DNA of 64,000 nucleotides, taken from the NCBI RefSeq assembly GCF_009818105.1, contig NZ_CP046564.1, positions 3,844,001-3,908,000 on the forward strand, written 5' to 3'. This document shows, one piece after another, positions 1 to 64,000 of the stretch. Source of the stretch: Bacillus sp. N1-1. Lineage in GTDB: Bacteria > Bacillota > Bacilli > Bacillales > Guptibacillaceae. Below the pieces are notes generated by a model that was not told the origin of the DNA, did no database searches, and worked only from the letters and a program-made list of their open reading frames with translations. Positions within the stretch are counted from its first letter, which is position 1. The number at the start of each line of letters is the position of its first letter. The translations under genes were made by a program, and so were the position numbers.

Positions 1-848
1 GCAATCAAAATCAAATGAATGATAAACATCACAAGTAAGGCGAGATACGATGCGAGAACGAATTTTCCGAGTTCAAGAATACCGGCTACGTTCGTCTGAG
101 CCACCGTTGTTGCCATTAAGCCCATGATGCCAAAAGGCGTTAACCGAAGAACAAGCGTAACGATACGCATCACGATTGCATAAACGGCATTAACACCCTT
201 CGTGAAAACTGCCGCTTGCTCAGGATTTTTCCGTCGTACGCCAAGCGCTGCAATCCCTACGATTGCTGAGAAAATAACGACCGCAATCGTGGAGGTTGGA
301 CGAGCTCCAGTCATGTCTTCAAACGGATTAGCAGGAATGAAAGCAAGAATCTTATCTGGAGTACTCATATCCTTTACGCTACCAAGCGTTTCTTCAAGAT
401 AACTTCCTCGGTCCTGCTCTGCTTGCCCCGCTTCAATTTGCTCGGCATTCAAGTCAAAAATAAGCGAGCTTCCGACTCCAACGATTGCCGCAACCATTGC
501 AGTGGAGACAAGAATGCCAATGATCCAACCTGACATCTTTCCAAGCTCTGACGTCTTCTCAAGATTTGTAATCGATTGAATGATCGAAACCATAACGAGC
601 GGAATAACAATCATCATTAGCAAGCGAACATATCCGCTTCCTACAATGCTATACCAATCAGATGTTTGACTAACAATCTCTGAACTAGCACCAAACGCAA
701 TTTGTAAGTAAACCCCAAGCGCTACACCGAAACCTAATCCGGCAAAAACCCGCTTACTAAAAGATACATGCTTCTGCTGCATCTTAATTAAAACACCAAT
801 AAGAACAAGTAAAATAGCAATATTCACAATAACTAAAAATGTATCCAT
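1..848 (-). CDS. tcyP: L-cystine symporter TcyP, C-terminus cut by window edge
   Basis: Sodium/cation:dicarboxylate symporter family membrane protein that takes up L-cystine. I translated this from an ATG at 848-846; the frame stays open to base 1, so the C-terminal part lies outside the window. The N-terminus (MDTFLVIVNIAILLVLIGVL, then a KHVSFSKRVF segment) closely resembles Bacillus subtilis TcyP as I remember it. It is followed by GSGYVRLLMMIVIPLVMVSI, typical of the family's early membrane helices. The start has a GGGGGAATTC-type ribosome site. A promoter and an inverted repeat lie just upstream. In B. subtilis tcyP is repressed by CymR under good sulfur supply; whether that holds here is inference. 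It sits beside a methionine uptake operon, so the region has a sulfur theme. Confidence 0.9.
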   Translation of the reverse strand, partial: MDTFLVIVNIAILLVLIGVLIKMQQKHVSFSKRVFAGLGFGVALGVYLQIAFGASSEIVSQTSDWYSIVGSGYVRLLMMIVIPLVMVSIIQSITNLEKTSELGKMSGWIIGILVSTAMVAAIVGVGSSLIFDLNAEQIEAGQAEQDRGSYLEETLGSVKDMSTPDKILAFIPANPFEDMTGARPTSTIAVVIFSAIVGIAALGVRRKNPEQAAVFTKGVNAVYAIVMRIVTLVLRLTPFGIMGLMATTVAQTNVAGILELGKFVLASYLALLVMFIIHLILI

Positions 849-883
849 ACTGAATTCCCCCTCTTTATTATCATCTTTAGACC

Positions 884-907
884 AAACTTTATAATCCTTA
901 TAAGTTT
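884..907. promoter_or_regulatory. Inverted repeat in the tcyP leader, possible operator
   Basis: AAACTTTATAA and TTATAAGTTT face each other around TCC, with one bulged base, between the tcyP -10 and its start codon. The position suits a repressor of the sulfur-uptake gene, but I could not match it to a remembered CymR consensus. Confidence 0.35.
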
Positions 908-922
908 AGTCGGCATTAATCT

Positions 923-951
923 AAAATACTACCATATTGTGGCACTGTCAA
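923..951 (-). promoter_or_regulatory. Promoter of tcyP
   Basis: On the minus strand a perfect -35 TTGACA (951-946) is followed by a 17-base spacer and TATTTT (928-923), about 75 bases before the tcyP start codon. This is a SigA-type promoter. Confidence 0.55.
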
Positions 952-968
952 GCAGAAGCGTAGGAACA

Positions 969-998
969 GTGCCTGTCACTCCCCGTTATTTGTCGAAT
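969..998 (+). repeat. REP-like element, copy a
   Basis: Short form of the dispersed family: GTGCCTGTCAC, TCCCCG, then TTATTTGTCGAAT. It lies just upstream of the tcyP promoter. Confidence 0.8.
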
Positions 999-1121
999 GG
1001 GGAGAAGGCTGAGATAATCTCCTTCTTAAGGATGAGATAAAAACCGAACCGGTGGCCGGTTTATTTCATTTCGTTGCGGCGTAGAATGAAAGTAACAAAA
1101 GAAACGAAGGAGGTGCTTCTG

Positions 1122-1169
1122 ATGGAAAACATTTATGTGCTGGAACAAGAAATTATCAAACGACGCTAA
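1122..1169 (+). CDS. Possible 15-residue peptide
   Basis: ATG with an excellent ribosome site (GAAGGAGGTGCTTCTG before ATG) encodes MENIYVLEQEIIKRR and stops with TAA. A possible -10 TAGAAT lies at 1082-1087 and an inverted repeat AAACCG...CGGTTT at 1041-1062. It is followed 28 bases later by a second small ORF and then a terminator, so the three look like one short transcript. No family recognised. Confidence 0.35.
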   Translation: MENIYVLEQEIIKRR

Positions 1170-1197
1170 CATCTAAATCTTATAAGGAGGAATTTCT

Positions 1198-1317
1198 ATG
1201 ACAATCTTATTGCTTATCAAGAACGTCTTTAAAACAAACTCTCATGAGCAGCAGCACCTACGCGATCACCATAATCGGCACCTTGATCTGCTCGCAAGGT
1301 CCCCTTACCATAGCTAG
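1198..1317 (+). CDS. Possible 39-residue His-rich peptide
   Basis: ATG behind a TATAAGGAGG ribosome site. The product begins MTILLLIKNVF and continues with a polar tail that has six histidines, ending SPYHS. The stop codon touches the stem of an intrinsic terminator. Transcription would converge on the dehydrogenase gene at 1372-2469. It could be a regulatory leader that ends prematurely or a free small protein. I do not recognise it, and only the ribosome site and terminator support it. Confidence 0.35.
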   Translation: MTILLLIKNVFKTNSHEQQHLRDHHNRHLDLLARSPYHS

Positions 1318-1318
1318 C

Positions 1319-1353
1319 CCCCTGGATGTTGAACGCAGCCAGGGGACTTTTTC
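1319..1353 (+). terminator. Intrinsic terminator of the small-ORF transcript
   Basis: CCCCTGG (1319-1325) pairs with CCAGGGG (1339-1345), followed by ACTTTTTC. The T-run is only on the plus strand, so it ends the plus-strand transcript. Confidence 0.75.
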
Positions 1354-1371
1354 TTGCATTTTGGAATCAGC

Positions 1372-2469
1372 TCAGCTTAACGTCAGTTGCAAAGCTTCTA
1401 ATCCCAGGATCGCTTCAACGACATCACTTTTCGAAACAGGTGAAGCCGTTGGAAAGTGAATCGACTCTCCTTCTTTGGTCGCGTATTCAGCAATCACATC
1501 ACCGACGCCTTCCACATTTGCAGATGCAACCCCAAGTGACTCTAATGAGAGCGGCAAACCAATTTGCTCATAGAAAGAAAACAACCCTCTTACTTCTGCC
1601 CACTCTCCTTCTAGTACAAGCTGTACTAAAATACCGTACGCAACTTTTTCACCATGAAGAAAAGAATGTGCTTCCGCAACATGCGTTAACCCGTTATGAA
1701 TGGAGTGCGCTCCAGCAATTCGTCCATAGCGATCACCAAGCCCACCTACCATTCCTCCAGATAAAAGATTCGTTTCAATAACTCGAGTAAATGCATCGCT
1801 CAAATGACCTCTTTGCTGATCAAAAACCGCTTGTTCACCATCCTTCACAAGCACATCGCGGCAGCTTTTAGCAACCTCGTATGCTAATTGTACAGACAAA
1901 GGCGTAGAAGGTAGCCCTTCAATTAATGCTCTCGCTTCGTACCATTTGGCAAGCGTATCACCAATCCCTGCTCGTAAATAAGCGATTGGCGATTGCAAAA
2001 GAATTTCAGGCTCTACAAGAACAAGATATGTACTTCTTGGAAAAATAGTATACGTAATAAATTCGCCTTCATCTGAATATTTCACGCTAAGTGGCGTTGT
2101 CGCTGCACAAGTTGAAGCAAGTGTTGGCACGAGTGCTACATCTTTATTAACTTCGTGACCAACGGCTTTGGCAACATCGAGAACTTTTCCGCCCCCAACA
2201 CCTAAAATCAAATCAGCATCGTGAATGCTTGCTAATTCAGCTTGTCTTGCAATTTCTGTTTCAGAACATTCCCCACTGTACGTAGAGTACGCCGTATGAA
2301 AACCAGACAAATCCGGGAAGTATTCTTGAGCCGCTTCCCAAGAGTGATGCCCTGAAAGAATAAATACCTTCTCAAAACTTCCTTCCTGAAGTAGCCGCGG
2401 TAATTCTTGAAGCACGCCCGATCGACATTCATAGTGGCCAGGCGTTGCTCTTACTTGTATCGATTCCAT
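1372..2469 (-). CDS. Iron/zinc-type alcohol (2-hydroxy acid?) dehydrogenase
   Basis: 365-residue member of the group III, glycerol-dehydrogenase-like dehydrogenases, NAD(P)-dependent and cytoplasmic. Visible landmarks are the nucleotide-binding GVGGGKVLDVAK around residue 90, the metal ligand Asp in GIGDTLAKWYEA, and metal histidines in GAHSIHNGLTHV and LHGEKVAYG. It resembles GldA and also E. coli YbdH/HcxA, which acts on 2-oxo and 2-hydroxy acids; family placement is from memory. It starts 12 bases after the FMN oxidase gene and is the last gene of the SAM-riboswitch operon. A methionine-related keto or hydroxy acid is therefore a reasonable substrate, by inference. ATG with AGGAGGAATG upstream. 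Confidence 0.8.
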   Translation of the reverse strand: MESIQVRATPGHYECRSGVLQELPRLLQEGSFEKVFILSGHHSWEAAQEYFPDLSGFHTAYSTYSGECSETEIARQAELASIHDADLILGVGGGKVLDVAKAVGHEVNKDVALVPTLASTCAATTPLSVKYSDEGEFITYTIFPRSTYLVLVEPEILLQSPIAYLRAGIGDTLAKWYEARALIEGLPSTPLSVQLAYEVAKSCRDVLVKDGEQAVFDQQRGHLSDAFTRVIETNLLSGGMVGGLGDRYGRIAGAHSIHNGLTHVAEAHSFLHGEKVAYGILVQLVLEGEWAEVRGLFSFYEQIGLPLSLESLGVASANVEGVGDVIAEYATKEGESIHFPTASPVSKSDVVEAILGLEALQLTLS

Positions 2470-2481
2470 TTTTCATTCCTC

Positions 2482-3588
2482 CTAAGCTCGCTGAACCCAC
2501 TGTTCGTTTAGTTCTTTTAATGAAGAAACTCCCGCTAACGATAATGAGATAAAAAGATCTTCCTTAAGTTGCTTTAACACACGTTGCACCCCAACTTCTC
2601 CATCTACCGCGAGTCCATAAAGGTAGGGTCGGCCAACGAAGACAGCGTCAGCCCCAAGTGCAAGAGCCTTTACGATGTCAGCTCCACGTCTAATCCCACT
2701 ATCAAATAAGATGGTCAGCTCATCGCCGACTTCCTTTTTAATAGAAGAAAGGACATCAAGAGAGGCGATACAGCCATCTAGCTGACGGCCTCCATGATTA
2801 GAAACGACAATTCCTTCAATGCCAAAATCAGCAGCTGTCCGCGCATCTTCCGCACTCAATATTCCTTTTAAATAAATCGGCAACGTCGTAATACTTCTCA
2901 AATACGCAATGTCCTCCCAACAGAGAGAAGATTTATAGAAAATCTTTTTCATTTCATCTAAAAAGGAAGCATTCTCCGACCGACTCATTCGTTCGTTGAA
3001 CACGGCATCAGCTTCATAGTTTGCAATCCCCTTACCAAGAAGAAACGGAGAATAACGATTGGAGCGATCGCGCTCACGATAGCCAAGCATTGCCGTATCC
3101 ACCGTTATAACAATCGCAGTGTATCCTGCCGTCTCGGCTCGCTCTACCAAACTTTTAGCGATAGCAGGATCATTCGGATAGTACAGTTGAAACCATCTAA
3201 CACCATGAGTTTCAGATGCAATCTCTTCCATTGAATAAGAAGACACGGTGCTTGATACAAACGGGAGATTTTCTTTCGCGGCAGCCCGAGCTGACGCAAG
3301 CTCCCCCTCTCCATGAACAATCCCCTGCATCCCAATTGGTGCAAGTAGTATAGGTGTCGCAATTTCCGTTCCGTTCACCTTCACTTTTGTTGAAAGATGC
3401 GAGACATCTTTTAAAAAGCGAGGGACGATCTTCCACTGCTCAAACGTCTGTCGATTCGCCCGAAGCGTTTCCTCAGCTCCAGCGCCACTCTGCACATAAT
3501 CAAAAACGTCATTAGGTAATTTTCGTTTCGCCAATTCCTCCAGCTGCTCATACTGAACAGGAAAATTTGTATCAGCGATTGTTTCCAT
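2482..3588 (-). CDS. FMN-dependent L-2-hydroxyacid oxidase/dehydrogenase
   Basis: 368-residue TIM-barrel flavoenzyme of the lactate/glycolate oxidase family, oxidising L-2-hydroxy acids to 2-oxo acids. The family signature SNHGGRQLDG with the catalytic His-Gly-Gly-Arg is intact. Early FDYVQSGAGAEETLRAN and late FDSGIRRGADIVKALALGA (FMN phosphate site) fit the family. I chose ATG 3588 rather than the upstream TTG because AAGGAGG lies 9 bases before it. It begins 20 bases after metP, so it is co-transcribed with the methionine importer and downstream of the S-box. Unlike stand-alone lactate oxidases, its likely substrate is 2-hydroxy-4-methylthiobutanoate or a related acid; this is inference from context only. 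Confidence 0.85.
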   Translation of the reverse strand: METIADTNFPVQYEQLEELAKRKLPNDVFDYVQSGAGAEETLRANRQTFEQWKIVPRFLKDVSHLSTKVKVNGTEIATPILLAPIGMQGIVHGEGELASARAAAKENLPFVSSTVSSYSMEEIASETHGVRWFQLYYPNDPAIAKSLVERAETAGYTAIVITVDTAMLGYRERDRSNRYSPFLLGKGIANYEADAVFNERMSRSENASFLDEMKKIFYKSSLCWEDIAYLRSITTLPIYLKGILSAEDARTAADFGIEGIVVSNHGGRQLDGCIASLDVLSSIKKEVGDELTILFDSGIRRGADIVKALALGADAVFVGRPYLYGLAVDGEVGVQRVLKQLKEDLFISLSLAGVSSLKELNEQWVQRA

Positions 3589-3608
3589 GACATCCAACCT
3601 CCTTCCAC

Positions 3609-4283
3609 TTAATCTTTTTTCAAACGAGCGGAAAGAATGTTTCCAAACGACTGAAGTCCCTGAACAAGGACAATAAGCAGAAACACCGTCACGTACATCA
3701 CATCAACTTCATACCGCAAATGCCCATAGCGGTAAGCAAGGTCTCCAAGGCCACCTGCGCCAACAAGTCCAGCCATGGCCGTTGCCCCAATGAGTCCGAT
3801 GGTGGCAATCGTGAGCCCGAGCACAATCGAGGATCGCGATTCTCTGACAAGAACGTGCCAAATAATGTGTCGCGTTTTTACTCCCATCGCTTCATACGCT
3901 TCAACAACACCACGATCCACTTCTAGTAAAGCTGATTCCATCAGTCTCGCAATGTACGGAGCTGTAAAAACGACAAGCGGCACAATCACGCCTTTCACGC
4001 CGATTGTTGTGCCTGCGATTATTTTCGTAAAAGGTAAAATGAAAAAGAGTAGAATAATGAATGGAATCGATCTGATCACATTAATAACCGCATTTAGTAA
4101 GCGGAAAAGAACCTTGTTATCAAGTGCTTTTTCAGGTCGTGTTAAAACGAGTAGCACACCTAGCGGAAGCCCTATTAATACCGAGATCAGGAGGGAGATC
4201 CCAACCATCTGAAACGTTTCTATAATGGCACTCCAAATATCTGCTCCCCAAAGGTCGAGGAATTCCGAAACTTTAGCTGACAT
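3609..4283 (-). CDS. metP: Methionine ABC transporter permease
   Basis: 224-residue membrane permease of the MetI/MetP type, with five or so hydrophobic segments and the EAA-type loop VEAYEAMGVKTRHIIWHVLVRES. ATG 4283 is preferred: AGGAGGTGG lies 7 bases upstream and the gene overlaps metN by 11 bases, typical of translational coupling. An upstream in-frame start exists but lacks support. It works with MetN and the lipoprotein MetQ to import methionine or its analogues. Confidence 0.95.
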   Translation of the reverse strand: MSAKVSEFLDLWGADIWSAIIETFQMVGISLLISVLIGLPLGVLLVLTRPEKALDNKVLFRLLNAVINVIRSIPFIILLFFILPFTKIIAGTTIGVKGVIVPLVVFTAPYIARLMESALLEVDRGVVEAYEAMGVKTRHIIWHVLVRESRSSIVLGLTIATIGLIGATAMAGLVGAGGLGDLAYRYGHLRYEVDVMYVTVFLLIVLVQGLQSFGNILSARLKKD

Positions 4284-5307
4284 GTGCTTCCACCTCCTGA
4301 ACATATCCCTCGACGACAACGCCGCTTTCTTCTAAAAAGGCGACAGCTCGATCCGTTTCATCTGCATTACCTTCCAAATGAACGACAAGTCTGCCAAACG
4401 GCTGATCCTTTAGTTGCGTAATATTCCCGGCTAAAATTGACGGATACACGTCGAACTTTTTACTAACATGCGCAAGTGCCGGACTTCCGGAACGCTCGCC
4501 AATAAAGGAAAGGTTCACGATCTGACCGCTTTCTTTCAAACGGGTAACGAGCGACTCTGGAAGCTCATCTTGAAAGAGCGACTGTACAAACCGTTTTGCT
4601 GTGGATGTCTCGGGTTGACTAAAGATATCAACAACTCTGCCTTGCTCAATCACTTTTCCATTCTCCATCACAGCGACTTCATGACAAATTTTTTGCACCA
4701 CATTCATTTCATGCGTAATCAGTAAAATCGTAATACCAAAATCACGATTAATTTGTTCCAACAGCGCCAAAATGGACTCGGTCGTATCAGGGTCAAGCGC
4801 ACTTGTCGCCTCGTCACATAAAAGCACCTCAGGTTCATGAGCAAGCGCACGCGCAATCGCAACACGCTGCTTTTGACCACCTGAAAGCTGAGAAGGATAA
4901 GCATCGCGCTTATCCGCTAATCCAACGATACCTAAATATTTATCTACACGTGCTTCAATCTCTTTTTTACGAACACCTGTCAACTTCAATGGAATCGCAA
5001 TATTTTGGTGCACGGTCCCTGTTTTCAACAAATTAAAAGATTGGAAAATCATCCCGATTCGCTGTCTTGTTTTTTGGAGCTTTCCTGTAGACAAGGAGGT
5101 GAGCTCAATGTCATTAATATATACTTTTCCCTCAGTTGGTCTCTCCAGCAGATTCGCCATTCGAACGAGCGTACTTTTTCCAGCCCCACTATAGCCAATG
5201 ACGCCATAGATGCTTCCTTTTTCAACTTCGATCGAAACATCATCAACCGCATTAGTGATCTTGTCACCATTCTTATACGTTTTTGTTATATTTTCTAAAC
5301 GAATCAT
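4273..5307 (-). CDS. metN: Methionine ABC transporter ATPase
   Basis: 344-residue ATPase. Walker A GYSGAGKST is at residues 38-46; the signature LSGGQKQRVAIARAL and Walker B VLLCDEATSALD follow. The C-terminal ~90 residues form the NIL/ACT-like domain found in MetN, which senses methionine in characterised homologs. The longer reading from a TTG at 5334 is unlikely, because AAAGAGGAG is placed for the ATG at 5307. Lies 28 bases after metQ. Confidence 0.95.
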   Translation of the reverse strand: MIRLENITKTYKNGDKITNAVDDVSIEVEKGSIYGVIGYSGAGKSTLVRMANLLERPTEGKVYINDIELTSLSTGKLQKTRQRIGMIFQSFNLLKTGTVHQNIAIPLKLTGVRKKEIEARVDKYLGIVGLADKRDAYPSQLSGGQKQRVAIARALAHEPEVLLCDEATSALDPDTTESILALLEQINRDFGITILLITHEMNVVQKICHEVAVMENGKVIEQGRVVDIFSQPETSTAKRFVQSLFQDELPESLVTRLKESGQIVNLSFIGERSGSPALAHVSKKFDVYPSILAGNITQLKDQPFGRLVVHLEGNADETDRAVAFLEESGVVVEGYVQEVEAHVS

Positions 5308-5335
5308 CGCGCTCACTCCTCTTTGCTCTATCAAA

Positions 5336-6145
5336 TTACCAGGATGGGACTACGGACTCTGCAAATTCTTCTTGAACAAACTCTTTCACTTCATCCGTAT
5401 GATAATAGTCCACTAGTTTTTGAATACGTTCATCTTCTGTATTCTCTGTTTTCGTCGCGATAACATTTACCCACGGGGAATCATCGGACTCCATCTCTAG
5501 TGAATCTTCTTTCGGTACGCGTCCGCTTTCCATAGCGTAGTTTGTATTAATCGCCGCTATCGCAAGCTCTTCCAACTGTCTAGGAATTTGAGAAGCTTCT
5601 AATGGAATGAATTCTAGATTCAATGGATTTTTTTCAATATCCTTAATCGTTGCTTCTACTCCAACTCCTTCCTTTAATTCAATAAGGCCAGCTTTTTCAA
5701 AGAGCTGTAATGCTCTTGGCTCTCCAGTTGAATGGTTTGGTAAACCGACTTTATCTCCATCTTTCAATTCATCAAGGCTTTTGTATTGATCCGAATAAAT
5801 ACCCATCGGAAAATTAATCGTGGACGCAACTTTTTTAAGATCTAAGCCTCTTTCTTGTACAAAGTCATTTAAGTACGGTTCTGTTTGAAACACGTTTGCA
5901 TCAAGTTCACCTTCATCAAGCGCCGTGTTCGGCATCACGTAATCATTAAATGCGATCACTTCGATCTCAAATCCATCTTCCGCTGCCACTTCTTTTACTT
6001 TGTTCATCACATCTTCATGGGGACCTGCTGTTACGCCAACCTTAAGTGGACCATCTTCTTCAGAACCTCCAGACGCCTCGTTTCCTGAACAAGCTGCCAA
6101 AAAGACTAATAGTAGTGCACCTAGTAAATAAAATGATCTCTTCAT
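5336..6145 (-). CDS. metQ: Methionine-binding lipoprotein
   Basis: 269-residue NlpA/MetQ family substrate-binding lipoprotein, anchored outside the membrane. Signal sequence MKRSFYLLGALLLVFLAAC with the lipobox LAAC; mature region begins SGNEASGG. Conserved VGVTAGPHEDVMNKV, FNDYVMPNTALDEGELDANVFQ and LPNHSTGEPRALQLFEKAGLI are typical of MetQ. ATG 6145 with GGAGGAGATTCAAAG in front. First gene of the operon controlled by the upstream S-box. Confidence 0.95.
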   Translation of the reverse strand: MKRSFYLLGALLLVFLAACSGNEASGGSEEDGPLKVGVTAGPHEDVMNKVKEVAAEDGFEIEVIAFNDYVMPNTALDEGELDANVFQTEPYLNDFVQERGLDLKKVASTINFPMGIYSDQYKSLDELKDGDKVGLPNHSTGEPRALQLFEKAGLIELKEGVGVEATIKDIEKNPLNLEFIPLEASQIPRQLEELAIAAINTNYAMESGRVPKEDSLEMESDDSPWVNVIATKTENTEDERIQKLVDYYHTDEVKEFVQEEFAESVVPSW

Positions 6146-6243
6146 CTTTGAATCTCCTCCTGAAATATGTAGTAATGTAAAGCGTTCTAGCACTAAAACT
6201 TAAAAGCACAAAAGCTCCTTTATCTGTTAAAATCCCACCCAAT

Positions 6244-6425
6244 AAAAAAACTCCCTCTGTAAAGTACAGAGAGAGTTGAGTGATTTCGGATAACAAATCA
6301 GCCGTGCTTGAACTCCCTCTCATCTTTCAAACGATTGCTCGTTTGCTGGAATTAGCACCTTTCTCACGAACTGAGATGGTTGCCGGGCGTCATAGGGCCA
6401 GTCCCTCTGCCACTCTTGATAAGAG
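6244..6425 (-). ncRNA. SAM-I (S-box) riboswitch with terminator
   Basis: On the minus strand P1 is formed by CTCTTATC (6425-6418) and GATGAGAG (6324-6317). Between them are the S-box hallmarks GAGGGACTGGCCC, CGCCCGGCAACC and GGTGCTAATTCC. The expression platform ends in a hairpin AACTCCCTCTGTA/TACAGAGAGAGTT and a run of seven U (6250-6244). By established S-box behaviour, SAM stabilises the aptamer and causes termination, so metQ-metN-metP and the two dehydrogenase genes are expressed when SAM is low. Confidence 0.97.
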
Positions 6426-6453
6426 TTTTCAATATTATTTAACTATTTTTAAT

Positions 6454-6482
6454 AGTATAGTACCTTTTGCGAAATGCGTCAA
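6454..6482 (-). promoter_or_regulatory. Promoter of the S-box operon
   Basis: Minus strand TTGACG (6482-6477), 17-base spacer, TATACT (6459-6454), placing the start of transcription a few bases before or at the riboswitch leader. Confidence 0.75.
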
Positions 6483-6505
6483 GGGACTCTCAAGAAAAAA
6501 CGCGA

Positions 6506-6535
6506 GTGCCTGTCACTCCCCGGTATTTGTCGAAT
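6506..6535 (+). repeat. REP-like element, copy b, at the peptidase stop codon
   Basis: GTGCCTGTCACT, CCCCG, GTATTTGTCGAAT. Read on the minus strand it encodes the last residues of the S9 peptidase (DSTNTGE) and supplies its TGA. It is flanked by the inverted pair CGCGA/TCGCG. Confidence 0.85.
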
Positions 6536-8555
6536 CGCGCCCTCCACGCTGATCAAACCAGTTTACGAGATACCTCAGCCTCGCCACTCTTAGCTCTGGA
6601 TGACCACTGCGAGATAAATTATGATCTGAATCTGGGAATCTCACAAACATCGTATCCTTGTCGCGGTGTTTTAAGGCAATATACAACTGCTCTCCTTGCT
6701 CAATAGGACAGCGGTAATCATGTTCGCTATGCATAATAAGCAGTGGCGTCTGAATTTGATCGACATATTTCAAAGGAGAATGGTGCCACAGTTTATCAGG
6801 GTTCTCATCAAGATCACTTCCAACTTCCCACTTAGTAAAGAAATAGCCGATATCACTTACCCCATAGAAGCTCTGCCAGTTTGAAATCGAGCGCTGTGTG
6901 ACGGCTGCTTTAAAGCGATCCGTTTTTCCAACGATCCAGTTCGTCATAAATCCACCGTAGCTTCCCCCTGTTACATACAGTCGATCTTCATCAATAAAGG
7001 AGTAGCTCTTCAACGAAGCATCAACACCCGCCATCACATCCTCATAATCGCCACCACCATAGTCCCCTCGGCAGCCATTTACAAATTCTTGACCGTATCC
7101 CTGGCTTCCGCGTGGATTTGTGTATAAAACAGCATACCCTTTTGAGGCAAGAATCTGAAATTCATGCATAAACGAATTTCCGTACATCATATGTGGACCA
7201 CCATGAATTTCTAGAATGAGAGGGTATCTTTGCTCATCTTTAAAGGCAATCGGGCGCATGATCCATCCCTGAATTTCTAACCCGTCTTTCCCGTTGTATG
7301 TAAAGCTTTCTGGAGACGAAAGCTCCAAACGTTGAAGAACTTCGTCATTTGATTGAGAAATTCGCTCCTCATTGACTCGATCATCATGAAACGAAAACGT
7401 AGAAATATCACCAATGTTAACAGGATCACTAACCGCAACAGCCGCTTCATTTGTCTTCGGTAAGTAGTGTAAAGCGTAGAAGTGCCTGTCACCACCCGTT
7501 ATTTGTCGAACCGTGCGATCGGCGTTAGCGCAGTAAATGCTCGTATTTCCTTTTTCACTTGCAAGGAAATAGACTTCCGTTGCATCCTCATTCCACACTG
7601 CCCCTGGCGAAGCGCCTCCCCAGTGCATATCTGAAATCAACACATCCGAGCACTCCAAATCAACCGTATCTGTCAAACAAGTAAACTCCCTTTTCTCTAC
7701 ATCAACGGTCCACACCTTATTTAAGGTAGCTCCCTCGTGAAGAAAGAAGTGCCCAATGAAAGAGAGCTTTTCTCCATCTGGTGACCATTTCGGAGCATTA
7801 AAGCTCCCGCCTTCACTGTTTAGTTGCTCCGGCTCGACATTCCCTTCTTCTAACTCTAACCGCTGCACGAATAAATCCGACCGCATATATGAACCTTGTT
7901 CTTCATAACGACTTCGAGCATAAGCAATCGATTGACCATCTGGTGACCAGCTAGGACTTGAATGGTTAAACGGCGCATCTGTCAGCCATTTGATTTTCTC
8001 TCCTCCGGAAGATACGTCGATCATGACAATCTGCAGGTGATACCCATCCAGAAATCCATCGCCATCTGATTTATACTGCAAGTCCGTTACGACAAGCGGA
8101 CTCCGTCCTTCTACTTTCTCTTCTTCTTTTTTATCTTTACTTAGAACGAGTAAAGAAGTACCATCCGGCCTCCAAACCGGCGTTGATACACCGCTCTTCA
8201 TATCGGTTAGCTTGCGTGCTTCACCACCATCCGTGGAGATCAGCCATATTTGATCTTCTCCTGATCGATCGGAAACGAATGCAATCATCTTTCCATCTGG
8301 TGACCAGCGCGGAGAATGGTCTTTCTTTTTACCTCCTAAAGCTGTCCAATCATGCTCAATCCCGGTATCTCGGTTCACTAGTACGAGGTTTGAACTATAT
8401 TCTTTTTCCTCATTTATCACTTTTTTCACATAAACGACATAGGTTCCACCAGGAGAAAGCTGAGGATCACCCACAAAGGTGAAATCATATAAAAGCTCTT
8501 CCAACTGCTCGCTCTTTTCCGATTCTTTTTCAATTTCTTTCTTCAAACTCTTCAC
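6513..8555 (-). CDS. S9 family prolyl-oligopeptidase-like serine peptidase
   Basis: 680 residues: a seven-bladed beta-propeller with repeated SPDG motifs (WSPDGKMIAFVSD, WRPDGTSLLVLS, WSPDGQSIAYARS, WSPDGEKLSFIGH), then an alpha/beta-hydrolase domain. The catalytic triad is visible: Ser in GGSYGGFMTNW, Asp in HSEHDYRCPIEQGE, His in DSDHNLSRSGHPE. Similar to B. subtilis YuxL, an acylaminoacyl/dipeptidyl peptidase type; no signal peptide, so cytoplasmic. The start is uncertain: GTG 8555 lies only 2 bases from AAGGG, and TTG 8546 has better spacing. Two REP-like repeats lie inside the coding sequence, one internal and in frame (7482-7510) and one forming the C-terminus and stop. Confidence 0.9.
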   Translation of the reverse strand: MKSLKKEIEKESEKSEQLEELLYDFTFVGDPQLSPGGTYVVYVKKVINEEKEYSSNLVLVNRDTGIEHDWTALGGKKKDHSPRWSPDGKMIAFVSDRSGEDQIWLISTDGGEARKLTDMKSGVSTPVWRPDGTSLLVLSKDKKEEEKVEGRSPLVVTDLQYKSDGDGFLDGYHLQIVMIDVSSGGEKIKWLTDAPFNHSSPSWSPDGQSIAYARSRYEEQGSYMRSDLFVQRLELEEGNVEPEQLNSEGGSFNAPKWSPDGEKLSFIGHFFLHEGATLNKVWTVDVEKREFTCLTDTVDLECSDVLISDMHWGGASPGAVWNEDATEVYFLASEKGNTSIYCANADRTVRQITGGDRHFYALHYLPKTNEAAVAVSDPVNIGDISTFSFHDDRVNEERISQSNDEVLQRLELSSPESFTYNGKDGLEIQGWIMRPIAFKDEQRYPLILEIHGGPHMMYGNSFMHEFQILASKGYAVLYTNPRGSQGYGQEFVNGCRGDYGGGDYEDVMAGVDASLKSYSFIDEDRLYVTGGSYGGFMTNWIVGKTDRFKAAVTQRSISNWQSFYGVSDIGYFFTKWEVGSDLDENPDKLWHHSPLKYVDQIQTPLLIMHSEHDYRCPIEQGEQLYIALKHRDKDTMFVRFPDSDHNLSRSGHPELRVARLRYLVNWFDQRGGRDSTNTGE
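7482..7510 (+). repeat. REP-like element, copy c, in frame inside S9 peptidase
   Basis: GTGCCTGTCACCACCCGTT followed by ATTTGTCGAA: a full short-form copy within coding sequence. On the coding strand it reads RQITGGDRHFY without breaking the frame. Confidence 0.85.
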
Positions 8556-8786
8556 TTCCCTTCTTCTCTTATGTGTCTACTTCCATTAAATAAGTGAAAT
8601 TCCTTCTTGCGCTAATAGTTCATTTTCCATTATTCTTCCAACCGACTATCTCTTTTCTCTACATAATGAGCCCTCAACCCCAGAAAACAGAACGCACATT
8701 CCTATTTTACCTCTTTTTCTCTGAACCTCCGCTCACTTTCATACCAAAACCACATCGGTTTCAGTCGATATATCTCAAAACGGTAT

Positions 8787-8815
8787 TTGAATGATCTCAT
8801 TATGAGATATATAAT
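8787..8815 (+). promoter_or_regulatory. Strong promoter with palindromic operator in its spacer
   Basis: TTGAAT (8787-8792), 17-base spacer, perfect TATAAT (8810-8815). The spacer holds ATCTCAT-T-ATGAGAT (8794-8808), a perfect inverted repeat, so a repressor bound there would exclude RNA polymerase. It drives the small gene at 8883. Confidence 0.7.
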
Positions 8816-8828
8816 GGAATTAACAAAT

Positions 8829-8842
8829 TGAAAGCGGTTACT
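8829..8842 (+). promoter_or_regulatory. cre-like CcpA site
   Basis: TGAAAGCGGTTACT matches the Bacillus cre consensus TGWAANCGNTNWCA at 13 of 14 positions. It lies just after the predicted transcription start, where CcpA would block elongation or initiation. Confidence 0.5.
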
Positions 8843-8882
8843 AAAATCAGAAAGCCGCTTAAAATACAAGGGAGGATTTACA

Positions 8883-9032
8883 ATGAGCCAGCAAGCACGA
8901 AACCAATTTATTGATCTTTTGTGCGACAAAACGACGATGAATAGAGAAGAAGTTCTCAGAATGTCTGATGCAGAAGTAGAATATTTTCACTGGCTCTACT
9001 TTGATGACTCACCAGCGGACTTAATGATGTAA
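8883..9032 (+). CDS. Small BH0509-like protein, 49 residues
   Basis: ATG behind GGGAGGATTTACA. The acidic protein begins MSQQARNQFIDLLCDKTTMN and ends FDDSPADLMM; the middle EEVLRMSDAEVEYFHWLYF looks helical. The layout resembles the small BH0509 family of Bacilli, a recall-based guess of unknown function. It has its own near-consensus promoter with a palindromic operator, a cre-like site and a terminator, so it is a real single-gene unit under double control, possibly by CcpA. Confidence 0.7.
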   Translation: MSQQARNQFIDLLCDKTTMNREEVLRMSDAEVEYFHWLYFDDSPADLMM

Positions 9033-9042
9033 ATATACGTTC

Positions 9043-9079
9043 ACAGCCCCTGCAGAAAATTTCTGTAGGGGCTGTTTTG
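9043..9079 (+). terminator. Intrinsic terminator after the small gene
   Basis: ACAGCCCCTGCAGA and TCTGTAGGGGCTGT pair closely around AAATT, followed by TTTTGG. Confidence 0.75.
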
Positions 9080-9122
9080 GTATGTGAAGGTGTTTTTTTG
9101 GGGTGGACATTTGTACTTTGTG

Positions 9123-9146
9123 GGGGTCAGGCTCGAGCCTGACCCC
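9123..9146. repeat. Perfect 24-base palindrome at the murQ1 stop
   Basis: GGGGTCAGGCTC followed by its exact reverse complement. It covers the murQ1 stop codon and encodes its last residues (RGQARA). There is no U-tract. It is unlike the eleven REP copies, though the GTCAGGC arms recall other REP types. Confidence 0.8.
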
Positions 9147-10038
9147 TATCCTTCATCACCGCCACAAAATCCCCAGCCTTCTCCTCAAGTATCTCCCTCG
9201 CTCTTTCCCCATCCACCTTCAACAAAATCATCAACACCGCAACCCGTGCATCTCCTTGTGCCTGTTCACTATACCGCGCTGCCTCCCCTTCACTAACCCC
9301 CGTTAACTCCTGAATAATCGAAACCGTTCGCTTTCGTAGCTTTTCATTCGACGCCTGGACATTGACCATTAAATTGCGATACACCTTTCCAAGCTTGATC
9401 ATCGTGGCTGTTGTAATCATATTTAACGCCATCTTCTGAGCCGTTCCTGCTTTTAATCGCGTCGATCCTGTCACCACTTCAGGTCCGACAGGTAGTTCAA
9501 TTGGATATGTAACGATTTTAGAAAGCGGTGCTTTCGTATTGCATGAAATCCCAGCCGTCTTCGCACCTATTTCATTTGCTGCTTCCATCGCACCAAGCAC
9601 GTAAGGCGTTCTTCCACTAGACGCAATGCCAATCACGATGTCACGCCCGCTCACATGCTTCCGTACATCTTCAGCTCCTAGTTCCTGACGATCTTCCGCT
9701 CCCTCAATCGGATAACGAAGCGCCTGGTCCCCGCCTGCAATTACGCCGTTGACAAGATCCGCCGCAACGCCAAAAGTAGGTGGGCACTCTGAGGCATCTA
9801 ATACGCCGAGACGTCCGCTCGTACCAGCACCGAAATAATAGAGTTTCCCACCATTTCTGATCACCTCAACAACCTCATCGATCACTTTTTCAATCTGCGG
9901 TAGGGCTGTTTTCACAACTCCAGCAACGCTCGCATCCTCCTCATTCATTAGCTCAATAATCTCAAGTGTTGAAAACTGATGAAGATGTTCCGACTTCGCA
10001 TTTCTCATTTCCGTTTTCGCATTGCTTTCATCAGCCAT
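9127..10038 (-). CDS. murQ: N-acetylmuramic acid 6-phosphate etherase (first copy)
   Basis: 303-residue SIS-domain lyase that removes D-lactate from MurNAc-6-P, giving GlcNAc-6-P. Landmarks: YFGAGTSGRLGVLDASECPPTFG, VIAGGDQALRYPIEGAEDRQELG, GIASSGRTPYVLGAM and GPEVVTGSTRLKAGTAQKMALN, which carry the substrate-binding and catalytic Glu region of MurQ. ATG 10038 is preferred over 10044 for spacing to AGGAGA. It is the last gene of the ten-gene mur operon and follows murK by 18 bases. It is a distinct paralog of the second murQ at 16039-16944. Its own kinase and ABC importer suggest it serves MurNAc phosphorylated inside the cell. Confidence 0.95.
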   Translation of the reverse strand: MADESNAKTEMRNAKSEHLHQFSTLEIIELMNEEDASVAGVVKTALPQIEKVIDEVVEVIRNGGKLYYFGAGTSGRLGVLDASECPPTFGVAADLVNGVIAGGDQALRYPIEGAEDRQELGAEDVRKHVSGRDIVIGIASSGRTPYVLGAMEAANEIGAKTAGISCNTKAPLSKIVTYPIELPVGPEVVTGSTRLKAGTAQKMALNMITTATMIKLGKVYRNLMVNVQASNEKLRKRTVSIIQELTGVSEGEAARYSEQAQGDARVAVLMILLKVDGERAREILEEKAGDFVAVMKDRGQARA

Positions 10039-10056
10039 TTGCATCTCTCCTATTCG

Positions 10057-11025
10057 TTAGCCGATCATGACGTGATAAGACGACATGAGATTTGATTTTC
10101 GTTCTTCTGTAATCGGTTCTCCATTTACAATCAAGGCACAAATACATGCGCCTACTGCTGGTGATAAGGTCGGGAAAAACACGTTACTAACGCCGCTTTT
10201 CCTTACTTCCTTAACAAACCCATCCTGGAAAAAAGTCGATTGCATCAATCCTCCACAAACGACAAGCCTACCGCTCCGGATCTCAATCACATCAATTAGT
10301 TCGCTCAACTTCCGATAAGCGTGCTGAATGAGACCCAAAGCTGTCGAATTTTGCTTTTCTGCTAGGTCGATCACCACTTCAGCTAAAGAAGCGATTTTCA
10401 TACGCGCATATGAATCCTCATAAATCGCCGTAATTATCTCGGGGGCATATCTTAACTTTAAGAAAGAAAGAACTTCCCTACAAAAAGCTTCATCTGTAAT
10501 CGCTCTTCCATCATGCATCATCGCAACGGTGCGAAGCGCATGCTGTCCAATATCATAGCCGCTGCCTTCATCGCCAAACAAATAACCCCAACCACCCGCA
10601 CGCCTTGAACCACTGACATCTAAAGCATAAGCAATTGAACCCGTCCCAGCGATCAAAACCGTTCCTTCCATGGAAAAGGTTCCGCTTGCTAACGCGCCGT
10701 AGGCATCGTTCCGAACCTCGAGTCCTCCTTCATATCCTGGCAGGACCTCAAACAGCCACTTTTTCCAGCGCAGCTGATCTTCTTCTCGGTCACCACCCGC
10801 CGTGGAGACAAAAACGCTACAAAGCTCTCCATCTTTTACACGAGACAGTAATTCCGTAGTTACCTGATGAATCGTCGCTCGAACTTCTTCTTCCTTACGT
10901 GATTTTACATTCGTTGATCCGGCAACACTTTTCGAGAGAATGACCCCATCCTGATTACAAATGAGACCAACCGTCTTCGTGCCACCGCCGTCTATGCCCA
11001 TATACACTTTTTTACTTAATGGCAC
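10057..11025 (-). CDS. murK: BadF/BadG-type MurNAc/GlcNAc kinase
   Basis: 322-residue ASKHA-fold sugar kinase. Phosphate-1 loop MGIDGGGTKTVGLI near the N-terminus, GTVLIAGTGSIAYA (phosphate-2), GGWGYLFGDEGSGYDIG and RLVVCGGLMQS follow the N-acetylhexosamine kinase pattern, as in the characterised Clostridium MurK. It would phosphorylate MurNAc (and perhaps GlcNAc) at C6 after ABC import, feeding MurQ1. It overlaps the upstream permease by 14 bases if GTG 11025 is used; ATG 11001 is an alternative. Symbol assigned from context and family, not proven specificity. Confidence 0.8.
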   Translation of the reverse strand: MPLSKKVYMGIDGGGTKTVGLICNQDGVILSKSVAGSTNVKSRKEEEVRATIHQVTTELLSRVKDGELCSVFVSTAGGDREEDQLRWKKWLFEVLPGYEGGLEVRNDAYGALASGTFSMEGTVLIAGTGSIAYALDVSGSRRAGGWGYLFGDEGSGYDIGQHALRTVAMMHDGRAITDEAFCREVLSFLKLRYAPEIITAIYEDSYARMKIASLAEVVIDLAEKQNSTALGLIQHAYRKLSELIDVIEIRSGRLVVCGGLMQSTFFQDGFVKEVRKSGVSNVFFPTLSPAVGACICALIVNGEPITEERKSNLMSSYHVMIG

Positions 11026-11836
11026 CCTGAGTCAGTCCTTCCATAAATTGTTTCGATGCGATGAAGAAAAGCACAATCATCGGCAAAGAGGCTAACGTTA
11101 GCCCTGCAAAAAGCGCGCCCCAGTCTGCAGAGTATTCACCGAAAAGCGAAAGCATGCCAACTGGAATCGTCTTTTTCAGATCATCCGTAATAAAAATAAG
11201 TGGGAAAAAGAAATCGTTCCACGATTGGATGAATTGAATAATCATGACGGTTCCAAGCGCTGGACGCATTAAGGGAAGAACGACATTCCATAAAATACGC
11301 AGGTTTCCAGCTCCATCGATTCTTGCCGCTTCTTCAAGCTCGCGAGGCATCGTTCTAAAGAATCCTGTCAAAATAAGAATCGACAGGGGTATCCCAGTTG
11401 CCACATACATAAAAATTAGCGACCATAGGGAGTTTAATAGATTCAAATCTTTCATTAAAATAAACAACGGCACGATCCCTAGTTTAATCGGAAGCATCAT
11501 CCCCATCAGAAAGAAAAAGAAGATCATGTTATTCCAGGCGAATGTGAAGCGTGCAATATAGAAAGCGGCAAGTGATGAAGTGATTAATATCAATAGAACA
11601 GAAATGACGCTGACAAAAACACTGTTCATAAAATACGTCGTAAATGGGATCATCTCAAGTAAGTTCCGGTACGTATCAAGGTTGAACGTCTTCGGCAATG
11701 AGAGTGGACTTGTGAAAATCTCCGCGCTCGTTTTGAAAGACGAAAGAATCATTAATAAAATCGGATAGATACTGATCGATGCGATAAGAAAAGCAAATAC
11801 ATAGTAAAACGGTCTCGTCCAGATCGTATGATTCAT
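11012..11836 (-). CDS. ABC sugar permease, MalG/AraQ type
   Basis: 274-residue membrane protein with six predicted helices and the EAA motif EEAARIDGAGNLRILWNVVLPLMRPALG. It pairs with the permease upstream and the lipoprotein at 12818 as a CUT1-type sugar importer. No ATPase gene is in the operon, so it probably borrows a shared MsmX-like ATPase, as many Bacillus CUT1 systems do. ATG with GGAGGCGATCCT. Confidence 0.92.
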   Translation of the reverse strand: MNHTIWTRPFYYVFAFLIASISIYPILLMILSSFKTSAEIFTSPLSLPKTFNLDTYRNLLEMIPFTTYFMNSVFVSVISVLLILITSSLAAFYIARFTFAWNNMIFFFFLMGMMLPIKLGIVPLFILMKDLNLLNSLWSLIFMYVATGIPLSILILTGFFRTMPRELEEAARIDGAGNLRILWNVVLPLMRPALGTVMIIQFIQSWNDFFFPLIFITDDLKKTIPVGMLSLFGEYSADWGALFAGLTLASLPMIVLFFIASKQFMEGLTQGAIK

Positions 11837-11848
11837 AGGATCGCCTCC

Positions 11849-12805
11849 TTACATGTCCACTTGTTTTTTCTGCATGTAGCGTATATAAAGTGCGGTAAAG
11901 AATGAGATAAAGAGAAAGAGCACAACCGCCAGTGCGGACCCTAATCCGACTGCCGTCGTTGATCCCCCGGCGGAGCCGCCGAATGCAAGGCGATAAAAGT
12001 AAATCGCAAGCGTATCCGTCGAATGATAAGGTTCTCCTTGCGATCCCTGCATCGCATAAACAAGTTCGAATGCCTCGAACGACTGAATAAACGTCAGGAC
12101 CGTCATAATCATGAATGAAGGAACCATTAACGGAAGAACGATTTTACGAATCATGGAAAGGCCGTCTGCGCCATCAAGCTTGCCTGCTTCGAACAACTCT
12201 TTTGGAATCGATTGAAGACCGGCAAGGAAAATAAGCACGCCGAATCCGATGCCATACCAGCAGTTAACGAGAATTATCGAAATAAGAGCTGTATCTGGAT
12301 CACCAAGCCACGCTTTTTGGAGCTGTTCCAAACCGAGTTTTTCAAGAATGACATTCAGAGCACCGTAGTTTGGATTTAAAATCAGCTTCCATAAAAATCC
12401 GACAACAATAACGGATAACAGTCGTGGCAGGAAGTAAGCAATTTTAAGAAACTCCGACCCTTTTACCTTTTTATAAATAATATAAGCCAGAATAAAAGCA
12501 AGACCGTTTTGGAAAACCATCTGTAGCACGAAATAAAGAATGTTGTGACCAAAAGCATTCCAGAAAAGTCCTGAAAACGGCTCAAGTGTAAAGAGATCCT
12601 TGAAATTCTTTAAGCCGACAAACTCTCCGCGCACAATTCCTTTCCAATCAAAAAAGCTGTACGTTAATGCGGCAAATAGTGGATAAACAATAAATAGCCC
12701 ATAGATGAGAAGAGCAGGAATAGGAAAAAGGTGGATGGTCCACCTTTTCCAGTTCCTCTCCTTCTTAATTTTGACGACTGAATTTGAATTCGTAGCTGGT
12801 TTCAT
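11849..12805 (-). CDS. ABC sugar permease, MalF/UgpA type
   Basis: 318-residue membrane protein. N-terminal KRWTIHLFPIPALLIYGLFIVYPLFAALTYSFFDW is typical of MalF-like permeases; the EAA loop is FEAGKLDGADGLSMIRKIVLPLMVP. It lies 12 bases from each neighbour in the mur operon, so its cargo is likely MurNAc or a MurNAc-containing sugar; specificity is inference. Confidence 0.92.
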   Translation of the reverse strand: MKPATNSNSVVKIKKERNWKRWTIHLFPIPALLIYGLFIVYPLFAALTYSFFDWKGIVRGEFVGLKNFKDLFTLEPFSGLFWNAFGHNILYFVLQMVFQNGLAFILAYIIYKKVKGSEFLKIAYFLPRLLSVIVVGFLWKLILNPNYGALNVILEKLGLEQLQKAWLGDPDTALISIILVNCWYGIGFGVLIFLAGLQSIPKELFEAGKLDGADGLSMIRKIVLPLMVPSFMIMTVLTFIQSFEAFELVYAMQGSQGEPYHSTDTLAIYFYRLAFGGSAGGSTTAVGLGSALAVVLFLFISFFTALYIRYMQKKQVDM

Positions 12806-12817
12806 ACTCTCCGCCCC

Positions 12818-14098
12818 TTATTTCTGTAGTGGCTCATACCATGACTGCGCGCTTTCCTGAACCGTTTTCGCTACTTCCTCCGGCGTGCGTTCACCAAGGT
12901 ACATCCCTTGTAGCTCTGTTTCAATCGTCGCTTTCGTGGACGGATTTCCACCAGCAAAGTGAACAAGCATCATGTAAGGTGTCGACTGCTCTTCTGCTGC
13001 TTTTCCAAGCGCATTCACAAGCTCATCCTCTGACTCAATCCCTGGAATCGCGCTAATCATTTTAAATTCTTCTGTGAACATCGTGCCAAACTCTTCTGTT
13101 GTCATAAACTGAAGAAATTTCTTTGCGGCATCTTTATGCTCTGAACTAGCATTGATCGCATATGACCCATCCACCCATGTTGTAATCGTCGGCTCTTTTC
13201 CAACAGCAGATGGAATCGGGAAGAAACCAAGTTCAAGCTCCGGATTCATTTCACGTAGCACTTCAATTTCCCAGCTTCCTAACGGGAACATCGCTGCGTC
13301 ACCTGTAAAGAACATCGTGCGAATATCTTCCATTCCAAGTCCTTCATAATTTTCAGGGAAAAACTGTTTCAGTTCATCCATCGCGTCAATTGAACTCTGA
13401 AATTCATCGCTTGTAAAATCCGTCTCACCAGCTGTAATCTGATCGACGAACTCATTGCCACCATAATGAGCTGGCCCAATAATGCCATGTGATAACGACA
13501 ACAGCCAGCCTTCTTTTGTACCAAGCGCGATCGGTGTCGTACCTTCCTTCTTTATTTTTTCATTTATCGCCATGAACTCATCCCACGTTTGTGGTTCTTC
13601 CAGACCCATTTCTTCAAACATTTTTTTGTTGTAAAACATTTGTGTCGTGCTCATATTAAGCGGTACACCATATTGCTTATCATCCGATCCTTTGGATGCG
13701 GCAAGCGTTTCTTCTGGATATTGATCGAGTCCTTCTAAATCATCAAGCGGCTCAAGGTATCCTGCATCCGCAAGCTCGATCCCAGGTGTATAAGGACGAA
13801 GGTGAATGATATCAGGTCCTTCCCCACTTTGAAGGGCCGTGTTTAAAATCGTGTTATACTCCGTATTTTTTGAAGGTTTAAACTCAACGTTAATGTCCGG
13901 GTTTTCTTCATTAAATTTATCAATGATTTTTTGATAGCTTGCTTTATCTTCTGTTCGCCAGCTTCCAATCGTTAACGTGACGCTGTCTTCACTAGCTTCA
14001 GAATCTCCAGAATTGCCACCACTTTCGGAGCTACATGCGGATAAGACTAAAATAAATGCTAAAAACCCCGTTAAAGTAAACGCTTTCATTCTATTCAT
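12818..14098 (-). CDS. Extracellular sugar-binding lipoprotein
   Basis: 426-residue family 1 solute-binding protein with signal peptide and lipobox (LVLSACSS). TLTIGSWRTEDKASYQKIIDKFNEENPDI and GPDIIHLRPYTPG are typical of CUT1 binding proteins. Good ribosome site GAGGGGGAAAAGTA. It follows an SxxK hydrolase and precedes two permeases and murK, so it is the candidate receptor for MurNAc, a muropeptide or an anhydro-sugar. Confidence 0.92.
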   Translation of the reverse strand: MNRMKAFTLTGFLAFILVLSACSSESGGNSGDSEASEDSVTLTIGSWRTEDKASYQKIIDKFNEENPDINVEFKPSKNTEYNTILNTALQSGEGPDIIHLRPYTPGIELADAGYLEPLDDLEGLDQYPEETLAASKGSDDKQYGVPLNMSTTQMFYNKKMFEEMGLEEPQTWDEFMAINEKIKKEGTTPIALGTKEGWLLSLSHGIIGPAHYGGNEFVDQITAGETDFTSDEFQSSIDAMDELKQFFPENYEGLGMEDIRTMFFTGDAAMFPLGSWEIEVLREMNPELELGFFPIPSAVGKEPTITTWVDGSYAINASSEHKDAAKKFLQFMTTEEFGTMFTEEFKMISAIPGIESEDELVNALGKAAEEQSTPYMMLVHFAGGNPSTKATIETELQGMYLGERTPEEVAKTVQESAQSWYEPLQK

Positions 14099-14114
14099 TA
14101 CTTTTCCCCCTCGT

Positions 14115-15134
14115 TTAGTTAGTAAAATAAGCGTGAATCAATGAATGAAGATCAGGACGAATGTGTTTCATATGGTGCTTCCTACCGTACTGAACAACAT
14201 TTGTTAAAAACGTAACAATAAGCTCTTTCTGCGGATCAATCCATAAACTCGTTCCCGTAAATCCCGTGTGGCCAAAGCTTCCTACTGACCACCTCCTTCC
14301 CCATGATAAAGTAGTGCCTTTCCCGCTCCACACTTCAAACCCCATCCCGCGATTTCCAGCTACGTGATTCCGAGCCTTCCTGATCACATATTGCGATAGC
14401 ACATTTTGCGTTTCTGGATAAAGAAAATAGGAGCCAAATTCCCCTACATCACTCGCGGTAGAAAAGAGGCCAGCACTTCCGCTTGCACCGCCAAGATGGA
14501 GCGCTTTTTCATCATGCACTTCTCCTTGTAAATAGCGATCTTTCGTCCACTCCGTTGAAGCGACTTGCAGCGGTTGATCTGGATGAAAGCTGGTCTGTGT
14601 TAACCCCAACGTTTTATAGAGAACCTTCTCTGTAAAAGTTGAAAGCGGAAGGCCAGCCACCTTTTCAATGACTGCCCCTAATAAAATCATGCCAAGATCG
14701 CTATACTTTACGATTTTTCCTGGTTCATGAATCACTTCAGCATTCACCACTTCGCTAAAAATATCGCGCTTCTCATATCGTTGTACGGGTGGTGTAAGAT
14801 CGGCTGGAAGTCCTGTCGTATGGGTAAGCGCCTGATGAATCGTAATCTCTGGGTGTACGAATTCTGGGATGTAGGTTTGAATCGTGTGATCAAGTTCAAC
14901 AGAAGTGTTGTCAACAAGCCATAGGATCGACGGAAGGGTTGCCATTACTTTTGTTAAGGAGGCAATGTCAAATCGTGTTGTTGTTTTCATGGTATGGGAT
15001 TGATGGTTCGAATCGATAAATCCACCGTATGCCTGATGAAAAACGGTGCTCCCTTTCTGTTGAACGTGAAGAACAGCGCCAGGGAGCTCCTTTTTGACAA
15101 TAAGATCGCGGAGATAGGCGTCAAATTCAACCAT
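14115..15134 (-). CDS. Cytoplasmic SxxK serine hydrolase (beta-lactamase-like)
   Basis: 339 residues with the class C beta-lactamase/esterase fold: SLTK (IASLTKVMAT), YSD (VKYSDLGMILLG) and GHTGFTGTSLWIDP. No signal peptide is present, unlike AmiE at 23118. ATG 15134 overlaps the end of murR by 8 bases, with GGAGG about 10 bases upstream. In this operon it could cleave a lactyl-peptide, amide or ester from an imported muropeptide inside the cell. That role is inference; other members of the fold are esterases or D-aminopeptidases. Confidence 0.85.
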   Translation of the reverse strand: MVEFDAYLRDLIVKKELPGAVLHVQQKGSTVFHQAYGGFIDSNHQSHTMKTTTRFDIASLTKVMATLPSILWLVDNTSVELDHTIQTYIPEFVHPEITIHQALTHTTGLPADLTPPVQRYEKRDIFSEVVNAEVIHEPGKIVKYSDLGMILLGAVIEKVAGLPLSTFTEKVLYKTLGLTQTSFHPDQPLQVASTEWTKDRYLQGEVHDEKALHLGGASGSAGLFSTASDVGEFGSYFLYPETQNVLSQYVIRKARNHVAGNRGMGFEVWSGKGTTLSWGRRWSVGSFGHTGFTGTSLWIDPQKELIVTFLTNVVQYGRKHHMKHIRPDLHSLIHAYFTN

Positions 15135-15978
15135 GCTTTTTCGCGACCTCCACCGCTTTTCGTGTTCGTTCAAGCGCCGCCACGCTTTCCTCGTAGTTTC
15201 GGCTCGTCATGCCAACATATAAAATATCAATCACGTTAAGCTGAGAAATGCGCGAGCTCATCGCGCCGCTTCGAATGCTTTTCTCAAGAGAGCTTGTGAA
15301 GAGCTTAATATCAGCAAGATCTGATACCGGGTTCGTGCCGTATTTAGTTAATGTTATAACGGTGGCGCCGTTATCCTTTGCGATTCTAAGCGATTCAATA
15401 ATGTCGTTCGTGTGACCGGAGTATGAGATACCGAAAACAACATCCTGCTCCTCAAGGTTCGCGCTTATCGTACCTTGCGTATCATAATCAACGCCTGCTT
15501 CACACCAGCGATTGATCCGAGAAAGCTTTTGCTTAAAATCCTGAGCAATTAAGCCGGATGCCCCAATGCCAAACAGGGCAATTTTGCGCGCCTGACTAAG
15601 GACAGCGATCGCTTTCTCCACTTCCTCTTTTGAAAGAACCGAGATCGTATCATTAATCGATTGAATGTTGTTGTTTGAGACATTTTCAATAAACGAATCA
15701 ACTGTACCATCAATCGAAATTTCTTGATAAGACTTACTCGTTTGCTTTGTCGCAAGGTCACCTGCAATCCGAAGCTTCAGTTCTTGAAATCCTTTGTAGT
15801 TTAGCGTACGAGCAAGGCGAATGATCGTCGCTTCGCTTACCTCTGTTCGTTTCGAGAGCTTTTGAATGGAGAGGTTAATGACCTCTTCCGGATAATGAAT
15901 AATATATTCTGCCACTTTTCGTTCTGAAGGTTTTAATGAAGTGATTGATTCCTGAAGACTGATCAGGCCACCGTTCAT
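15127..15978 (-). CDS. murR: RpiR-family transcriptional regulator MurR
   Basis: 283 residues. N-terminal RpiR-type helix-turn-helix (SIQKLSKRTEVSEATIIRLARTLNYKGFQELKLRI) and a C-terminal SIS domain that binds sugar phosphates (IALFGIGASGLIAQDFKQKLSRI, VVFGISYSGHTNDIIESLRIAKDNGA). MurR proteins respond to MurNAc-6-P and control mur genes in other bacteria. It sits mid-operon, 60 bases after murQ2, translationally coupled to the hydrolase. No operator could be defined. Confidence 0.9.
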   Translation of the reverse strand: MNGGLISLQESITSLKPSERKVAEYIIHYPEEVINLSIQKLSKRTEVSEATIIRLARTLNYKGFQELKLRIAGDLATKQTSKSYQEISIDGTVDSFIENVSNNNIQSINDTISVLSKEEVEKAIAVLSQARKIALFGIGASGLIAQDFKQKLSRINRWCEAGVDYDTQGTISANLEEQDVVFGISYSGHTNDIIESLRIAKDNGATVITLTKYGTNPVSDLADIKLFTSSLEKSIRSGAMSSRISQLNVIDILYVGMTSRNYEESVAALERTRKAVEVAKKHG

Positions 15979-16038
15979 AACTAGCCCACCTTTATCTTAT
16001 AAATTTTCAATCATTTCATTTTAGCATATCCTCACAGC

Positions 16039-16944
16039 CTAGCTTGGCACAACAGCAGATTCAATTGCTTTTCTTAAGTGACCGTCATACCTTTCTAACG
16101 TAGCGTGGACCTTTTCACCTGTTAATCCTGTTAGTAAAGAAAGAATAGCCGCTTTCGTTGAGCCATATTCTTCTAACGATTTTTCAGCCTCTTCGATCGA
16201 TACCCCTGCAATTTCAGCGACAATGTTCTTCCCGCGCTGCACGAGTTTCCGATTCGTTGGCACAACATCGACCATTAAATTGCTGTAAACCTTCCCGATT
16301 TTAATCATGGAAGCGGTTGTAAGCATGTTCAGCACAAGCTTCTGAGCCGTTCCTGCTTTCATTCGCGTCGATCCTGTTACGACTTCTGGTCCGACATCCG
16401 CAACGATACTGTAATGGGCCACTTCTTCCATTTTCGAATGACGACTACATGTAACCGCACCAACCGTGCCACCTACTGTTTTCGCGTACGCCATAGCCGC
16501 CACTGTATAAGGCGTTCTTCCACTTGCGGCAATCCCGACAATCACATCGTTAGAACTAACGTTCAGCCTTTTCATATCCTCTACGGCCTGTTCTTCATCA
16601 TCCTCCGCTCCTTCAAGAGCATATTGAAGCGCCTGATCTCCTCCTGCAATGACCCCGATCACCTGTTCCGACCGGGTGCCGAACGTAGGCGGACATTCTG
16701 ATGCATCAAGAACGCCAAGCCTGCCACTCGTTCCTGCCCCAACGTAAATTAAGCGACCGTCCTTCTGAAAAGCCTCGACAATCTGATCAACGAGTTGTTC
16801 AATGATAGGCAACGATGCTTTGACGGCTTCTGGTATCACATGATCTTCTTCATTTATAACGCGGAGAATTTCATACGTTGTCATTTGATCAATTGTGAGT
16901 GTGTTTTGATTTCTTCGCTCAGTCTGGATGTTCGTTAAATTCAT
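16039..16944 (-). CDS. murQ: N-acetylmuramic acid 6-phosphate etherase (second copy)
   Basis: 301-residue MurQ with IYVGAGTSGRLGVLDASECPPTFG, VIAGGDQALQYALEGAEDDEE, GIAASGRTPYTVAAM and GPEVVTGSTRMKAGTAQKLVLN. ATG 16944 is chosen, 4 bases after the mupG stop and 9 bases from AAGGA. It is clearly paralogous to murQ1 but diverged over most positions outside the signatures. Next to murP and mupG it would process MurNAc-6-P made by the PTS. Confidence 0.95.
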   Translation of the reverse strand: MNLTNIQTERRNQNTLTIDQMTTYEILRVINEEDHVIPEAVKASLPIIEQLVDQIVEAFQKDGRLIYVGAGTSGRLGVLDASECPPTFGTRSEQVIGVIAGGDQALQYALEGAEDDEEQAVEDMKRLNVSSNDVIVGIAASGRTPYTVAAMAYAKTVGGTVGAVTCSRHSKMEEVAHYSIVADVGPEVVTGSTRMKAGTAQKLVLNMLTTASMIKIGKVYSNLMVDVVPTNRKLVQRGKNIVAEIAGVSIEEAEKSLEEYGSTKAAILSLLTGLTGEKVHATLERYDGHLRKAIESAVVPS

Positions 16945-16948
16945 TTCA

Positions 16949-18013
16949 TTAATTCCTTTCATCAGTAGCATCATTTTTCAAACGTAAATCAAAGGGCTGC
17001 GACGCCCCGACCCATTGTAAAAGTGGCAAATCGTTTTGTGTAACATTTCCAATCACGTTCACCCGATCGTCTGCCGGAAGATCGCGTTTTGTTAGCTGAA
17101 TTTCACCGGCATATCGGCCATAGTTCACGTTATCAATCGTCACTGCCCCACATTTTCGTTCCATTGAAATCATGGGCTCAGGACGTTCATGAAAGCGTCT
17201 CGAAGCCGCGGAACGAATCACATCTCGAGCTGGATCAGGTCGATTTTCATGCCGACCATCGACGTGGAATCTTTCAAACTGATCATTTGAATTCTCCACG
17301 TCAAGTGGAATCACGCCCTCTGCAAGAAGTGATAGTTTACTAAGCTGTTCGTCGCTAATCGAAATATCCCCCACCAACACGTGGTCCACTTTGTAGTGAT
17401 AAAGAAGATCAGCGCAAGCGATGTGCGGAGGCACGTGGCGATGTTTCTCAAGCGTTGGTAAGCCCGCATAAATAGGGCCTCTCAGCTGTTCATCTCCTGG
17501 AATAAATGCCATCGTTTGAATGCCGTATTCTTTAAATAATCGATTTCTCTCAGAAAAGAAATCCTCATCAAGTCCCGTATCAGGACGAGGGTAATAGTTA
17601 TGCCACGCTTCGAGATTCCCGGTGTTTACACCTAATTCAATCCACCGCTCGATGTCTTCTCTTGTAACGGTGCTCGCATTAAGACCAACTTTCATCTTTT
17701 GAGACAGCGATACAATTAAATCATCGGTATACCCGTAATCAGGCCGGATCCCACTCAATCCCCACTGAAGTAAATCTTCATAGCTCTCAATTCCTAAAAA
17801 GGTGATGGAGTGAGGCGAGATGTCCGCCACTAACTCCATCTTATATTTTTTTGCCAAACGACCAAGCTCTTTTAAACGAGTTTCATAGATCGTGTGATCG
17901 TCTTCTGGTATATGTAAGGAAGTGAAAAGCACCTTCACTCCGAAAGACTGCGCTTTTTCTAACTTCCCTTCCATGTCACTATCACTTCCTAAAAAAATGG
18001 ACATTCCGAGCAC
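16949..18013 (-). CDS. mupG: 6-phospho-N-acetylmuramidase MupG (DUF871)
   Basis: 354 residues with a TIM-barrel (SIFLGSDSDMEGKLEKAQSFGVKVLFTSLHIPE) and a C-terminal small beta domain. The family member MupG of Staphylococcus aureus cleaves MurNAc-6-P-GlcNAc after PTS import. GTG 18013 is preferred, 7 bases from AGGAGG and 13 bases after murP; the upstream ATG would overlap murP. ATG 18004 is the alternative. It indicates the cell can take up the disaccharide as well as MurNAc. Confidence 0.9.
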   Translation of the reverse strand: MLGMSIFLGSDSDMEGKLEKAQSFGVKVLFTSLHIPEDDHTIYETRLKELGRLAKKYKMELVADISPHSITFLGIESYEDLLQWGLSGIRPDYGYTDDLIVSLSQKMKVGLNASTVTREDIERWIELGVNTGNLEAWHNYYPRPDTGLDEDFFSERNRLFKEYGIQTMAFIPGDEQLRGPIYAGLPTLEKHRHVPPHIACADLLYHYKVDHVLVGDISISDEQLSKLSLLAEGVIPLDVENSNDQFERFHVDGRHENRPDPARDVIRSAASRRFHERPEPMISMERKCGAVTIDNVNYGRYAGEIQLTKRDLPADDRVNVIGNVTQNDLPLLQWVGASQPFDLRLKNDATDERN

Positions 18014-18026
18014 GCCGTTACCTCCT

Positions 18027-19427
18027 CTATGCTGCCGTCGTCTTTGATACTCCTTTATCAATTGCAACCGTCATTTCTTCCTTAAATCCGAACAGATACG
18101 TGAAGACAAAGCCGAAGAAGTAAGCAACGACAAGGGAAATAATGTAGTACAGAATTTGATTTGAATTCACAAGGAAAATGAGCGGCAAGCCGGATACGCC
18201 AATTGCGATTGTCGCAACTTTAAAGAATGCGGCAAAAGCGCCTCCGATCGCTGCACCGAGACATGCCGTTACGAACGGTCGGCCAAGTGGCAATGTCACC
18301 CCAAAGATTAGCGGCTCTCCGATACCTAAAATCCCAACTGGTAATCCTGCTTTAATCACTTTTCGAAGCTTCTTATTTTTTGTTTTAAAATAAATCGCGA
18401 AGGCTGCTCCAACTTGACCGGCGCCACCCATTGCAAGAATCGGAAGCAGTGGATCATCACCAATCGTATTAATTAATTCCATATGAACTGGCGTTAGACC
18501 CTGATGCAGTCCCGTTACAACAAGCGGCAGGAACGTTCCTGCAAGAATCAGTCCTGAGAAAATGCCTCCAGCGTCAATTAACCCTAATAGTCCTTGTGTA
18601 ATCAAATCTGAAACGAAGCCGCCGATCGGCTGAAGCACGATTAACGTCGCAAATCCTGTAATTAACACTGAAATCGTTGGCGTTACGATAATATCGAGAG
18701 AAGAAGGAACGAAGCGACGCACGCGACGCTCTGTCCAGGCCATGAAAAAGGCAGCGAGCATGACACCAACTAAACCACCGCGACCAGGAACGAGCTGTTC
18801 ACCAAAGAGCGTAATATCCGCAAGGGCCGGATTAATGATCAGAATACCCGCAATTCCACCTAATGCAGGTGTTCCACCGAATTCCTTTGCTGCGTTAATC
18901 CCAACGAAAATACCAAGATAACCAAAGAGTCCCCAACCAATGAAATTAAGAATCGACACGATTGACGTTTCAGGATCGACACCTGACCGGATGACAATGT
19001 TCGTAATTCCAGCGATTAAACCTGAGGCTACGATCGCTGGAATGAGCGGAATAAAGATGCTGGCTATTTTTCTTAAAAACAATTTGAAAGGCGTAGCGTT
19101 TTTTTGCTTCAAATCTGATTTTGTTTGAGCTGCAAGGCCTTCAAAAATGTCATCATCATCATCCATATCCTCTGCTTCGACGCCACTCATCTTAGAAACT
19201 TCTTCTGCTACCTTCGTCACAATGCCTGGTCCTAAAATAACCTGAACCGTTTCAGCCTCGACTACACCGAGCACGCCGTCAATTTCTTTTAACTGTTCGA
19301 GATCTACTTTTGACGAATCAATTGGTGTTACGCGAAGTCTCGTCATACAACTTGTTAACGATTGAATATTCGATGGTCCACCGAGAAGAGGTAAAATGTC
19401 ATTAGCTAAGCGTTCTTCTTTTCTCAC
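18027..19427 (-). CDS. murP: PTS MurNAc/MurNAc-GlcNAc EIIBC component
   Basis: 466 residues. The N-terminal EIIB domain has the phospho-cysteine in SLTSCMTRLRV; an acidic linker (EDMDDDDDIFE) leads to a glucose/sucrose-family EIIC with about ten membrane segments and the GIGEPLIFGVTLPLGRPF motif. No EIIA is present, so a general EIIA-Glc would be used. GTG start with GGGGAAAG upstream. First gene of the ten-gene mur operon; 240 AT-rich bases separate it from namZ, holding a terminator and, presumably, an unassigned promoter. Confidence 0.93.
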   Translation of the reverse strand: MRKEERLANDILPLLGGPSNIQSLTSCMTRLRVTPIDSSKVDLEQLKEIDGVLGVVEAETVQVILGPGIVTKVAEEVSKMSGVEAEDMDDDDDIFEGLAAQTKSDLKQKNATPFKLFLRKIASIFIPLIPAIVASGLIAGITNIVIRSGVDPETSIVSILNFIGWGLFGYLGIFVGINAAKEFGGTPALGGIAGILIINPALADITLFGEQLVPGRGGLVGVMLAAFFMAWTERRVRRFVPSSLDIIVTPTISVLITGFATLIVLQPIGGFVSDLITQGLLGLIDAGGIFSGLILAGTFLPLVVTGLHQGLTPVHMELINTIGDDPLLPILAMGGAGQVGAAFAIYFKTKNKKLRKVIKAGLPVGILGIGEPLIFGVTLPLGRPFVTACLGAAIGGAFAAFFKVATIAIGVSGLPLIFLVNSNQILYYIISLVVAYFFGFVFTYLFGFKEEMTVAIDKGVSKTTAA

Positions 19428-19628
19428 AAGCTTTCCCCATTTCTTCTGATGATTTCATGAAACGATTCAATATCCTTCATACGTCTTCTATGTAATCAGA
19501 TAACTGATCCCCCTATGGCGTGAGTAATCCTCCCCTTTCAACACGATGGTTTATATTGAATTTTCTAATAATTTTAGTTTAACAAGTTTTATTTAATAAT
19601 GTAAGTGTTTTTGTGAAGTTTTATTACA

Positions 19629-19662
19629 TAAAAAAGCACTCGCCATTTTCACGAGTGCTTTT
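19629..19662 (-). terminator. Terminator of amiE-nagZ-namZ
   Basis: AAAAGCACTCG pairs with CGAGTGCTTTT, followed by a minus-strand T-run. It separates the secreted-hydrolase operon from murP. Confidence 0.85.
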
Positions 19663-19668
19663 AAACCC

Positions 19669-20940
19669 TTAGTAAAGCAAGTAATCTTCTCTTACTTCTT
19701 TAAAATCTTCAAGATCCCCTTCCCACTGCTGCTGCATTTCTTCGACGCTTTCGCCATTTTCAATGGCTTCTCGAATCCATCCGTTTCCTACAAGAAGGTC
19801 AAAGAACGAAACCCCAGCGCTGTTTTCTGCGCGGAATTCGAAGTCTTCTGGGTAAAGATCATGAATCGTTTTGACAAGACTAAGCCCTGTTGTAACTGGT
19901 TCAAATGCTTCCTTATCCGTTACGTGAATTTGAACGCCGTGTGTTAACTTCCCAGCGTGCTTCGAGAAAGATGGTGTGAAAGAAGCAGCTCGAAAAGCAA
20001 CGCCTGGAAGCTCAAGATCATTCAATTCATTGGCTAATTCCGTTGCGTTAATAAAAGGTGCACCAATTAATTCAAATGGTTTTGTCGTTCCGCGACCTTC
20101 CGATACGTTCGTACCTTCAATTAACGCAGCCCCTGGATAGACGAGTGCCGTATCAAGCGTTGGCATATTTGGTGATGGAAGGACCCATTCGAGAGGCGTG
20201 TCATCATAGTACATGTCCCGCTTCCACTTATCCATTTCAACAACTGTCAGATTGGCGCCAATTTCAAATTCTTCATTAAAAAGTTGGGCAAGCTCTCCTA
20301 CCGTCATGCCGTGGCGAAGTGGAATTTCATATTTTCCAACGAAAGAAGAGTACTCATCATTAAGTACTGGGCCTTCGACTGCTTCACCACCAAGAGGATT
20401 CGGTCGATCCAGAACGATAAATTCAATGTCATTCTCAGCAGCGGCTTCCATTGCGTAAGCCATCGTGTAAATATACGTATAGAATCGCGTTCCAACGTCT
20501 TGAATATCAAAGAGGAGCACGTCAATTCCTTCTAACATTTCAGGAGTAGGCTTTTTCGTAGCGCCATAGAGACTATAAACAGGAAGGCCAGTTTCTTCAT
20601 CGATATAATACTCAACATATTCTCCGGCCTGTGCACTTCCACGAACCCCGTGTTCTGGACCGTAGAGCGCTTTCAAATCAACATCAGCGTCATTGTGTAA
20701 TAAATCTACGATACTGTTAAGCTCTTGATCAACACCCGTTGGATTTGTAATAAGCCCAACGCTTTTTCCCTCGATTAACTCTTTCTGATCTTCAAGGAGC
20801 ACTTCTACACCAAGCTTGAATTTCTTCTTATTTTTATCATGACCATACGCATTTCCTTTTCCATTGTTATCAGCGAGCGCCACTGACAAAGATGATAGAA
20901 CGAGCACCATCGTAACAAGCATAACCATCCACTTTTTCAT
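19669..20940 (-). CDS. namZ: Exo-beta-N-acetylmuramidase NamZ (DUF1343), secreted
   Basis: 423 residues. Signal peptide MKKWMVMLVTMVLVLSSLSV cleaved near ALA-D. The DUF1343 core is visible as KSVGLITNPTGVD, LKALYGPEHGVRGSAQAGE, LLFDIQDVGTRFYTYIYTM and LDRPNPLGG. B. subtilis NamZ (YbbC) releases MurNAc from the non-reducing end of glycan chains outside the cell. ATG 20940 is used because the signal peptide starts there. Last gene of the amiE-nagZ-namZ operon, as in B. subtilis in the same gene order. Confidence 0.93.
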   Translation of the reverse strand: MKKWMVMLVTMVLVLSSLSVALADNNGKGNAYGHDKNKKKFKLGVEVLLEDQKELIEGKSVGLITNPTGVDQELNSIVDLLHNDADVDLKALYGPEHGVRGSAQAGEYVEYYIDEETGLPVYSLYGATKKPTPEMLEGIDVLLFDIQDVGTRFYTYIYTMAYAMEAAAENDIEFIVLDRPNPLGGEAVEGPVLNDEYSSFVGKYEIPLRHGMTVGELAQLFNEEFEIGANLTVVEMDKWKRDMYYDDTPLEWVLPSPNMPTLDTALVYPGAALIEGTNVSEGRGTTKPFELIGAPFINATELANELNDLELPGVAFRAASFTPSFSKHAGKLTHGVQIHVTDKEAFEPVTTGLSLVKTIHDLYPEDFEFRAENSAGVSFFDLLVGNGWIREAIENGESVEEMQQQWEGDLEDFKEVREDYLLY

Positions 20941-21005
20941 TCTCCGAACGCCTCCCCATTTTTTAAAAATCGGGAAGAATGAACACTTCTCCCCGATCAT
21001 CAGTG

Positions 21006-23093
21006 TTAGTACGTTAAACCATGTCCAAAGTTATAAAGGATGCCACCTGTTTCCCCTGGAATCGTAATAGGTAACTTTCCTGTTGGTGCATTTTCACCAA
21101 AAATAGTTGCCGCGGTTGCTTCAAAACTCGCCGTTCTAAAACCATACTGTGTCAGGTAGCTATCAACGTCCGGATACGCCATGATGTCATATGGATTCCG
21201 AATGCCAACGGCTATAACAGGTGCGTCTGCTTCATTCATGATGGCATTAACCAACATCATTTGCGGATGCTCAGGTGAACGCGTTCCAACACTGTACGTG
21301 TAAGTTCCTACAATAATTTGATCAGCGGAAGAAATTGTTTCACGCTGTTCGTCCGTTAACGTGTAGCTGGAATTTGCTTCAATCACTGTCGTATTCGCAT
21401 GCTGCGCTTTTACGGCCTCACCTAGCGTAGACACGAAACTTCTCCCAACCACGACAACATGATCATCATTATTTGCAAGCGGTAATACTTCATCATTCTT
21501 CACAAGCGTAATGGACTTGTCTGCGACTTCTTTCTCGACGGCTTTATGCTCAGCTGAACCTACCGTCTGAAGTGCTTCTTGAATTTGGTCTTCTACATCA
21601 ATAGGTTGCTCAGATTTGATGATCCCTCTGTTCACTTTTAACGTTAAAATGCGTTCAACGGAAGCTTCAATGCGTTCCTCAGAAATGTCACCAGATTCCA
21701 CCGCTGCATATAGTCCTTCCGCAACTTCCGGAAGACCAACAGGCATCAAGACGATATCCGTTCCTGCTTTCACTGCCCGAATCGCTGCATCGACAGATCC
21801 GAAATGATCTTGAATGGCGCCCATGTTCATCGCATCTGTTGTAATGACACCTTCATACCCCATCTCATCCCGCATTAATTCGGTTAACACTTTGTGAGAG
21901 AGCGTGGCAGGAAGTGAAATTTCCGTTCCGTCTTTTTTCGAAATCACTTTTGTATCATCAATTTTTGGGAACGTCACGTGAGCAGTCATGATCGCGTCGA
22001 TCCCTGCTTCCATCGCCTTTTGGAATGGATAAAGCTCTACTTCCATGAGGCGATCTTTGTCATAAGGAACTTCAGGCAGCCCAAGGTGTGAATCAACGGC
22101 CGTATCTCCGTGACCAGGGAAATGCTTCGCTGTTGCCGCTACGCCAGTTTCTTGAAGTCCTTTCGTATAAGCAATCCCAAGATCAGCAACAAGCTCTGGA
22201 TCTTCGCCAAACGAACGAACGCCAATGACAGGGTTATCTGGATTGTTGTTCACATCCATATCGGGAGCAAAGTTCATGTTGATACCAAGAGAAGCAAGCT
22301 CCTCTCCGATCGCATGCCCGACGTTTTCCGAAAGCTCCGGTGAACGCGTTGCGCCAAGCGCCATGTTTCCAGGCATATCTGTTCCAGACTGAAGACGTGT
22401 GACGATTCCGCCTTCCTGATCGATCGTCATCAGCATGCCGTACTTCTCCGAAGCCGACTGATATTCAGCGACTAGCTTCGTTGTTTGTTCAGTTGTTACT
22501 ACATTCTCTCGAAATAAAATCACGCCACCAAGGTGATACTGTTTGATCTGCGCTTCGATTTCTGGAAGCATCTTAGTCACATTTTGACCATCCCAGTTTC
22601 GGTAATCTGGCATAAGCATTTGACCAACTTTTTCTTCCATCGTCATGCCAGCAATCGCATTTCCAATCAGGTTGTACTGCTTTCCTTTTTGCTTAACGAT
22701 CGCTGGAGTAGACGATTTTTTATCCGATTTATTCACTTTGTAATCAATCCCAATGCGATCACTACTTTCGCCATCAGAAACGCTAATGAATGTGCGTCCA
22801 CGCTGACCTGTTAAGGTAACTTGTCCTTCATCATCTACTTTCGCAACATTCTTATTCGATGACTTCCACGTAAGATTCTGCTCTGTTTTCATAAAATGAC
22901 CGTCTTCATAAATATGGAGCGGATGAAGCGTCATCATGTCTCCATCAAATGCTGCGCTTACTTCAGGAACGTTTTCCATTAAAATTAATTGTGGCCCGTC
23001 GCTTTCTGCACCAGCTCTTGGCAGCCACATTTGTGAAAACATCATCACGAACGCAAGTATCCCCACCACGATCCGTTTACTTCGTGCTCTCAT
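21006..23093 (-). CDS. nagZ: Secreted beta-N-acetylglucosaminidase NagZ with Ig-like domain
   Basis: 695 residues. A signal peptide is followed by a bacterial Ig-like stretch (LTWKSSNKNVAKVDDEGQVTLT), then a GH3 domain from about residue 145. The GH3 His/Asp dyad is in KHFPGHGDTAVDSH and the nucleophile Asp in ITTDAMNMGAI. A C-terminal GH3_C-type domain follows. It removes GlcNAc from muropeptides. The Ig-like insert makes it about 50 residues longer than the B. subtilis enzyme as I recall it. Confidence 0.92.
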   Translation of the reverse strand: MRARSKRIVVGILAFVMMFSQMWLPRAGAESDGPQLILMENVPEVSAAFDGDMMTLHPLHIYEDGHFMKTEQNLTWKSSNKNVAKVDDEGQVTLTGQRGRTFISVSDGESSDRIGIDYKVNKSDKKSSTPAIVKQKGKQYNLIGNAIAGMTMEEKVGQMLMPDYRNWDGQNVTKMLPEIEAQIKQYHLGGVILFRENVVTTEQTTKLVAEYQSASEKYGMLMTIDQEGGIVTRLQSGTDMPGNMALGATRSPELSENVGHAIGEELASLGINMNFAPDMDVNNNPDNPVIGVRSFGEDPELVADLGIAYTKGLQETGVAATAKHFPGHGDTAVDSHLGLPEVPYDKDRLMEVELYPFQKAMEAGIDAIMTAHVTFPKIDDTKVISKKDGTEISLPATLSHKVLTELMRDEMGYEGVITTDAMNMGAIQDHFGSVDAAIRAVKAGTDIVLMPVGLPEVAEGLYAAVESGDISEERIEASVERILTLKVNRGIIKSEQPIDVEDQIQEALQTVGSAEHKAVEKEVADKSITLVKNDEVLPLANNDDHVVVVGRSFVSTLGEAVKAQHANTTVIEANSSYTLTDEQRETISSADQIIVGTYTYSVGTRSPEHPQMMLVNAIMNEADAPVIAVGIRNPYDIMAYPDVDSYLTQYGFRTASFEATAATIFGENAPTGKLPITIPGETGGILYNFGHGLTY

Positions 23094-23117
23094 TTTACCC
23101 CTCCTGTTTGTTGAAAA

Positions 23118-24794
23118 TTAATAAGCTCGCTTCACCCATTCATTGCTTGTGAACGATATTTTCTGTTGATCGAGTTTGGCCGCATCGACGTACCAACCGC
23201 GCTTATTCGTTGAACCGTCTGTGTGATAAGTAAAGCGAATTTTTGTGGTATTAGCCGGAATAGAAACTTCTTCTGTTTCCCAACTTTCACTCACGCCAGT
23301 AAACGATGCCACTTCAGTCCACTCCTCGCCATTCTCTGAAACCTCAACTGTTCCTGTGTCATAGCCTTCCTCCATTTGATACCACGTATCAAACGAAAGT
23401 GTCGTTGCTTCTTTTACATCAACTTCTGCTGTTAATTGTTTGGACTCGTTATTGCCATAGCCTGCGAACCATGGGTCTGCCTTTTTATCCATCGCAACTG
23501 GAATCGCATCTGCTACTTGTCTCGCAAATGCTCGTCGCGTTGGTGAAGTCGAAACGGTTTCACGCGTAGGGTGCACGCGGTTCGTTAACAGAATCGCAAT
23601 CGTTTGATTTGTTGGGCTCACAACGATCGACGTTCCAGTATACCCGGTATGCCCGAGCGTAGTGCTTTCAGATAAAGCATCCATGAACCAGCCCTGTTGA
23701 AGCTCCCAGCCAAGTCCATGATCGTCTCCAGAAAACTCTGGAATCCGGTTTTTAGTTAAAAGTTTTACAGTTGCCGGTTCAAGAATTCGCGTTCCGCCGT
23801 AGCGTCCTTCCATCAAATACATATGCGCAAATTTCGCAAGGTCCGCTGCCGTTGAAAACACACCGGCATGACCAGCCACTCCGTCAAGTGACCAGGCGCT
23901 CTCATCATGCACCTCGCCCCAAACAAGTCCTCGGTTCGTCCAAGGCTGGTATTCGGTTGCGGCGATTCGTTCTTTTAATTCAGCTGGCGGGTTATACATC
24001 GTATTGTCCATGCCAAGCGGCTCTGTGATTTCCTGCTTTACATACTCATCGAGTCGCATGCCTGACAACCGTTCAATCAAAGCACCAAGGGTAATCATGT
24101 TAAGGTCGCTGTATGTATAGTCTGTTCCTGGCGCTGATTGAAGTGGATATTGAAACACATACTCTAAGCGATCCTCTCGATCTTCTCCGATTGTGTAGAG
24201 TGGAATCCACGGTTTAAATCCAGAGGTGTGGGTCATGAGCTGTTCGATCGTAACGTTTTCTTTTCCATTTGCCGCAAATTCAGGAATGTACTTCGCAACA
24301 GGGTCATCTAACTGAAAAGCCCCATCCTCATAAAGCGTCATCGCCGCCGTCGTTGTGAACAGCTTACTAATTGAGGCAAGATCAAAAATGGTATCTTCAC
24401 TCATCGGAATCGGATTGTCCATTTCAGTAAAGTCACCATCAGTGTATTGAGCCGAATAACCGTACGCTTCTTCCTTCACGATATGTCCTCTTCTTGCAAC
24501 AAAAGCAACAGCGCCAGGCATAACCTGATCATCAATGGCGCTTTCAAGTAAACCATCAATCTCGTCAAGCGGTTGTTCTCTCATTCCAGCCCCTTTAATC
24601 GAACCGGGGTGAAGAACGGGTGAAGTTGGTCCCGGATTGTCCCACGAAAAAACGGGGTGGCTCTTGCTTTGATTCATATTGATCTTCCCCTCTTTCTCAA
24701 TTGTGGGTCCCGGAGCAGCCAGTCCTGACCCTGGAGCTAAAAGGGATGTTCCAAGTGCGGTAGTTAGAAGCAGCGACAGCGTTTTTCTTCTCAT
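23118..24794 (-). CDS. amiE: Secreted MurNAc-L-Ala amidase AmiE-like, with extra C-terminal domain
   Basis: 558 residues. Signal peptide MRRKTLSLLLTTALGTSLLA; SxxK (LASISKLFTT), YSDLN and GHTGYTGTSIVVSP of the beta-lactamase fold. Position first in amiE-nagZ-namZ supports AmiE, which removes stem peptides from MurNAc. The last ~100 residues (from about 450) form an added beta-sandwich resembling MAM or immune-inhibitor-type domains (FDTWYQMEEGYDTGTVEVS, WYVDAAKL). This extension is not in B. subtilis AmiE as I recall; it may bind cell wall or polymer. ATG after GGAGGGCACT. Confidence 0.88.
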   Translation of the reverse strand: MRRKTLSLLLTTALGTSLLAPGSGLAAPGPTIEKEGKINMNQSKSHPVFSWDNPGPTSPVLHPGSIKGAGMREQPLDEIDGLLESAIDDQVMPGAVAFVARRGHIVKEEAYGYSAQYTDGDFTEMDNPIPMSEDTIFDLASISKLFTTTAAMTLYEDGAFQLDDPVAKYIPEFAANGKENVTIEQLMTHTSGFKPWIPLYTIGEDREDRLEYVFQYPLQSAPGTDYTYSDLNMITLGALIERLSGMRLDEYVKQEITEPLGMDNTMYNPPAELKERIAATEYQPWTNRGLVWGEVHDESAWSLDGVAGHAGVFSTAADLAKFAHMYLMEGRYGGTRILEPATVKLLTKNRIPEFSGDDHGLGWELQQGWFMDALSESTTLGHTGYTGTSIVVSPTNQTIAILLTNRVHPTRETVSTSPTRRAFARQVADAIPVAMDKKADPWFAGYGNNESKQLTAEVDVKEATTLSFDTWYQMEEGYDTGTVEVSENGEEWTEVASFTGVSESWETEEVSIPANTTKIRFTYHTDGSTNKRGWYVDAAKLDQQKISFTSNEWVKRAY

Positions 24795-24900
24795 AGTGCC
24801 CTCCTCTTTTTGATTGAATACAGCTAAATGAAAAGCTCCTCTCTTTTTTATTGAAATAACATTCAGAATATTCTATTCAAATCGTAACCTCTACATTTAT

Positions 24901-24916
24901 AGTCGTCTATACCACT
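24901..24916. promoter_or_regulatory. Possible NagR (dre-type) operator before amiE
   Basis: Minus strand AGTGGTATAGACGACT resembles the GntR-family NagR/DasR palindrome built around TGGTATAGACCA. It overlaps a weak minus-strand promoter, TTGGTA-17-TATAGA. If real, the operon would respond to GlcN-6-P or GlcNAc-6-P. Match judged from memory. Confidence 0.35.
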
Positions 24917-25047
24917 TAAGTCATGGATTACCAAAAAACAGCGTTATTTATAGATCTTTCCGCATGGGTCATTAGAATGAATTTGAAGTATTATAACATT
25001 CAGTTAGATTATATTTTGTAGCTTTATTTCAAATAGTTGAGTGGATT

Positions 25048-25064
25048 CGGGTGGTGACAGGCAC
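25048..25064 (-). repeat. REP-like element, copy d (degenerate)
   Basis: CGGGTGGTGACAGGCAC is conserved; the TTCGACAAAT end is worn (TTTCAAATAG at 25028-25037). It lies between the amiE and tctC promoters. Confidence 0.65.
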
Positions 25065-25124
25065 TCGCGGTTTTTCGTAAACTTTATGATCAAAATGCCC
25101 AAAATGAAACAAAACTAACTTATT

Positions 25125-25143
25125 TCCGTTTTCTTAAAACGGA
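25125..25143. promoter_or_regulatory. Inverted repeat at the tctC promoter, likely response-regulator site
   Basis: TCCGTTTT-CTT-AAAACGGA has perfect 8-base arms and overlaps the -35. It is a candidate target of the CitB-type regulator encoded at 28334-29020. Confidence 0.45.
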
Positions 25144-25162
25144 TGGAATGATCAGATATATT
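25134..25162 (+). promoter_or_regulatory. Promoter of tctCBA
   Basis: TTAAAA (weak -35), 17 bases, TATATT. The weak -35 overlapped by an inverted repeat suits an activated promoter. Confidence 0.5.
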
Positions 25163-25176
25163 TAATTTAGTTAATT

Positions 25177-25190
25177 TGAAAGCGATTACA
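25177..25190 (+). promoter_or_regulatory. CcpA cre site before tctC
   Basis: TGAAAGCGATTACA matches TGWAANCGNTNWCA at every position. It sits between the promoter and the start codon, consistent with catabolite repression of a tricarboxylate transporter. Confidence 0.75.
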
Positions 25191-25209
25191 TAAACAGGAA
25201 GGGGTTTTA

Positions 25210-26223
25210 GTGTTGAGACAAAAAAAGAATTTGTTCATGTCTCTTTTGTTGGGGAGCGCACTTCTATTAAGTGCTTGCGGAAGTAATGAAAGTTCAGGAA
25301 GCTCTGCATCAGATGGTGAGTGGAGTCCTGATAAACCAATTGAAATGATTGCGCCAGCCGGAGCAGGCGGTGGATGGGATACAACAGCACGAACAATCTC
25401 AAAAGTAATGGAGAAAGAAAAGATTATTGATAAACGAATGGCTGTTGCGAATAAACCTGGCGGCGGGGGTGCAGTTGGTTGGTCCTATGTAAACAAGAAA
25501 GGTGGTAACCATACGCTTTTCGTCACATCACCACCAATCTTGTTTGTTCCATTAAATGGCCAATCTGAACTTGGACACAACGATTTTACGCCAATAGCAG
25601 GCGTAATTGCAGATTACTCCGCGTTTGTTGTACCAGCTAATTCACCATACGACAGCATGAATGACCTTGTCGATGCTCTTAAAGAAGATCCAACATCGAT
25701 TTCAGTTGTCGGCGATTCTTCTCCCGGAAGTATGGATCATATGGCCTTTGTAAAAGCGGTAAAAGCGGCTGGCGTAGATATTAAACAATTAAAATATGTT
25801 TCTGCTCAGGATGGCAGTGGAATGAGCATGCTCCTTGGAAATAAAGTAGACGTTTATTCAACTGGACTCGCTGAAGCAACGGAACAGGCGCGTGCTGGTA
25901 AGGTGAAAGTTCTTGCTATTACTTCCCCTGAACCCCTTGAAGGCGAAACAGTATCCGAGTTCCCAACACTTAAAGAACAAGGAATCGATGACGAGTTCAT
26001 TGTTTGGAGAGGCATTATGGGACCAAAAGATATGGACACTAAAGCAGCAGAATTCTATGAGCAGGCTGTCAAAGACATGATGGAAACAGATGAGTGGAAA
26101 ACGCAGCGCGATAACTTCGGATGGAATGATAAGTTTATGTCTGGTGACGAATTTAAAGAATTCCTTGATCAGGAATATAAAACAATGGAAGAACTTTTGA
26201 AAGAAGTCGGTTTAGCAAAATAA
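25210..26223 (+). CDS. tctC: Tricarboxylate-binding lipoprotein TctC
   Basis: 337-residue Bug-family solute receptor for a tripartite tricarboxylate transporter. Lipobox LLLSACGS. Family motifs PIEMIAPAGAGGGWDTTAR and VANKPGGGGAVGWSYV bind the carboxylates of the ligand. GTG start 5 bases after AGGAAGGGG. First gene of tctCBA, followed by the genes of its sensor system on the other strand. Confidence 0.92.
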   Translation: MLRQKKNLFMSLLLGSALLLSACGSNESSGSSASDGEWSPDKPIEMIAPAGAGGGWDTTARTISKVMEKEKIIDKRMAVANKPGGGGAVGWSYVNKKGGNHTLFVTSPPILFVPLNGQSELGHNDFTPIAGVIADYSAFVVPANSPYDSMNDLVDALKEDPTSISVVGDSSPGSMDHMAFVKAVKAAGVDIKQLKYVSAQDGSGMSMLLGNKVDVYSTGLAEATEQARAGKVKVLAITSPEPLEGETVSEFPTLKEQGIDDEFIVWRGIMGPKDMDTKAAEFYEQAVKDMMETDEWKTQRDNFGWNDKFMSGDEFKEFLDQEYKTMEELLKEVGLAK

Positions 26224-26280
26224 TGACAGAGGGTCAGTTAATGCTGACCTTTCTCATCTATAAAAGGCAGGTGTCTCTTC

Positions 26281-26730
26281 ATGCTAGCAAGTGTAGAACG
26301 TAAAGTAGCTATTGTTTTATTCCTATTATCAATTTTATATCTCGTCTCTAGTTTTCAGCTACCAGCTTTCCCATACGCCATCGTAGATGCTGACGCTCTT
26401 CCGAAAGGACTGGGATTTTTACTCATAGCCCTTTCGATTTTACTATTCATACAGAACCCTGTTGAAGATCGAAAGAAAAGTGACATTAAAAAAGATGAAA
26501 TATTGATGTTGCTTGCGGTTGCAGGTCTTATCTTCGTCTATATACTCTTATTTGAGCTCCTAGGATTTGTCGTTATTACGATTGTATTCCTGCTCGTGAC
26601 ATCACGTTTACTTGGTTATACGAAATGGAAAACGCTGATCGCAGTTTCAATCGGATTTACGCTCGTTCTCTATTTTTCATTTAACTACTTACTTCAAATC
26701 TATTTACCACAGGGGATACTTCCCTTTTAG
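26281..26730 (+). CDS. tctB: Tripartite tricarboxylate transporter small subunit TctB
   Basis: 149 residues with four hydrophobic segments (for example VAIVLFLLSILYLVSSFQL and FVYILLFELLGFVVITIVFLL). Typical size and position of TctB, the small membrane partner of TctA. Confidence 0.88.
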   Translation: MLASVERKVAIVLFLLSILYLVSSFQLPAFPYAIVDADALPKGLGFLLIALSILLFIQNPVEDRKKSDIKKDEILMLLAVAGLIFVYILLFELLGFVVITIVFLLVTSRLLGYTKWKTLIAVSIGFTLVLYFSFNYLLQIYLPQGILPF

Positions 26731-26745
26731 AAAGGAGGCAAAATC

Positions 26746-28263
26746 GTGGATACGATCTCGAATATGCTATACGGCTTTCAAGTTGTTTTAACCTTCCAAA
26801 ACATCATGTTTGTTTTCATCGGCGTACTAGCCGGAACTCTAATTGGAATGCTTCCTGGACTAGGTCCTATTTCAGCCATTGCGATTATGATTCCGCTAAG
26901 CTATGGCATGGATCCCGCCTCCGCTCTTATTCTTATGGCAGGAGTTTACTATGGAGCGGTGTTCGGTGGATCAACCTCGTCCATTTTATTAAATGCACCA
27001 GGAATATCAGGAACTGTCGCCACATCATTTGATGGTTACCCGCTCGCCAAACAAGGTAAAGCTGGTAAAGCACTTGCCATTGCCGCTATTTCATCCTTCG
27101 CTGGTGGTACTGTAAGTGTTGTGGCTCTTATGTTAGTTGCACCTCTTATGGCCAGCTTTGCCGTCTCATTTGGACCGACTGAATATTTCGCCCTCATGTT
27201 ACTCGGTCTAACAGCGATCGCGAGCTTGTCTGAAGGCTCAACGGTTAAGGCGTTAATTTCAGCAACAATTGGTTTAATCATCGCTACAATCGGCGTTGAC
27301 CAACAAACAGGAACGCAGCGTTTTACTTTCGGGAACCCAAATCTTCTTGAAGGAATCGACTTTTTGATTATTGCTCTCGGACTTTTCGCGCTTGCAGAAG
27401 TTTGTTCATTAATCCTCTCGAGGAAATCAAAAATGATGGATGGAAACTCCAATGTTGGCTCTTTAAAAATCACGAAAAAAGAAGCAAAAGAAATTTCCGG
27501 ACCGATTGCGCGTCACTCTGTGCTCGGATTTATTCTTGGGGTTCTTCCTGGCGCAGGCGCTACGATCGCTTCTTTCATGTCCTATATCACAGAGAAGAAG
27601 ATTTCAAAGGACCCTTCGTCATTTGGAAAAGGAAACATTAAGGGACTTGCGGCACCAGAAACATCTAATAATGCTGCAACGAGCGGGGCTTTTGTTCCTC
27701 TTTTAACACTTGGTATTCCAGGCTCTGGAACAACCGCTGTTCTGCTTGGTGCCCTTCTCGTTGTCGGTGTGCAACCGGGTCCATTGATGCTGACCGATCA
27801 TCCCGACGTTTTCTGGGGAGTTATCGCAAGTATGTATCTTGGCAACCTTTTCTTGCTAGTGTTGAACCTACCGCTTATTCCGTTTATCGCTCGGATTCTT
27901 TACATTCCAAAAGCGCTCTTAATCTCGCTTGTTATTATCTTCTGTATGATCGGGGTTTACGGAGTTAGCTTCAGCACTTTTGACCTGTATCTTTTACTAG
28001 CATTTGGAGTCATTGGATTTATTATGAGACTTCTAAACTTTCCAGCGGCACCGCTCATCCTCGCCTTTATTTTAGGAGGAATGATGGAGCAATCATTTAG
28101 ACAGGCCCTTACGATCTCAAATGGAAGTTATCTGACGTTTTTCGATAGTACGGTTACGATTGTACTCCTTATTCTCTCACTCCTATCTCTTACGCTTCCT
28201 TTTATAAAAAGCAAACTTAGTAAAAGTAAAGCGGAAGATGAAGAAGAACATTTAGCATCTTAA
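26746..28263 (+). CDS. tctA: Tripartite tricarboxylate transporter large subunit TctA
   Basis: 505 residues, about twelve membrane helices. GTLIGMLPGLGPISAIAIMIPL, GGSTSSILLNAPG and LGIPGSGTTAVLLGALLVVGVQPGP are the hallmark motifs of TctA. GTG start after AAAGGAGGCAAAATC, 16 bases past tctB. Probably imports citrate or another tricarboxylate with Na+ or H+. Confidence 0.95.
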   Translation: MDTISNMLYGFQVVLTFQNIMFVFIGVLAGTLIGMLPGLGPISAIAIMIPLSYGMDPASALILMAGVYYGAVFGGSTSSILLNAPGISGTVATSFDGYPLAKQGKAGKALAIAAISSFAGGTVSVVALMLVAPLMASFAVSFGPTEYFALMLLGLTAIASLSEGSTVKALISATIGLIIATIGVDQQTGTQRFTFGNPNLLEGIDFLIIALGLFALAEVCSLILSRKSKMMDGNSNVGSLKITKKEAKEISGPIARHSVLGFILGVLPGAGATIASFMSYITEKKISKDPSSFGKGNIKGLAAPETSNNAATSGAFVPLLTLGIPGSGTTAVLLGALLVVGVQPGPLMLTDHPDVFWGVIASMYLGNLFLLVLNLPLIPFIARILYIPKALLISLVIIFCMIGVYGVSFSTFDLYLLLAFGVIGFIMRLLNFPAAPLILAFILGGMMEQSFRQALTISNGSYLTFFDSTVTIVLLILSLLSLTLPFIKSKLSKSKAEDEEEHLAS

Positions 28264-28272
28264 AACACAAAG

Positions 28273-28328
28273 CCGCTTCTGAAATCACATCTTCTTAGGA
28301 GATATGATTTCAGAAGCGGTTCTTTTTC
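28273..28328 (+). terminator. Terminator of tctCBA
   Basis: Long hairpin CCGCTTCTGAAATCA/TGATTTCAGAAGCGG followed by TTCTTTTTCT. It also separates the convergent regulator gene. Confidence 0.85.
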
Positions 28329-28333
28329 TATTC

Positions 28334-29020
28334 TTATATAGAATGATAGCGTCGTTCAGGACGACCTACTGTTCCATAGGACAGATCAGCATCCACTTTT
28401 CCAAGCGAAACCATGTATTCCAAATACCTTCTCGCTGTCGTTCTACTGCACCCCATTTCACTTCCCACTTCTTCAGCTGTCATGCCTTGAGGTGTATGCT
28501 TCACGAGCACTTCAGTTAGCTTTGATAAGGTTAGTGGATCAATGCCTTTTGGAACGACTTGAGTCGAAACCTCAGCACGTGTCCCCTGCCTTGTAAATAA
28601 GTGATCCACATCTTCTTGACTCACAACTTTTTGATCATTCATTTGTCCTCTCGTCTTTTTGAATTTTTCAAGAGTTTGTTTGAAACGATCAAAGATTACC
28701 GGTTTAATAATGTAATCAATAGCCCCACCGCGAAGGGCTTCCTGAACTGCCTCAATTTCTTTTGCAGCAGTAATCATCATGACGTCCGTTTCCTTGTAAT
28801 TTTCACGAATGTGCCAGAGCAAGCTAAGTCCGCTTTCTTCAGGAAAAAAGATGTCGAGTAAGACAAGGTCTGGTTCTATTATTTCAAGAAGTTCCTTTCC
28901 TTCTGAAATGCTTGAAGCGACACCTATAACAACATAACCAGATACATTTTCAGTAAACTTTTGATTGATTCTAGCGATGCGATGATCATCCTCTATAATC
29001 AATACTTCGATATCAGACAT
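28334..29020 (-). CDS. CitB/DctR-type response regulator
   Basis: 228 residues. Receiver domain with the phospho-acceptor Asp in PDLVLLDIFFPEESG and Lys in DYIIKPVIFDRF; C-terminal helix-turn-helix TAEEVGSEMGCSRTTARRYLEY. It forms a pair with the kinase upstream, overlapping it by 8 bases. Convergent with tctCBA, so it probably activates that transporter in response to its substrate. Confidence 0.9.
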   Translation of the reverse strand: MSDIEVLIIEDDHRIARINQKFTENVSGYVVIGVASSISEGKELLEIIEPDLVLLDIFFPEESGLSLLWHIRENYKETDVMMITAAKEIEAVQEALRGGAIDYIIKPVIFDRFKQTLEKFKKTRGQMNDQKVVSQEDVDHLFTRQGTRAEVSTQVVPKGIDPLTLSKLTEVLVKHTPQGMTAEEVGSEMGCSRTTARRYLEYMVSLGKVDADLSYGTVGRPERRYHSI

Positions 29021-30620
29021 TTCTTTCTTCCCCCTTAGGAATCACAACAGTAAACGCGGCTCCTCCGTAACGACCTGTTGAGATGGTAAGATATCCACCT
29101 AAATAAGTCAGAGCATTTTTCACAAGAGAAAGTCCAATGCCCCGATCTTCTCCCTTTTTACTACTAATCCCTCTTTCAAAAATTCGTTCCATCTCCTCTT
29201 CCTTAATACCGTTTCCTGAATCTTCTATTTCAAAAATCAAGTCTTTTCCTAGATCCGTCATAAACAAATGGACAACCTTCTCTCCCCCCTGCTTTTCAAG
29301 GGCAGCATCCATCGCATTATCAATTAAATTACCTACAATCGTGACGAGCTTTTCTTGCTCCAGCCACTCTGGAAAATCACTCATACTACTTTCCTCATCA
29401 ATTAAAAATTGAATATGTAACTCATGAGCACGGTTATATTTACCTAAAAGCAAGGCTGATAGAATCGGATTGGGTACAGCCTTGACCAAAAGCTGGACAA
29501 CCTCTTGATAGCCAATCGCTTCTTTATGTATTAAGTCAATTGCTTCGTCATAGGCACCTAACTGAATCAACCCTAAAATGGTATACAGCTTATTGGCGTA
29601 TTCATGCGTTTGAGAACGAAGAACATTCGCATAGCTTTGAACTTGTGAAAGTTCTCGTGATAACGCCTCAATTTCTGTTTTCCTTCTAAAGCTGGAAACA
29701 GCGCCTGTAATTTCACCGTTCTGAATGATTGGAATCCGGTTCACTATCACATGATTGTGACCTATGGTGATTTCTTGATCATACTCTGCCTTTCCAGAAC
29801 GTAATACTTCTGGCATTCTTGTGTTTGGAAGAACAGAGACGATGTCTACTCCTTCCAAACTTTCATCTTCACTTCGATTTAACATACGATGAGCTTCTTG
29901 GTTAGCAAGGGTAATGCCGCCGTTCTCATCAACCGCAATAATGCCTTCTCTGATCGTTTGGAGAATCGTATTTCGCTCTAGAAACATAGCTCCAATTTCT
30001 GATGGTTCGAGACCAAAGATAGACCTTTTCACATTCTTCGCAATAAAAAAACCACCTGCTATACCAAGTAATAAAATTGTACCTATTAAACTCATAACCT
30101 TTAACTCAAATTGATCAACTTTCTGTTCAATATCTTCCGTTAGAAACCCAACCGAAACGATGCCGATAATATTTCCATTCTCGAAGATAGGTGTTTTTCC
30201 TCTAAGGGAGGACCCGAGAGACCCTTCTGCTTTTGAAACATATGATTCCCCTCTCAGTAGAGCCTGTTGGCTATCCCCACCTACCATATGCTTTCCGATG
30301 CGATCAAGTAGCGGATGAGCTACACGGATCCCTTCCTTATCGCCAACCACAATAAATTCAGCTCCGGTCTTAGAACGAAGATCCTCGACAATTGGCTGAA
30401 TGGTTGCAGAAGCATTTTCCGACTTCATCGCATTTACTACTCCCGGCATCGCCGCTACAGATTGAGCGACATTTAGCGCCCGCTCCCCCATCTGTTCCTC
30501 AACACTTGTCGAATATAAATGCGTAAATATCAAACCAAGAATAAGCAATACTGTAAATAATAGTGCCAATATCATTAACGATAGTTTCGTCTGAAGAGAA
30601 ATTGATTTCATCCTACTCAT
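29013..30620 (-). CDS. CitA/DcuS-type sensor histidine kinase
   Basis: 535 residues. TM1 near residues 14-33, an extracellular Cache/PASP-like sensor domain to about 175, TM2 around 177-195, a PAS domain (ILQTIREGIIAVDENGGITLANQEA), a Spo0B-type dimer helix with the phospho-His in SQTHEYANKLYTILGLI, and HATPase boxes NLIDNAMDAALE and GNGI. This is the layout of carboxylate sensors such as CitA and DcuS. It likely senses citrate outside the cell. Start could be ATG 30620 or 30611. Confidence 0.9.
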   Translation of the reverse strand: MSRMKSISLQTKLSLMILALLFTVLLILGLIFTHLYSTSVEEQMGERALNVAQSVAAMPGVVNAMKSENASATIQPIVEDLRSKTGAEFIVVGDKEGIRVAHPLLDRIGKHMVGGDSQQALLRGESYVSKAEGSLGSSLRGKTPIFENGNIIGIVSVGFLTEDIEQKVDQFELKVMSLIGTILLLGIAGGFFIAKNVKRSIFGLEPSEIGAMFLERNTILQTIREGIIAVDENGGITLANQEAHRMLNRSEDESLEGVDIVSVLPNTRMPEVLRSGKAEYDQEITIGHNHVIVNRIPIIQNGEITGAVSSFRRKTEIEALSRELSQVQSYANVLRSQTHEYANKLYTILGLIQLGAYDEAIDLIHKEAIGYQEVVQLLVKAVPNPILSALLLGKYNRAHELHIQFLIDEESSMSDFPEWLEQEKLVTIVGNLIDNAMDAALEKQGGEKVVHLFMTDLGKDLIFEIEDSGNGIKEEEMERIFERGISSKKGEDRGIGLSLVKNALTYLGGYLTISTGRYGGAAFTVVIPKGEERNV

Positions 30621-30751
30621 GTACTCGCTTACACTTCCTGACTGAATTGTCTTACTATTATTCTAACGATGACCATTGAAGAGCACAAGAGTAAGAGATT
30701 GTACTAGCTAATACAAAAGGAAGGGAATCGCATCCCCCTTCCTTCCTTTCA

Positions 30752-30790
30752 TTCGACATTATTTGAGTAATTCCGGGTGGTGCCTGTCAC
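30752..30790 (+). repeat. REP-like element, copy e (long, inverted loop)
   Basis: TTCGACATTATTTGAGTAATT, CCGGGTGGTGCCTGTCAC. The hairpin loop is CCTGT where most copies, in this orientation, have ACAGG. It begins directly after the nucleoside hydrolase stop codon. Confidence 0.75.
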
Positions 30791-31720
30791 TCACTCCTTC
30801 AACGCACTAAGCAATAACCCCCAAAACTTCTCCTGATCAATACCACGCGCAAACTTCACATTTGGCTCTCTTCCCGTCACATGAAGAAGATCCACGCAGG
30901 TGGTGCCGTATGTAAATTCTCCCTTCGTCTCAATATCCACACGCACCGTCTCGAATTCAAAGATCGACGCATCGATTAAATACGCAACTGTGCACGCATC
31001 ATGAATCGGGGCTCCTTCAAAACCAAAAACGTCTTTATAGGTTTTGGTGAAATACACGAGAAGCTCTCTAACAAATTCTGAGATCTCCCTGCCAATCGAA
31101 GCAATCTCATCAAGAATTGCAGGTGTTGTAATCGCCTGATGCGTAACATCAAGACCAAACATGGTAACTGGAATGCCGCTATTAAAGACAATTTCCGCCG
31201 CCTCTGCATCAACATAAATATTAAACTCAGCCGTAGGCGTCCAATTCCCAAACGTACCTCCGCCCATCAGAACGATTTCTCGAATCTTTTCAACGATTGC
31301 AGGTTCTTTTTGAATAGCCAATGCGATATTTGTGAGCGGACCTGTCGGAACGAGCGTGATCTCACCATCCGAAGCCAACAAACGCTCGATGATAAAATCG
31401 ACGGCACGCTGATCAATCACCTTTTTTTGCGGGACTTTAGGTAGCTGAGGTCCATCTAGTCCCGAGTCTCCGTGAATATCGGGAGCAAATTCACGCACTT
31501 TTACAAGCGGTTGCTTGGCCCCACGTGCAACAGGTACATCCAGTCCTAGTAAATCACACACTTTCAGCGCATTCAGCGTCGTTTTCTCAACTTCTACATT
31601 TCCCGCTACCGTTGTAATGCCTTCTATCTGGATTCGATCACTTGATGCGGCAAGAATAATGGAAATCGCATCATCATGACCAGGATCACAGTCTAAAATC
31701 ACTTTTCTTTTTTCGCTCAT
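30791..31720 (-). CDS. Nucleoside hydrolase
   Basis: 309-residue IunH-family hydrolase that splits nucleosides to base and ribose. Calcium-site motif ILDCDPGHDDAISI at the N-terminus, GDSGLDGP, VPTGPLTNIALA, GGG and FGLDVTHQA, and the distal His/Asp region GAPIHDACTVAYLID. ATG after AAAAGGAGAGATGCAAC. The TGA stop abuts a REP-like element. A hairpin separates it from the secreted hydrolase of the yhf operon, so it may be partly co-transcribed with that operon. Confidence 0.93.
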   Translation of the reverse strand: MSEKRKVILDCDPGHDDAISIILAASSDRIQIEGITTVAGNVEVEKTTLNALKVCDLLGLDVPVARGAKQPLVKVREFAPDIHGDSGLDGPQLPKVPQKKVIDQRAVDFIIERLLASDGEITLVPTGPLTNIALAIQKEPAIVEKIREIVLMGGGTFGNWTPTAEFNIYVDAEAAEIVFNSGIPVTMFGLDVTHQAITTPAILDEIASIGREISEFVRELLVYFTKTYKDVFGFEGAPIHDACTVAYLIDASIFEFETVRVDIETKGEFTYGTTCVDLLHVTGREPNVKFARGIDQEKFWGLLLSALKE

Positions 31721-31748
31721 GTTGCATCTCTCCTTTTAGGTGAAATGG

Positions 31749-31793
31749 AAGAACCCTGATTAGCTCCAATTTAGGAGGGGAATCAGGGTTCTT
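31749..31793 (-). terminator. Hairpin after the yhf operon hydrolase, weak terminator
   Basis: AAGAACCCTGATT pairs with AATCAGGGTTCTT. On the minus strand it is followed by CCATTTC rather than a clean T-run, so read-through to the nucleoside hydrolase is possible. Confidence 0.5.
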
Positions 31794-31796
31794 TTG

Positions 31797-33074
31797 TTAT
31801 TGGATTGAATCATATACGATATTCGCGATTTGCTTTGAAAGTCCTCCAGTACTTGGATAAGAACCAGTCTCAAGAGGGCCATTGTTTTGCTTATTTGTTA
31901 AAACAATAATTTGAAGATCATAAACAGGATCAAAAATCACTTGTGTTCCTGTAAAACCTGTATGCCCGAAAGCCTTTTCTGAGTGCCTATCTCCCATGTA
32001 CCAGCTTTTATCGAGCTCCCAACCATACCCCTGTCCAAAACGTTGTGGCTGTGTAAAAGAGTCAATTACTTGGTTATCATAAAGATTGACTTTTCCGTAA
32101 CTCCCACCATTCAACATTGCCTGTCCAAGCACGGCAAGATCCCGTGCGGTGGAGAATAAGCCAGCGTGTCCAGCAATACCTTCGTTTGCATAAAAACTAT
32201 TACCGTCATTAACTTCTCCAATAAGTGTATGATTTCTCCACCTTTCGAAATCCTCAGCCCGCTCTGGAACGTTGTAGCCAAATTCCGGATCATCGACCAT
32301 CTTATATTCAAAAGGGTTTCCCCATGAGGTGGCTGCGAGTTTACGATCAAGGTGATCTGAAGGAGTAAACATCGTATCTTTCATTTTAAGTGGCTCATAA
32401 ATATTTTTCTGAAGATAATCATCAAGCTTCTCTCCGCTTATTTCCTCAATGATAAACCCTAGCATCATAAAGCTAAAATCACTATAGCGACGATCGGTCC
32501 CGGTTTCGTATTCAAGTGGAAGGGCGTTGATATAGTTTAGAACTTCTTTTGAATTCTTAGCATGAAAATAAGTCGGTTGCCATGGAGTTAAACCAGACGT
32601 GTGTGTTAATAGGTCGGCAATTGTGACATCACCTTTGCCATTAGAAGCGAAATCAGGGATATATTTTGTTACACGATCATTTACTGATAATTCCCCCTCA
32701 CTAACAAGCTTCATAACCCCTTGTGTAGTTCCCATTACCTTAGTTAAGGATGCAAGATCAAAGATCGTTTTCTTTTTCATTTTCCTTGGTTTTTCTAAAA
32801 GAGCACCCATATCATATTTCTGTGCATCACCATAAGCTGATTCCTTGACGATTTTCCCATCCTTCGCTACTAGCACGACTGCACCAGGAGTAATATTATT
32901 TTCTATTGCCCCTTTCACGAGACGATCAATTTCTTCGAGAGTTGTAGAATCCATGCCGACACTTTGCGGACTACCGTGACTTAGTTTCTGTCCTTTAGCA
33001 GCAGTTGCTGTGGAAAAAAATGGCGTCGTCAATAGAAGAAGTATTACCATCAATAGAATAATTCGTTTTTTCAT
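31797..33074 (-). CDS. Secreted SxxK serine hydrolase, last gene of yhf operon
   Basis: 425 residues. Signal peptide MKKRIILLMVILLLLTTPFF; beta-lactamase-fold motifs SLTK (LASLTKVMGT), YSDFSFMMLG and GHTGFTGTQVIFDP. No lipobox. It starts 12 bases after yhfW with AAGGAGGAAGAAAA in front, so it is translated as part of that operon. Related to the other two hydrolases of the window and to AmiE-type amidases and esterases; substrate unknown. Its presence hints that the yhf pathway substrate is released outside the cell. Confidence 0.88.
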   Translation of the reverse strand: MKKRIILLMVILLLLTTPFFSTATAAKGQKLSHGSPQSVGMDSTTLEEIDRLVKGAIENNITPGAVVLVAKDGKIVKESAYGDAQKYDMGALLEKPRKMKKKTIFDLASLTKVMGTTQGVMKLVSEGELSVNDRVTKYIPDFASNGKGDVTIADLLTHTSGLTPWQPTYFHAKNSKEVLNYINALPLEYETGTDRRYSDFSFMMLGFIIEEISGEKLDDYLQKNIYEPLKMKDTMFTPSDHLDRKLAATSWGNPFEYKMVDDPEFGYNVPERAEDFERWRNHTLIGEVNDGNSFYANEGIAGHAGLFSTARDLAVLGQAMLNGGSYGKVNLYDNQVIDSFTQPQRFGQGYGWELDKSWYMGDRHSEKAFGHTGFTGTQVIFDPVYDLQIIVLTNKQNNGPLETGSYPSTGGLSKQIANIVYDSIQ

Positions 33075-33086
33075 TTTTCTTCCTCC

Positions 33087-34274
33087 TTAGCCTTCAAGAA
33101 TTTGATTAAGAAAGCTCGTACCTGCTTCAGTGGATTCAATATGAAAATAATCACTCAAGGTTGCGCCTATATCTGCCATAGTATTTCTTGTCCCAATCGA
33201 TACCGCTTTCACTTTAGGGCCAGTAATCATTAGAGGAGTATATTCTCTTGTATGTTTGGAATGTCCGATCGTAGGGTCATTCCCATGATCAGCCGTTACG
33301 ATTAAAATATCATCCTCGTTAAGCAAAGGAATAAACTCTTCCAGCCAATTATCTACTTCTTCAAGGAGCGAGGCGTACCAATTCGTATTTTCTGCATGAC
33401 CAGCAAGGTCTGTTTCTTGTACATTTACTAGAAAAGCCCCATGTTTTTCTTTACTAAATGCTTCTTTTAGTTGTTGAAGCACCTCCGTTGTATTCACAAT
33501 AGAATAGGCTAGGTGCTTTCCTTCGAGGACATCTGCCGTTTTCCCGATTCGATAAACTGGAATTTTAGATTCAGCTAGGGTTTGGAATTGTTTTTGTACA
33601 TTCACACCATATCCCATGTGACGAACGTGATAGTCTCTCCCATACACGCCTGCTTTAGGGCTATCAATTCCCCACTGTCCCTTTTCTCCCTTTTTTATTA
33701 CTGCTAAAAGTCGCTCAACTGAAGTATGAGGACCGCCTAATGTAATCACTCGGCTTGTATCAACGACTTCTCTTACAACGCTTCCTACTTTAAGCGCGTA
33801 TTCAAAAGAAACTTTTGTAAGGTCTGCCGTGACATTAATAATATTCCCAGGTGTCGATTCAATGTTATCAGCCACAATAATGGCGTCGTCGATTAACAAT
33901 ACCGGCAAATCCTCATAAGGATAAGCTACTTTGAAATTTTCACTCAGGAGGGTAGTAGCTATCTCACCATGCACATCTTTCATCAATCGTTTAGTGGGAC
34001 GTTTTGGAAGACTACCTACGATCTCCTGATGTCCCATGTAAGTATCAGCACCGTAGTGTGCAAGTCGGGCTTTTCCATAGGCACCTTTTGGCGTTCCGGT
34101 TTCATCGACAAGCTGGTTTAGACCCAGTGAATACATTGTTGGAATATCCAATAGTACTTTTTTCCGAATATGCTCATACGTATTTGCTACACAGTCCCCT
34201 GGTTCATACTCATCACAGTCATCCATCGCGCCAATCCCAAAACTATCAAGAATCAGCACTACCATACGTCCCAT
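33087..34274 (-). CDS. yhfW: Phosphopentomutase-like YhfW
   Basis: 395 residues of the alkaline-phosphatase superfamily, similar to DeoB. Metal sites are visible in LILDSFGIGAMDD, GADTYMGHQEIVGS (with the Thr that carries phosphate), ETDLAGHAENT and VTADHGNDPTIGHSKHTREYTPLMI. ATG 34274 is preferred, one base after the yhfX stop and behind GAAAGGAGAGG; the longer frame is an artefact. Its E. coli equivalent in the yhf operon has no established reaction. Confidence 0.85.
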   Translation of the reverse strand: MGRMVVLILDSFGIGAMDDCDEYEPGDCVANTYEHIRKKVLLDIPTMYSLGLNQLVDETGTPKGAYGKARLAHYGADTYMGHQEIVGSLPKRPTKRLMKDVHGEIATTLLSENFKVAYPYEDLPVLLIDDAIIVADNIESTPGNIINVTADLTKVSFEYALKVGSVVREVVDTSRVITLGGPHTSVERLLAVIKKGEKGQWGIDSPKAGVYGRDYHVRHMGYGVNVQKQFQTLAESKIPVYRIGKTADVLEGKHLAYSIVNTTEVLQQLKEAFSKEKHGAFLVNVQETDLAGHAENTNWYASLLEEVDNWLEEFIPLLNEDDILIVTADHGNDPTIGHSKHTREYTPLMITGPKVKAVSIGTRNTMADIGATLSDYFHIESTEAGTSFLNQILEG

Positions 34275-34275
34275 T

Positions 34276-35430
34276 CTATCCTCTCCTTTCGAAATGAACG
34301 ATTTCTGGAACACCATCATGTAACCCACGCACAAGAGCAACGTTCGCCCTAGTGACAAACACTTGTGTACGAAAAGCATAGATTGCCGTATCACCGATTG
34401 ATATTGGCGATCCACGTTCGAGCCTTCCATAGTAATCAATGTACTCAGAATTAAGAGACTTTCCTTTCAAAAAAGTATCAAAAATTTGTTCAGGAGAGCT
34501 TCCGACATAGGCACCGGTCATATTTCCCCGTTCATAAAACCCTCCTCCTATCACATAAACGTTCTCCTTGTCTTCATGAGAGATTTCGGATACGTAAATA
34601 ATAGCAGGATCCTCAGGAAGCTTTCGCACCGCGTGGAGTGGTGTAGTACCTGTCAGAGCATGACCCGGTTCCCCATGCGTAACACCTGCTTTTTTGAGCA
34701 TTGGGATGGTTTCTGTACTCGTTGCACTCGGTCCATTGACCTGTCGAATCTGAAATCCGGATGCTTCAAGTATTTCTTTTGCCGAAAGAATGGTTTTCAG
34801 ATTTTCTGTAAATCGTAACTCTTCCCGCTCCTTATCCATTAGCAATAATGGAAAAGAAGTAACTCCCATTACTTCAATTCCATCTAGTTGCTTAAGCTCT
34901 GAGATGGCTACTTGAAGTTCTTCTAACTGAAAGCCTCCCCACTGCCCAGGGTAAATGGTATCCAATGAATGAATAACTCTCAGAATAACGTCCTGTTTCT
35001 TTCCTAGTTTCATAGCTGCCTCTGACACCTGTCTTGCTCGCTCAATCGAAAAGACTGTAACAACCTCTGGTTCGAAGCCGAGAATCTCACCCCACTGATG
35101 TTTGCCAGGTTGAACGAGATGACCCACATTACCAATTTTGACACCTGACTGATGTAATCGGAAAGCTTCTTCAAATTCCACAGCAACAGCTTTTTCGATT
35201 CCATGTTCTGCAATCCAATTTCCAAGTTCACCAATACGGCCAAGCTGCTTACTCATAAAATACAAAACAAAATCATTCTCTTTAGCAGCCTTTGCCATGC
35301 TCCTAACATTTTTTGCTATTGTATCGAGATCGAGAACATAAGTATTAGGGGGAATAAGCCCAGATTGGTGAAGGTGTACTCCCGCTTTTATGAGCTCTGG
35401 ATTTCTCTTCTTTGTTAGTGAAAGAAACAA
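34276..35430 (-). CDS. yhfX: Alanine-racemase-fold PLP protein YhfX
   Basis: 384 residues, fold-type III PLP enzyme. The PLP lysine is probably in VLYFMSKQLGR near residue 60. Other family stretches are YVLDLDTIAKNVRSMAKAA and RQVNGPSATSTETIPMLKKAG. TTG start 8 bases after AGGAGG. Ends one base before yhfW. Probably a racemase or amino-acid-modifying enzyme by fold; activity unknown. Confidence 0.85.
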   Translation of the reverse strand: MFLSLTKKRNPELIKAGVHLHQSGLIPPNTYVLDLDTIAKNVRSMAKAAKENDFVLYFMSKQLGRIGELGNWIAEHGIEKAVAVEFEEAFRLHQSGVKIGNVGHLVQPGKHQWGEILGFEPEVVTVFSIERARQVSEAAMKLGKKQDVILRVIHSLDTIYPGQWGGFQLEELQVAISELKQLDGIEVMGVTSFPLLLMDKEREELRFTENLKTILSAKEILEASGFQIRQVNGPSATSTETIPMLKKAGVTHGEPGHALTGTTPLHAVRKLPEDPAIIYVSEISHEDKENVYVIGGGFYERGNMTGAYVGSSPEQIFDTFLKGKSLNSEYIDYYGRLERGSPISIGDTAIYAFRTQVFVTRANVALVRGLHDGVPEIVHFERRG

Positions 35431-35480
35431 TGTAGTAGCCTCCTAAACGACAGCGTATAGATCTTTTCTTAACTGTTTCC

Positions 35481-36575
35481 TTACTCTCCACGCAAAGCTT
35501 TTTGAAGAATACGGATAACGGTCTCTGCTCCAGCTTTCATTGGATTAATACGTAAACCGTAGTCAAATAATTTTGGTGTACTCTCAAGGAAACTACCAGA
35601 TATTCGATAAATCATTGGCACTAGTTCAAACCGGGATTCAGCACCAACTGGATAGGTTGCTGCTCCAAATGTCTTACTTCGCTCAATCACTTCTTGAGCA
35701 ACTGGCTCCTTCAATTCAACAATGACATTCTTTGATTGAGAGTTTGTAATATAAGCTTCTTTCACTCCATACACTTCACCTTCGTTTAACAACTCACACA
35801 AAATTTCAACTTGCTGACTCTGAATAGCTAACGAGACCGGGGCAAAAGGTAATGCCCTAAGCAACTCCATCGCTTCTGGCCCTTGAACCTGGCTACCTCC
35901 AGAATAATTTCGCTGCTGAATGGTTTCGATTGCACTCTCTCCTACCACCACTCCAATCCCTTCAGGACCTAGTAGCTTAAATCCGGAAAAAGTAGAGTAA
36001 TCCGCACCGGCTTGGACCCCAATGCAAGGCATTTTCAAGGCACAATAATTGTCATCAACAATTACTATCATTTCAGGTTTGATTGATTTCACTATCTGAA
36101 TAACTTCTTTAAGCTGATACGTATCGATTGGTTGCTGTCTTGCGTGTTGGATATAGAAAACCTTTGCTTCTGAACGTATAACATTCTGTTTAAGGGCATC
36201 GAAATCATTAAAATCAACTTCTTCAGTTCGTAATCCAAGCATTCGAATCGTTTCTTTAGTTGTCATATAAATAGGTGCAGAGTGAATGATCATGGATTCT
36301 CCCGGTTCGAGGAGGGCACTTAAGAGCGAGCGAATGGCACCAGTACCCGATCCTCGCACAAGTACCGCTTGATTAGCTCCAAATACATTCGCCATCACTT
36401 TTTCAACTTTCGCAGTTGTTCTAGGACGCTTATAGATCGGATGCACACCGCGATCACCATCTTGGAACATTTCATTATCCTTAAATTCTTTAGTAATAAA
36501 ATCTACAATTTCAAACTGCTTTTTTGATGCTTCTTCAACCGACATCTGAGGTATGACAGATTCCTGATATCTCAA
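35481..36575 (-). CDS. yhfS: PLP aminotransferase-like YhfS
   Basis: 364 residues of aspartate-aminotransferase fold (type I). Asp binding the pyridine ring in VIVDDNYCALKMP and the PLP lysine in STFSGFKLLGPEGIGVVVG. N-terminal half has LVRGSGTGAIRSLLSALLEPGE, as in Cys/Met-metabolism or selenocysteine-lyase-like proteins. TTG start after GGGGAG. Next to php and yhfX in the yhf operon. Confidence 0.85.
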   Translation of the reverse strand: MRYQESVIPQMSVEEASKKQFEIVDFITKEFKDNEMFQDGDRGVHPIYKRPRTTAKVEKVMANVFGANQAVLVRGSGTGAIRSLLSALLEPGESMIIHSAPIYMTTKETIRMLGLRTEEVDFNDFDALKQNVIRSEAKVFYIQHARQQPIDTYQLKEVIQIVKSIKPEMIVIVDDNYCALKMPCIGVQAGADYSTFSGFKLLGPEGIGVVVGESAIETIQQRNYSGGSQVQGPEAMELLRALPFAPVSLAIQSQQVEILCELLNEGEVYGVKEAYITNSQSKNVIVELKEPVAQEVIERSKTFGAATYPVGAESRFELVPMIYRISGSFLESTPKLFDYGLRINPMKAGAETVIRILQKALRGE

Positions 36576-36577
36576 TG

Positions 36578-37495
36578 TTATGCGCTCCCCTTTCTACTGA
36601 AAGCATGCGCTGGGTTGTCAATTAACATCATTCGGATATCCTCATCAGACAAACCAGCTTCTTTTAAGCGAGGAACAAATTCATTGAGAACATGGTCATA
36701 TCCAATACCACCGTGCTTATGCCAATGTGATTTTCTTGTTAAATCAGCAGATAATAAAATCTGCTCACCATATCCTCTTTCAATTAGATGACAAATCATT
36801 TTAATTCGCTCTTCATCAGGTCGATAATTAATTTTGCCAATGGTATCAAATCCTACAAACGCCCCAGCTTCAACAACAGCAAGTACTCGTTCATCATCTT
36901 GATTAAGGTCTTGATGCCCCACAATCAATTGGTTCATTGGCAATCCAAGAGCAGAATAAAGTTCAACTTGCTCGACTCCCATCGTTCCGAGCGTTGTATG
37001 TGTGGTGAGCGGAAGCCCCGTTTCCATTGCTGCGATTCCTGCCCCAGTTAAGAGTTCTTCTTCAATAGGCTTGATCTCATAATGACTGCTCCCAATTTCT
37101 CCAATAACGCCAGGATAAACGTCTGTTCCATCAATCCCATTCTTTATTTCATCAATCATATGTTGTGCAAACTGATCACGATTCCATTTCGTTGCTTGAT
37201 CTGGGAGGAATGGGTCTTTATAAAATCCTGTACTTGCGATGAGATGCACACCGGTTGTTTCGCTTAACTTCCTAAGGAGAGTGGCATTACGTCCCATTCC
37301 GTCGTTCGTAACTTCAACCATCGCCTGTCCACCTGAAGCTTTAAAGTAGCGAAGTTCTTCTTCCATTCCACCTATATCATCAAGAATAGTGTCGGGATCT
37401 TTTTTGATTCGTGATAGGTCAATACAAAGGTGTTCATGAGCTGAACAAACCCCAAGCTCATTAGGATTAATTTGTCCTCTAACCGTTTGAATCAT
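36578..37495 (-). CDS. php: Phosphotriesterase homology protein Php (YhfV)
   Basis: 305-residue amidohydrolase-superfamily TIM barrel. Metal ligands are visible: HEHL near residue 20, the bridging Glu in GVIGEIGSSHYEI, THTTLG, GHQDLN, and the final Asp in LSADLTRKSHW. Natural substrate of Php unknown; not the organophosphate hydrolase proper. ATG after GAAGGAGGAGCTAAG. Confidence 0.9.
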   Translation of the reverse strand: MIQTVRGQINPNELGVCSAHEHLCIDLSRIKKDPDTILDDIGGMEEELRYFKASGGQAMVEVTNDGMGRNATLLRKLSETTGVHLIASTGFYKDPFLPDQATKWNRDQFAQHMIDEIKNGIDGTDVYPGVIGEIGSSHYEIKPIEEELLTGAGIAAMETGLPLTTHTTLGTMGVEQVELYSALGLPMNQLIVGHQDLNQDDERVLAVVEAGAFVGFDTIGKINYRPDEERIKMICHLIERGYGEQILLSADLTRKSHWHKHGGIGYDHVLNEFVPRLKEAGLSDEDIRMMLIDNPAHAFSRKGSA

Positions 37496-37509
37496 CTTAG
37501 CTCCTCCTT

Positions 37510-38805
37510 CTACTGTGGTATTTGCATAAGTCCTAGAACGACAAGAATGTTCGCCAAAATCCCAACTGCGATCGCGCCAATCGGTCCTATAGCCATTCGC
37601 ACAATTGGTCGGCCCGCAATCTCATTTAACAAATAGAATCCTGCAATGATAAAGAACCCGAGACCAGGAGCAATAGCATTAGCTGCGTTTGCACCACCAA
37701 TCAAAAGAGCAACTTCTAGAATTCGACTCATCGCTGTACGAATATTTTCTCCTGATTGACGTACACCAGGATATTTATCAAGAAAACGAGCAATCTGGCT
37801 TAGTAGCATAACCTCTAGAAAAACAGTAATAGTACCGATAATAGCTGCAACCCATACATTTGGAACAAGCAATCCTACGACGAAAATGATTGTAAATCCA
37901 ACTGGACTATAAACACCTGTTGCAATCGCCGTACTAGCAACTAGAGGGATAAATCCAAGTGCACGAGCTCCAGCAGCGATAGCAGCATCTGTTATTTTTC
38001 CGTCTGCAATTAAATTTAAAGATATTGGATCTCCAGCCATAATCAAAAGGTTCGTAGCTGCAGCAATAAGCCCACCCATAATCATGAAATAAACGACATG
38101 CTTTTTAATGCGATCGACTCTCTCACTGAAAACCGAAGCAAGATCAATCCCGCTTCCGTCCCCTTCAGGTTTTTGACGCACAGCATATGTAATTAAGAAA
38201 ATCATTCCAGTAATAAGAGCCATTCCTTCTTGATTTAACGTAACCGTCGTATCACCGAAAGTCATGACACCGCTTTCATTTAACCATACAGCTAACTGCC
38301 GGATAATTGCTGAAGTGATAAACGTTAGAACACCTTTTTTAACACTGAATTGCAATGCCACAGCTAAAGCTGGAAATGCCATGAAGGTTACCACTACCGG
38401 CGATCCCACTTGGCCCATTGCATCTAAAAAATTTAATGGCAGTTTTTCAAATAAAGTGACAAATCCTTCTAGTCCAACTAATAAACCTGCACCATATGCT
38501 CCACCTACAATTGCTGCAACAGGTGTACCCCATTTATTTCGCGGGGTGATCAATCCAATAATATCTGTTCCTAGCAAAATACTATGGATAAGGATAATGC
38601 TTGCTGTAATGGTAAACGGAATCCCAAAACCAACAACAAGTCCAAAACTCATAGCAAAAGCAGTTAGACCAAGCTCTTTACGTCCCATTCGCCCTTCAGT
38701 ATTTTCAGGTACAATTGGTCGTAAGCCATCGTTAAAGACAGCCAAATTCAAATTCGCAAGAACAGCTGCCATAGCCCCTATTAAGATGACGAGAACCATT
38801 TCCAT
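37510..38805 (-). CDS. yhfT: YhfT-type permease, about twelve membrane segments
   Basis: 431 residues, very hydrophobic, with glycine-rich segments (ALTAFAMSFGLVVGFGIPFTITASI, GGAYGAGLLVGL). Equivalent of YhfT in E. coli, thought to be the transporter of the yhf system. Stretch SNLNLAVFNDGLRPIVPENTEG-like at the N-terminus is family-typical. ATG after GGGGGTTCATTAC. Confidence 0.85.
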   Translation of the reverse strand: MEMVLVILIGAMAAVLANLNLAVFNDGLRPIVPENTEGRMGRKELGLTAFAMSFGLVVGFGIPFTITASIILIHSILLGTDIIGLITPRNKWGTPVAAIVGGAYGAGLLVGLEGFVTLFEKLPLNFLDAMGQVGSPVVVTFMAFPALAVALQFSVKKGVLTFITSAIIRQLAVWLNESGVMTFGDTTVTLNQEGMALITGMIFLITYAVRQKPEGDGSGIDLASVFSERVDRIKKHVVYFMIMGGLIAAATNLLIMAGDPISLNLIADGKITDAAIAAGARALGFIPLVASTAIATGVYSPVGFTIIFVVGLLVPNVWVAAIIGTITVFLEVMLLSQIARFLDKYPGVRQSGENIRTAMSRILEVALLIGGANAANAIAPGLGFFIIAGFYLLNEIAGRPIVRMAIGPIGAIAVGILANILVVLGLMQIPQ

Positions 38806-38825
38806 GTAATGAACCCCCTTCCAAA

Positions 38826-39185
38826 TTATAGTGCTTTAATTGCCCTCATGATCATCGGCACGGCAGTTTCCATATGATCTGCAGTAAAACCAAATGCTTT
38901 TTTTCCGTCCTTAACAGCCTGTAAAATTTTTTCTTCATTCGGTTTCCTTCCCGGCATTGAAACCGTTTCACAGCTGGGCTTCCCAATTATAGCAATCGCC
39001 ATTGCTAGCGCTCCGCCGCCCCCAGTGTGACACGCTCCAACATAGTAATCTGCCTGACCAGTTTTCACTGCCATGGCGGCTTCTACATCTGATTTAACTG
39101 AGGTTTCCACTCCATCTGGTCCATGTTCCTTCACAAGGGCTTCAACTTCTTTTTTATCGACCTGACCACCTACAACAATTTTCAT
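38826..39185 (-). CDS. yhfU: DUF2620 protein YhfU
   Basis: 119 residues. Alpha/beta protein with ADYYVGACHTGGGGALAMAI, a glycine-rich loop that could bind phosphate or a cofactor. Orthologs sit beside yhfT in every yhf operon I recall; function unknown. AGGAGGAAATTTAA before ATG. Confidence 0.85.
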   Translation of the reverse strand: MKIVVGGQVDKKEVEALVKEHGPDGVETSVKSDVEAAMAVKTGQADYYVGACHTGGGGALAMAIAIIGKPSCETVSMPGRKPNEEKILQAVKDGKKAFGFTADHMETAVPMIMRAIKAL

Positions 39186-39560
39186 TTAAATTTCCTCCTT
39201 TTTGATTTCTTGAAAAATAGATACATAGTGTATTTTCAAAAAGGCAATTTCAGATTGTGGAATTTCCTCAGTCCAATTGGATTGAATCCAGCTAATCTCC
39301 CTTTTTGCTACTTGTATTAGATCGGATTTCTCTATTTCCGAAATGAGCTCATCCGGGGGCGGATCGATCGATTCTCCACGCGAGATACGCGTTAAGGCGG
39401 ATGCAAGGTGAGTGACAAGCATTTCTACTTTATTTTGGGGAAGCGGCTTTTGCGTCTGACTACTTAATCTTTGAACGGCTTGCTCGGCGATAGCTGAAGC
39501 TTCTGAACTAATCACATCACCTGCTTTCAGAATATCTAATCGTTCTTTAATCGTCGTCAT
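39186..39560 (-). CDS. yhfY: PRD-like protein YhfY
   Basis: 124 residues, helical, with the PTS-regulation-domain pattern LVTHLASALTRISRGE and an acidic C-terminus. No DNA-binding domain. It starts right behind the second operator and ends immediately before yhfU. Probably a regulatory accessory of YhfZ. Confidence 0.75.
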   Translation of the reverse strand: MTTIKERLDILKAGDVISSEASAIAEQAVQRLSSQTQKPLPQNKVEMLVTHLASALTRISRGESIDPPPDELISEIEKSDLIQVAKREISWIQSNWTEEIPQSEIAFLKIHYVSIFQEIKKEEI

Positions 39561-39574
39561 AAAATCAACCCTCC

Positions 39575-39596
39575 AATATACAGTATTTAGTATATT
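39575..39596. promoter_or_regulatory. Candidate YhfZ operator 2, before yhfY
   Basis: AATATAC-N8-GTATATT, perfect 7-base arms, between the yhfZ stop and the yhfY ribosome site. Same geometry as the site at 40573-40594. Confidence 0.65.
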
Positions 39597-39628
39597 AATT
39601 CTATAAGTAATCTTAGAAGAAATCCTAC

Positions 39629-40561
39629 CTAATAACTCGGATAAATTTCTCCTTTTTCAACTTGAATTTGCAACTCTTTAACGTTAATGACAGATAAATC
39701 AAGTAAGGCATCTCTGAGTTCTACTCTCTCCCTATGTAATAGCATAGTAGCCTCATTTACTTTCCTACTTAGTTCCTGAGCTTTAATCGAGCGGAATGAT
39801 CCTTTTCCCATTTCTTCTGAATGAATGATCTCATCCTTATTCCAAACTGCAGCATCAATTTCATTGTTCTTGAGCATCTCCATCAACTGCATGTAGTTTA
39901 CTTCAATTAATTGAACGTCAATACCTTCTGTTTCATACTCCGTAAGAAGATGCTGATCAGCTGAAGAATAGTCAATTCCTACACGCATACCGCTTTGAAT
40001 AGATTTGTTTTTAGGGTTAGAAAAAACAATTTCATGTCCTGAAACGTAGGAGTTCTTTCCAAAATTTTTCACCATCTCGATACTACCATCATTCTCAATA
40101 GCAAGCTCAGCTGCAAGCCTTGAAACAATCACAAAATCATACCTTCCAGCTTTCAACGCTTCAATTCGATTTGATGATCCTCTCATAAATGCAAGATTAA
40201 AAGGAATTTTCATTCTTTCAAGCACCTGAACTAAACCAGTAGCAAGGCCTTCATATTTTCTCGAATATGGCAAAGGCATGGCACCCATAACAGATCCAAG
40301 TCCTGCAATATCCCAAAGTAACTGTCGATCAGTTCTAACAAGAAACGTACCAAGGTGTCCCCTCGCTTCAAGAACAATGGCTCCTATTTCTTCAAGTAGA
40401 CGTAACGCTCCCTGAATTGTCCCCCTTCCAAGTGATGTTTCTGTAACAAAATCACTTACGCGAGGAATACGGCTTCCCGGCTCGATCGCTAGTAGATTAG
40501 CAGCAATTCTCCTAGCTGCGAGCCCATTCTTGCTGTATAATTTCTCCCATTTGCCTTCCAT
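39629..40561 (-). CDS. yhfZ: GntR-like regulator YhfZ with ligand-binding domain
   Basis: 310 residues. N-terminal winged helix (FVTETSLGRGTIQGALRLLEEIGAI) followed by a periplasmic-binding-like effector domain (MRVGIDYSSADQH, FDFVIVSRLAAELAIENDG). It is the first gene of the operon and reads in the same direction; the operator at 40573-40594 at its own promoter points to autoregulation. Best judged a YhfZ ortholog by operon context. Confidence 0.85.
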   Translation of the reverse strand: MEGKWEKLYSKNGLAARRIAANLLAIEPGSRIPRVSDFVTETSLGRGTIQGALRLLEEIGAIVLEARGHLGTFLVRTDRQLLWDIAGLGSVMGAMPLPYSRKYEGLATGLVQVLERMKIPFNLAFMRGSSNRIEALKAGRYDFVIVSRLAAELAIENDGSIEMVKNFGKNSYVSGHEIVFSNPKNKSIQSGMRVGIDYSSADQHLLTEYETEGIDVQLIEVNYMQLMEMLKNNEIDAAVWNKDEIIHSEEMGKGSFRSIKAQELSRKVNEATMLLHRERVELRDALLDLSVINVKELQIQVEKGEIYPSY

Positions 40562-40572
40562 ATCCTCACCTC

Positions 40573-40594
40573 AATATACAATTTTTCGTATTTT
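40573..40594. promoter_or_regulatory. Candidate YhfZ operator 1, at the yhfZ promoter
   Basis: AATATAC-N8-GTATTTT, 7-base arms with one mismatch, spanning about +2 to +23 of the predicted transcript. Confidence 0.65.
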
Positions 40595-40602
40595 CACTAT
40601 AT

Positions 40603-40631
40603 AGGATAACTTAGAATCGAAAACTTTTCAA
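40603..40631 (-). promoter_or_regulatory. Promoter of the yhf operon
   Basis: Minus strand TTGAAA (40631-40626), 17 bases, TATCCT (40608-40603). The operator lies directly downstream. Confidence 0.5.
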
Positions 40632-40642
40632 TGAATATTCTG

Positions 40643-40680
40643 AAAAAAACAAGCGAGGTGAATGCAATCACCCCGCCGTT
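40643..40680 (-). terminator. Terminator of the TRAP operon
   Basis: GCGGGGTGATTG pairs with the CATTCACCTCGC side, then TTGTTTTTTTC on the minus strand, before yhfZ. Confidence 0.85.
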
Positions 40681-40772
40681 TCCTTATTTTTGATAAGTTA
40701 TGTTAGCTTTTTCTGTAGTTTTTCTTACTGTTGCTCCGCTTTACCTTTAACGCCGATTAATAGGATTCATTC

Positions 40773-42062
40773 TTAAAACAAATTAGGATTAATCACTTTT
40801 GGAAGATAAAACGCGACATCGGGTATAAAAGCCACGACTAAAAGTACTACGAGGACAATGGCAATATACGGCATAACGGCTCCTAACGAACGCTCAACCG
40901 GTAGCTTTCCTATTTTCGCCGCTAGAAGTAAACACAATCCATATGGCGGTGTCACCAGTCCAACAGCCAACGTCATGATTGTCACAATTCCTAGTAAGAT
41001 AGGATCAATTTCAAAACCGATCGCAACTGGCAATATAACTGGGATAAATAAAATCATAGCCGGTATAGCATCCATAAACGTTCCTATGAATAAGAAGAAA
41101 GCAATGATGATCAAAAGAAATACCCATTTGCTATCAATGTTATTGGCAAAGAATTGCTCAGCCCATAATGATAATTGATAGTAACTCATCAATTCACCCA
41201 GCGCATTTGCTGCCGCTAAAGCGAATAGAGACAATGAACTAAGTGTTAGCGTATCGACTAGAATTTTTGGGAAATCTTTTATTTTTAGTGTTTTGTAATA
41301 AAAAAGACCAATGATCACTGTATAAAGTGAAGCAAATGCAGCTGCTTCTGTTGCTGTGAAAATGCCTGTAATGATTCCCCCAATTAAGATAACTGGAGTC
41401 ATTAGGGCAGGAATAGTACCGATGAACTGCTTCATAAAATTTTTCATGGAAGCTTTTTGATAAGTTGGATAGCCTCTCTTTCTCGCAAGAATATAAACCA
41501 GGACCATCATGCCAAGACCAACGAGAATACCAGGAATGATTCCTACTAAGAACAAAGCACCAACTGATACATTCGTTAGTCCTGCAAAGATAATCATTGG
41601 AATGCTTGGAGGAATGATTACTCCGATAGTAGAAGATGCTGCTGTAATACCTACCGCTGTTTCAGTGTCATATCCCTGTTTCTTCATATTAGGAATTAAG
41701 ATCTTCCCTACTCCCGCCGTGTCAGCTTGAGCGGCACCTGAAACTCCTGCAAATAGCATAGAGACAAGAATATTTGCATGAGCTAGTCCACCACGAATAT
41801 GACCTACAATCGCTAGCGCCAGATCGATTAACTTTTGTGAAATTTGGCCACTATTCATCAAGTTTGCTGCTAAAATAAATAGTGGAACTGCTAATAATAC
41901 AAACGAATCTAAACCATTCAGCATTTTAACGGGTACAGTTACTTCAGGAATATAAGGCACATTCAAAATTCCTAACAGAGCTACAATGCCAATGACGAAA
42001 GCAATTGGAATGCCTAGAAACATCAAGATAATAAATAGACCTACTAACAGAATACCAATCAT
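40773..42062 (-). CDS. TRAP transporter large permease DctM
   Basis: 429 residues, about 12-14 membrane helices. SGAAQADTAGVGKILIPNMKK, GITAASSTIGVIIPPSIPMII and VTPPYGLCLLLAAKIGKLPVE are DctM hallmarks. Overlaps dctQ by 4 bases and is followed by the operon's terminator. Transports a sugar acid or organic acid with Na+. Confidence 0.93.
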   Translation of the reverse strand: MIGILLVGLFIILMFLGIPIAFVIGIVALLGILNVPYIPEVTVPVKMLNGLDSFVLLAVPLFILAANLMNSGQISQKLIDLALAIVGHIRGGLAHANILVSMLFAGVSGAAQADTAGVGKILIPNMKKQGYDTETAVGITAASSTIGVIIPPSIPMIIFAGLTNVSVGALFLVGIIPGILVGLGMMVLVYILARKRGYPTYQKASMKNFMKQFIGTIPALMTPVILIGGIITGIFTATEAAAFASLYTVIIGLFYYKTLKIKDFPKILVDTLTLSSLSLFALAAANALGELMSYYQLSLWAEQFFANNIDSKWVFLLIIIAFFLFIGTFMDAIPAMILFIPVILPVAIGFEIDPILLGIVTIMTLAVGLVTPPYGLCLLLAAKIGKLPVERSLGAVMPYIAIVLVVLLVVAFIPDVAFYLPKVINPNLF

Positions 42063-42544
42063 TCAGTTACCTCCTTTTCGGAGAAATTTCTTACATTACG
42101 GAGAATGTGAGCAAACGTGTAAATGACCATCGTTCCCCCCATAATTGGAATGGAAATCCAAACATACCCCATCTTTAATTCCGGAATAGATACCCATGTG
42201 TAGTTCCAAAAGTTTTGTACTGCTTCGATTCCTAAATAAAATAACCCTATACTAAACATGAGAAGAATTAAATCATTTATGAGATATAAGCTTTTTTTGC
42301 TTTTACCAGTTAATTTGTTCAATAAAAGGTCGAATTTAAAATGCTCTCTTCGATTAAGCATCACAGATGCTCCCATAAATACTGCCCAAATAAACGAATA
42401 TGTTGCAACTTCCTCCGTCCAAATCGCTGAAACACCCATATATCGTGTAATGACTTGAATAACTATTGTGATAAAAAACACGACGAGAAACAAAACACCG
42501 ATGGTTAATTGAATCCGCTCAAGCAGCTTAATAAGCACAGCCAA
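42059..42544 (-). CDS. TRAP transporter small permease DctQ
   Basis: 161 residues, four helices; RYMGVSAIWTEEVATYSFIWAVFMGASVML is the family core. A TTG at 42544, right behind AAGGGGGAAT, is preferred over the upstream in-frame start. Confidence 0.85.
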   Translation of the reverse strand: MAVLIKLLERIQLTIGVLFLVVFFITIVIQVITRYMGVSAIWTEEVATYSFIWAVFMGASVMLNRREHFKFDLLLNKLTGKSKKSLYLINDLILLMFSIGLFYLGIEAVQNFWNYTWVSIPELKMGYVWISIPIMGGTMVIYTFAHILRNVRNFSEKEVTE

Positions 42545-42626
42545 ATTCCCCCTTCTACAAACCTGAGACGAGTGATTAGATGAATGGCGAAGGTACAAGC
42601 TATACCCTCGCCGCCCTCTTCTTCAC

Positions 42627-43649
42627 TTATTTCAAATCACGAATTTCTTTCAATAACTCAGTCGCACCGATTTCTTCTGCATTTTTGTCCTGTATAGGTT
42701 TAGCTAACTCAATGAAAGGTTTTCGATCAATTTCATTTACGATTGCGCCTTCATCAATCGCTTTTTGTTTGTACTCTTCTTCTTGCTGGTGAAGAATCTC
42801 AACTTCTTTCTGAACGGAAGCTTCAGCTGCTTTTAGTACGGCATCCTTTTGCTCATCAGTATAAGAATCGAATTTCTCTCCATTGATTAGTAGCAAGCGT
42901 GTCGTGTAGTCATGAGCTGTTTCTGTAATGTACTTTCCGTTTTCAGTCTTGTGGTGATTTTGTTGAACAAAATAAGGATAGGCATTCTCAGAAGCATCTA
43001 CTACTCCCTGTTGCAAGGCTTGATATAACTCTCCCCATGCTACAGACGTTGGTACTGCTCCAGTTTCTTCCCAATAGTCTGCAATTGCCCCAGAAGTTTG
43101 GGTGCGGAATTTCATACCTTCAATATCCGCCATGTTATTTAACGGTTCTTTACCATAATAATGACGTACGCCTGCTGTCCAATAACCTAGTACTTTAAAA
43201 GTGTTATCGGACTTCTCATTAATCGTTTTAGCAATTTGATCACCTACGTCTCCACTAACTGCTTTCTCCCAATGATCATAACTATCAAAAACGTAAGGCA
43301 TAGCGAATAAATCAATTTCTTTAATACCCGTTTTCGACATAAAACCAGGAGACACAAGGACAACGTCCGCCCCGCCAAGTTTAAGTTTTTCAACAAGTTC
43401 TGATTCGCTTGTACCTAATGTTCCTGCATGTACTTCTACTTCTATACTTCCATCGCTACTTTCTTCTGCTACTTTTTTAAACTCTTTCATCCCGAATTGA
43501 TATGGGTTTTCTGGTGAAGTTTGGTTATGGGCTGCAATGATTTTAATCTTTCCATTCTCGTCGGCTCCAGCATTTTCACTATTTCCACAACCTGCAAGAA
43601 CACCGAGAGATAAAACCATAACGAGCAATAAAGTTGATACATACTTCAT
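42627..43649 (-). CDS. TRAP transporter binding lipoprotein DctP
   Basis: 340 residues. Lipobox LGVLAGCGN; family core MKFRTQTSGAIADYWEETGAVPTSVAWGELYQALQQGVVDASENAYPYF contains the conserved Arg that binds the ligand carboxylate. ATG 43649 is chosen, 8 bases after GAAGGAGG. Neighbours suggest a 2-keto-3-deoxy sugar acid or a uronate as cargo. Confidence 0.92.
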   Translation of the reverse strand: MKYVSTLLLVMVLSLGVLAGCGNSENAGADENGKIKIIAAHNQTSPENPYQFGMKEFKKVAEESSDGSIEVEVHAGTLGTSESELVEKLKLGGADVVLVSPGFMSKTGIKEIDLFAMPYVFDSYDHWEKAVSGDVGDQIAKTINEKSDNTFKVLGYWTAGVRHYYGKEPLNNMADIEGMKFRTQTSGAIADYWEETGAVPTSVAWGELYQALQQGVVDASENAYPYFVQQNHHKTENGKYITETAHDYTTRLLLINGEKFDSYTDEQKDAVLKAAEASVQKEVEILHQQEEEYKQKAIDEGAIVNEIDRKPFIELAKPIQDKNAEEIGATELLKEIRDLK

Positions 43650-43663
43650 AAAAAAATCCTCCT

Positions 43664-44329
43664 TCATTTTATGAATTCGTTTTCAAAAACGACGTTATTA
43701 TTTTCTTCTATTAGCTTTGCAACATATTGCCTTGCCAATTCTCTTAAACTCTCAAAATCTTCATTTGTCGATAGTAGATTAGGTTGAACAAGTTGACTCC
43801 CAATCCCTACAACTTTTGCTCCAGCTTCAAAGTAATCCAACATATTTTCCTTATCGATTCCACCAGTTGCCATAATTTGAAGTTGAGGAAGAGGTCCAAG
43901 AATGTTTTTAATATAACCTGCCCCCATGCTGTTAGCCGGAAAAACCTTTACCATATCAGCTCCAGCTTCATAAGCTTTCAACATTTCCGTTGGCGTCAAG
44001 GCACCGATAATGCACGGAACTCCATACCTTTTTGCGACCTTCACTGTATGCTCATTAACCGTCGGTGAAACGATAAACTGAGCACCAGCCATAATGACTG
44101 CTCTAGCTGTTTCGCCATCTAATACTGTCCCAGCACCTACTAACAATCCTTCAACCTTATCTCTAACATCCCTAATCATTTTTTCAACCTCTGGTGTTTC
44201 TGCTGTAATCTCAATTGCTTTAATCCCACCCTCAAATAGTGCCTGGGCTATTGGTAAAATATTATCTTGACTCGCTTTGCGGATAACGGGGACAACTTTT
44301 GCTTCTTGTACCTTTTGTAAGCTGGTCAA
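43664..44329 (-). CDS. eda: KDPG/KHG aldolase
   Basis: 221 residues, class I aldolase. Schiff-base lysine in DMVKVFPANSMGAGYIKN and catalytic Glu in IKAIEITAETPEVE. It splits 2-keto-3-deoxy-6-phosphogluconate into pyruvate and glyceraldehyde-3-P, the step after the kinase at 45523. Start set at TTG 44329 because AGAGG lies suitably upstream; GTG 44338 is part of that ribosome site. Confidence 0.9.
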   Translation of the reverse strand: MTSLQKVQEAKVVPVIRKASQDNILPIAQALFEGGIKAIEITAETPEVEKMIRDVRDKVEGLLVGAGTVLDGETARAVIMAGAQFIVSPTVNEHTVKVAKRYGVPCIIGALTPTEMLKAYEAGADMVKVFPANSMGAGYIKNILGPLPQLQIMATGGIDKENMLDYFEAGAKVVGIGSQLVQPNLLSTNEDFESLRELARQYVAKLIEENNNVVFENEFIK

Positions 44330-44340
44330 TTTACACACCT

Positions 44341-44895
44341 CTATTCCATATTTGCATGTTTGGCTGTCATTTTTTCATTATCAGTTTTTTTAGATTGATT
44401 GATCGTGTAGATGATAATAGCGTCCAAGAGCAAATGCAGCGATTGATCAAATTGATTTCCAAGAGGTTGAATCGTATCAGGCTCTCCTGGCAATCTTTTT
44501 TTAGTAGCTGCAGGGACAACTAGTAAATGGTCACTTAATTCAGCTAGCCTGGAGTGTTCATTCGTAGTAATTGCTGATATGCGAGCGCCAAGTTCTTTTG
44601 CCTTTTCAGCAAAATAACAAATAGACTGAGTTGAACCTGAACCAGAGATAGCGAGCAACAAATCATCTTTTTCGATATTCGGAGTGATCGTTTCACCCGT
44701 AACATAAACTTCATATCCTCCGTGCATTAATCTCATCGCAAAGGCCTTGCCCATCAGTCCAGAGCGTCCTTCTCCAGTCACAAAAATTCGTTTAGCTCCC
44801 TCTATGTAAGAAGAGAGGTGCTTCGCTTGATCTTCGTTCACTTCTGTTAAAACCTGTTTTATTTCATTAACGACAGTTTGAATGACTTCTTTCAT
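44341..44895 (-). CDS. hxlB: 6-phospho-3-hexuloisomerase HxlB
   Basis: 184-residue SIS protein: GEGRSGLMGKAFAMRLMHGG and LLLAISGSGSTQSICYFAEKAKELGA. The C-terminus (TIQPLGNQFDQSLHLLLDAIIIY, ending HANME) matches B. subtilis HxlB well. It isomerises arabino-3-hexulose-6-P to fructose-6-P in the formaldehyde-fixing RuMP route. Overlaps hxlA by 29 bases. Confidence 0.9.
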   Translation of the reverse strand: MKEVIQTVVNEIKQVLTEVNEDQAKHLSSYIEGAKRIFVTGEGRSGLMGKAFAMRLMHGGYEVYVTGETITPNIEKDDLLLAISGSGSTQSICYFAEKAKELGARISAITTNEHSRLAELSDHLLVVPAATKKRLPGEPDTIQPLGNQFDQSLHLLLDAIIIYTINQSKKTDNEKMTAKHANME

Positions 44896-45517
44896 ACTCC
44901 TGGATCGCCTCCTTTATTTGTGTAGCCGCGTGTCTACGATTCGCCTGTTTAGTAATACCTCCTCCAACAATTAAAGTATGAGGATTGTAAGGAAGGATCC
45001 TTGGAAGCGATTCAAGATTGATTCCACCAGCGACAGCGACTTGTAAACCTTGAATTTCATTCACAAGTTCAAAAATATCACCGGTGATACTTCCATTTTT
45101 CTGCATGTCTTTCCCAAAATGGAGGCTCACCAGATCCACTCCTAGTTCTCGAATCTGCCGTATGCGATTCTTATTAGAAACGCCCAATAAATCAACCATA
45201 ACCCTTCCCTCATACGCTAAAGCGACATGCAACATGTCTGATATCGTTTGATCTGACGCAAAAGCCATAACAGTCGTAATGTCAGCGCCAGCCTCATAAG
45301 CCTGAGCAGCTTCATATTTTCCAGCGTCACAGGTTTTCATATCTGCTACGATCGTTGTTTCAGGGAAGTTTTCTCTAATATCTCTTACGATTGACATCCC
45401 ATATTCTTTTATGACGCCTGTCCCTATCTCAATCCAGTCAATGGAATCAGATGTCTCCTCAAGGATTTTCAAACACTCTTCATACGATAGCCTGTCTAGT
45501 GCTATTTGAAGTTTCAC
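44867..45517 (-). CDS. hxlA: 3-hexulose-6-phosphate synthase HxlA-like
   Basis: 216-residue OMP-decarboxylase superfamily barrel. LQIALDRLSYEECLKILEE, IVADMKTCDAGKYEAAQAYEAGADITTVM and VDLLGVSNKNRIRQIRELGVDLVSLHFGKD. The DxKT-DAG pattern favours hexulose-phosphate synthase over 3-keto-gulonate-6-P decarboxylase. GTG 45517 is chosen since GAGGTG sits 6 bases before it. Pairing with hxlB supports formaldehyde fixation or the reverse reaction. Confidence 0.85.
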   Translation of the reverse strand: MKLQIALDRLSYEECLKILEETSDSIDWIEIGTGVIKEYGMSIVRDIRENFPETTIVADMKTCDAGKYEAAQAYEAGADITTVMAFASDQTISDMLHVALAYEGRVMVDLLGVSNKNRIRQIRELGVDLVSLHFGKDMQKNGSITGDIFELVNEIQGLQVAVAGGINLESLPRILPYNPHTLIVGGGITKQANRRHAATQIKEAIQEYERSHSNCR

Positions 45518-45522
45518 CTTGT

Positions 45523-46479
45523 TCACCTCTCAATAAATTCTCTTTCGCCAAGCTGGGTAAGGACTTCACCCAACTCTGGCAGTCCTTCATTATCTCCATA
45601 GACACTTACAACCAAAGAGCCAATGGCGTTAGAAAACTTAAGGGTTCTTTCAAGAGTCCATCCATTTAGTAATCCGTAAACAAATCCTGCATCGAATCCG
45701 TCCCCTGCTCCAACAGTATCCACTACTTTCTTAGGTGGAATTGCTGCAGCATGAACAAGTTCACCATTTTGAAAAGCACTAGCTCCGTCTTTACCTTTTT
45801 TTATCGCAATTGTGGAGATATCATATTTTTGACAAGCCTGCGCAATTTGTGTTGGATCATGGACGCCAAAAAGCAGTTCAGCTTCATCTTCACCAGTAAG
45901 TAATACGTCTACATAAGGAAGAAGCTCAGTTAAACCGCTTCTTGCTTCTTCAGGTGACCACAATTTCAAACGAATGTTAGGATCAAATGTGATAATCGCT
46001 CCATTATCTTTAGCGATCGTAGCAGCTCGTTTAAGAAGAGAGAGATTTTTATGAGGATTAATTGCAGCGAAAACTCCTGTTATATGTAATAGTTTGCAAT
46101 TGCGTAAAGTTACTTCATCAAGAGTCGCTTCTGTTAAAGCCTCTGTAGGGGAATGGTGACGATAGTAGAACGTTTTGCCGCTACCGTCTTCTCTAATTTC
46201 TTTGAAATTTAACGAAGTAGAGTATTGATCCAGCAACTTCACTTCCGAAACATCAATTCCCTCTCCTCTAGCAAAATTGCGTATATATTTTCCAAACTCA
46301 TCATTTCCTAACCTACTGATCCATCCCGTTTGCAAGCCAAGCCTCGCACATCCAATTGCGAAGTTAAATTCAGCACCGCCTGCTTTCCGTTCAAAAGTGG
46401 AAGCATACCTCATTGGTCCGTGGTGGGAGGGGTCAAATGTAATCATGGCATCCCCAATTGTAACAACATCTTTTTTCAT
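45523..46479 (-). CDS. kdgK: PfkB-family 2-keto-3-deoxygluconate kinase
   Basis: 318 residues. Sugar-site GGAEFNFAIGCARLG, the KDG-type TFYYRHHSPTEALTE, and the C-terminal catalytic VDTVGAGDGFDAGF. It phosphorylates KDG to KDPG, the Eda substrate. ATG after GAAGGGAGACC. Stop overlaps the ribosome site of hxlA. Confidence 0.85.
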   Translation of the reverse strand: MKKDVVTIGDAMITFDPSHHGPMRYASTFERKAGGAEFNFAIGCARLGLQTGWISRLGNDEFGKYIRNFARGEGIDVSEVKLLDQYSTSLNFKEIREDGSGKTFYYRHHSPTEALTEATLDEVTLRNCKLLHITGVFAAINPHKNLSLLKRAATIAKDNGAIITFDPNIRLKLWSPEEARSGLTELLPYVDVLLTGEDEAELLFGVHDPTQIAQACQKYDISTIAIKKGKDGASAFQNGELVHAAAIPPKKVVDTVGAGDGFDAGFVYGLLNGWTLERTLKFSNAIGSLVVSVYGDNEGLPELGEVLTQLGEREFIER

Positions 46480-46497
46480 AACTGGTCTCCCTTCAAC

Positions 46498-47505
46498 TTA
46501 GTTAACTGATTCTCTGATCATCAATTTTGGTTCAAAACGATATTCTGGTTGATCATCTCGCACTTTATTTTTCTTGATTTTATCTAGCAAAAGTTCCGCG
46601 GCCATTTTCCCCATTTTGAATGTGGGCTGAGCCACAGCTGTAATAGGTGGATTGTAAAAGCTAGCATACGGTACATCATCAATGCTAATCACCGATAAGT
46701 CTTCTGGGATACTTAAAGATTCTTGTTTCGAAAAACGGAGTACTTCTTTTAGAACGAAATCATTTCCCGCAATAATGCATTCTGGCGGGTTAGATAGCGC
46801 TAACATTTCTTTAAGTGATGAAGCAATGAGGTCAGGATCAACGCATTGGATATACTCTTCTTTTACTGCAATCCCCCTATTTTGAAGAGCTTTTTTATAA
46901 CCTTCTACTCTCTCATATCGTGGTGTGATCTTATCTATGAACGAAGTAGTCATAATAGCGATACGTTCATGACCTTTCTGAACGAAATGCTCAACCGCTA
47001 ATTCAGAAGCTTTTTCATTGTTCAGCATGATAGAAGACGCTGGAATATCTGGCACAGCACGGTCGACAAATACTAATGGATACTTCTCATCCAACATTCT
47101 TTTGTAAAGTTCTCGGTTATCACCAGTCGGAAAGACGATTAATCCGTCTACCTGCTTAGCACGCAACATTTCAATATAACGCTTTTCTTTTACCGGATCA
47201 TCATCTGCATTACAAATGATTGTATGAAAATCTTCTTCGTGACAAACATCTTCCACCGCTCTGCTTACTTCTGTAGAAAAAGTATGAAGGATGTTGGCAA
47301 CAATAACTCCTATCGTCTTTGTAGACTTTTGTTTTAAGCTTCTTGCCACAATATTGGGTTGATAACCCAGCTCTTTAATGGCTGCTTCTACTCTTAATTT
47401 AGTCTGTTCACTCATATAGTCATATCGTTTATTCAAATATTGAGAAACGGTACTCTTTGATACTTGGGCTTTTTGTGCAACATCTGCCATCGTTACAGGT
47501 TTCAT
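46498..47505 (-). CDS. LacI-family repressor
   Basis: 335 residues: N-terminal LacI helix-turn-helix (VTMADVAQKAQVSKSTVSQYLNKRYDYMSEQTKLRVEAAI), hinge with KELGYQPNIVARSL, and a periplasmic-binding-like effector domain. First gene of its operon, under operators at 47536-47560, so it is autoregulated. The effector is probably KDG or a related intermediate; inferred from the genes it controls. Confidence 0.93.
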   Translation of the reverse strand: MKPVTMADVAQKAQVSKSTVSQYLNKRYDYMSEQTKLRVEAAIKELGYQPNIVARSLKQKSTKTIGVIVANILHTFSTEVSRAVEDVCHEEDFHTIICNADDDPVKEKRYIEMLRAKQVDGLIVFPTGDNRELYKRMLDEKYPLVFVDRAVPDIPASSIMLNNEKASELAVEHFVQKGHERIAIMTTSFIDKITPRYERVEGYKKALQNRGIAVKEEYIQCVDPDLIASSLKEMLALSNPPECIIAGNDFVLKEVLRFSKQESLSIPEDLSVISIDDVPYASFYNPPITAVAQPTFKMGKMAAELLLDKIKKNKVRDDQPEYRFEPKLMIRESVN

Positions 47506-47535
47506 AAATCATTCTCCATATCTCAATTAGTTTAC

Positions 47536-47560
47536 TAAACCGATTTAGTAAATCGATTTA
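47536..47560. promoter_or_regulatory. Two adjacent LacI-type operators
   Basis: TAAACCGATTTA (47536-47547) and the perfect palindrome TAAATCGATTTA (47549-47560), centred on CG as LacI operators are. They lie between the promoter and the lacI gene, which is read on the minus strand. Confidence 0.75.
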
Positions 47561-47565
47561 TCTGT

Positions 47566-47594
47566 ATTATAAAATGAATGTAAGCGTTTTACAA
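47566..47594 (-). promoter_or_regulatory. Promoter of the lacI-kdgK-hxl-eda-TRAP operon
   Basis: Minus strand TTGTAA (47594-47589), 17 bases, TATAAT (47571-47566). Confidence 0.7.
47579..47593. promoter_or_regulatory. cre-like site overlapping the promoter
   Basis: TGTAAGCGTTTTACA resembles the CcpA cre with one extra base. It covers the -35 and spacer, suggesting catabolite repression. Confidence 0.5.
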
Positions 47595-47633
47595 CCTCAA
47601 AAGAGGAAATAGTTAGATTTTTTAATTTTTATC

Positions 47634-47667
47634 AAAAAAAGAGAACAGAGGTTAATCTGTTCTCTCT
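47634..47667 (-). terminator. Terminator of the hisK-like gene
   Basis: AGAGAACAGATT and the CTCTGTTCTCT arm, then TTTTTTT on the minus strand. Confidence 0.85.
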
Positions 47668-47677
47668 GCTCTTCCTC

Positions 47678-48484
47678 CTACAACCCAACAAACTCCTTCT
47701 TCTGCTCTCGAAACACCGTCCAGTTCTTAAATCCAATCTCCTTCAGTTTTGCGCGAACTTCTTCAAACTCTTCCCCTACACGCGATGGCCAATGAGCGTC
47801 GGAACCAAATGTTACACCTACACCGTAATGGCACGCCATTTCAAGCATGTCATTCGCCGGATACCAGCCACCGCAGTCTTTATGCTTGCCCGATGTGTTG
47901 ATTTCAATCGTTGATTCGAGCTCCCCTAGTCGCTTGATCGCTTTTTCAACTTCAGGCGTTTCAACATTTGTGAAATCGGGATAAAATCCTTTCATGGCAT
48001 CAATATGAGCCAAAATATCAAAAACGCCGCTTTCAGCTGATTCAACAATTAACTTGTAATAATGTTCTTTCTCCTTCCGAATGTCTTCTTCGGTTAATTT
48101 CTCCCATCGACTTTTATCAAAGATGTTGTTTCCATTACTAAAATGAACGGAGCCGATAATGTAATCGAATGGATACTGGTCATAAATGCTTTTATATAGC
48201 GGATAATGCTCTTGAAAGAAATCAGATTCTACCCCGAGTAAGACGTCAATCTTACCTCGATACTTTTCTTTTAAGGTGAGTACCTCCTCGACATAAGAAG
48301 CAAACTCGCTCTTTGCCATTGCGATGCGCGGCAATGCTCGATCCTTTTCACTCGCAAAAAACGGCGAATGATCCGATATCCCAATCATCTGAAGATCATT
48401 TTGAATCGCTGCTTTTATGTACTCTTCAATCGTAGCCTCAGCGTGCCCGCAACGTTCATGGTGCGTATGGTAATCAAATTTCAT
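47678..48484 (-). CDS. PHP-family histidinol-phosphatase-like enzyme
   Basis: 268 residues. N-terminal metal motif KFDYHTHHERCGH, then GISDHSPFF, LGVESDF, DYIIGSVHF, ILAHIDAMK and FGSDAHWPSRVGE: the complete metal-binding set of PHP phosphatases. HisK-type histidinol phosphatases in Bacilli look like this; other phosphoesters are possible. Start chosen at ATG 48484, spaced 8 from GGAAGGGG (ATG 48487 also possible). Confidence 0.85.
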   Translation of the reverse strand: MKFDYHTHHERCGHAEATIEEYIKAAIQNDLQMIGISDHSPFFASEKDRALPRIAMAKSEFASYVEEVLTLKEKYRGKIDVLLGVESDFFQEHYPLYKSIYDQYPFDYIIGSVHFSNGNNIFDKSRWEKLTEEDIRKEKEHYYKLIVESAESGVFDILAHIDAMKGFYPDFTNVETPEVEKAIKRLGELESTIEINTSGKHKDCGGWYPANDMLEMACHYGVGVTFGSDAHWPSRVGEEFEEVRAKLKEIGFKNWTVFREQKKEFVGL

Positions 48485-48579
48485 CATTTTTACCCCTTCC
48501 AAATAATAGTAAGTATTTACATCGTAATCCTATCCTAACCCTTCTACTCTATAAGACTATTTTCCTCTCGACATCAACT

Positions 48580-48605
48580 GACAAATAACGGGTGGTGCCT
48601 GTCAC
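48580..48605 (+). repeat. REP-like element, copy f (short, inverted loop)
   Basis: GACAAATAACGGGTGGTGCC then TGTCAC. As in copy e, the hairpin loop is reversed relative to the majority. Confidence 0.8.
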
Positions 48606-48793
48606 TCTGTATTTAGAAATGATGAACTTTCTTATGAGAAAGGTCCTGATTTGTAATGCCGTACTCTATCGTTATATTTCCCTAGATTACTAGCTTATTC
48701 GAAGCTTTCAAGAGACCTCCCTCTTATTTCTACGTTCTTTTCCCCTCATCAGCTCTTATCTTCAACAGCCCGCTTCTATTCTATATGCGCTTT

Positions 48794-48813
48794 ATGTAAA
48801 TCTGAGTTTACAT
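48794..48813. promoter_or_regulatory. Inverted repeat upstream of the GDPD gene
   Basis: ATGTAAA-TCTGAG-TTTACAT has perfect 7-base arms. A TATACT-like -10 follows at about 48822, so this could be an operator. The rest of 48485-48861 holds only REP copy f. Confidence 0.4.
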
Positions 48814-48861
48814 GAAGCGATTATACTATCAGTTGTAGTGAACTTTGAAAGGATGATGAAG

Positions 48862-49755
48862 ATGAAGCGGAGCAAGAAAATAGCAGCCTTAACGATGAGT
48901 ATCGCCTTAGTTGGAAGTTTACTTTCGACAGGGGCTGCCTCAGCGAGTGGAAATGAAAAAACACCAAGTATGAACACTAGCAAACTACTAAACGTTGCGC
49001 ACCGAGGAGCTTCAGGACATGCACCTGAACACACGATTCCATCCTATGAACTCGGTGAAGAAATGAAAGGAGACTACATCGAAGTAGACCTTCAGATGAC
49101 GAAGGATGGAACGCTTATCGCGATGCATGATGAGTCAGTTGATCGGACCACAAACGGGACAGGCCTCGTAAAAGACTATACGCTTGAACAAATAAAAGAG
49201 TTAGATGCTGGTAGCTGGTTTAATGAAAAATATCCTGAGAAAGCTAATCCAGCTTACGAAGGAATTCAAGTACCTACGCTTGAAGAAGTGATTCAAACTT
49301 TTGGGACAGGCGCTCGCTATTATATTGAAACAAAATCACCTGACGTTTATCCTGGCATGGAAGAAGAATTACTTCGCGTTCTGAACAAATATAATTTAAC
49401 AGGTGTTAATGAACGATCTAGCAAAGTGTTCATCCAATCATTCAGTCAAGCAAGTTTATTGAAAATGCATAACCTGAATCCAAACTTGCCGCTCATTCAG
49501 CTAATTTCTTATAAAGAGCCTGCTACTATATCAAGTGATGAACTACAAGAGCTCTCTGAATACGCTGTCGGTATTGGAATGTCTGCTTCAAAAATTGATG
49601 AAACCTACGTCCAAAAAGTGAGAAATGCAGGATTGCTCATCCACCCTTATACGGTAAATGACAAAGAAGAAATGACGCGCTTATTGGACTGGGGCGTTAC
49701 GGGTATGTTTACGAACTATCCTGATCTTTTGAATGATGTACTACATGGTAAATAA
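48862..49755 (+). CDS. Secreted glycerophosphodiester phosphodiesterase
   Basis: 297 residues. Signal peptide [20 protein letters not shown], cleavage near ASA. GDPD motifs [50 protein letters not shown] and [17 protein letters not shown] carry the catalytic histidines and acidic metal ligands. Releases glycerol-3-P from glycerophosphodiesters or teichoic acid fragments. ATG 48862 is chosen from AAAGG spacing; several upstream starts are in frame. Confidence 0.9.
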
Positions 49756-49764
49756 ACGCTTCGA

Positions 49765-49806
49765 CAAAAAAGGTCCTCGTTGGTTACTACCAACAAGGAC
49801 CTTTTT
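49765..49806 (+). terminator. Bidirectional terminator between GDPD and ankyrin gene
   Basis: AAAAAGGTCCTCGTTGG/CCAACAAGGACCTTTTT with runs of A and T on both sides, serving both convergent genes. Confidence 0.9.
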
Positions 49807-49811
49807 GACAT

Positions 49812-50777
49812 TTACCAGCCATATTGCTGAAGGAGCTCTGACACCGCCGTATGATCGCTCTCTTCCGCTATCGCAAATGCCTCTTCACTTTCCTCAATAG
49901 AAGAAGGAAGGGCTCCCGCTACGAGGAATGCTTCAACAAGGGAAGTGTTTTCTTGTTTGATTGCTTCGAATAGCAATGGCTCCCCTTCGTAACGAGCATT
50001 CGCATCGCCCCCTCTACCTAATAGCAAAGAAACGAGTTCGGGAGACTTTTCTTTGGTGACTGCCGTAACTAGCGCACTTTCATCGTTTTTCTCCACCGTA
50101 AAGTTTGGATTTGCTCCAGAATCAAGTAGTAGTGCAATTGTTTCTTCATTTCCTTGAACGATGGAATAAGTTAATAGAGTATAATGCTCGCCTTCCACTT
50201 CTATTTCAAGATTAGGATTATAACCATTGTGTAATAAAATTTTGATAAGCTCGATGTTTTCTTCCTGTACAGCTTTTGCTAACATTCGCTCATTGCCGAT
50301 TTCAAAATGAGCACCCATTTTTAATAGCAAGTCAACAATTTCGTTATTTTCTTGTTCGACTGCTACTTCTAGAAGGTTCTCATTTTTCTCATGATTCACT
50401 TCAGCATCCCCATCGTGATCAGATTCTTCATGATCATGTACCTCTACCCCGTTCAAAAGTAGGAACTCGACAAGCTTACTATCTCCTTCCATGACCGCAT
50501 AAGTGATTGGCGATACGCCATCATCATTTACTGTGTCCGGTGAAACGCCCTCGTGAAAAAGATCCTCCATCTCCTTTAATGTCGTTTCATCCGAACGATT
50601 CTGATAGAGAAGTTCCCACAATTGGTCTTCTTCAGTAAGAACTTCGGTATCTGTTCCTTGGTTTTCTGCACTAACTTCTTTATGTGATTCAGACGTCGTT
50701 TTATCTCGATTTAATTCAGAACATGCTGCTACTACGATCAACATAGGCATGATCATCCAAAGTAACTTTCGCTTCAT
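49812..50777 (-). CDS. Ankyrin-repeat lipoprotein
   Basis: 321 residues. Lipobox VVAACS; acidic linker, then about six ankyrin repeats (for example GVSPITYAVMEGDSKLVEFLLLNGVEVH, ENLLEVAVEQENNEIVDLLLKMGAHFE and HYTLLTYSIVQGNEETIALLLDSGANPN). A surface-anchored protein-protein interaction scaffold; partner unknown. Confidence 0.9.
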   Translation of the reverse strand: MKRKLLWMIMPMLIVVAACSELNRDKTTSESHKEVSAENQGTDTEVLTEEDQLWELLYQNRSDETTLKEMEDLFHEGVSPDTVNDDGVSPITYAVMEGDSKLVEFLLLNGVEVHDHEESDHDGDAEVNHEKNENLLEVAVEQENNEIVDLLLKMGAHFEIGNERMLAKAVQEENIELIKILLHNGYNPNLEIEVEGEHYTLLTYSIVQGNEETIALLLDSGANPNFTVEKNDESALVTAVTKEKSPELVSLLLGRGGDANARYEGEPLLFEAIKQENTSLVEAFLVAGALPSSIEESEEAFAIAEESDHTAVSELLQQYGW

Positions 50778-50931
50778 TATTTCCCTCCAACTGTCTAAAA
50801 AGTCAATTCCTAAACCATTATATCGCGAATCACTGTGAGGAAAGATTAATATTTAGTGAAATTTGTCTTCGAATGGGACAACTTCCGCCTGTCATACACT
50901 TTAATAGTCAAGCTTCAGGGAGGACGAGACG

Positions 50932-51408
50932 TTGTCATATTTTAAAACGAGGGGGAAGCGCGGAGGTTCAGGAAAAGTCATTTTTAGCTTAATCGTCTTG
51001 CTGCTTCTCGGTGGCAGCATCGCAATTTGGATCTGGCAACAACCAAAATCACAAGCTGTAGCAACTGTAAAAGAGTTTTATTTATATGAACAAAGTGGTG
51101 ATTTCAAAAAATCCTGGGCGCTGTTTCACTCTGAAATCAAGAACCGTTTTTCAGATGAACAATACAGCCAATTACGCTCTCAACTGATCACGCAGGATAT
51201 TGGGGCAACGTCATTTACTTTTGATGTTGGCAAAGTGAAGACAAAAAAGAACTGGCGCTCCGGAGTAAACAGCGTCATTATGAAAAAAGTCTATGCGATA
51301 AAAGTAACACAGCATTTTCAAAATCAGTTCGGGAACTTTGATCTCGTTCAGGAAGTGTTCGTCGTCAAAGAAGAAGGAGAATTTAGAGTTTTGTGGGACT
51401 ATAAATGA
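50932..51408 (+). CDS. Membrane-anchored hypothetical protein
   Basis: 158 residues: positively charged N-terminus KTRGKRGGSGK, one membrane helix (VIFSLIVLLLLGGSIAIWIW), then an extracellular domain resembling NTF2-like/DUF4878 folds (VKEFYLYEQSGDFKKSWALFHSEIKNRF). TTG start after AGGGAGGACGAGACG. Function unknown. Divergent from the ankyrin gene. Confidence 0.75.
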   Translation: MSYFKTRGKRGGSGKVIFSLIVLLLLGGSIAIWIWQQPKSQAVATVKEFYLYEQSGDFKKSWALFHSEIKNRFSDEQYSQLRSQLITQDIGATSFTFDVGKVKTKKNWRSGVNSVIMKKVYAIKVTQHFQNQFGNFDLVQEVFVVKEEGEFRVLWDYK

Positions 51409-51421
51409 CGAGGAATTTAAC

Positions 51422-51439
51422 TAAACAAACGTTTGTTTA
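51422..51439. repeat. 18-base perfect palindrome TAAACAAACGTTTGTTTA
   Basis: TAAACAAACGTTTGTTTA, between a stop codon and its terminator. A near-identical copy is at 59541-59558, in the same position relative to another gene. Confidence 0.7.
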
Positions 51440-51441
51440 AG

Positions 51442-51470
51442 AAAAAGGTGCTGGACGAAGCATCTTTTTT
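51442..51470. terminator. Bidirectional terminator
   Basis: AGGTGCT pairs with AGCATCT (one G-U) and both sides have A/T runs, so it can end the membrane-protein gene and the transposase gene. Confidence 0.75.
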
Positions 51471-51478
51471 GATTTGCT

Positions 51479-52060
51479 TTATTTTGATAAGGGCGATGCC
51501 ACAGTGAGTTCCTCTCGTGCGGACACATAATCACGGTATTGTTTTTTCTTTTGTGGAAGTGTACCTGGGTAGCCTTCTACTAGTGGAAGTACGTTAAGAT
51601 AAGGTTTCTTCATAGGGACTTTCACACCATAATAGCGATAACTGGACCATGGATAATCTGCTGGTTGTAATACGAGGTTTGCTTTCATTGGATTGAGGTG
51701 AATATAGCGACTAACTTCTAACATATTCGCCAGGGTATTGAGCGGTTCATCAAAATAACGTTTTTCAAAAACGTGACCCGTCAGTTCATATCGACTATTA
51801 AAATAGGTAGCGTAACGCTTGTTCACAAGTGACATGATTTTCGAAATAGGCTGCTCTATTGATCTAAGTTGGAGGTGATAGTGGTTGTTCATCAAACAAT
51901 AAGAAGCTAATTCAAATGGGTGTGTTTCGAAGACTTGCTGAAGGATATACAAAAACGTGCGGTAATCTCTTTCATCTTTAAAAAGGAGATCTTTTCGGTT
52001 TCCTCGACTTACAATGTGATAAAAATGATTTGGGAGCCAGACCCTCGGTTTTCTCACCAT
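51479..52060 (-). CDS. REP-associated tyrosine transposase (RAYT)
   Basis: 193 residues, IS200/IS605-like Y1 family (TnpA_REP). HUH motif in CLMNNHYHLQLR; the catalytic Tyr is among NKRYATYFNSRYELTGHVFEKRYF; other family signatures are FYHIVSRGNRKDLLFKDERDY and VSRYIHLNPMKANLV. Start chosen at ATG 52060 (VRKPRVWLPNHF) by homology; no good ribosome site. An in-frame longer reading runs through REP copy g and is probably spurious. It acts on single-stranded hairpins and is the obvious mobiliser of the eleven repeats found here. No second ORF or terminal inverted repeats. Confidence 0.9.
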   Translation of the reverse strand: MVRKPRVWLPNHFYHIVSRGNRKDLLFKDERDYRTFLYILQQVFETHPFELASYCLMNNHYHLQLRSIEQPISKIMSLVNKRYATYFNSRYELTGHVFEKRYFDEPLNTLANMLEVSRYIHLNPMKANLVLQPADYPWSSYRYYGVKVPMKKPYLNVLPLVEGYPGTLPQKKKQYRDYVSAREELTVASPLSK

Positions 52061-52195
52061 CTCGTGTATGTTGCTGAATGAGAATAGAAAGGCCATTTGC
52101 CCCATGGAAGCTTCGTCAAAGTTCTTCCTCCTCCGCTTTTTTTCTTCTCTTTCTCCAAGAATAATCTCCCTTTTCCTACTCGTCAATGTAATCTC

Positions 52196-52224
52196 TTCGA
52201 CAAATACCGGGCGGTGACAGGCAC
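52196..52224 (-). repeat. REP-like element, copy g, beside the RAYT gene
   Basis: TTCGACAAATACCGGGCGGTG then ACAGGCAC. It lies 136 bases upstream of the transposase start, a usual place for RAYT-associated REPs. Confidence 0.85.
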
Positions 52225-52262
52225 TCTCCAACTCTCCACTCGTCCGCACTCGCCCAGCACTC

Positions 52263-52294
52263 ACCCCCTTATTCAACCTGATGAGGGGGTTTTT
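52263..52294 (+). terminator. Plus-strand terminator at the dehydrogenase gene end
   Basis: ACCCCCT (52263-52269) and AGGGGGT (52284-52290), then TTTTC. The T-run is only on the plus strand, antisense to the minus-strand dehydrogenase and transposase genes, so no gene of the window uses it as its own. Confidence 0.45.
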
Positions 52295-53234
52295 CTCCGT
52301 TCAACACTTTCAACAAATTCATCATAGCCACTTCTGCCATCTTAAGCCTTGTTTTCCTACTGGCACTTCCGATATGTGGCAGGGTAACTACGTTTGATAA
52401 GCTTAACAAAGGATGATTGAGTGATACTGGCTCTTCTGCAAAAACATCTAAACCAGCGGCCCAAATATCGCCGCCCTTGAGCGAATGATAAAGAGCTTCC
52501 TCGTTAACAATTCCCCCTCTTGCTGTGTTGATTAAAATAGCGGTTTCTTTCATCGTCCTTAATTCTTTCAGTCCAATTAAGTTCTTCGTCTCAGAGGTTA
52601 ACGGTGTTAAGACGCAGACAAAATCAGATTCCTTTAAGAGCTGCTCGAGCTCAACAAATTGAAGATCCATCTTTTCTTCAGCTTCTTGATTTCTACTACG
52701 GTTATGATAGAGAACGTTCATATCGAATCCTTTTGCTCTTTTCGCCACGGATTCTCCGATTCTTCCCATACCAATAATCCCGAGCGTTGCTCCGTGTATA
52801 TCTTGACCTGTTAGCTGCATGGGAGTCCATGCTTCCCAATGTCCTTGGCGCAAATAGGTAGAAGCTTCAGGAATTCTTCGAGCTGTTGCCATCAGCAAGG
52901 CAAAGGTTAAGTCAGCTGTCGTTTCCGTCAGCACACCTGGTGTATTGGTCACAACGACTCCTTTTTCTTTAGCTGCTTTAATGTCGATATTGTTATAACC
53001 TACTGCCATGTTCGCTACTACTTTTAATTTAGATGCCTTCTCTAAAAGCGAGCGATCAATTTCTTCTGTTAACATACAGAAAAGACCGTCCACCTCTTGG
53101 ATTTCTTGCTCAAGAACATCGTGAGTTACAGGTTCTTCCTCTGACCCCCACATCCGTAACTCACATTTTTCACGTAGACTATTAACAATTTCATCTGGTA
53201 ATTTTCGCGTCAGATAGACTTTAGGTTTCAACAC
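52269..53234 (-). CDS. D-isomer-specific 2-hydroxyacid dehydrogenase
   Basis: 321 residues, NAD(P)-dependent glyoxylate/hydroxypyruvate-reductase type. Dinucleotide-binding GATLGIIGMGRIGESVAKRA around residue 150, catalytic Arg in INTARGGIVNEEAL, Glu in DVFAEEPV and His in LPHIGSASRKTR. Start GTG 53234 or the adjacent TTG. Stands alone between the RAYT gene and the thioesterase. Confidence 0.9.
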   Translation of the reverse strand: MLKPKVYLTRKLPDEIVNSLREKCELRMWGSEEEPVTHDVLEQEIQEVDGLFCMLTEEIDRSLLEKASKLKVVANMAVGYNNIDIKAAKEKGVVVTNTPGVLTETTADLTFALLMATARRIPEASTYLRQGHWEAWTPMQLTGQDIHGATLGIIGMGRIGESVAKRAKGFDMNVLYHNRSRNQEAEEKMDLQFVELEQLLKESDFVCVLTPLTSETKNLIGLKELRTMKETAILINTARGGIVNEEALYHSLKGGDIWAAGLDVFAEEPVSLNHPLLSLSNVVTLPHIGSASRKTRLKMAEVAMMNLLKVLNGEKPPHQVE

Positions 53235-53399
53235 TTTTCTTCACTCCCAGCTTTTATTTTTACCTATGCTACACTTTTCACGAATAAAGTCCAAATTCCT
53301 TTCCCACACAGAGACATTACCCGGGAAATTTCGTAATAATCACCCTTATTAAACTGAATATTGTGTTAATATGAAGAAAAAAGGAATTTGAGGTGAATC

Positions 53400-53837
53400 A
53401 TGTCTCAAAACGAGCATTTTTCTTGTCCCATCCGCGTTCGTTATTCTGAGATTGACGGTCAAAAAATTGTTTTTAATGCCCATTATTCCACCTACATCGA
53501 CATTGCTACTACCGAGTATTTCCGACATGTTCTTGGTGATCGATTACAACAGCTCGCTGACGACTACACGTTTGATCCCGTATTAAGAAAGATTACCCTT
53601 GAGTTTATAAAACCAGCGAAATTAGATGATGTTCTTGATGTGACTTGTCGTGTTACGAAGGTTGGAAAATCTAGTTTTGAACTGAATCATAAAATTTTGC
53701 GAAATAGCGAGCTACTAGTAAAAGCTGAAGTCGTACAAGTAAATTATGATATGAATAGTGGTAAAGCGCAGGTGATTCCTCAGAAAATTAAAGACGCACT
53801 GATTTATTTTGAAAAGTTGAATCCCCCTTCGTTCTAG
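53400..53837 (+). CDS. YbgC-like acyl-CoA thioesterase
   Basis: 145 residues, hot-dog fold. Catalytic Asp and family motif RVRYSEIDGQKIVFNAHYSTYIDIATTEYFRHV. Hydrolyses acyl-CoA, usually short or hydroxybenzoyl-type; substrate unknown. ATG after GAATTTGAGGTGAATC. Confidence 0.9.
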   Translation: MSQNEHFSCPIRVRYSEIDGQKIVFNAHYSTYIDIATTEYFRHVLGDRLQQLADDYTFDPVLRKITLEFIKPAKLDDVLDVTCRVTKVGKSSFELNHKILRNSELLVKAEVVQVNYDMNSGKAQVIPQKIKDALIYFEKLNPPSF

Positions 53838-53850
53838 GGTTACGCAAAGC

Positions 53851-53887
53851 AAAAAGGTGGCATCCGCTATCAGCATGCCACCTTTTT
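53851..53887. terminator. Bidirectional terminator after the thioesterase
   Basis: AAAAAGGTGGCAT/ATGCCACCTTTTT serves both this gene and, from the other side, the M20 hydrolase gene. Confidence 0.85.
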
Positions 53888-53992
53888 GTTATTCTATTTT
53901 TTGATATTCTCCTGCCATTCGCATACTTTTTGGTTGAGTGATGCTTGAAATAAAGAGAAAAATGCTGCTCATTCGAGGTTTGCTTTCGTGAA

Positions 53993-55237
53993 TCATCCCT
54001 CTTCATCCATCGCAATCCGCACTGCTGTCTGATAAAGCAGTTGAACCCCCTTCTCAATATCATCCATCTCCGCAAATTCAAGCGGATTGTGACTGATGCC
54101 TTTTTCACATCGAACAAAAATCATTCCGTAGTCACTGATATACGACATAAAAAGGGCATCGTGGAATGGACCGCTCATTAAAATTGGCGATTCGTAACCG
54201 AGTTTCTTATCTTCTTCGCTCATGATCGCTTTGATCCAATCTGCACAATAACGTGGTTCACTCCTGGTATCTTCCGTAATCGTGTAAGTAAGCTTGTAAG
54301 TTGATGCAGCTTCTTCAATAATCGTGTAGAGCTTTTTTTCAAGCATGGTGCGATGCTCAAGGTCGATATCACGTAAATCCATCGTAAATTCTACTTTTTC
54401 CGGAATAATGTTACGAGAGTTCGGAAATACCTGGACACTTCCAACGGTTCCCACCGTTGTTTCTTGTCCTTCTTCTTTAATGAGGTGATCAAATTTCGTA
54501 ATAATCTCACTCGCTCCGACCATGGCATCTTGCCGTAATGGCATCGGAACGGATCCAGCATGGCCGGCGAAACCTTCAAGGGTAACGGTTAGCCAGATTG
54601 GTCCTGAAATCCCTGAAACAATTCCAACAGGTTTATTTTTAGTTTCTAAGACAGGTCCTTGCTCAATATGAAGCTCTAAGAATGCCTCAATGTCTCCATT
54701 TCTGTAGATGGGACTTTCTGTAAGATCAGGTTCGACACCGAATTCTTTCAGTGCTTCTTTTCTCGTCATCCCATTCTTATCTTTTCGCTCAACCTCACCT
54801 TCCTCTAGTAGGCCAGCAAGTGCTCTTACACCGAAAACACCTTTGTTAAAACGGGAACCTTCTTCATCTGAAAAACAAATCACCTCAATCGTTCGCTTCG
54901 GTGTTATGCCGTTATCTTTCATCGTATGTACGACCTCAATGGCTCCAAGAGCACCTGCTGTTCCGTCAAAGCGTCCACCATACGGCTGAGAGTCGATGTG
55001 AGATCCGAGCATAAGAATTGGCTTGTCCTTCTCAGCCCCCTCTATCCTTCCTATTAAGTTCCCAAAACCATCGATACGAGCTATCAAACCAGCCGCTTCC
55101 ATCCATCCCTTCACGACCTCCACTGCTTCTCGATCTTCCTTCGAATGCGCAAGACGACAAACACCTGTTTCACCAATCTTTCCGATCTTAGCTAATTCTT
55201 CAAGATGACTCTGTAAACGATCGCGGTTAATCCCCAT
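53993..55237 (-). CDS. M20 Zn hydrolase: N-carbamoyl-L-amino acid / allantoate amidohydrolase family
   Basis: 414 residues. Metal ligands in MLGSHIDSQPYGGRFDGTAGALGAI, CFSDEEGSRF, ELHIEQGPVLE and CEKGISHNPLEFA. Cleaves the carbamoyl or ureido C-N bond, for example in purine or hydantoin degradation. ATG 55237, behind AAAGGATGAGTGTGA. It stands alone. Confidence 0.9.
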   Translation of the reverse strand: MGINRDRLQSHLEELAKIGKIGETGVCRLAHSKEDREAVEVVKGWMEAAGLIARIDGFGNLIGRIEGAEKDKPILMLGSHIDSQPYGGRFDGTAGALGAIEVVHTMKDNGITPKRTIEVICFSDEEGSRFNKGVFGVRALAGLLEEGEVERKDKNGMTRKEALKEFGVEPDLTESPIYRNGDIEAFLELHIEQGPVLETKNKPVGIVSGISGPIWLTVTLEGFAGHAGSVPMPLRQDAMVGASEIITKFDHLIKEEGQETTVGTVGSVQVFPNSRNIIPEKVEFTMDLRDIDLEHRTMLEKKLYTIIEEAASTYKLTYTITEDTRSEPRYCADWIKAIMSEEDKKLGYESPILMSGPFHDALFMSYISDYGMIFVRCEKGISHNPLEFAEMDDIEKGVQLLYQTAVRIAMDEEG

Positions 55238-55380
55238 TCACACTCATCCTTTTCATCATTTTTATTCACTATAGCAAAGCCGTATTGAATGATCATTGTA
55301 CACAACGTCATAGGATAATTGAATATTATATATATTTCGTCTATTTTATCTGCAGCATGACGCAAATGACCTGCCATTCG

Positions 55381-55420
55381 TTCGACAAAATCACCCAAAA
55401 ACCGGGTGGTGACAGGCACC
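55381..55420 (-). repeat. REP-like element, copy h (long)
   Basis: TTCGACAAAATCACCCAAAA, then ACCGGGTGGTGACAGGCACC. The middle spacer is longer than in the short form. Confidence 0.8.
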
Positions 55421-55460
55421 GCTCGAACCGCTGGAACAACCACTGGCCGAACGATCCCTC

Positions 55461-55489
55461 TTGCCACATTCATCCTAATTGCATATAAT
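55461..55489 (+). promoter_or_regulatory. Promoter of the antitoxin RNA
   Basis: TTGCCA (55461-55466), 17 bases, perfect TATAAT (55484-55489). Confidence 0.75.
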
Positions 55490-55495
55490 AAAGCT

Positions 55496-55640
55496 AGAGA
55501 ACATAAGGTATAAAAAAAGAACGCCGGTGCTTTCACACCAGCGTCCATACAGCTGCTCCGCATGACGAGCGGCGGCTCAAAAGGCAAAAAAGTAACTCAC
55601 CTTAATCCTTGGCCGGGGCAGGGTGGGTTACTTCTTTTTA
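55496..55640 (+). ncRNA. Antisense RNA, probable type I antitoxin
   Basis: Predicted transcript of about 145 bases from a near-consensus plus-strand promoter to a hairpin (GTAACTCACC...GGTGGGTTAC, then TTCTTTTTA at 55632-55640). It overlaps the 3' end of the toxin gene on the other strand (55592-55640), the arrangement of BsrG/SR4 and TxpA/RatA. It carries no convincing ORF. Confidence 0.6.
55585..55631 (-). terminator. Toxin mRNA terminator (shared hairpin)
   Basis: GTAACCCACC/GGTGAGTTAC followed by TTTTTTGCC on the minus strand. The same hairpin ends the antisense RNA on the plus strand. Confidence 0.75.
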
Positions 55641-55720
55641 TTACTAGAAACCGTAATAATTGTGACCACGAGAGAAGCAAAACTGATCATCAAAACAAGC
55701 GCCTCAAATGTGCTCATCAT
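55628..55720 (-). CDS. Type I toxin, holin-like (Hol_Tox) small membrane peptide
   Basis: 30 residues: one membrane helix (FEALVLMISFASLVVTIITV) after MMST, then a charged SSNKKK tail, the pattern of small putative holin-like toxins (TxpA/BsrG type). ATG 55720 (or 55717) follows AGGGGGTG. The ribosome site is part of a predicted hairpin at 55725-55757 (ACCCC...GGGGGT and outer GGC/GCC), as in other type I toxins whose translation is blocked until processing. Its terminator is shared with the antisense RNA. Confidence 0.7.
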   Translation of the reverse strand: MMSTFEALVLMISFASLVVTIITVSSNKKK

Positions 55721-55869
55721 TATAGGCAGCACCCCCTTTCATCAACGGGGTACCGCCGCCCACCCTGCTTTGCAGCTGATACCTATTATCTTATCATAGA
55801 CCGCTACCTTAATTGGATAGACCATTTACCTATGTTGGTCTCAAAACTTAATGTGCTAACACCTTAAAT

Positions 55870-55911
55870 AAAGCTAAAAGAGGTGGGATTCCCCCACCTC
55901 TTTTAGCTTTA
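55870..55911 (-). terminator. Terminator of the M28 peptidase gene
   Basis: AAAGCTAAAAGAGGTGGG/CCCACCTCTTTTAGCTTT, near-perfect long stem, ends in TTTATTTAA on the minus strand. Confidence 0.75.
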
Positions 55912-55915
55912 TCCC

Positions 55916-57289
55916 TTACAATGGGCGATCATCAAAATCATAATCTGCTGGATTCGGCGCAACGCGCGCTTTTTCAAGAGCAGGGGTATCAGGTCGTGCC
56001 ACTTGATAGACGGCTGCTCCAACAATCTCCGCTACATTTTGAAGTTTCTCTTTGCTAATTTTATCAATCGTATCTTCAGGTGAATGGTACCATGGCTCAA
56101 GCGGAGCGTGGATAAAGAGAGCTGCCGGAATCCCTTTTAGAAAGAAAGGCACGTGATCGCTTCGACCGAGTTCACCATAATCAACTGCGCCTGAAATCCT
56201 CGCTCCAGCTGAGGCACCAAGATCGGTTACGAGATTCTTATTTCCATCAGGAGTGAACATGATTAGTTCTCCTGCATCGCGACTCCCTACCATATCCATT
56301 TGAAAATGAGCGACTGAGTTTTCAATCTCCTCATCAGTCAAAGAGTCCGCATAGTGATAAGAGCCGACCAATCCTTTTTCTTCCGCACCAAATGTTACAA
56401 ATCGAAGTTCTGTATCTGTAGGCGTTTTCGCCATGATTCTCGCTAACTCTAATGTCGCCGCGACTCCCGAAGCATCGTCGTTTGCCCCTGGTCCATTAGG
56501 AACAGAATCGTGATGCGCGCCAACTGTCACAATTTGTCCGTTATCTTTATTAGGATGAGGCTCTTTTTTCGCAATTACGTTGTAAGAAGTTTTATCAACA
56601 GTCCCAGCGTTTTCTACACTTACAGTGGCTTGTACGTCTTCCTTATTCAGCTGTTCCACAAGTTGAAGGCCCGCTTCTCTAGTAATCCCGACAGCCGGAA
56701 TATCCTGACCATCATAAGCGTAACCAAATGAATTGCCAGAACGTCCTTCGCCGTTAAACATAATAACGCCAATCGCTCCTTTATCATAGACGTTCTGAAT
56801 TTTTTCATAAAAACTATAAGAACCGCGCTCAATTAATGCGATCTTCCCCGCTACTTCATCACCCACTTCATCTTTAGAACCAAGTCCGACATAGACGAGC
56901 GATCCTGAGACACGAGCGTTGATTGAGCCTTCAAACGTATGAACATCGCCAGCAAAGACTTGATCATTAAAGGCAAGCGATGAAGATCCACCATCCCACT
57001 CTTGAATGGTAAATGGCTGTAACTCCGTCTCATAGCCATAGCGCTCAAACTCGCTTTTTATGTACTGAACGGCTTGATATTCCCCTTCTGTACCGGCTGC
57101 ACGAGGCTGCTTTGATAATAGGGCAATATTGTTATACATGTTTTCACTACTGATTTTCTTTATCACTTTGTTGTCAAACGCATGGTCAGCTTGTCCATTT
57201 GGAGCAGGCTTCGCCGCATCAACCGAGAAAGACATTGGACTTAGAACCAACCCCGTCGCCAGGGCTACTGTAATCGCTTTCTTTTGCAA
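55916..57289 (-). CDS. Secreted M28 aminopeptidase with PA domain
   Basis: 457 residues. Signal peptide MQKKAITVALATGLVLSPMS; PA domain about residues 130-230 (VAGKIALIERGSYSFYEKIQNVYDKGAIGVIMFN); then the M28 zinc domain: GAHHDSVPNGPGANDDASGVAATLE, FGAEEKGLVGS, DMVGSRDAGE, SDHVPFFLKGIPAALFIH. All five zinc/catalytic positions are present. Resembles B. subtilis YwaD. TTG start after AAGGAGGAATTTTGA. Confidence 0.92.
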   Translation of the reverse strand: MQKKAITVALATGLVLSPMSFSVDAAKPAPNGQADHAFDNKVIKKISSENMYNNIALLSKQPRAAGTEGEYQAVQYIKSEFERYGYETELQPFTIQEWDGGSSSLAFNDQVFAGDVHTFEGSINARVSGSLVYVGLGSKDEVGDEVAGKIALIERGSYSFYEKIQNVYDKGAIGVIMFNGEGRSGNSFGYAYDGQDIPAVGITREAGLQLVEQLNKEDVQATVSVENAGTVDKTSYNVIAKKEPHPNKDNGQIVTVGAHHDSVPNGPGANDDASGVAATLELARIMAKTPTDTELRFVTFGAEEKGLVGSYHYADSLTDEEIENSVAHFQMDMVGSRDAGELIMFTPDGNKNLVTDLGASAGARISGAVDYGELGRSDHVPFFLKGIPAALFIHAPLEPWYHSPEDTIDKISKEKLQNVAEIVGAAVYQVARPDTPALEKARVAPNPADYDFDDRPL

Positions 57290-57559
57290 TCAAAATTCCT
57301 CCTTAAGGTTATGTGATCAGCATAATTATTCCATTAATTGAATGTTTAGTAAATTAGGAGTTCAGTTCTAAATAGTAGTGGTTCTATAAAATCTGGACTT
57401 TTAACCTATAAGAAATGACACTAATTCACTCTAGTTCAGTCGAAATTTGGATATAAGTGTAGAGAAAATGAGCATTCTCGGTCATTTTTTAGTCGTTTAA
57501 ATTTTGTGATCGTCTTGTCCACTTTGGAAATCATCAATTAAACAAATCAACAAAGAGCC

Positions 57560-57592
57560 CTTCAAAGATGAAGAGCTCTTAAACGATCATTC
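57560..57592 (-). terminator. Weak terminator after panF
   Basis: AAGAGCTCTTCA/TGAAGGGCTCTT then TGTTGATTT on the minus strand. Between 57290 and 57602 nothing else was seen. Confidence 0.45.
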
Positions 57593-57602
57593 TTAGCTTT
57601 CA

Positions 57603-57642
57603 TTCGACAAATTCTCTCAAAAAGCGGGCGGTGACAGGCACC
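57603..57642 (-). repeat. REP-like element, copy i (long), 4 bases after panF
   Basis: TTCGACAAATTCTCTCAAAAA then GCGGGCGGTGACAGGCACC. It sits between the panF stop codon and the putative terminator. Confidence 0.85.
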
Positions 57643-57646
57643 GTTA

Positions 57647-59113
57647 TCAGGCTCTCCACAATCTCAAGAGCACTTCTTCCTGCACCGTCGCATGCTTTTT
57701 CGTCGTTAGCAAACTGACGCTCACATAACCAAGAAGCGAAAGCAACACCGGCAATACTACAGTGTGCATCCCAAACGCATTCGGCATAAACGTATGAAAG
57801 CCAATATAACTGCCCACACCAACGAGAATGGATGCCATTGCACCGCTCGCATTTCCTTGCTTCCAGTAGAGTCCCATGACGACTGGCCAAATAAAAGCCG
57901 CTTCAAGTCCACCAAACGAAAACAAATTTAACCAGATAAGAAGTTCAGGCGGATTTACGGCCATCGCAAATACCAATACGCCTAATACTGCGGTCACTCC
58001 TACGCTAAATCGCTTGATCGTTTGATCGCTTGCTTCAGGCTTCACATAATTCAAGTAAATGTCTTTCACGATCGCAGAACTAACGAGAAGTAACAAAGAG
58101 TCGACCGTCGACATGATCGCAGCCATTGGAGCTGCTAGAACAATCCCAGCAAGCCAGGCTGGTAGCACCTCTAGTGCAATCCTCGGCATTACCGTATCTC
58201 CAACTTCAATTCCAGGTAAAACGGCACGTGCAAATACGCCGGTGAGGTGCATTCCAAGCATGATCACACCTACGACGATTGTTCCGATAATGAGAGCGCG
58301 ATGCATACCTTTTGAACTTTTATAAGACATGGCTCGGACAGCCACTTGTGGCAACCCGACAACACCTACACCTACCAAAATCCAGAAAGATGAGACGTAC
58401 AGCGGCGTCAGAGATTGATCAGCGCCAAATGGAGAGATCAAATCTGGATTTTCAGCCCCTAGCGTCGTGATGATATTTTCAACACCTCCGCCAGCAACGA
58501 CTGTTCCGATAAGAATGACTAGTGTTCCACCGAACATCACAACGCCCTGTACTGTATCCGTGATCGCTACCGCCCTAAATCCACCGATAATGACGTAGAC
58601 AAGAACCGAGGCGGCAAAAAGAAACAGCGCTCCTGTATAAGGTAGGCCGGTTAACGATTCAATGAGTCGCGCGCCACCAATCCACTGAGCGGCCATCGCA
58701 GAAAATAAGAAAATGATAATACTAAGCGCAGATAAAATAACCACGCCTTTACTCTGATAACGCTCCTTTAGGAAATCAATTAACGTAACCGCTCGAATTT
58801 TTCGAGCCATAATGGCAAACTTTTTCCCGAGCACGGATAATACAAAATAACCAGTGGCGAGCTGAGTCATCGATAAGAGGACCCAGCCAAGTCCCATTGT
58901 ATAAGCAACACCAGGACCACCAATGAAGCTACTTGCACTTCCATATGTAGAAACCATCGTCATCGCAAGAATAAATCCACCAAGTTCACGGTTTCCAAGG
59001 AAATACTCCTGTAAAAAGTTCGATGTTGATTTCAAATGGGTAGAAGCATAGAACCCGATCAAAAAAATGATAACGAGAAAGATAAGGAGTGGAATCACAA
59101 CGTCCCAGTTCAT
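57647..59113 (-). CDS. panF: Sodium/pantothenate symporter PanF
   Basis: 488 residues, SSS family with about 13 membrane helices. STHLKSTSNFLQEYFLGNRELGGFILAMTMVSTYGSASSFIGGPG and GLGWVLLSMTQLATGYFVLSVLG are characteristic of PanF. It overlaps the yhdT gene by 4 bases, the usual partnership. Provides pantothenate uptake. Confidence 0.92.
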   Translation of the reverse strand: MNWDVVIPLLIFLVIIFLIGFYASTHLKSTSNFLQEYFLGNRELGGFILAMTMVSTYGSASSFIGGPGVAYTMGLGWVLLSMTQLATGYFVLSVLGKKFAIMARKIRAVTLIDFLKERYQSKGVVILSALSIIIFLFSAMAAQWIGGARLIESLTGLPYTGALFLFAASVLVYVIIGGFRAVAITDTVQGVVMFGGTLVILIGTVVAGGGVENIITTLGAENPDLISPFGADQSLTPLYVSSFWILVGVGVVGLPQVAVRAMSYKSSKGMHRALIIGTIVVGVIMLGMHLTGVFARAVLPGIEVGDTVMPRIALEVLPAWLAGIVLAAPMAAIMSTVDSLLLLVSSAIVKDIYLNYVKPEASDQTIKRFSVGVTAVLGVLVFAMAVNPPELLIWLNLFSFGGLEAAFIWPVVMGLYWKQGNASGAMASILVGVGSYIGFHTFMPNAFGMHTVVLPVLLSLLGYVSVSLLTTKKHATVQEEVLLRLWRA

Positions 59114-59394
59114 TCGCCTTCCTCCTCATCAAACGGAACTTCTTTAAATAAGAAGATAACCGCTAAAATCACGAGGACGATCACAATTCCCGTTCCGAGC
59201 ACACAGCTGTAGAAAAACCACGCTGGCAGCCCCCATATATAATGATAGTCTTCTACTGGTTTTGATCCAAAACCGTAAGCAAACCCATACCATAAAATAA
59301 AATTAATGATAACAAGAACGACGCCGATGAGCGCTTCACGATTGGCGATTCGATAGCGTGGATCATCTTTTGGCATCTTATCGTGTTGCTCCAT
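59110..59394 (-). CDS. yhdT: YhdT family membrane protein
   Basis: 94 residues, two membrane helices (REALIGVVLVIINFILWYGFAYGFG, FFYSCVLGTGIVIVLVILAVIFLF). Known only as a neighbour of panF; may help its assembly. ATG after TTAAAGGAGGAAAAGC. Confidence 0.85.
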   Translation of the reverse strand: MEQHDKMPKDDPRYRIANREALIGVVLVIINFILWYGFAYGFGSKPVEDYHYIWGLPAWFFYSCVLGTGIVIVLVILAVIFLFKEVPFDEEEGE

Positions 59395-59495
59395 GCTTTT
59401 CCTCCTTTAAGACAAACCTCGTTCTATTATAACCAGAAGAAAGCTTCAACCATAGTGATAAGATTTTATCGTCATTGATCAGTTGGTAAAACATT

Positions 59496-59524
59496 AAAAA
59501 AACGCCGATCATGGACCGGCGCTT
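59496..59524 (-). terminator. Terminator of the small zinc-ribbon gene
   Basis: GCGCCGGTCC...GATCGGCG then TTTTTTTAATG on the minus strand. Confidence 0.75.
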
Positions 59525-59540
59525 TGGTTTATTTCCTGTT

Positions 59541-59558
59541 TAAACAAACGTTTATTTA
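59541..59558. repeat. Second copy of the 18-base palindrome
   Basis: TAAACAAACGTTTATTTA, one mismatch from the copy at 51422-51439. Located between a stop codon (59566) and a terminator, as there. Confidence 0.6.
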
Positions 59559-59565
59559 AGCACAA

Positions 59566-59727
59566 CTACGCCTTCCGATAAGCCCTTCTCTCAGCATAAG
59601 AAACACATTTATAACAAACCGGCTTCCGATTGCCCTCATCATCCAAATAATACTGAGGACGTACAGGCTTCTTCTTACAAATCATACATTTCTCTAACCC
59701 CATCAATCTTCCGAAAAACCCCTTCAT
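59566..59727 (-). CDS. Small zinc-ribbon protein, 53 residues
   Basis: MKGFFGRLMGLEKCMICKKK... with two CxxC pairs (CMIC and CYKC) around RPQYYLDDEGNRKPV. ATG 59727 behind AAGGAGGGTGACAGAA; an upstream in-frame start is unlikely. Similar tiny zinc proteins are common in Bacilli; function unknown. Confidence 0.75.
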   Translation of the reverse strand: MKGFFGRLMGLEKCMICKKKPVRPQYYLDDEGNRKPVCYKCVSYAERRAYRKA

Positions 59728-59828
59728 TTCTGTCACCCTCCTTACCTTTAATAAACTAAATTGGAGCAATATGAAACACAATACCCGCGCATCGCCATAA
59801 ATCCTGTTAAACTAATAAGACAACATAT

Positions 59829-59845
59829 GACAAATACCGGGTGGT
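59829..59845 (-). repeat. REP-like element, copy j
   Basis: GACAAATACCGGGTGGTGAC, then AGGCACC (short form without TTC before GAC). Lies 62 bases before the glycosyltransferase start. Confidence 0.75.
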
Positions 59846-59906
59846 GACAGGCACCACTGTACCACGCCACACATCCCGCCCGTCTATCAAAAGGATGAAC
59901 CTATAC

Positions 59907-60929
59907 ATGAAAGTGATTCTTGCCACTCCTTTCTATCATCAGCTTCGTGGTAATACGATTACCGTCCAGCGTATCGCCAGGGGTTTAAGCGAAGCTGATG
60001 TTGAGACGGAAGTGATCTCTATAACAGAAGAAACAGATTCGATCACAGCTCTCAAAGAAGCCGATTTAATTCATGGCTTTAACGCTTATCGTTTTTATCA
60101 GTTTATGAAAACCTTAAGCATTCCGATCACCAATTACACGATTACGCTCACAGGAACGGATCTTAATCATGATTTAACGAATCCAAACAGACAGCATGAT
60201 GTGATAGCCTGTTTGAAAAATGCGCTCGCGGTGCACGTTTTTGACGAAAAAGCGAAGCGTCGTACCCTAGAGGTTTTACCAGATATAGAAAGAAAGTTGT
60301 TCGTAATTGCACAGGGAACGAGTTCCTCAAGTATAAAGCGCTCACCTAAAAAGACTACTGGCTCATTCCATTTTATCCTTCCAGCAGGGATTCGAGAAGT
60401 TAAAAACATTCCTTTCGCGATTAAGAGTTTGAAGAAATTACGTCAAACTCACCCCGAGGTTATGTTAACGATTGTCGGACCAATCATTGAAAAGAAGGAG
60501 GGAGAACTCGTTAAGGAATTAATACTCGATAGCGAGTGGGTGAATTATGAAGGAGCTATCCCTCATAGTGAAATGGAAGGGTTGTACAGTCGTGCCGACG
60601 TCGTGCTTAACACCTCCCGTAGTGAAGGACAATCTTCCGCCATACTTGAAGCGATGAGCCACGGTTTACCGGTTCTTGTGGCAAAAAACAAAGGAAACTT
60701 AAGCCTTGTTTCTCATAACAGAACAGGACTTGTTTATGAAGGCGTCGAGCAATTTATTACTTGTGCACTTCGCCTCGTTGAGCAGGAATCTCTTCGCCAA
60801 TCACTCGGCCAACAAGCTGCGGAGTACGTAGAAAAACATCACTCCGCAACACAGGAAATAACCGCAATCCTTAACATGTACTCGTTCAGCTTAAACCTTT
60901 CAAAGAAAGGGGATAACTCGAATGATTAA
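59907..60929 (+). CDS. GT4-family glycosyltransferase
   Basis: 340 residues, GT-B fold. N-terminal ILATPFYHQLRGNTITVQRIARGL and the C-terminal nucleotide-sugar site FHFILPAGIREVKNIPFAIK, LNTSRSEGQSSAILEAMSHGLPVLVAKNKGN. ATG 59907 is preferred because the domain begins there; earlier in-frame codons run through REP copy j. Probably builds a cell-surface glycan with the deacetylase that follows. Confidence 0.88.
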   Translation: MKVILATPFYHQLRGNTITVQRIARGLSEADVETEVISITEETDSITALKEADLIHGFNAYRFYQFMKTLSIPITNYTITLTGTDLNHDLTNPNRQHDVIACLKNALAVHVFDEKAKRRTLEVLPDIERKLFVIAQGTSSSSIKRSPKKTTGSFHFILPAGIREVKNIPFAIKSLKKLRQTHPEVMLTIVGPIIEKKEGELVKELILDSEWVNYEGAIPHSEMEGLYSRADVVLNTSRSEGQSSAILEAMSHGLPVLVAKNKGNLSLVSHNRTGLVYEGVEQFITCALRLVEQESLRQSLGQQAAEYVEKHHSATQEITAILNMYSFSLNLSKKGDNSND

Positions 60930-61551
60930 AAGTCCTTGAGTAGTGGATCACACAAGGGTCGTGTACGACTCTCCTAATCATAATGTGATGACGCATAAAA
61001 ACTCAGCCAAGAAGAAAGTGATTTTAACCTTTGATGACGGTCCAGGCCGCGTTCTCCCAGAGCTACTTGATATTCTAAAAACAGAGAAGGTACCAGCTAT
61101 GTTCTTCTGGCAGTCACGCCTTCTTTATCGAGACAGGCCGTGGAAAAGGGCGCTAGATGAAGGGCATGTCATTGGCACTCATTCGTGTAAACACCTTAAT
61201 TTCAGCAATCTCAGTTATGCCGAACAGTTTGAGGATCTCGAAAGAAGTAAACTAAAAATCGAGGCAATCACCGGTACCCCTGTGACTTATTTCAGACCGC
61301 CATTCGGGCGCTACGACCTTGCCACAACGAAAGCTGCTAGAGACCTCGGCTTAAAGACGGTCATGTGGCGCATCAGCTCCATGGATTGGGAACTCGCTTG
61401 TCATCCGGAAGAAATTTTGAGTAATGTCGTTCCAAACCTTGAAGATGGAGCGATTATTCTTCTGCACGAGCTGAAGCAAACGGTTCAAATATTGCCCGAG
61501 CTTATTAAACAGATACGCTCTGAGGGCTATGGATTTACCGTACTTTCATAG
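60922..61551 (+). pseudogene. Polysaccharide deacetylase, in-frame TGA at codon 6
   Basis: NodB-fold deacetylase with TFDDGPG, HSCKHLNFSNLS and RPPFGRYD and a complete C-terminus (HELKQTVQILPELIKQI). The natural-looking start ATG 60922 overlaps the glycosyltransferase by 8 bases and follows AAAGGGGATAACTCG, but its reading frame (MIKSP) stops at TGA 60937-60939 and continues in frame from GTG 60943 (202 residues). Either translation restarts at that GTG or an early stop mutation has silenced the gene. The domain itself is intact, so it may still be expressed. Confidence 0.6.
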
Positions 61552-61552
61552 A

Positions 61553-61593
61553 AAAAGAGGAGATGGCTAATTTTTATAGCCACCTCCTCTTTC
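61553..61593. terminator. Bidirectional terminator between deacetylase and mgtC
   Basis: AAAGAGGAG...GGCTA/TAGCC...CCTCCTCTTT with A and T runs on either side. Confidence 0.75.
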
Positions 61594-61614
61594 ATTGTAC
61601 ACAAAACGTCCTAT

Positions 61615-62289
61615 TTACCCCTCCACCTCAACCTCATTCACACCGTCCACTTTGCGAAGCAGTTCATAAATGTCTGTCGTATGATTTTTCTCAAACGTCA
61701 TTAGTTTAAGCTCAATCTGTGGATTTTTTTCTTTCGTATCACGAACCCGTACGTGACGAATTTCAAAGTCATTCGCCACAATTGATTTCATAAAATCACT
61801 CACGTTTACGCTTTTTTTCAGCGTTAACTTCGCCCGCATTTCCCGCTGCCTTAGGGCTTTTGGACCGATGCGCTTAATGATCCAGGGAAGGATATTTACG
61901 CTGAACAGGATAAGACCGGCACCAACGAACGCTTCATAGTAAAAACCGGCACCAGCCGCGATGCCTAATCCAGAGGCTCCCCAAATAATGGCAGCTGTCG
62001 TTAACCCTGAAATAGCATCATTGTTTCGTCTCAAGATTACGCCAGCACCGATAAAACCAATCCCAGAAACAATTTGAGCCGCTAACCGCATCGGATCTGT
62101 TCGGATATTCGAAGAAAGCTCAGCAAATGTTTCCGCGGACTCAATCGACACAATCGTTAACAAGCAGCTGCTGACCGCAATCACAATACACGTCTTTAAT
62201 CCAAGTGGCTTATGCTTTAATTCTCGCTCAATTCCAATCATTAATCCAAGTAAAGCAGAAACACATAATTTAATTAGAACAATCACCAT
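61615..62289 (-). CDS. MgtC/SapB family membrane protein (second copy)
   Basis: 224 residues, about four to five membrane helices: LCVSALLGLMIGIERELKHKPLG, SCLLTIVSIE, IVSGIGFIGAGVILRRNN, ISGLTTAAIIWGASGLGIAAGAGFY. The C-terminal ACT-like domain (MRAKLTLKKSVNVSDFM) is intact. Very similar to its neighbour. Family members act in magnesium homeostasis and virulence in some pathogens. Confidence 0.92.
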   Translation of the reverse strand: MVIVLIKLCVSALLGLMIGIERELKHKPLGLKTCIVIAVSSCLLTIVSIESAETFAELSSNIRTDPMRLAAQIVSGIGFIGAGVILRRNNDAISGLTTAAIIWGASGLGIAAGAGFYYEAFVGAGLILFSVNILPWIIKRIGPKALRQREMRAKLTLKKSVNVSDFMKSIVANDFEIRHVRVRDTKEKNPQIELKLMTFEKNHTTDIYELLRKVDGVNEVEVEG

Positions 62290-62392
62290 CGTTCGTCATC
62301 TCCACCGTTGAAATATAGAAGGACCGCATCTCTTTATTACCCTATTCACTTGAAGGAAATATTAGAATGAGGCGAAAGGTCATGTGTAGTAA

Positions 62393-62429
62393 TTCGACAA
62401 ATTGTGAGCAAAAACAGGGGACAGGCACC
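62393..62429 (-). repeat. REP-like element, copy k, between the mgtC genes
   Basis: TTCGACAAATTGTGAGCAAA then AACAGGGGACAGGCACC. The stem is slightly altered (GGGG/CACC). Ends 8 bases before the mgtC stop. Confidence 0.75.
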
Positions 62430-62437
62430 GCTAAGCA

Positions 62438-63112
62438 CTACCCTTCTACCTCAACAAACGTAGCTCCATTCAGATCTCTTAGCTGCTGATAAATACTAGT
62501 TGTATGGTTTGATTCGAAAGTAAGCAAGCGTAGCTCCACTTGATGGTCTTTTTCCTTCGTATCGCGCACCCGAACGTGCTTAATTTCAAAATCTTTCGCC
62601 TGGATTGTTTGCATAAATGCTGTGATGTCCGTCCCTTTTCGAAGCGTGATTTTTGCTCTCATTTCACGCTGCCTTAATTGACTTGGACCGATTTTTTTTA
62701 TTACCCACGGCAGGATATTCACGCTAAATAGGATTAAGCTTGCCCCAACGAACGCTTCAAAATAAAAGCCAGCGCCCGCTGCAATCCCAAGCCCAGATGC
62801 GCCCCATATAATTGCCGCTGTTGTTAGTCCTGAAATGGCATCGTTATTTCGTCTTAATATAACTCCAGCTCCAATAAAACCAATCCCCGAAACAACCTGG
62901 GCTGCTAGCCGCATTGGATCGGTTCGGATGTTTGGAGATATTTCAGAGAAAGTTTTCGCAGATTCGATCGAAACAATCGTTAATAAACAGCTGCTAACCG
63001 CGATGACCATACACGTCTTTAAACCGAGGGGTTTATGTTTTAATTCTCTTTCAATCCCAATCATCAGTCCTAGACAAGCTGATATACATAGTTTTACAAC
63101 GACAACCACCAT
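62438..63112 (-). CDS. MgtC/SapB family membrane protein (first copy)
   Basis: 224 residues. Same layout and motifs as the gene at 61615 (GLMIGIERELKHKPLGLKTC, FIGAGVILRRNNDAISG). ATG 63112 is chosen since GGAGGG lies about 10 bases upstream. The pair probably arose by recent tandem duplication with REP copy k between them. Confidence 0.92.
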   Translation of the reverse strand: MVVVVVKLCISACLGLMIGIERELKHKPLGLKTCMVIAVSSCLLTIVSIESAKTFSEISPNIRTDPMRLAAQVVSGIGFIGAGVILRRNNDAISGLTTAAIIWGASGLGIAAGAGFYFEAFVGASLILFSVNILPWVIKKIGPSQLRQREMRAKITLRKGTDITAFMQTIQAKDFEIKHVRVRDTKEKDHQVELRLLTFESNHTTSIYQQLRDLNGATFVEVEG

Positions 63113-63213
63113 ACGACAACCGCCCTCCAACAGGTATTTCTATTATTTTACCAGTAATAGGATCCTTGAATCAAAAAGAATTGCTACTATTGTTCATTTT
63201 GGTTAAAATGCGC

Positions 63214-63250
63214 AAAAAAAGAGCCGCTAGAGGGAACTCCGCGACTCTTA
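63214..63250 (-). terminator. Terminator of the yitT-like gene
   Basis: AAGAGTCGC...GCGGCTCTT followed by TTTTTTTG on the minus strand. Confidence 0.75.
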
Positions 63251-63266
63251 ATCTATTTTTCTTCCA

Positions 63267-64000
63267 TTAATGAATATCTTTTTTCTTGAAACGACCGCCT
63301 CGTACTTCTGCGATATCTGCCATCGCGAGGAACGCGGAATCGTCGTGGTCAGCCACAATATCTTTCAATTTCGCTTCTTCTAGTCGAGTGATCACGCAGA
63401 AAATCACTTTTTTGTCATCACCCGAAAAAGCGCCTTCCCCGTGCAAATACGTTACGCCTCTGCCTAGACGACTCAAAATCGCATCACCAAGTTCTTTGTG
63501 GTTGTCACTAATAATCCATACCGACTTCGACTCATCGAGACCTTTGATTGTAATATCAATCATTTTATAAGCAACATAGTATGCAAGAAGGGAATACATC
63601 GCACGATCAAAGCTAAATACAAATCCTGCGCTACCAAGAATAAAGAGGTTCGCAAACATGATGATTTCCCCCACTGAAAACGGAAGCTTTTTACTCGCAA
63701 GTATCGCAAGAATTTCCGTTCCATCAAGGGAACCACCAAAGCGAATCACAATGCCGACCCCAATTCCGAGAACAACCCCGCCAAACAAAGTGGCTAAAAG
63801 AATGTCATCTGTAAAAGCAGGAACAGGATGCAACAAAGCCGTCGAAATCGACAAAATCACAATTCCATAAAGCGTTGAAAGAGCAAAGGTTTTTCCAATT
63901 TGTTTGTATCCTATATAAATGAATGGAAGGTTTAGAATGAATAAGAAAATTCCCAGACCAATGCCACTTAAATGGGAGAGCATAATGGAAATACCAACAA
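63267..64000 (-). CDS. YitT/DUF2179 membrane protein, N-terminus cut by window edge
   Basis: At least 244 residues. Open to base 64000, where a GISIMLSHLSGIG segment shows the N-terminus lies beyond. About five membrane helices, GGSLDGTEILAI, and a C-terminal DUF2179 domain (SVWIISDNHKELGDAILSRLGRGVTYLHGEGAFSGDDKKVIFCVITR). An internal ATG at 63983 is not the true start. YitT proteins are putative transporters; substrate unknown. Confidence 0.9.
   Translation of the reverse strand, partial: VGISIMLSHLSGIGLGIFLFILNLPFIYIGYKQIGKTFALSTLYGIVILSISTALLHPVPAFTDDILLATLFGGVVLGIGVGIVIRFGGSLDGTEILAILASKKLPFSVGEIIMFANLFILGSAGFVFSFDRAMYSLLAYYVAYKMIDITIKGLDESKSVWIISDNHKELGDAILSRLGRGVTYLHGEGAFSGDDKKVIFCVITRLEEAKLKDIVADHDDSAFLAMADIAEVRGGRFKKKDIH

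Follow-up and report, generated by a model that had tools for sequence, protein, structure and literature searches.

On sequence grounds, the eight-gene cluster described here is a complete Bacillus-type version of the uncharacterised yhf operon of E. coli and belongs to an already known, uncharacterised kind of operon; it lies in a stretch of 64,000 nucleotides from Bacillus sp. N1-1, the whole of which is now on referred to as the window. Searches with Pfam and NCBIfam profiles matched all eight proteins to Yhf families, with Pfam scores above the Pfam cut-offs in every case (Table 1), and the genes are co-directional on the minus strand in the order Z-Y-U-T-Php-S-X-W, with gaps, from yhfZ to yhfW, of 68, 0, 20, 14, 2, 50 and 1 bases in succession. 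The coordinates bear out the eight co-directional genes and the 0-68-base gaps of the first-pass annotation, whose gene-by-gene match to E. coli yhf/php holds for the protein families (eight of eight by Pfam or NCBIfam) and fails for the gene order, which differs. The upper end at 40631 given there is the first base of the promoter-like site, while the yhfZ frame itself starts at 40561. For yhfW the ATG at 34274 yields the conserved N-terminus and the listed TTG start at 34439 would overlap yhfX. A search of the open-access literature for the function of the yhf operon returned no paper.

Table 1. Features of the yhf locus in the window, listed from the upstream end
Feature	Position	Strand	Description
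Terminator-like hairpin	40677-40652	-	before the promoter-like site of yhfZ
Promoter-like site	40603-40631	-	TTGAAA-17-TATCCT, upstream of yhfZ; weak, numbers found not above shuffles
yhfZ	40561-39629	-	regulator: GntR-type HTH and YhfZ_C effector domain (YhfZ_C 262 bits; NF041241 YhfZ_full 378 bits, cut-off 260)
yhfY	39560-39186	-	stand-alone PRD domain (PF00874, 50 bits)
yhfU	39185-38826	-	DUF2620 (167 bits); RpiB/LacAB fold predicted; Cys52 in CxTGGGG loop
yhfT	38805-37510	-	multi-helix membrane protein, putative permease (PF10797, YhfT, 582 bits)
php (yhfV)	37495-36578	-	PTE-family metal hydrolase, Glu-bridged type (PF02126, PTE, 270 bits)
yhfS	36575-35481	-	PLP enzyme, fold type I (YhfS-like_C, 150 bits)
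yhfX	35430-34276	-	PLP enzyme, fold type III (YhfX-like_C, 104 bits; Ala_racemase_N)
yhfW	34274-33087	-	phosphomutase of alkaline-phosphatase superfamily (Metalloenzyme, 119 bits)
S12 hydrolase	31797-33074	-	secreted, beta-lactamase family, PBP4B/AmiE-like (PF00144, 236 bits); 12 bases after yhfW
Nucleoside hydrolase	30791-31720	-	last gene before terminator-like site (PF01156, 354 bits); 76 bases beyond S12 gene
Terminator-like site	30739-30721	-	after nucleoside hydrolase

When profile HMMs were run and operon contents compared across genomes, the proteins fell in the Yhf families and all eight genes were found together in 70 of 83 related loci, for which reason a chance assembly is excluded and the earlier view of one conserved unit is upheld; the contig scan took the best 80 of 338 relatives, so that these counts describe near relatives, with two records from Gammaproteobacteria. 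The counts exclude the short loci L001-L007 and include loci cut by a contig end (e.g. L075 and L076), and L092, with a weak YhfT match and no yhf gene found there, was dropped. The gene order of the window recurs in 60 of the 83 loci, and yhfU is located immediately before yhfT in 82 of them, over ten gene arrangements of which some are incomplete. YhfW is absent from six loci (L012, L013, L027, L054, L056 and L061). The unit ranges over Bacillus, Clostridium, Cetobacterium, Vibrio (without yhfS within the stretch fetched) and E. coli, where the record (L010) has the order Z-Y-X-W-Php-U-T-S. The E. coli operon (yhfS-Z) holds the same eight families, its proteins being 33-46% identical to those of the window, and the solved structures of Php (1bf6 and 4lef, Phosphotriesterase homology protein), YhfS (4j8l) and YhfX (4kbx) are also the closest to the window proteins, 4kbx being the sole solved relative of YhfX found. 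Compared with E. coli, the window adds the S12 and nucleoside hydrolases and has no adjoining frl operon among its listed genes.

The enzymes have retained their catalytic residues. In Php H20/H22 are found in 83 of 84 sequences and E133, H166, H194 and D251 in all 84, with Glu133 at the position where phosphotriesterase has a carbamylated bridging lysine; the score against the phosphotriesterase-related equivalog NF007373 is 294 bits, below the cut-off of 486. In Lmo2620 (3pnz), a phospho-sugar lactonase, R275, K244 and Y278 presumably have functional roles, and R275 corresponds to R254 of Php (84/84) while K244 and Y278 correspond to N223 and H257 in the window protein; a literature search for a paper bearing on Php as an Lmo2620-like phospho-sugar lactonase found nothing. 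Lys200 of YhfS (81/81) and Lys61 of YhfX (82/82) are kept throughout. YhfX was rejected as a metal enzyme of the D-threonine aldolase type, H285 being invariant but its HxD partner D287 present in only 41 of 82. YhfW scores 490 bits against PRK12383, a model named phosphopentomutase (cut-off 254), and when its sites are placed by alignment to the phosphopentomutase 3m8w, from which we assume their roles, the nucleophile T78 is Thr in 57 and Ser in 19 of 76 sequences and the six metal ligands D10, D289, H293, D329, H330 and H341 are found in all 76.

For YhfU the predicted model matched the RpiB/LacAB fold in the fold test. In sequence the similarity is below significance (E 0.05-0.22), with no RpiB/LacAB family appearing when 48 YhfU members were compared with Pfam at E<=1, and the active site is incomplete: the invariant Cys52 is kept while the N-terminal Asp-His of RpiB is replaced by GGQ. 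The protein search covered the best 120 of 1967 matches, nearly all plain DUF2620. The model of YhfT is helical (pLDDT 82) and gave no clear fold match. A reading of YhfT as a PTS IIC is not supported, with no similarity by sequence and no clear fold match, and the Pfam scans of the window proteins and of the 48 YhfU members contained no PTS EII family (IIA, IIB or IIC). In YhfY both PRD histidines are kept in the window protein and, in the alignment, H51 is found in 82 and H111 in 76 of 82 sequences. HPr adjoins yhfW or NagB in three loci (L064, L065 and L072), and in L065 it is followed by Enzyme I.

Downstream of yhfW the S12 hydrolase, which contains the SxxK (SLTK) and HTG motifs and scores 314 bits against the PBP4B equivalog (below its cut-off of 385), is probably co-transcribed with the operon, and the transcription unit may extend over both this gene and the nucleoside hydrolase. 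The added hydrolases had been expected to narrow the functional guess; this hardly holds for the nucleoside hydrolase, found at 73-93% identity only in the near relatives L012, L013 and L060 (with a 37% match in L042). The S12 hydrolase is more widespread, PBP4B-like secreted proteins of this type being neighbours of yhf genes in 15 of the 88 loci. NagB is found in or near 11 of the 88 loci, a neighbourhood count only, where about 0.4 would be expected by chance for a single-copy gene (Poisson P ~1e-12 over 86 loci, relatedness ignored). In ten loci, from Bacilli and Clostridia, it directly adjoins yhf genes in the same orientation, at intervals of -20 to 192 bases, and it occupies two different places within the operon or at its end, either after yhfW or between yhfX and an amidase-like gene; the one example tested passed the family cut-off. 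The amidase-like protein, named from a PF01425 score of 25.4 bits (cut-off 27) and the annotation of one record, is present in 30 of 88 loci.

At 9-25 kb the window also holds a MurP-MupG-MurQ-NagZ-NamZ-S12 cluster, which is 8 kb away from yhfW on the downstream side and of the kind known as the muropeptide cluster murQRP-amiE-nagZ in B. subtilis, and its S12 protein is 37% identical to the yhf-linked one. The B. subtilis cluster, as described in passages of PMC5061867, includes no member of the eight Yhf families. MurQ (MurNAc-6-P etherase) was found in 49 of 50 yhf genomes and five of six others, against 166 of 299 Bacilli, the first figure being confounded by kinship; the search covered 50 of 80 loci, most of them from Bacilli, with seven or eight named Clostridia. 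Its distance to yhfT is 30 kb or less in one of the 50 genomes (G299) and two of the six others (G000 and G209), a number compatible with chance (expectation 0.96, P 0.07) and a lower bound, since most of the genomes are drafts in which the two genes fall on separate contigs. Among the 88 loci MupG is near yhf in three (L080, L087 and L088; P 0.009), MurQ in L087 and L088, NagZ in L012, L013 and L053 and an S12 protein of the mur-cluster type in L012 and L013. A general linkage between yhf and muropeptide clusters is not supported, the proximity of MurQ being no better than chance.

The presence of NagB within or next to 11 of the 88 loci gives the amino-sugar reading independent support, and we tentatively propose, as the best of the readings considered though at somewhat less than even odds, that the yhf operon takes up and breaks down an amino-sugar compound, which may be salvaged from cell walls, its carbon feeding into metabolism at the level of glucosamine-6-phosphate and the operon being controlled by the PTS. 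We infer the substrate, the reactions and the role of the PTS as follows. YhfZ would sense an effector, YhfT would bring in the compound, constantly partnered on the cytoplasmic side by YhfU, and the PRD of YhfY would subject the operon to control by PTS phosphorylation. An acyl, lactone or lactam bond would be opened by Php, in many genomes together with the amidase-like protein. YhfX and YhfS would perform PLP chemistry on the amino-bearing carbon and YhfW would shift a phosphate, e.g. from hexosamine-1-phosphate to hexosamine-6-phosphate, the product being deaminated by a NagB encoded either among the yhf genes or at another place in the genome. In the lineage of the window the secreted S12 hydrolase may free the compound extracellularly, perhaps from muropeptides. 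Of the "amino-sugar or amino-acid-linked phosphoester" first suggested, the amino sugar is strengthened by NagB and the phosphoester is not, with no pointer to a phosphodiester and the Glu of Php invariant. NagB, the amidase-like and PBP4B-like proteins, HPr/Enzyme I, the steady pairing of yhfU with yhfT, MurQ, MupG and the muropeptide-type cluster of the window are points for the amino-sugar reading; the MurQ linkage within chance, the six loci missing YhfW, and a YhfT without sequence similarity to PTS IIC and without a clear fold match, with no PTS domain in it or in the 48 YhfU, are points against.

If the operon instead served a salvage of pentose or nucleoside type, YhfW would act as a genuine phosphopentomutase and YhfU as an isomerase like RpiB, with the sugar coming from the nucleoside hydrolase. 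The resemblance of YhfW to 3m8w (E 7e-34), the predicted fold of YhfU, the nucleoside hydrolase as the possible end of the unit and, in L074, an Indigoidine_A gene after yhfW (442 bits), which we take to be PsuG-like, agree with such a pathway. It is nevertheless improbable, as the positions of D156 and R193 in B. cereus phosphopentomutase, presumably pentose-binding, are not kept in YhfW (D in 46, R in 5 of 76), the score against the deoB equivalog TIGR01696 is 149.7 bits (cut-off 341.2), the nucleoside hydrolase is nearly limited to close relatives and the two PLP enzymes are left unexplained.

Unlikely, too, is a substrate among sugar-amino-acid conjugates (glycated amino acids), with the PLP enzymes handling the amino acid and the other proteins the sugar phosphate. 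The S12 hydrolase and the amidase-like protein would suit an acyl-amino bond, and in E. coli (L010) yhf converges on the fructoselysine operon frl (FrlA transporter, deglycase, epimerase, kinase and GntR regulator, all above their cut-offs), which counts against the amino-sugar reading; but this neighbour was seen in one record, the only one searched, and we know of no PLP enzyme needed in the fructoselysine route. The two PLP enzymes and the phosphomutase would also fit an amino acid or phosphoester pathway without amino sugar, a possibility left room for by the first-pass annotation too, in which NagB and the amidase-like gene would lie nearby by accident, and the 77 of 88 loci without NagB nearby (neighbourhoods only) speak for it and against an amino sugar; the presence of NagB at two different operon positions, in Bacilli and Clostridia alike, makes this rather unlikely.

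The operons of the EF_0829-EF_0839 type, which we take to encode a PRD protein, SFCGS, DUF4312/4311/4310, an amidohydrolase, a SelA/DgaE-like PLP enzyme and a DgaF-like aldolase (the EF_0830 label coming from a match to the model TIGR03577), share PRD, RpiB-like and membrane proteins with yhf; three of the five loci fetched also encode a hydrolase along with a PLP enzyme of fold type I. SFCGS is homologous to YhfU and in one genome fused to the PRD; one SFCGS locus (L120) was left unresolved by ORF calling. YhfY is similar to the PRD proteins of these operons (hhalign E 6e-7) and scores 20 bits against the EF_0829 model TIGR03582, below the cut-off of 69. Unlike yhf, they contain an aldolase, neither YhfX nor YhfW was noted within the stretches fetched, and their DUF4310/4311-like membrane proteins have no detectable relation to YhfT (E 0.45-0.64). 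The likeness of Php to their amidohydrolase is unconvincing (E 0.07), and that of YhfS to their DgaE-like protein (E 1.6e-6) is no more than any pair of fold type I enzymes should show and was rejected as a special kinship.

It is quite improbable that yhf and SFCGS (EF_0830) operons represent two lineages of one so far unrecognised type of PTS-driven uptake system; an RpiB-fold protein (YhfU or SFCGS) would there do the work of EIIB, with the invariant Cys of its CxTG/CGSG loop as phosphoryl carrier or transport-coupled catalyst, a stand-alone PRD would substitute for EIIA, and the channel would be an unrelated membrane protein, YhfT or DUF4310/4311. At least three Yhf proteins have solved structures, yet no substrate was found in the literature searched, and NagB, the amidase-like gene and HPr/Enzyme I within the operon give a testable narrowing of yhf function. 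The predicted RpiB fold of YhfU together with its kinship to SFCGS lets two uncharacterised operons be treated as a single problem for comparison.

Eight genes lie in the order yhfZ, yhfY, yhfU, yhfT, php, yhfS, yhfX, yhfW, and the gene-by-gene match to the Yhf families proposed in the first-pass annotation was upheld by a Pfam scan, in which all eight proteins scored above the family cut-off; YhfZ and YhfW also passed named NCBIfam models and Php was below the cut-off of its nearest NCBIfam model. Among the nearest solved structures are YhfX (4kbx), YhfS (4j8l) and the Phosphotriesterase homology protein (1bf6, 4lef). The operon is of a known, uncharacterised kind, the present one being Gram-positive and carrying two additional genes; a search of the open-access literature found no paper on what it does, and one published paper has DUF2620 and YhfX as table entries. 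A gene for a secreted S12 hydrolase starts 12 bases past yhfW and a nucleoside hydrolase gene lies 76 bases beyond it. A promoter-like site frames yhfZ together with a hairpin upstream, and besides the terminator-like site in the table two more are found on the same strand, within yhfT and within the S12 gene. As scans for such sites gave no more than in shuffled DNA, we infer only that the yhf, S12 and nucleoside hydrolase genes may form one ten-gene unit.

Positions of features, in the window unless a locus is named
Feature	Position	Strand	Remark
yhf operon	40561-33087	-	yhfZ to yhfW
Terminator-like site	30739-30721	-	3' of nucleoside hydrolase gene
Muropeptide-salvage cluster	9127-24794	-	two MurQ genes, 49% identical
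Neighbouring unit	40773-47505	-	names by eye: looks like TRAP transporter, LacI-type regulator; also KDPG-aldolase-like, SIS-domain, OMP-decarboxylase-like and PfkB-kinase genes
SAM riboswitch	6317-6425	-	98.7 bits; upstream of NlpA-type lipoprotein gene
Bacillus sp. T33-2	L016:9247-20476		stand-alone YhfY-YhfU-YhfT set beside second, divergent yhf operon with NagB
SFCGS operon locus	L119:8134-8883	-	PRD and SFCGS (RpiB-like) domains fused in one frame; separate genes in loci L117, L118
Vibrio halioticoli	L009:7131-8021		DUF7916 protein between lactose/cellobiose-type PTS and porin, upstream of yhf operon

YhfT is rare, with matches in seven of 299 phylum genomes at E<=0.001, or six, including genome G000, when G142 is removed, a genome rejected as a yhf carrier for its weak match and lack of any surrounding yhf gene. 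YhfS_C occurs in the same six and in genome G045. Scanning a single genome for each species gave 338 relatives, and the best 80, together with three plasmid-collection records, make up 83 loci; among these 80 the closest are Pseudalkalibacillus spartinae and P. hwajinpoensis (YhfT 99% and 100% identical). Scattering of the genes in other genomes, which would have spoken against the first-pass annotation, was not the rule, all eight being together in 70 of the 83 loci. The window's order is kept in 60 and a second order, Z-Php-S-W-X-Y-U-T, is found in eight, with E. coli and Vibrio having other orders. One E. coli record (L010, NZ_OL790696.1) is probably a mislabelled chromosome, since this 4.8-Mb "plasmid" carries both the yhf and frl operons. 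Six operons lack yhfW (L012, L013, L027, L054, L056, L061), and in five of them an S12 hydrolase is directly 3' of yhfX.

YhfU stands ahead of YhfT in all 83 loci with no intervening yhf gene, at a distance of <=250 bases in 82; in Anaeromonas gelatinilytica (L080) the two are separated by a PTS and MupG. In loci of the second order YhfT and YhfU are 74–77% and 70–74% identical to those of the window, whereas Php, YhfS, YhfX and YhfW reach only 41–49%, and the Y-U-T and enzyme blocks thus have separate histories and act like two modules. A term search of the open-access literature did not find the RpiB fold of DUF2620, or its tie to SFCGS, stated.

Accessory genes were counted in 88 yhf loci, the 83 and five further ones. 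An amidase-like protein occurs in 30, its name being weak (one member scores 25.4 bits where the cut-off is 27, a second has no Pfam match at E<=1e-5, and a single record carries the annotation), and an S12 hydrolase resembling that of the window in 15, two on the opposite strand. The muropeptide-salvage cluster also holds MurR, MupG, a MurP-like PTS, NamZ, NagZ, two more S12 proteins, a sugar ABC transporter and a GlcNAc-kinase-like gene; a comparable murQRP-amiE-nagZ cluster is described for B. subtilis (PMC5061867). Of 50 yhf genomes 49 carry MurQ, as do five of six others, against 166 of 299 Bacilli (49/50 vs 166/299, Fisher P 2e-10, kinship not corrected). Its physical linkage to yhf is not significant (<=30 kb in 3 of 56 genomes, P 0.07), so a muropeptide origin of the substrate is regarded as no more than possible.

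NagB was found in 11 of the 88 loci, adjacent to and co-directional with yhf genes in ten and on the opposite strand in locus L069; for a single-copy gene about 0.4 of 86 loci would be expected (Poisson 1e-12, kinship ignored). HPr adjoins in three loci, followed by Enzyme I in Paenibacillus tyrfis (L065); a term search of the open-access literature did not find this NagB/HPr/Enzyme I context stated. A lactose/cellobiose-type PTS lies upstream of yhfZ in Vibrio halioticoli, and that of Anaeromonas gelatinilytica is related to it (IIC 41% identical); YhfT itself showed no PTS similarity in sequence and no clear match in fold. The E. coli operon abuts frl. Rival readings are a glycated-amino-acid route, a pentose route and a route without an amino sugar. 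In YhfW the nucleophile and metal ligands of phosphopentomutase are conserved, but its pentose contacts are not. Php is Glu-bridged and the PLP lysines are retained in both YhfX and YhfS; these features of the four enzymes fix no reaction. The reading we tentatively prefer, with confidence a little short of even, is an amino-sugar route in which the substrate would enter metabolism at glucosamine-6-phosphate and YhfY would place the yhf unit under PTS control, the latter being suggested by the PRD histidines and by the neighbouring genes for HPr (three loci) and Enzyme I (one locus).
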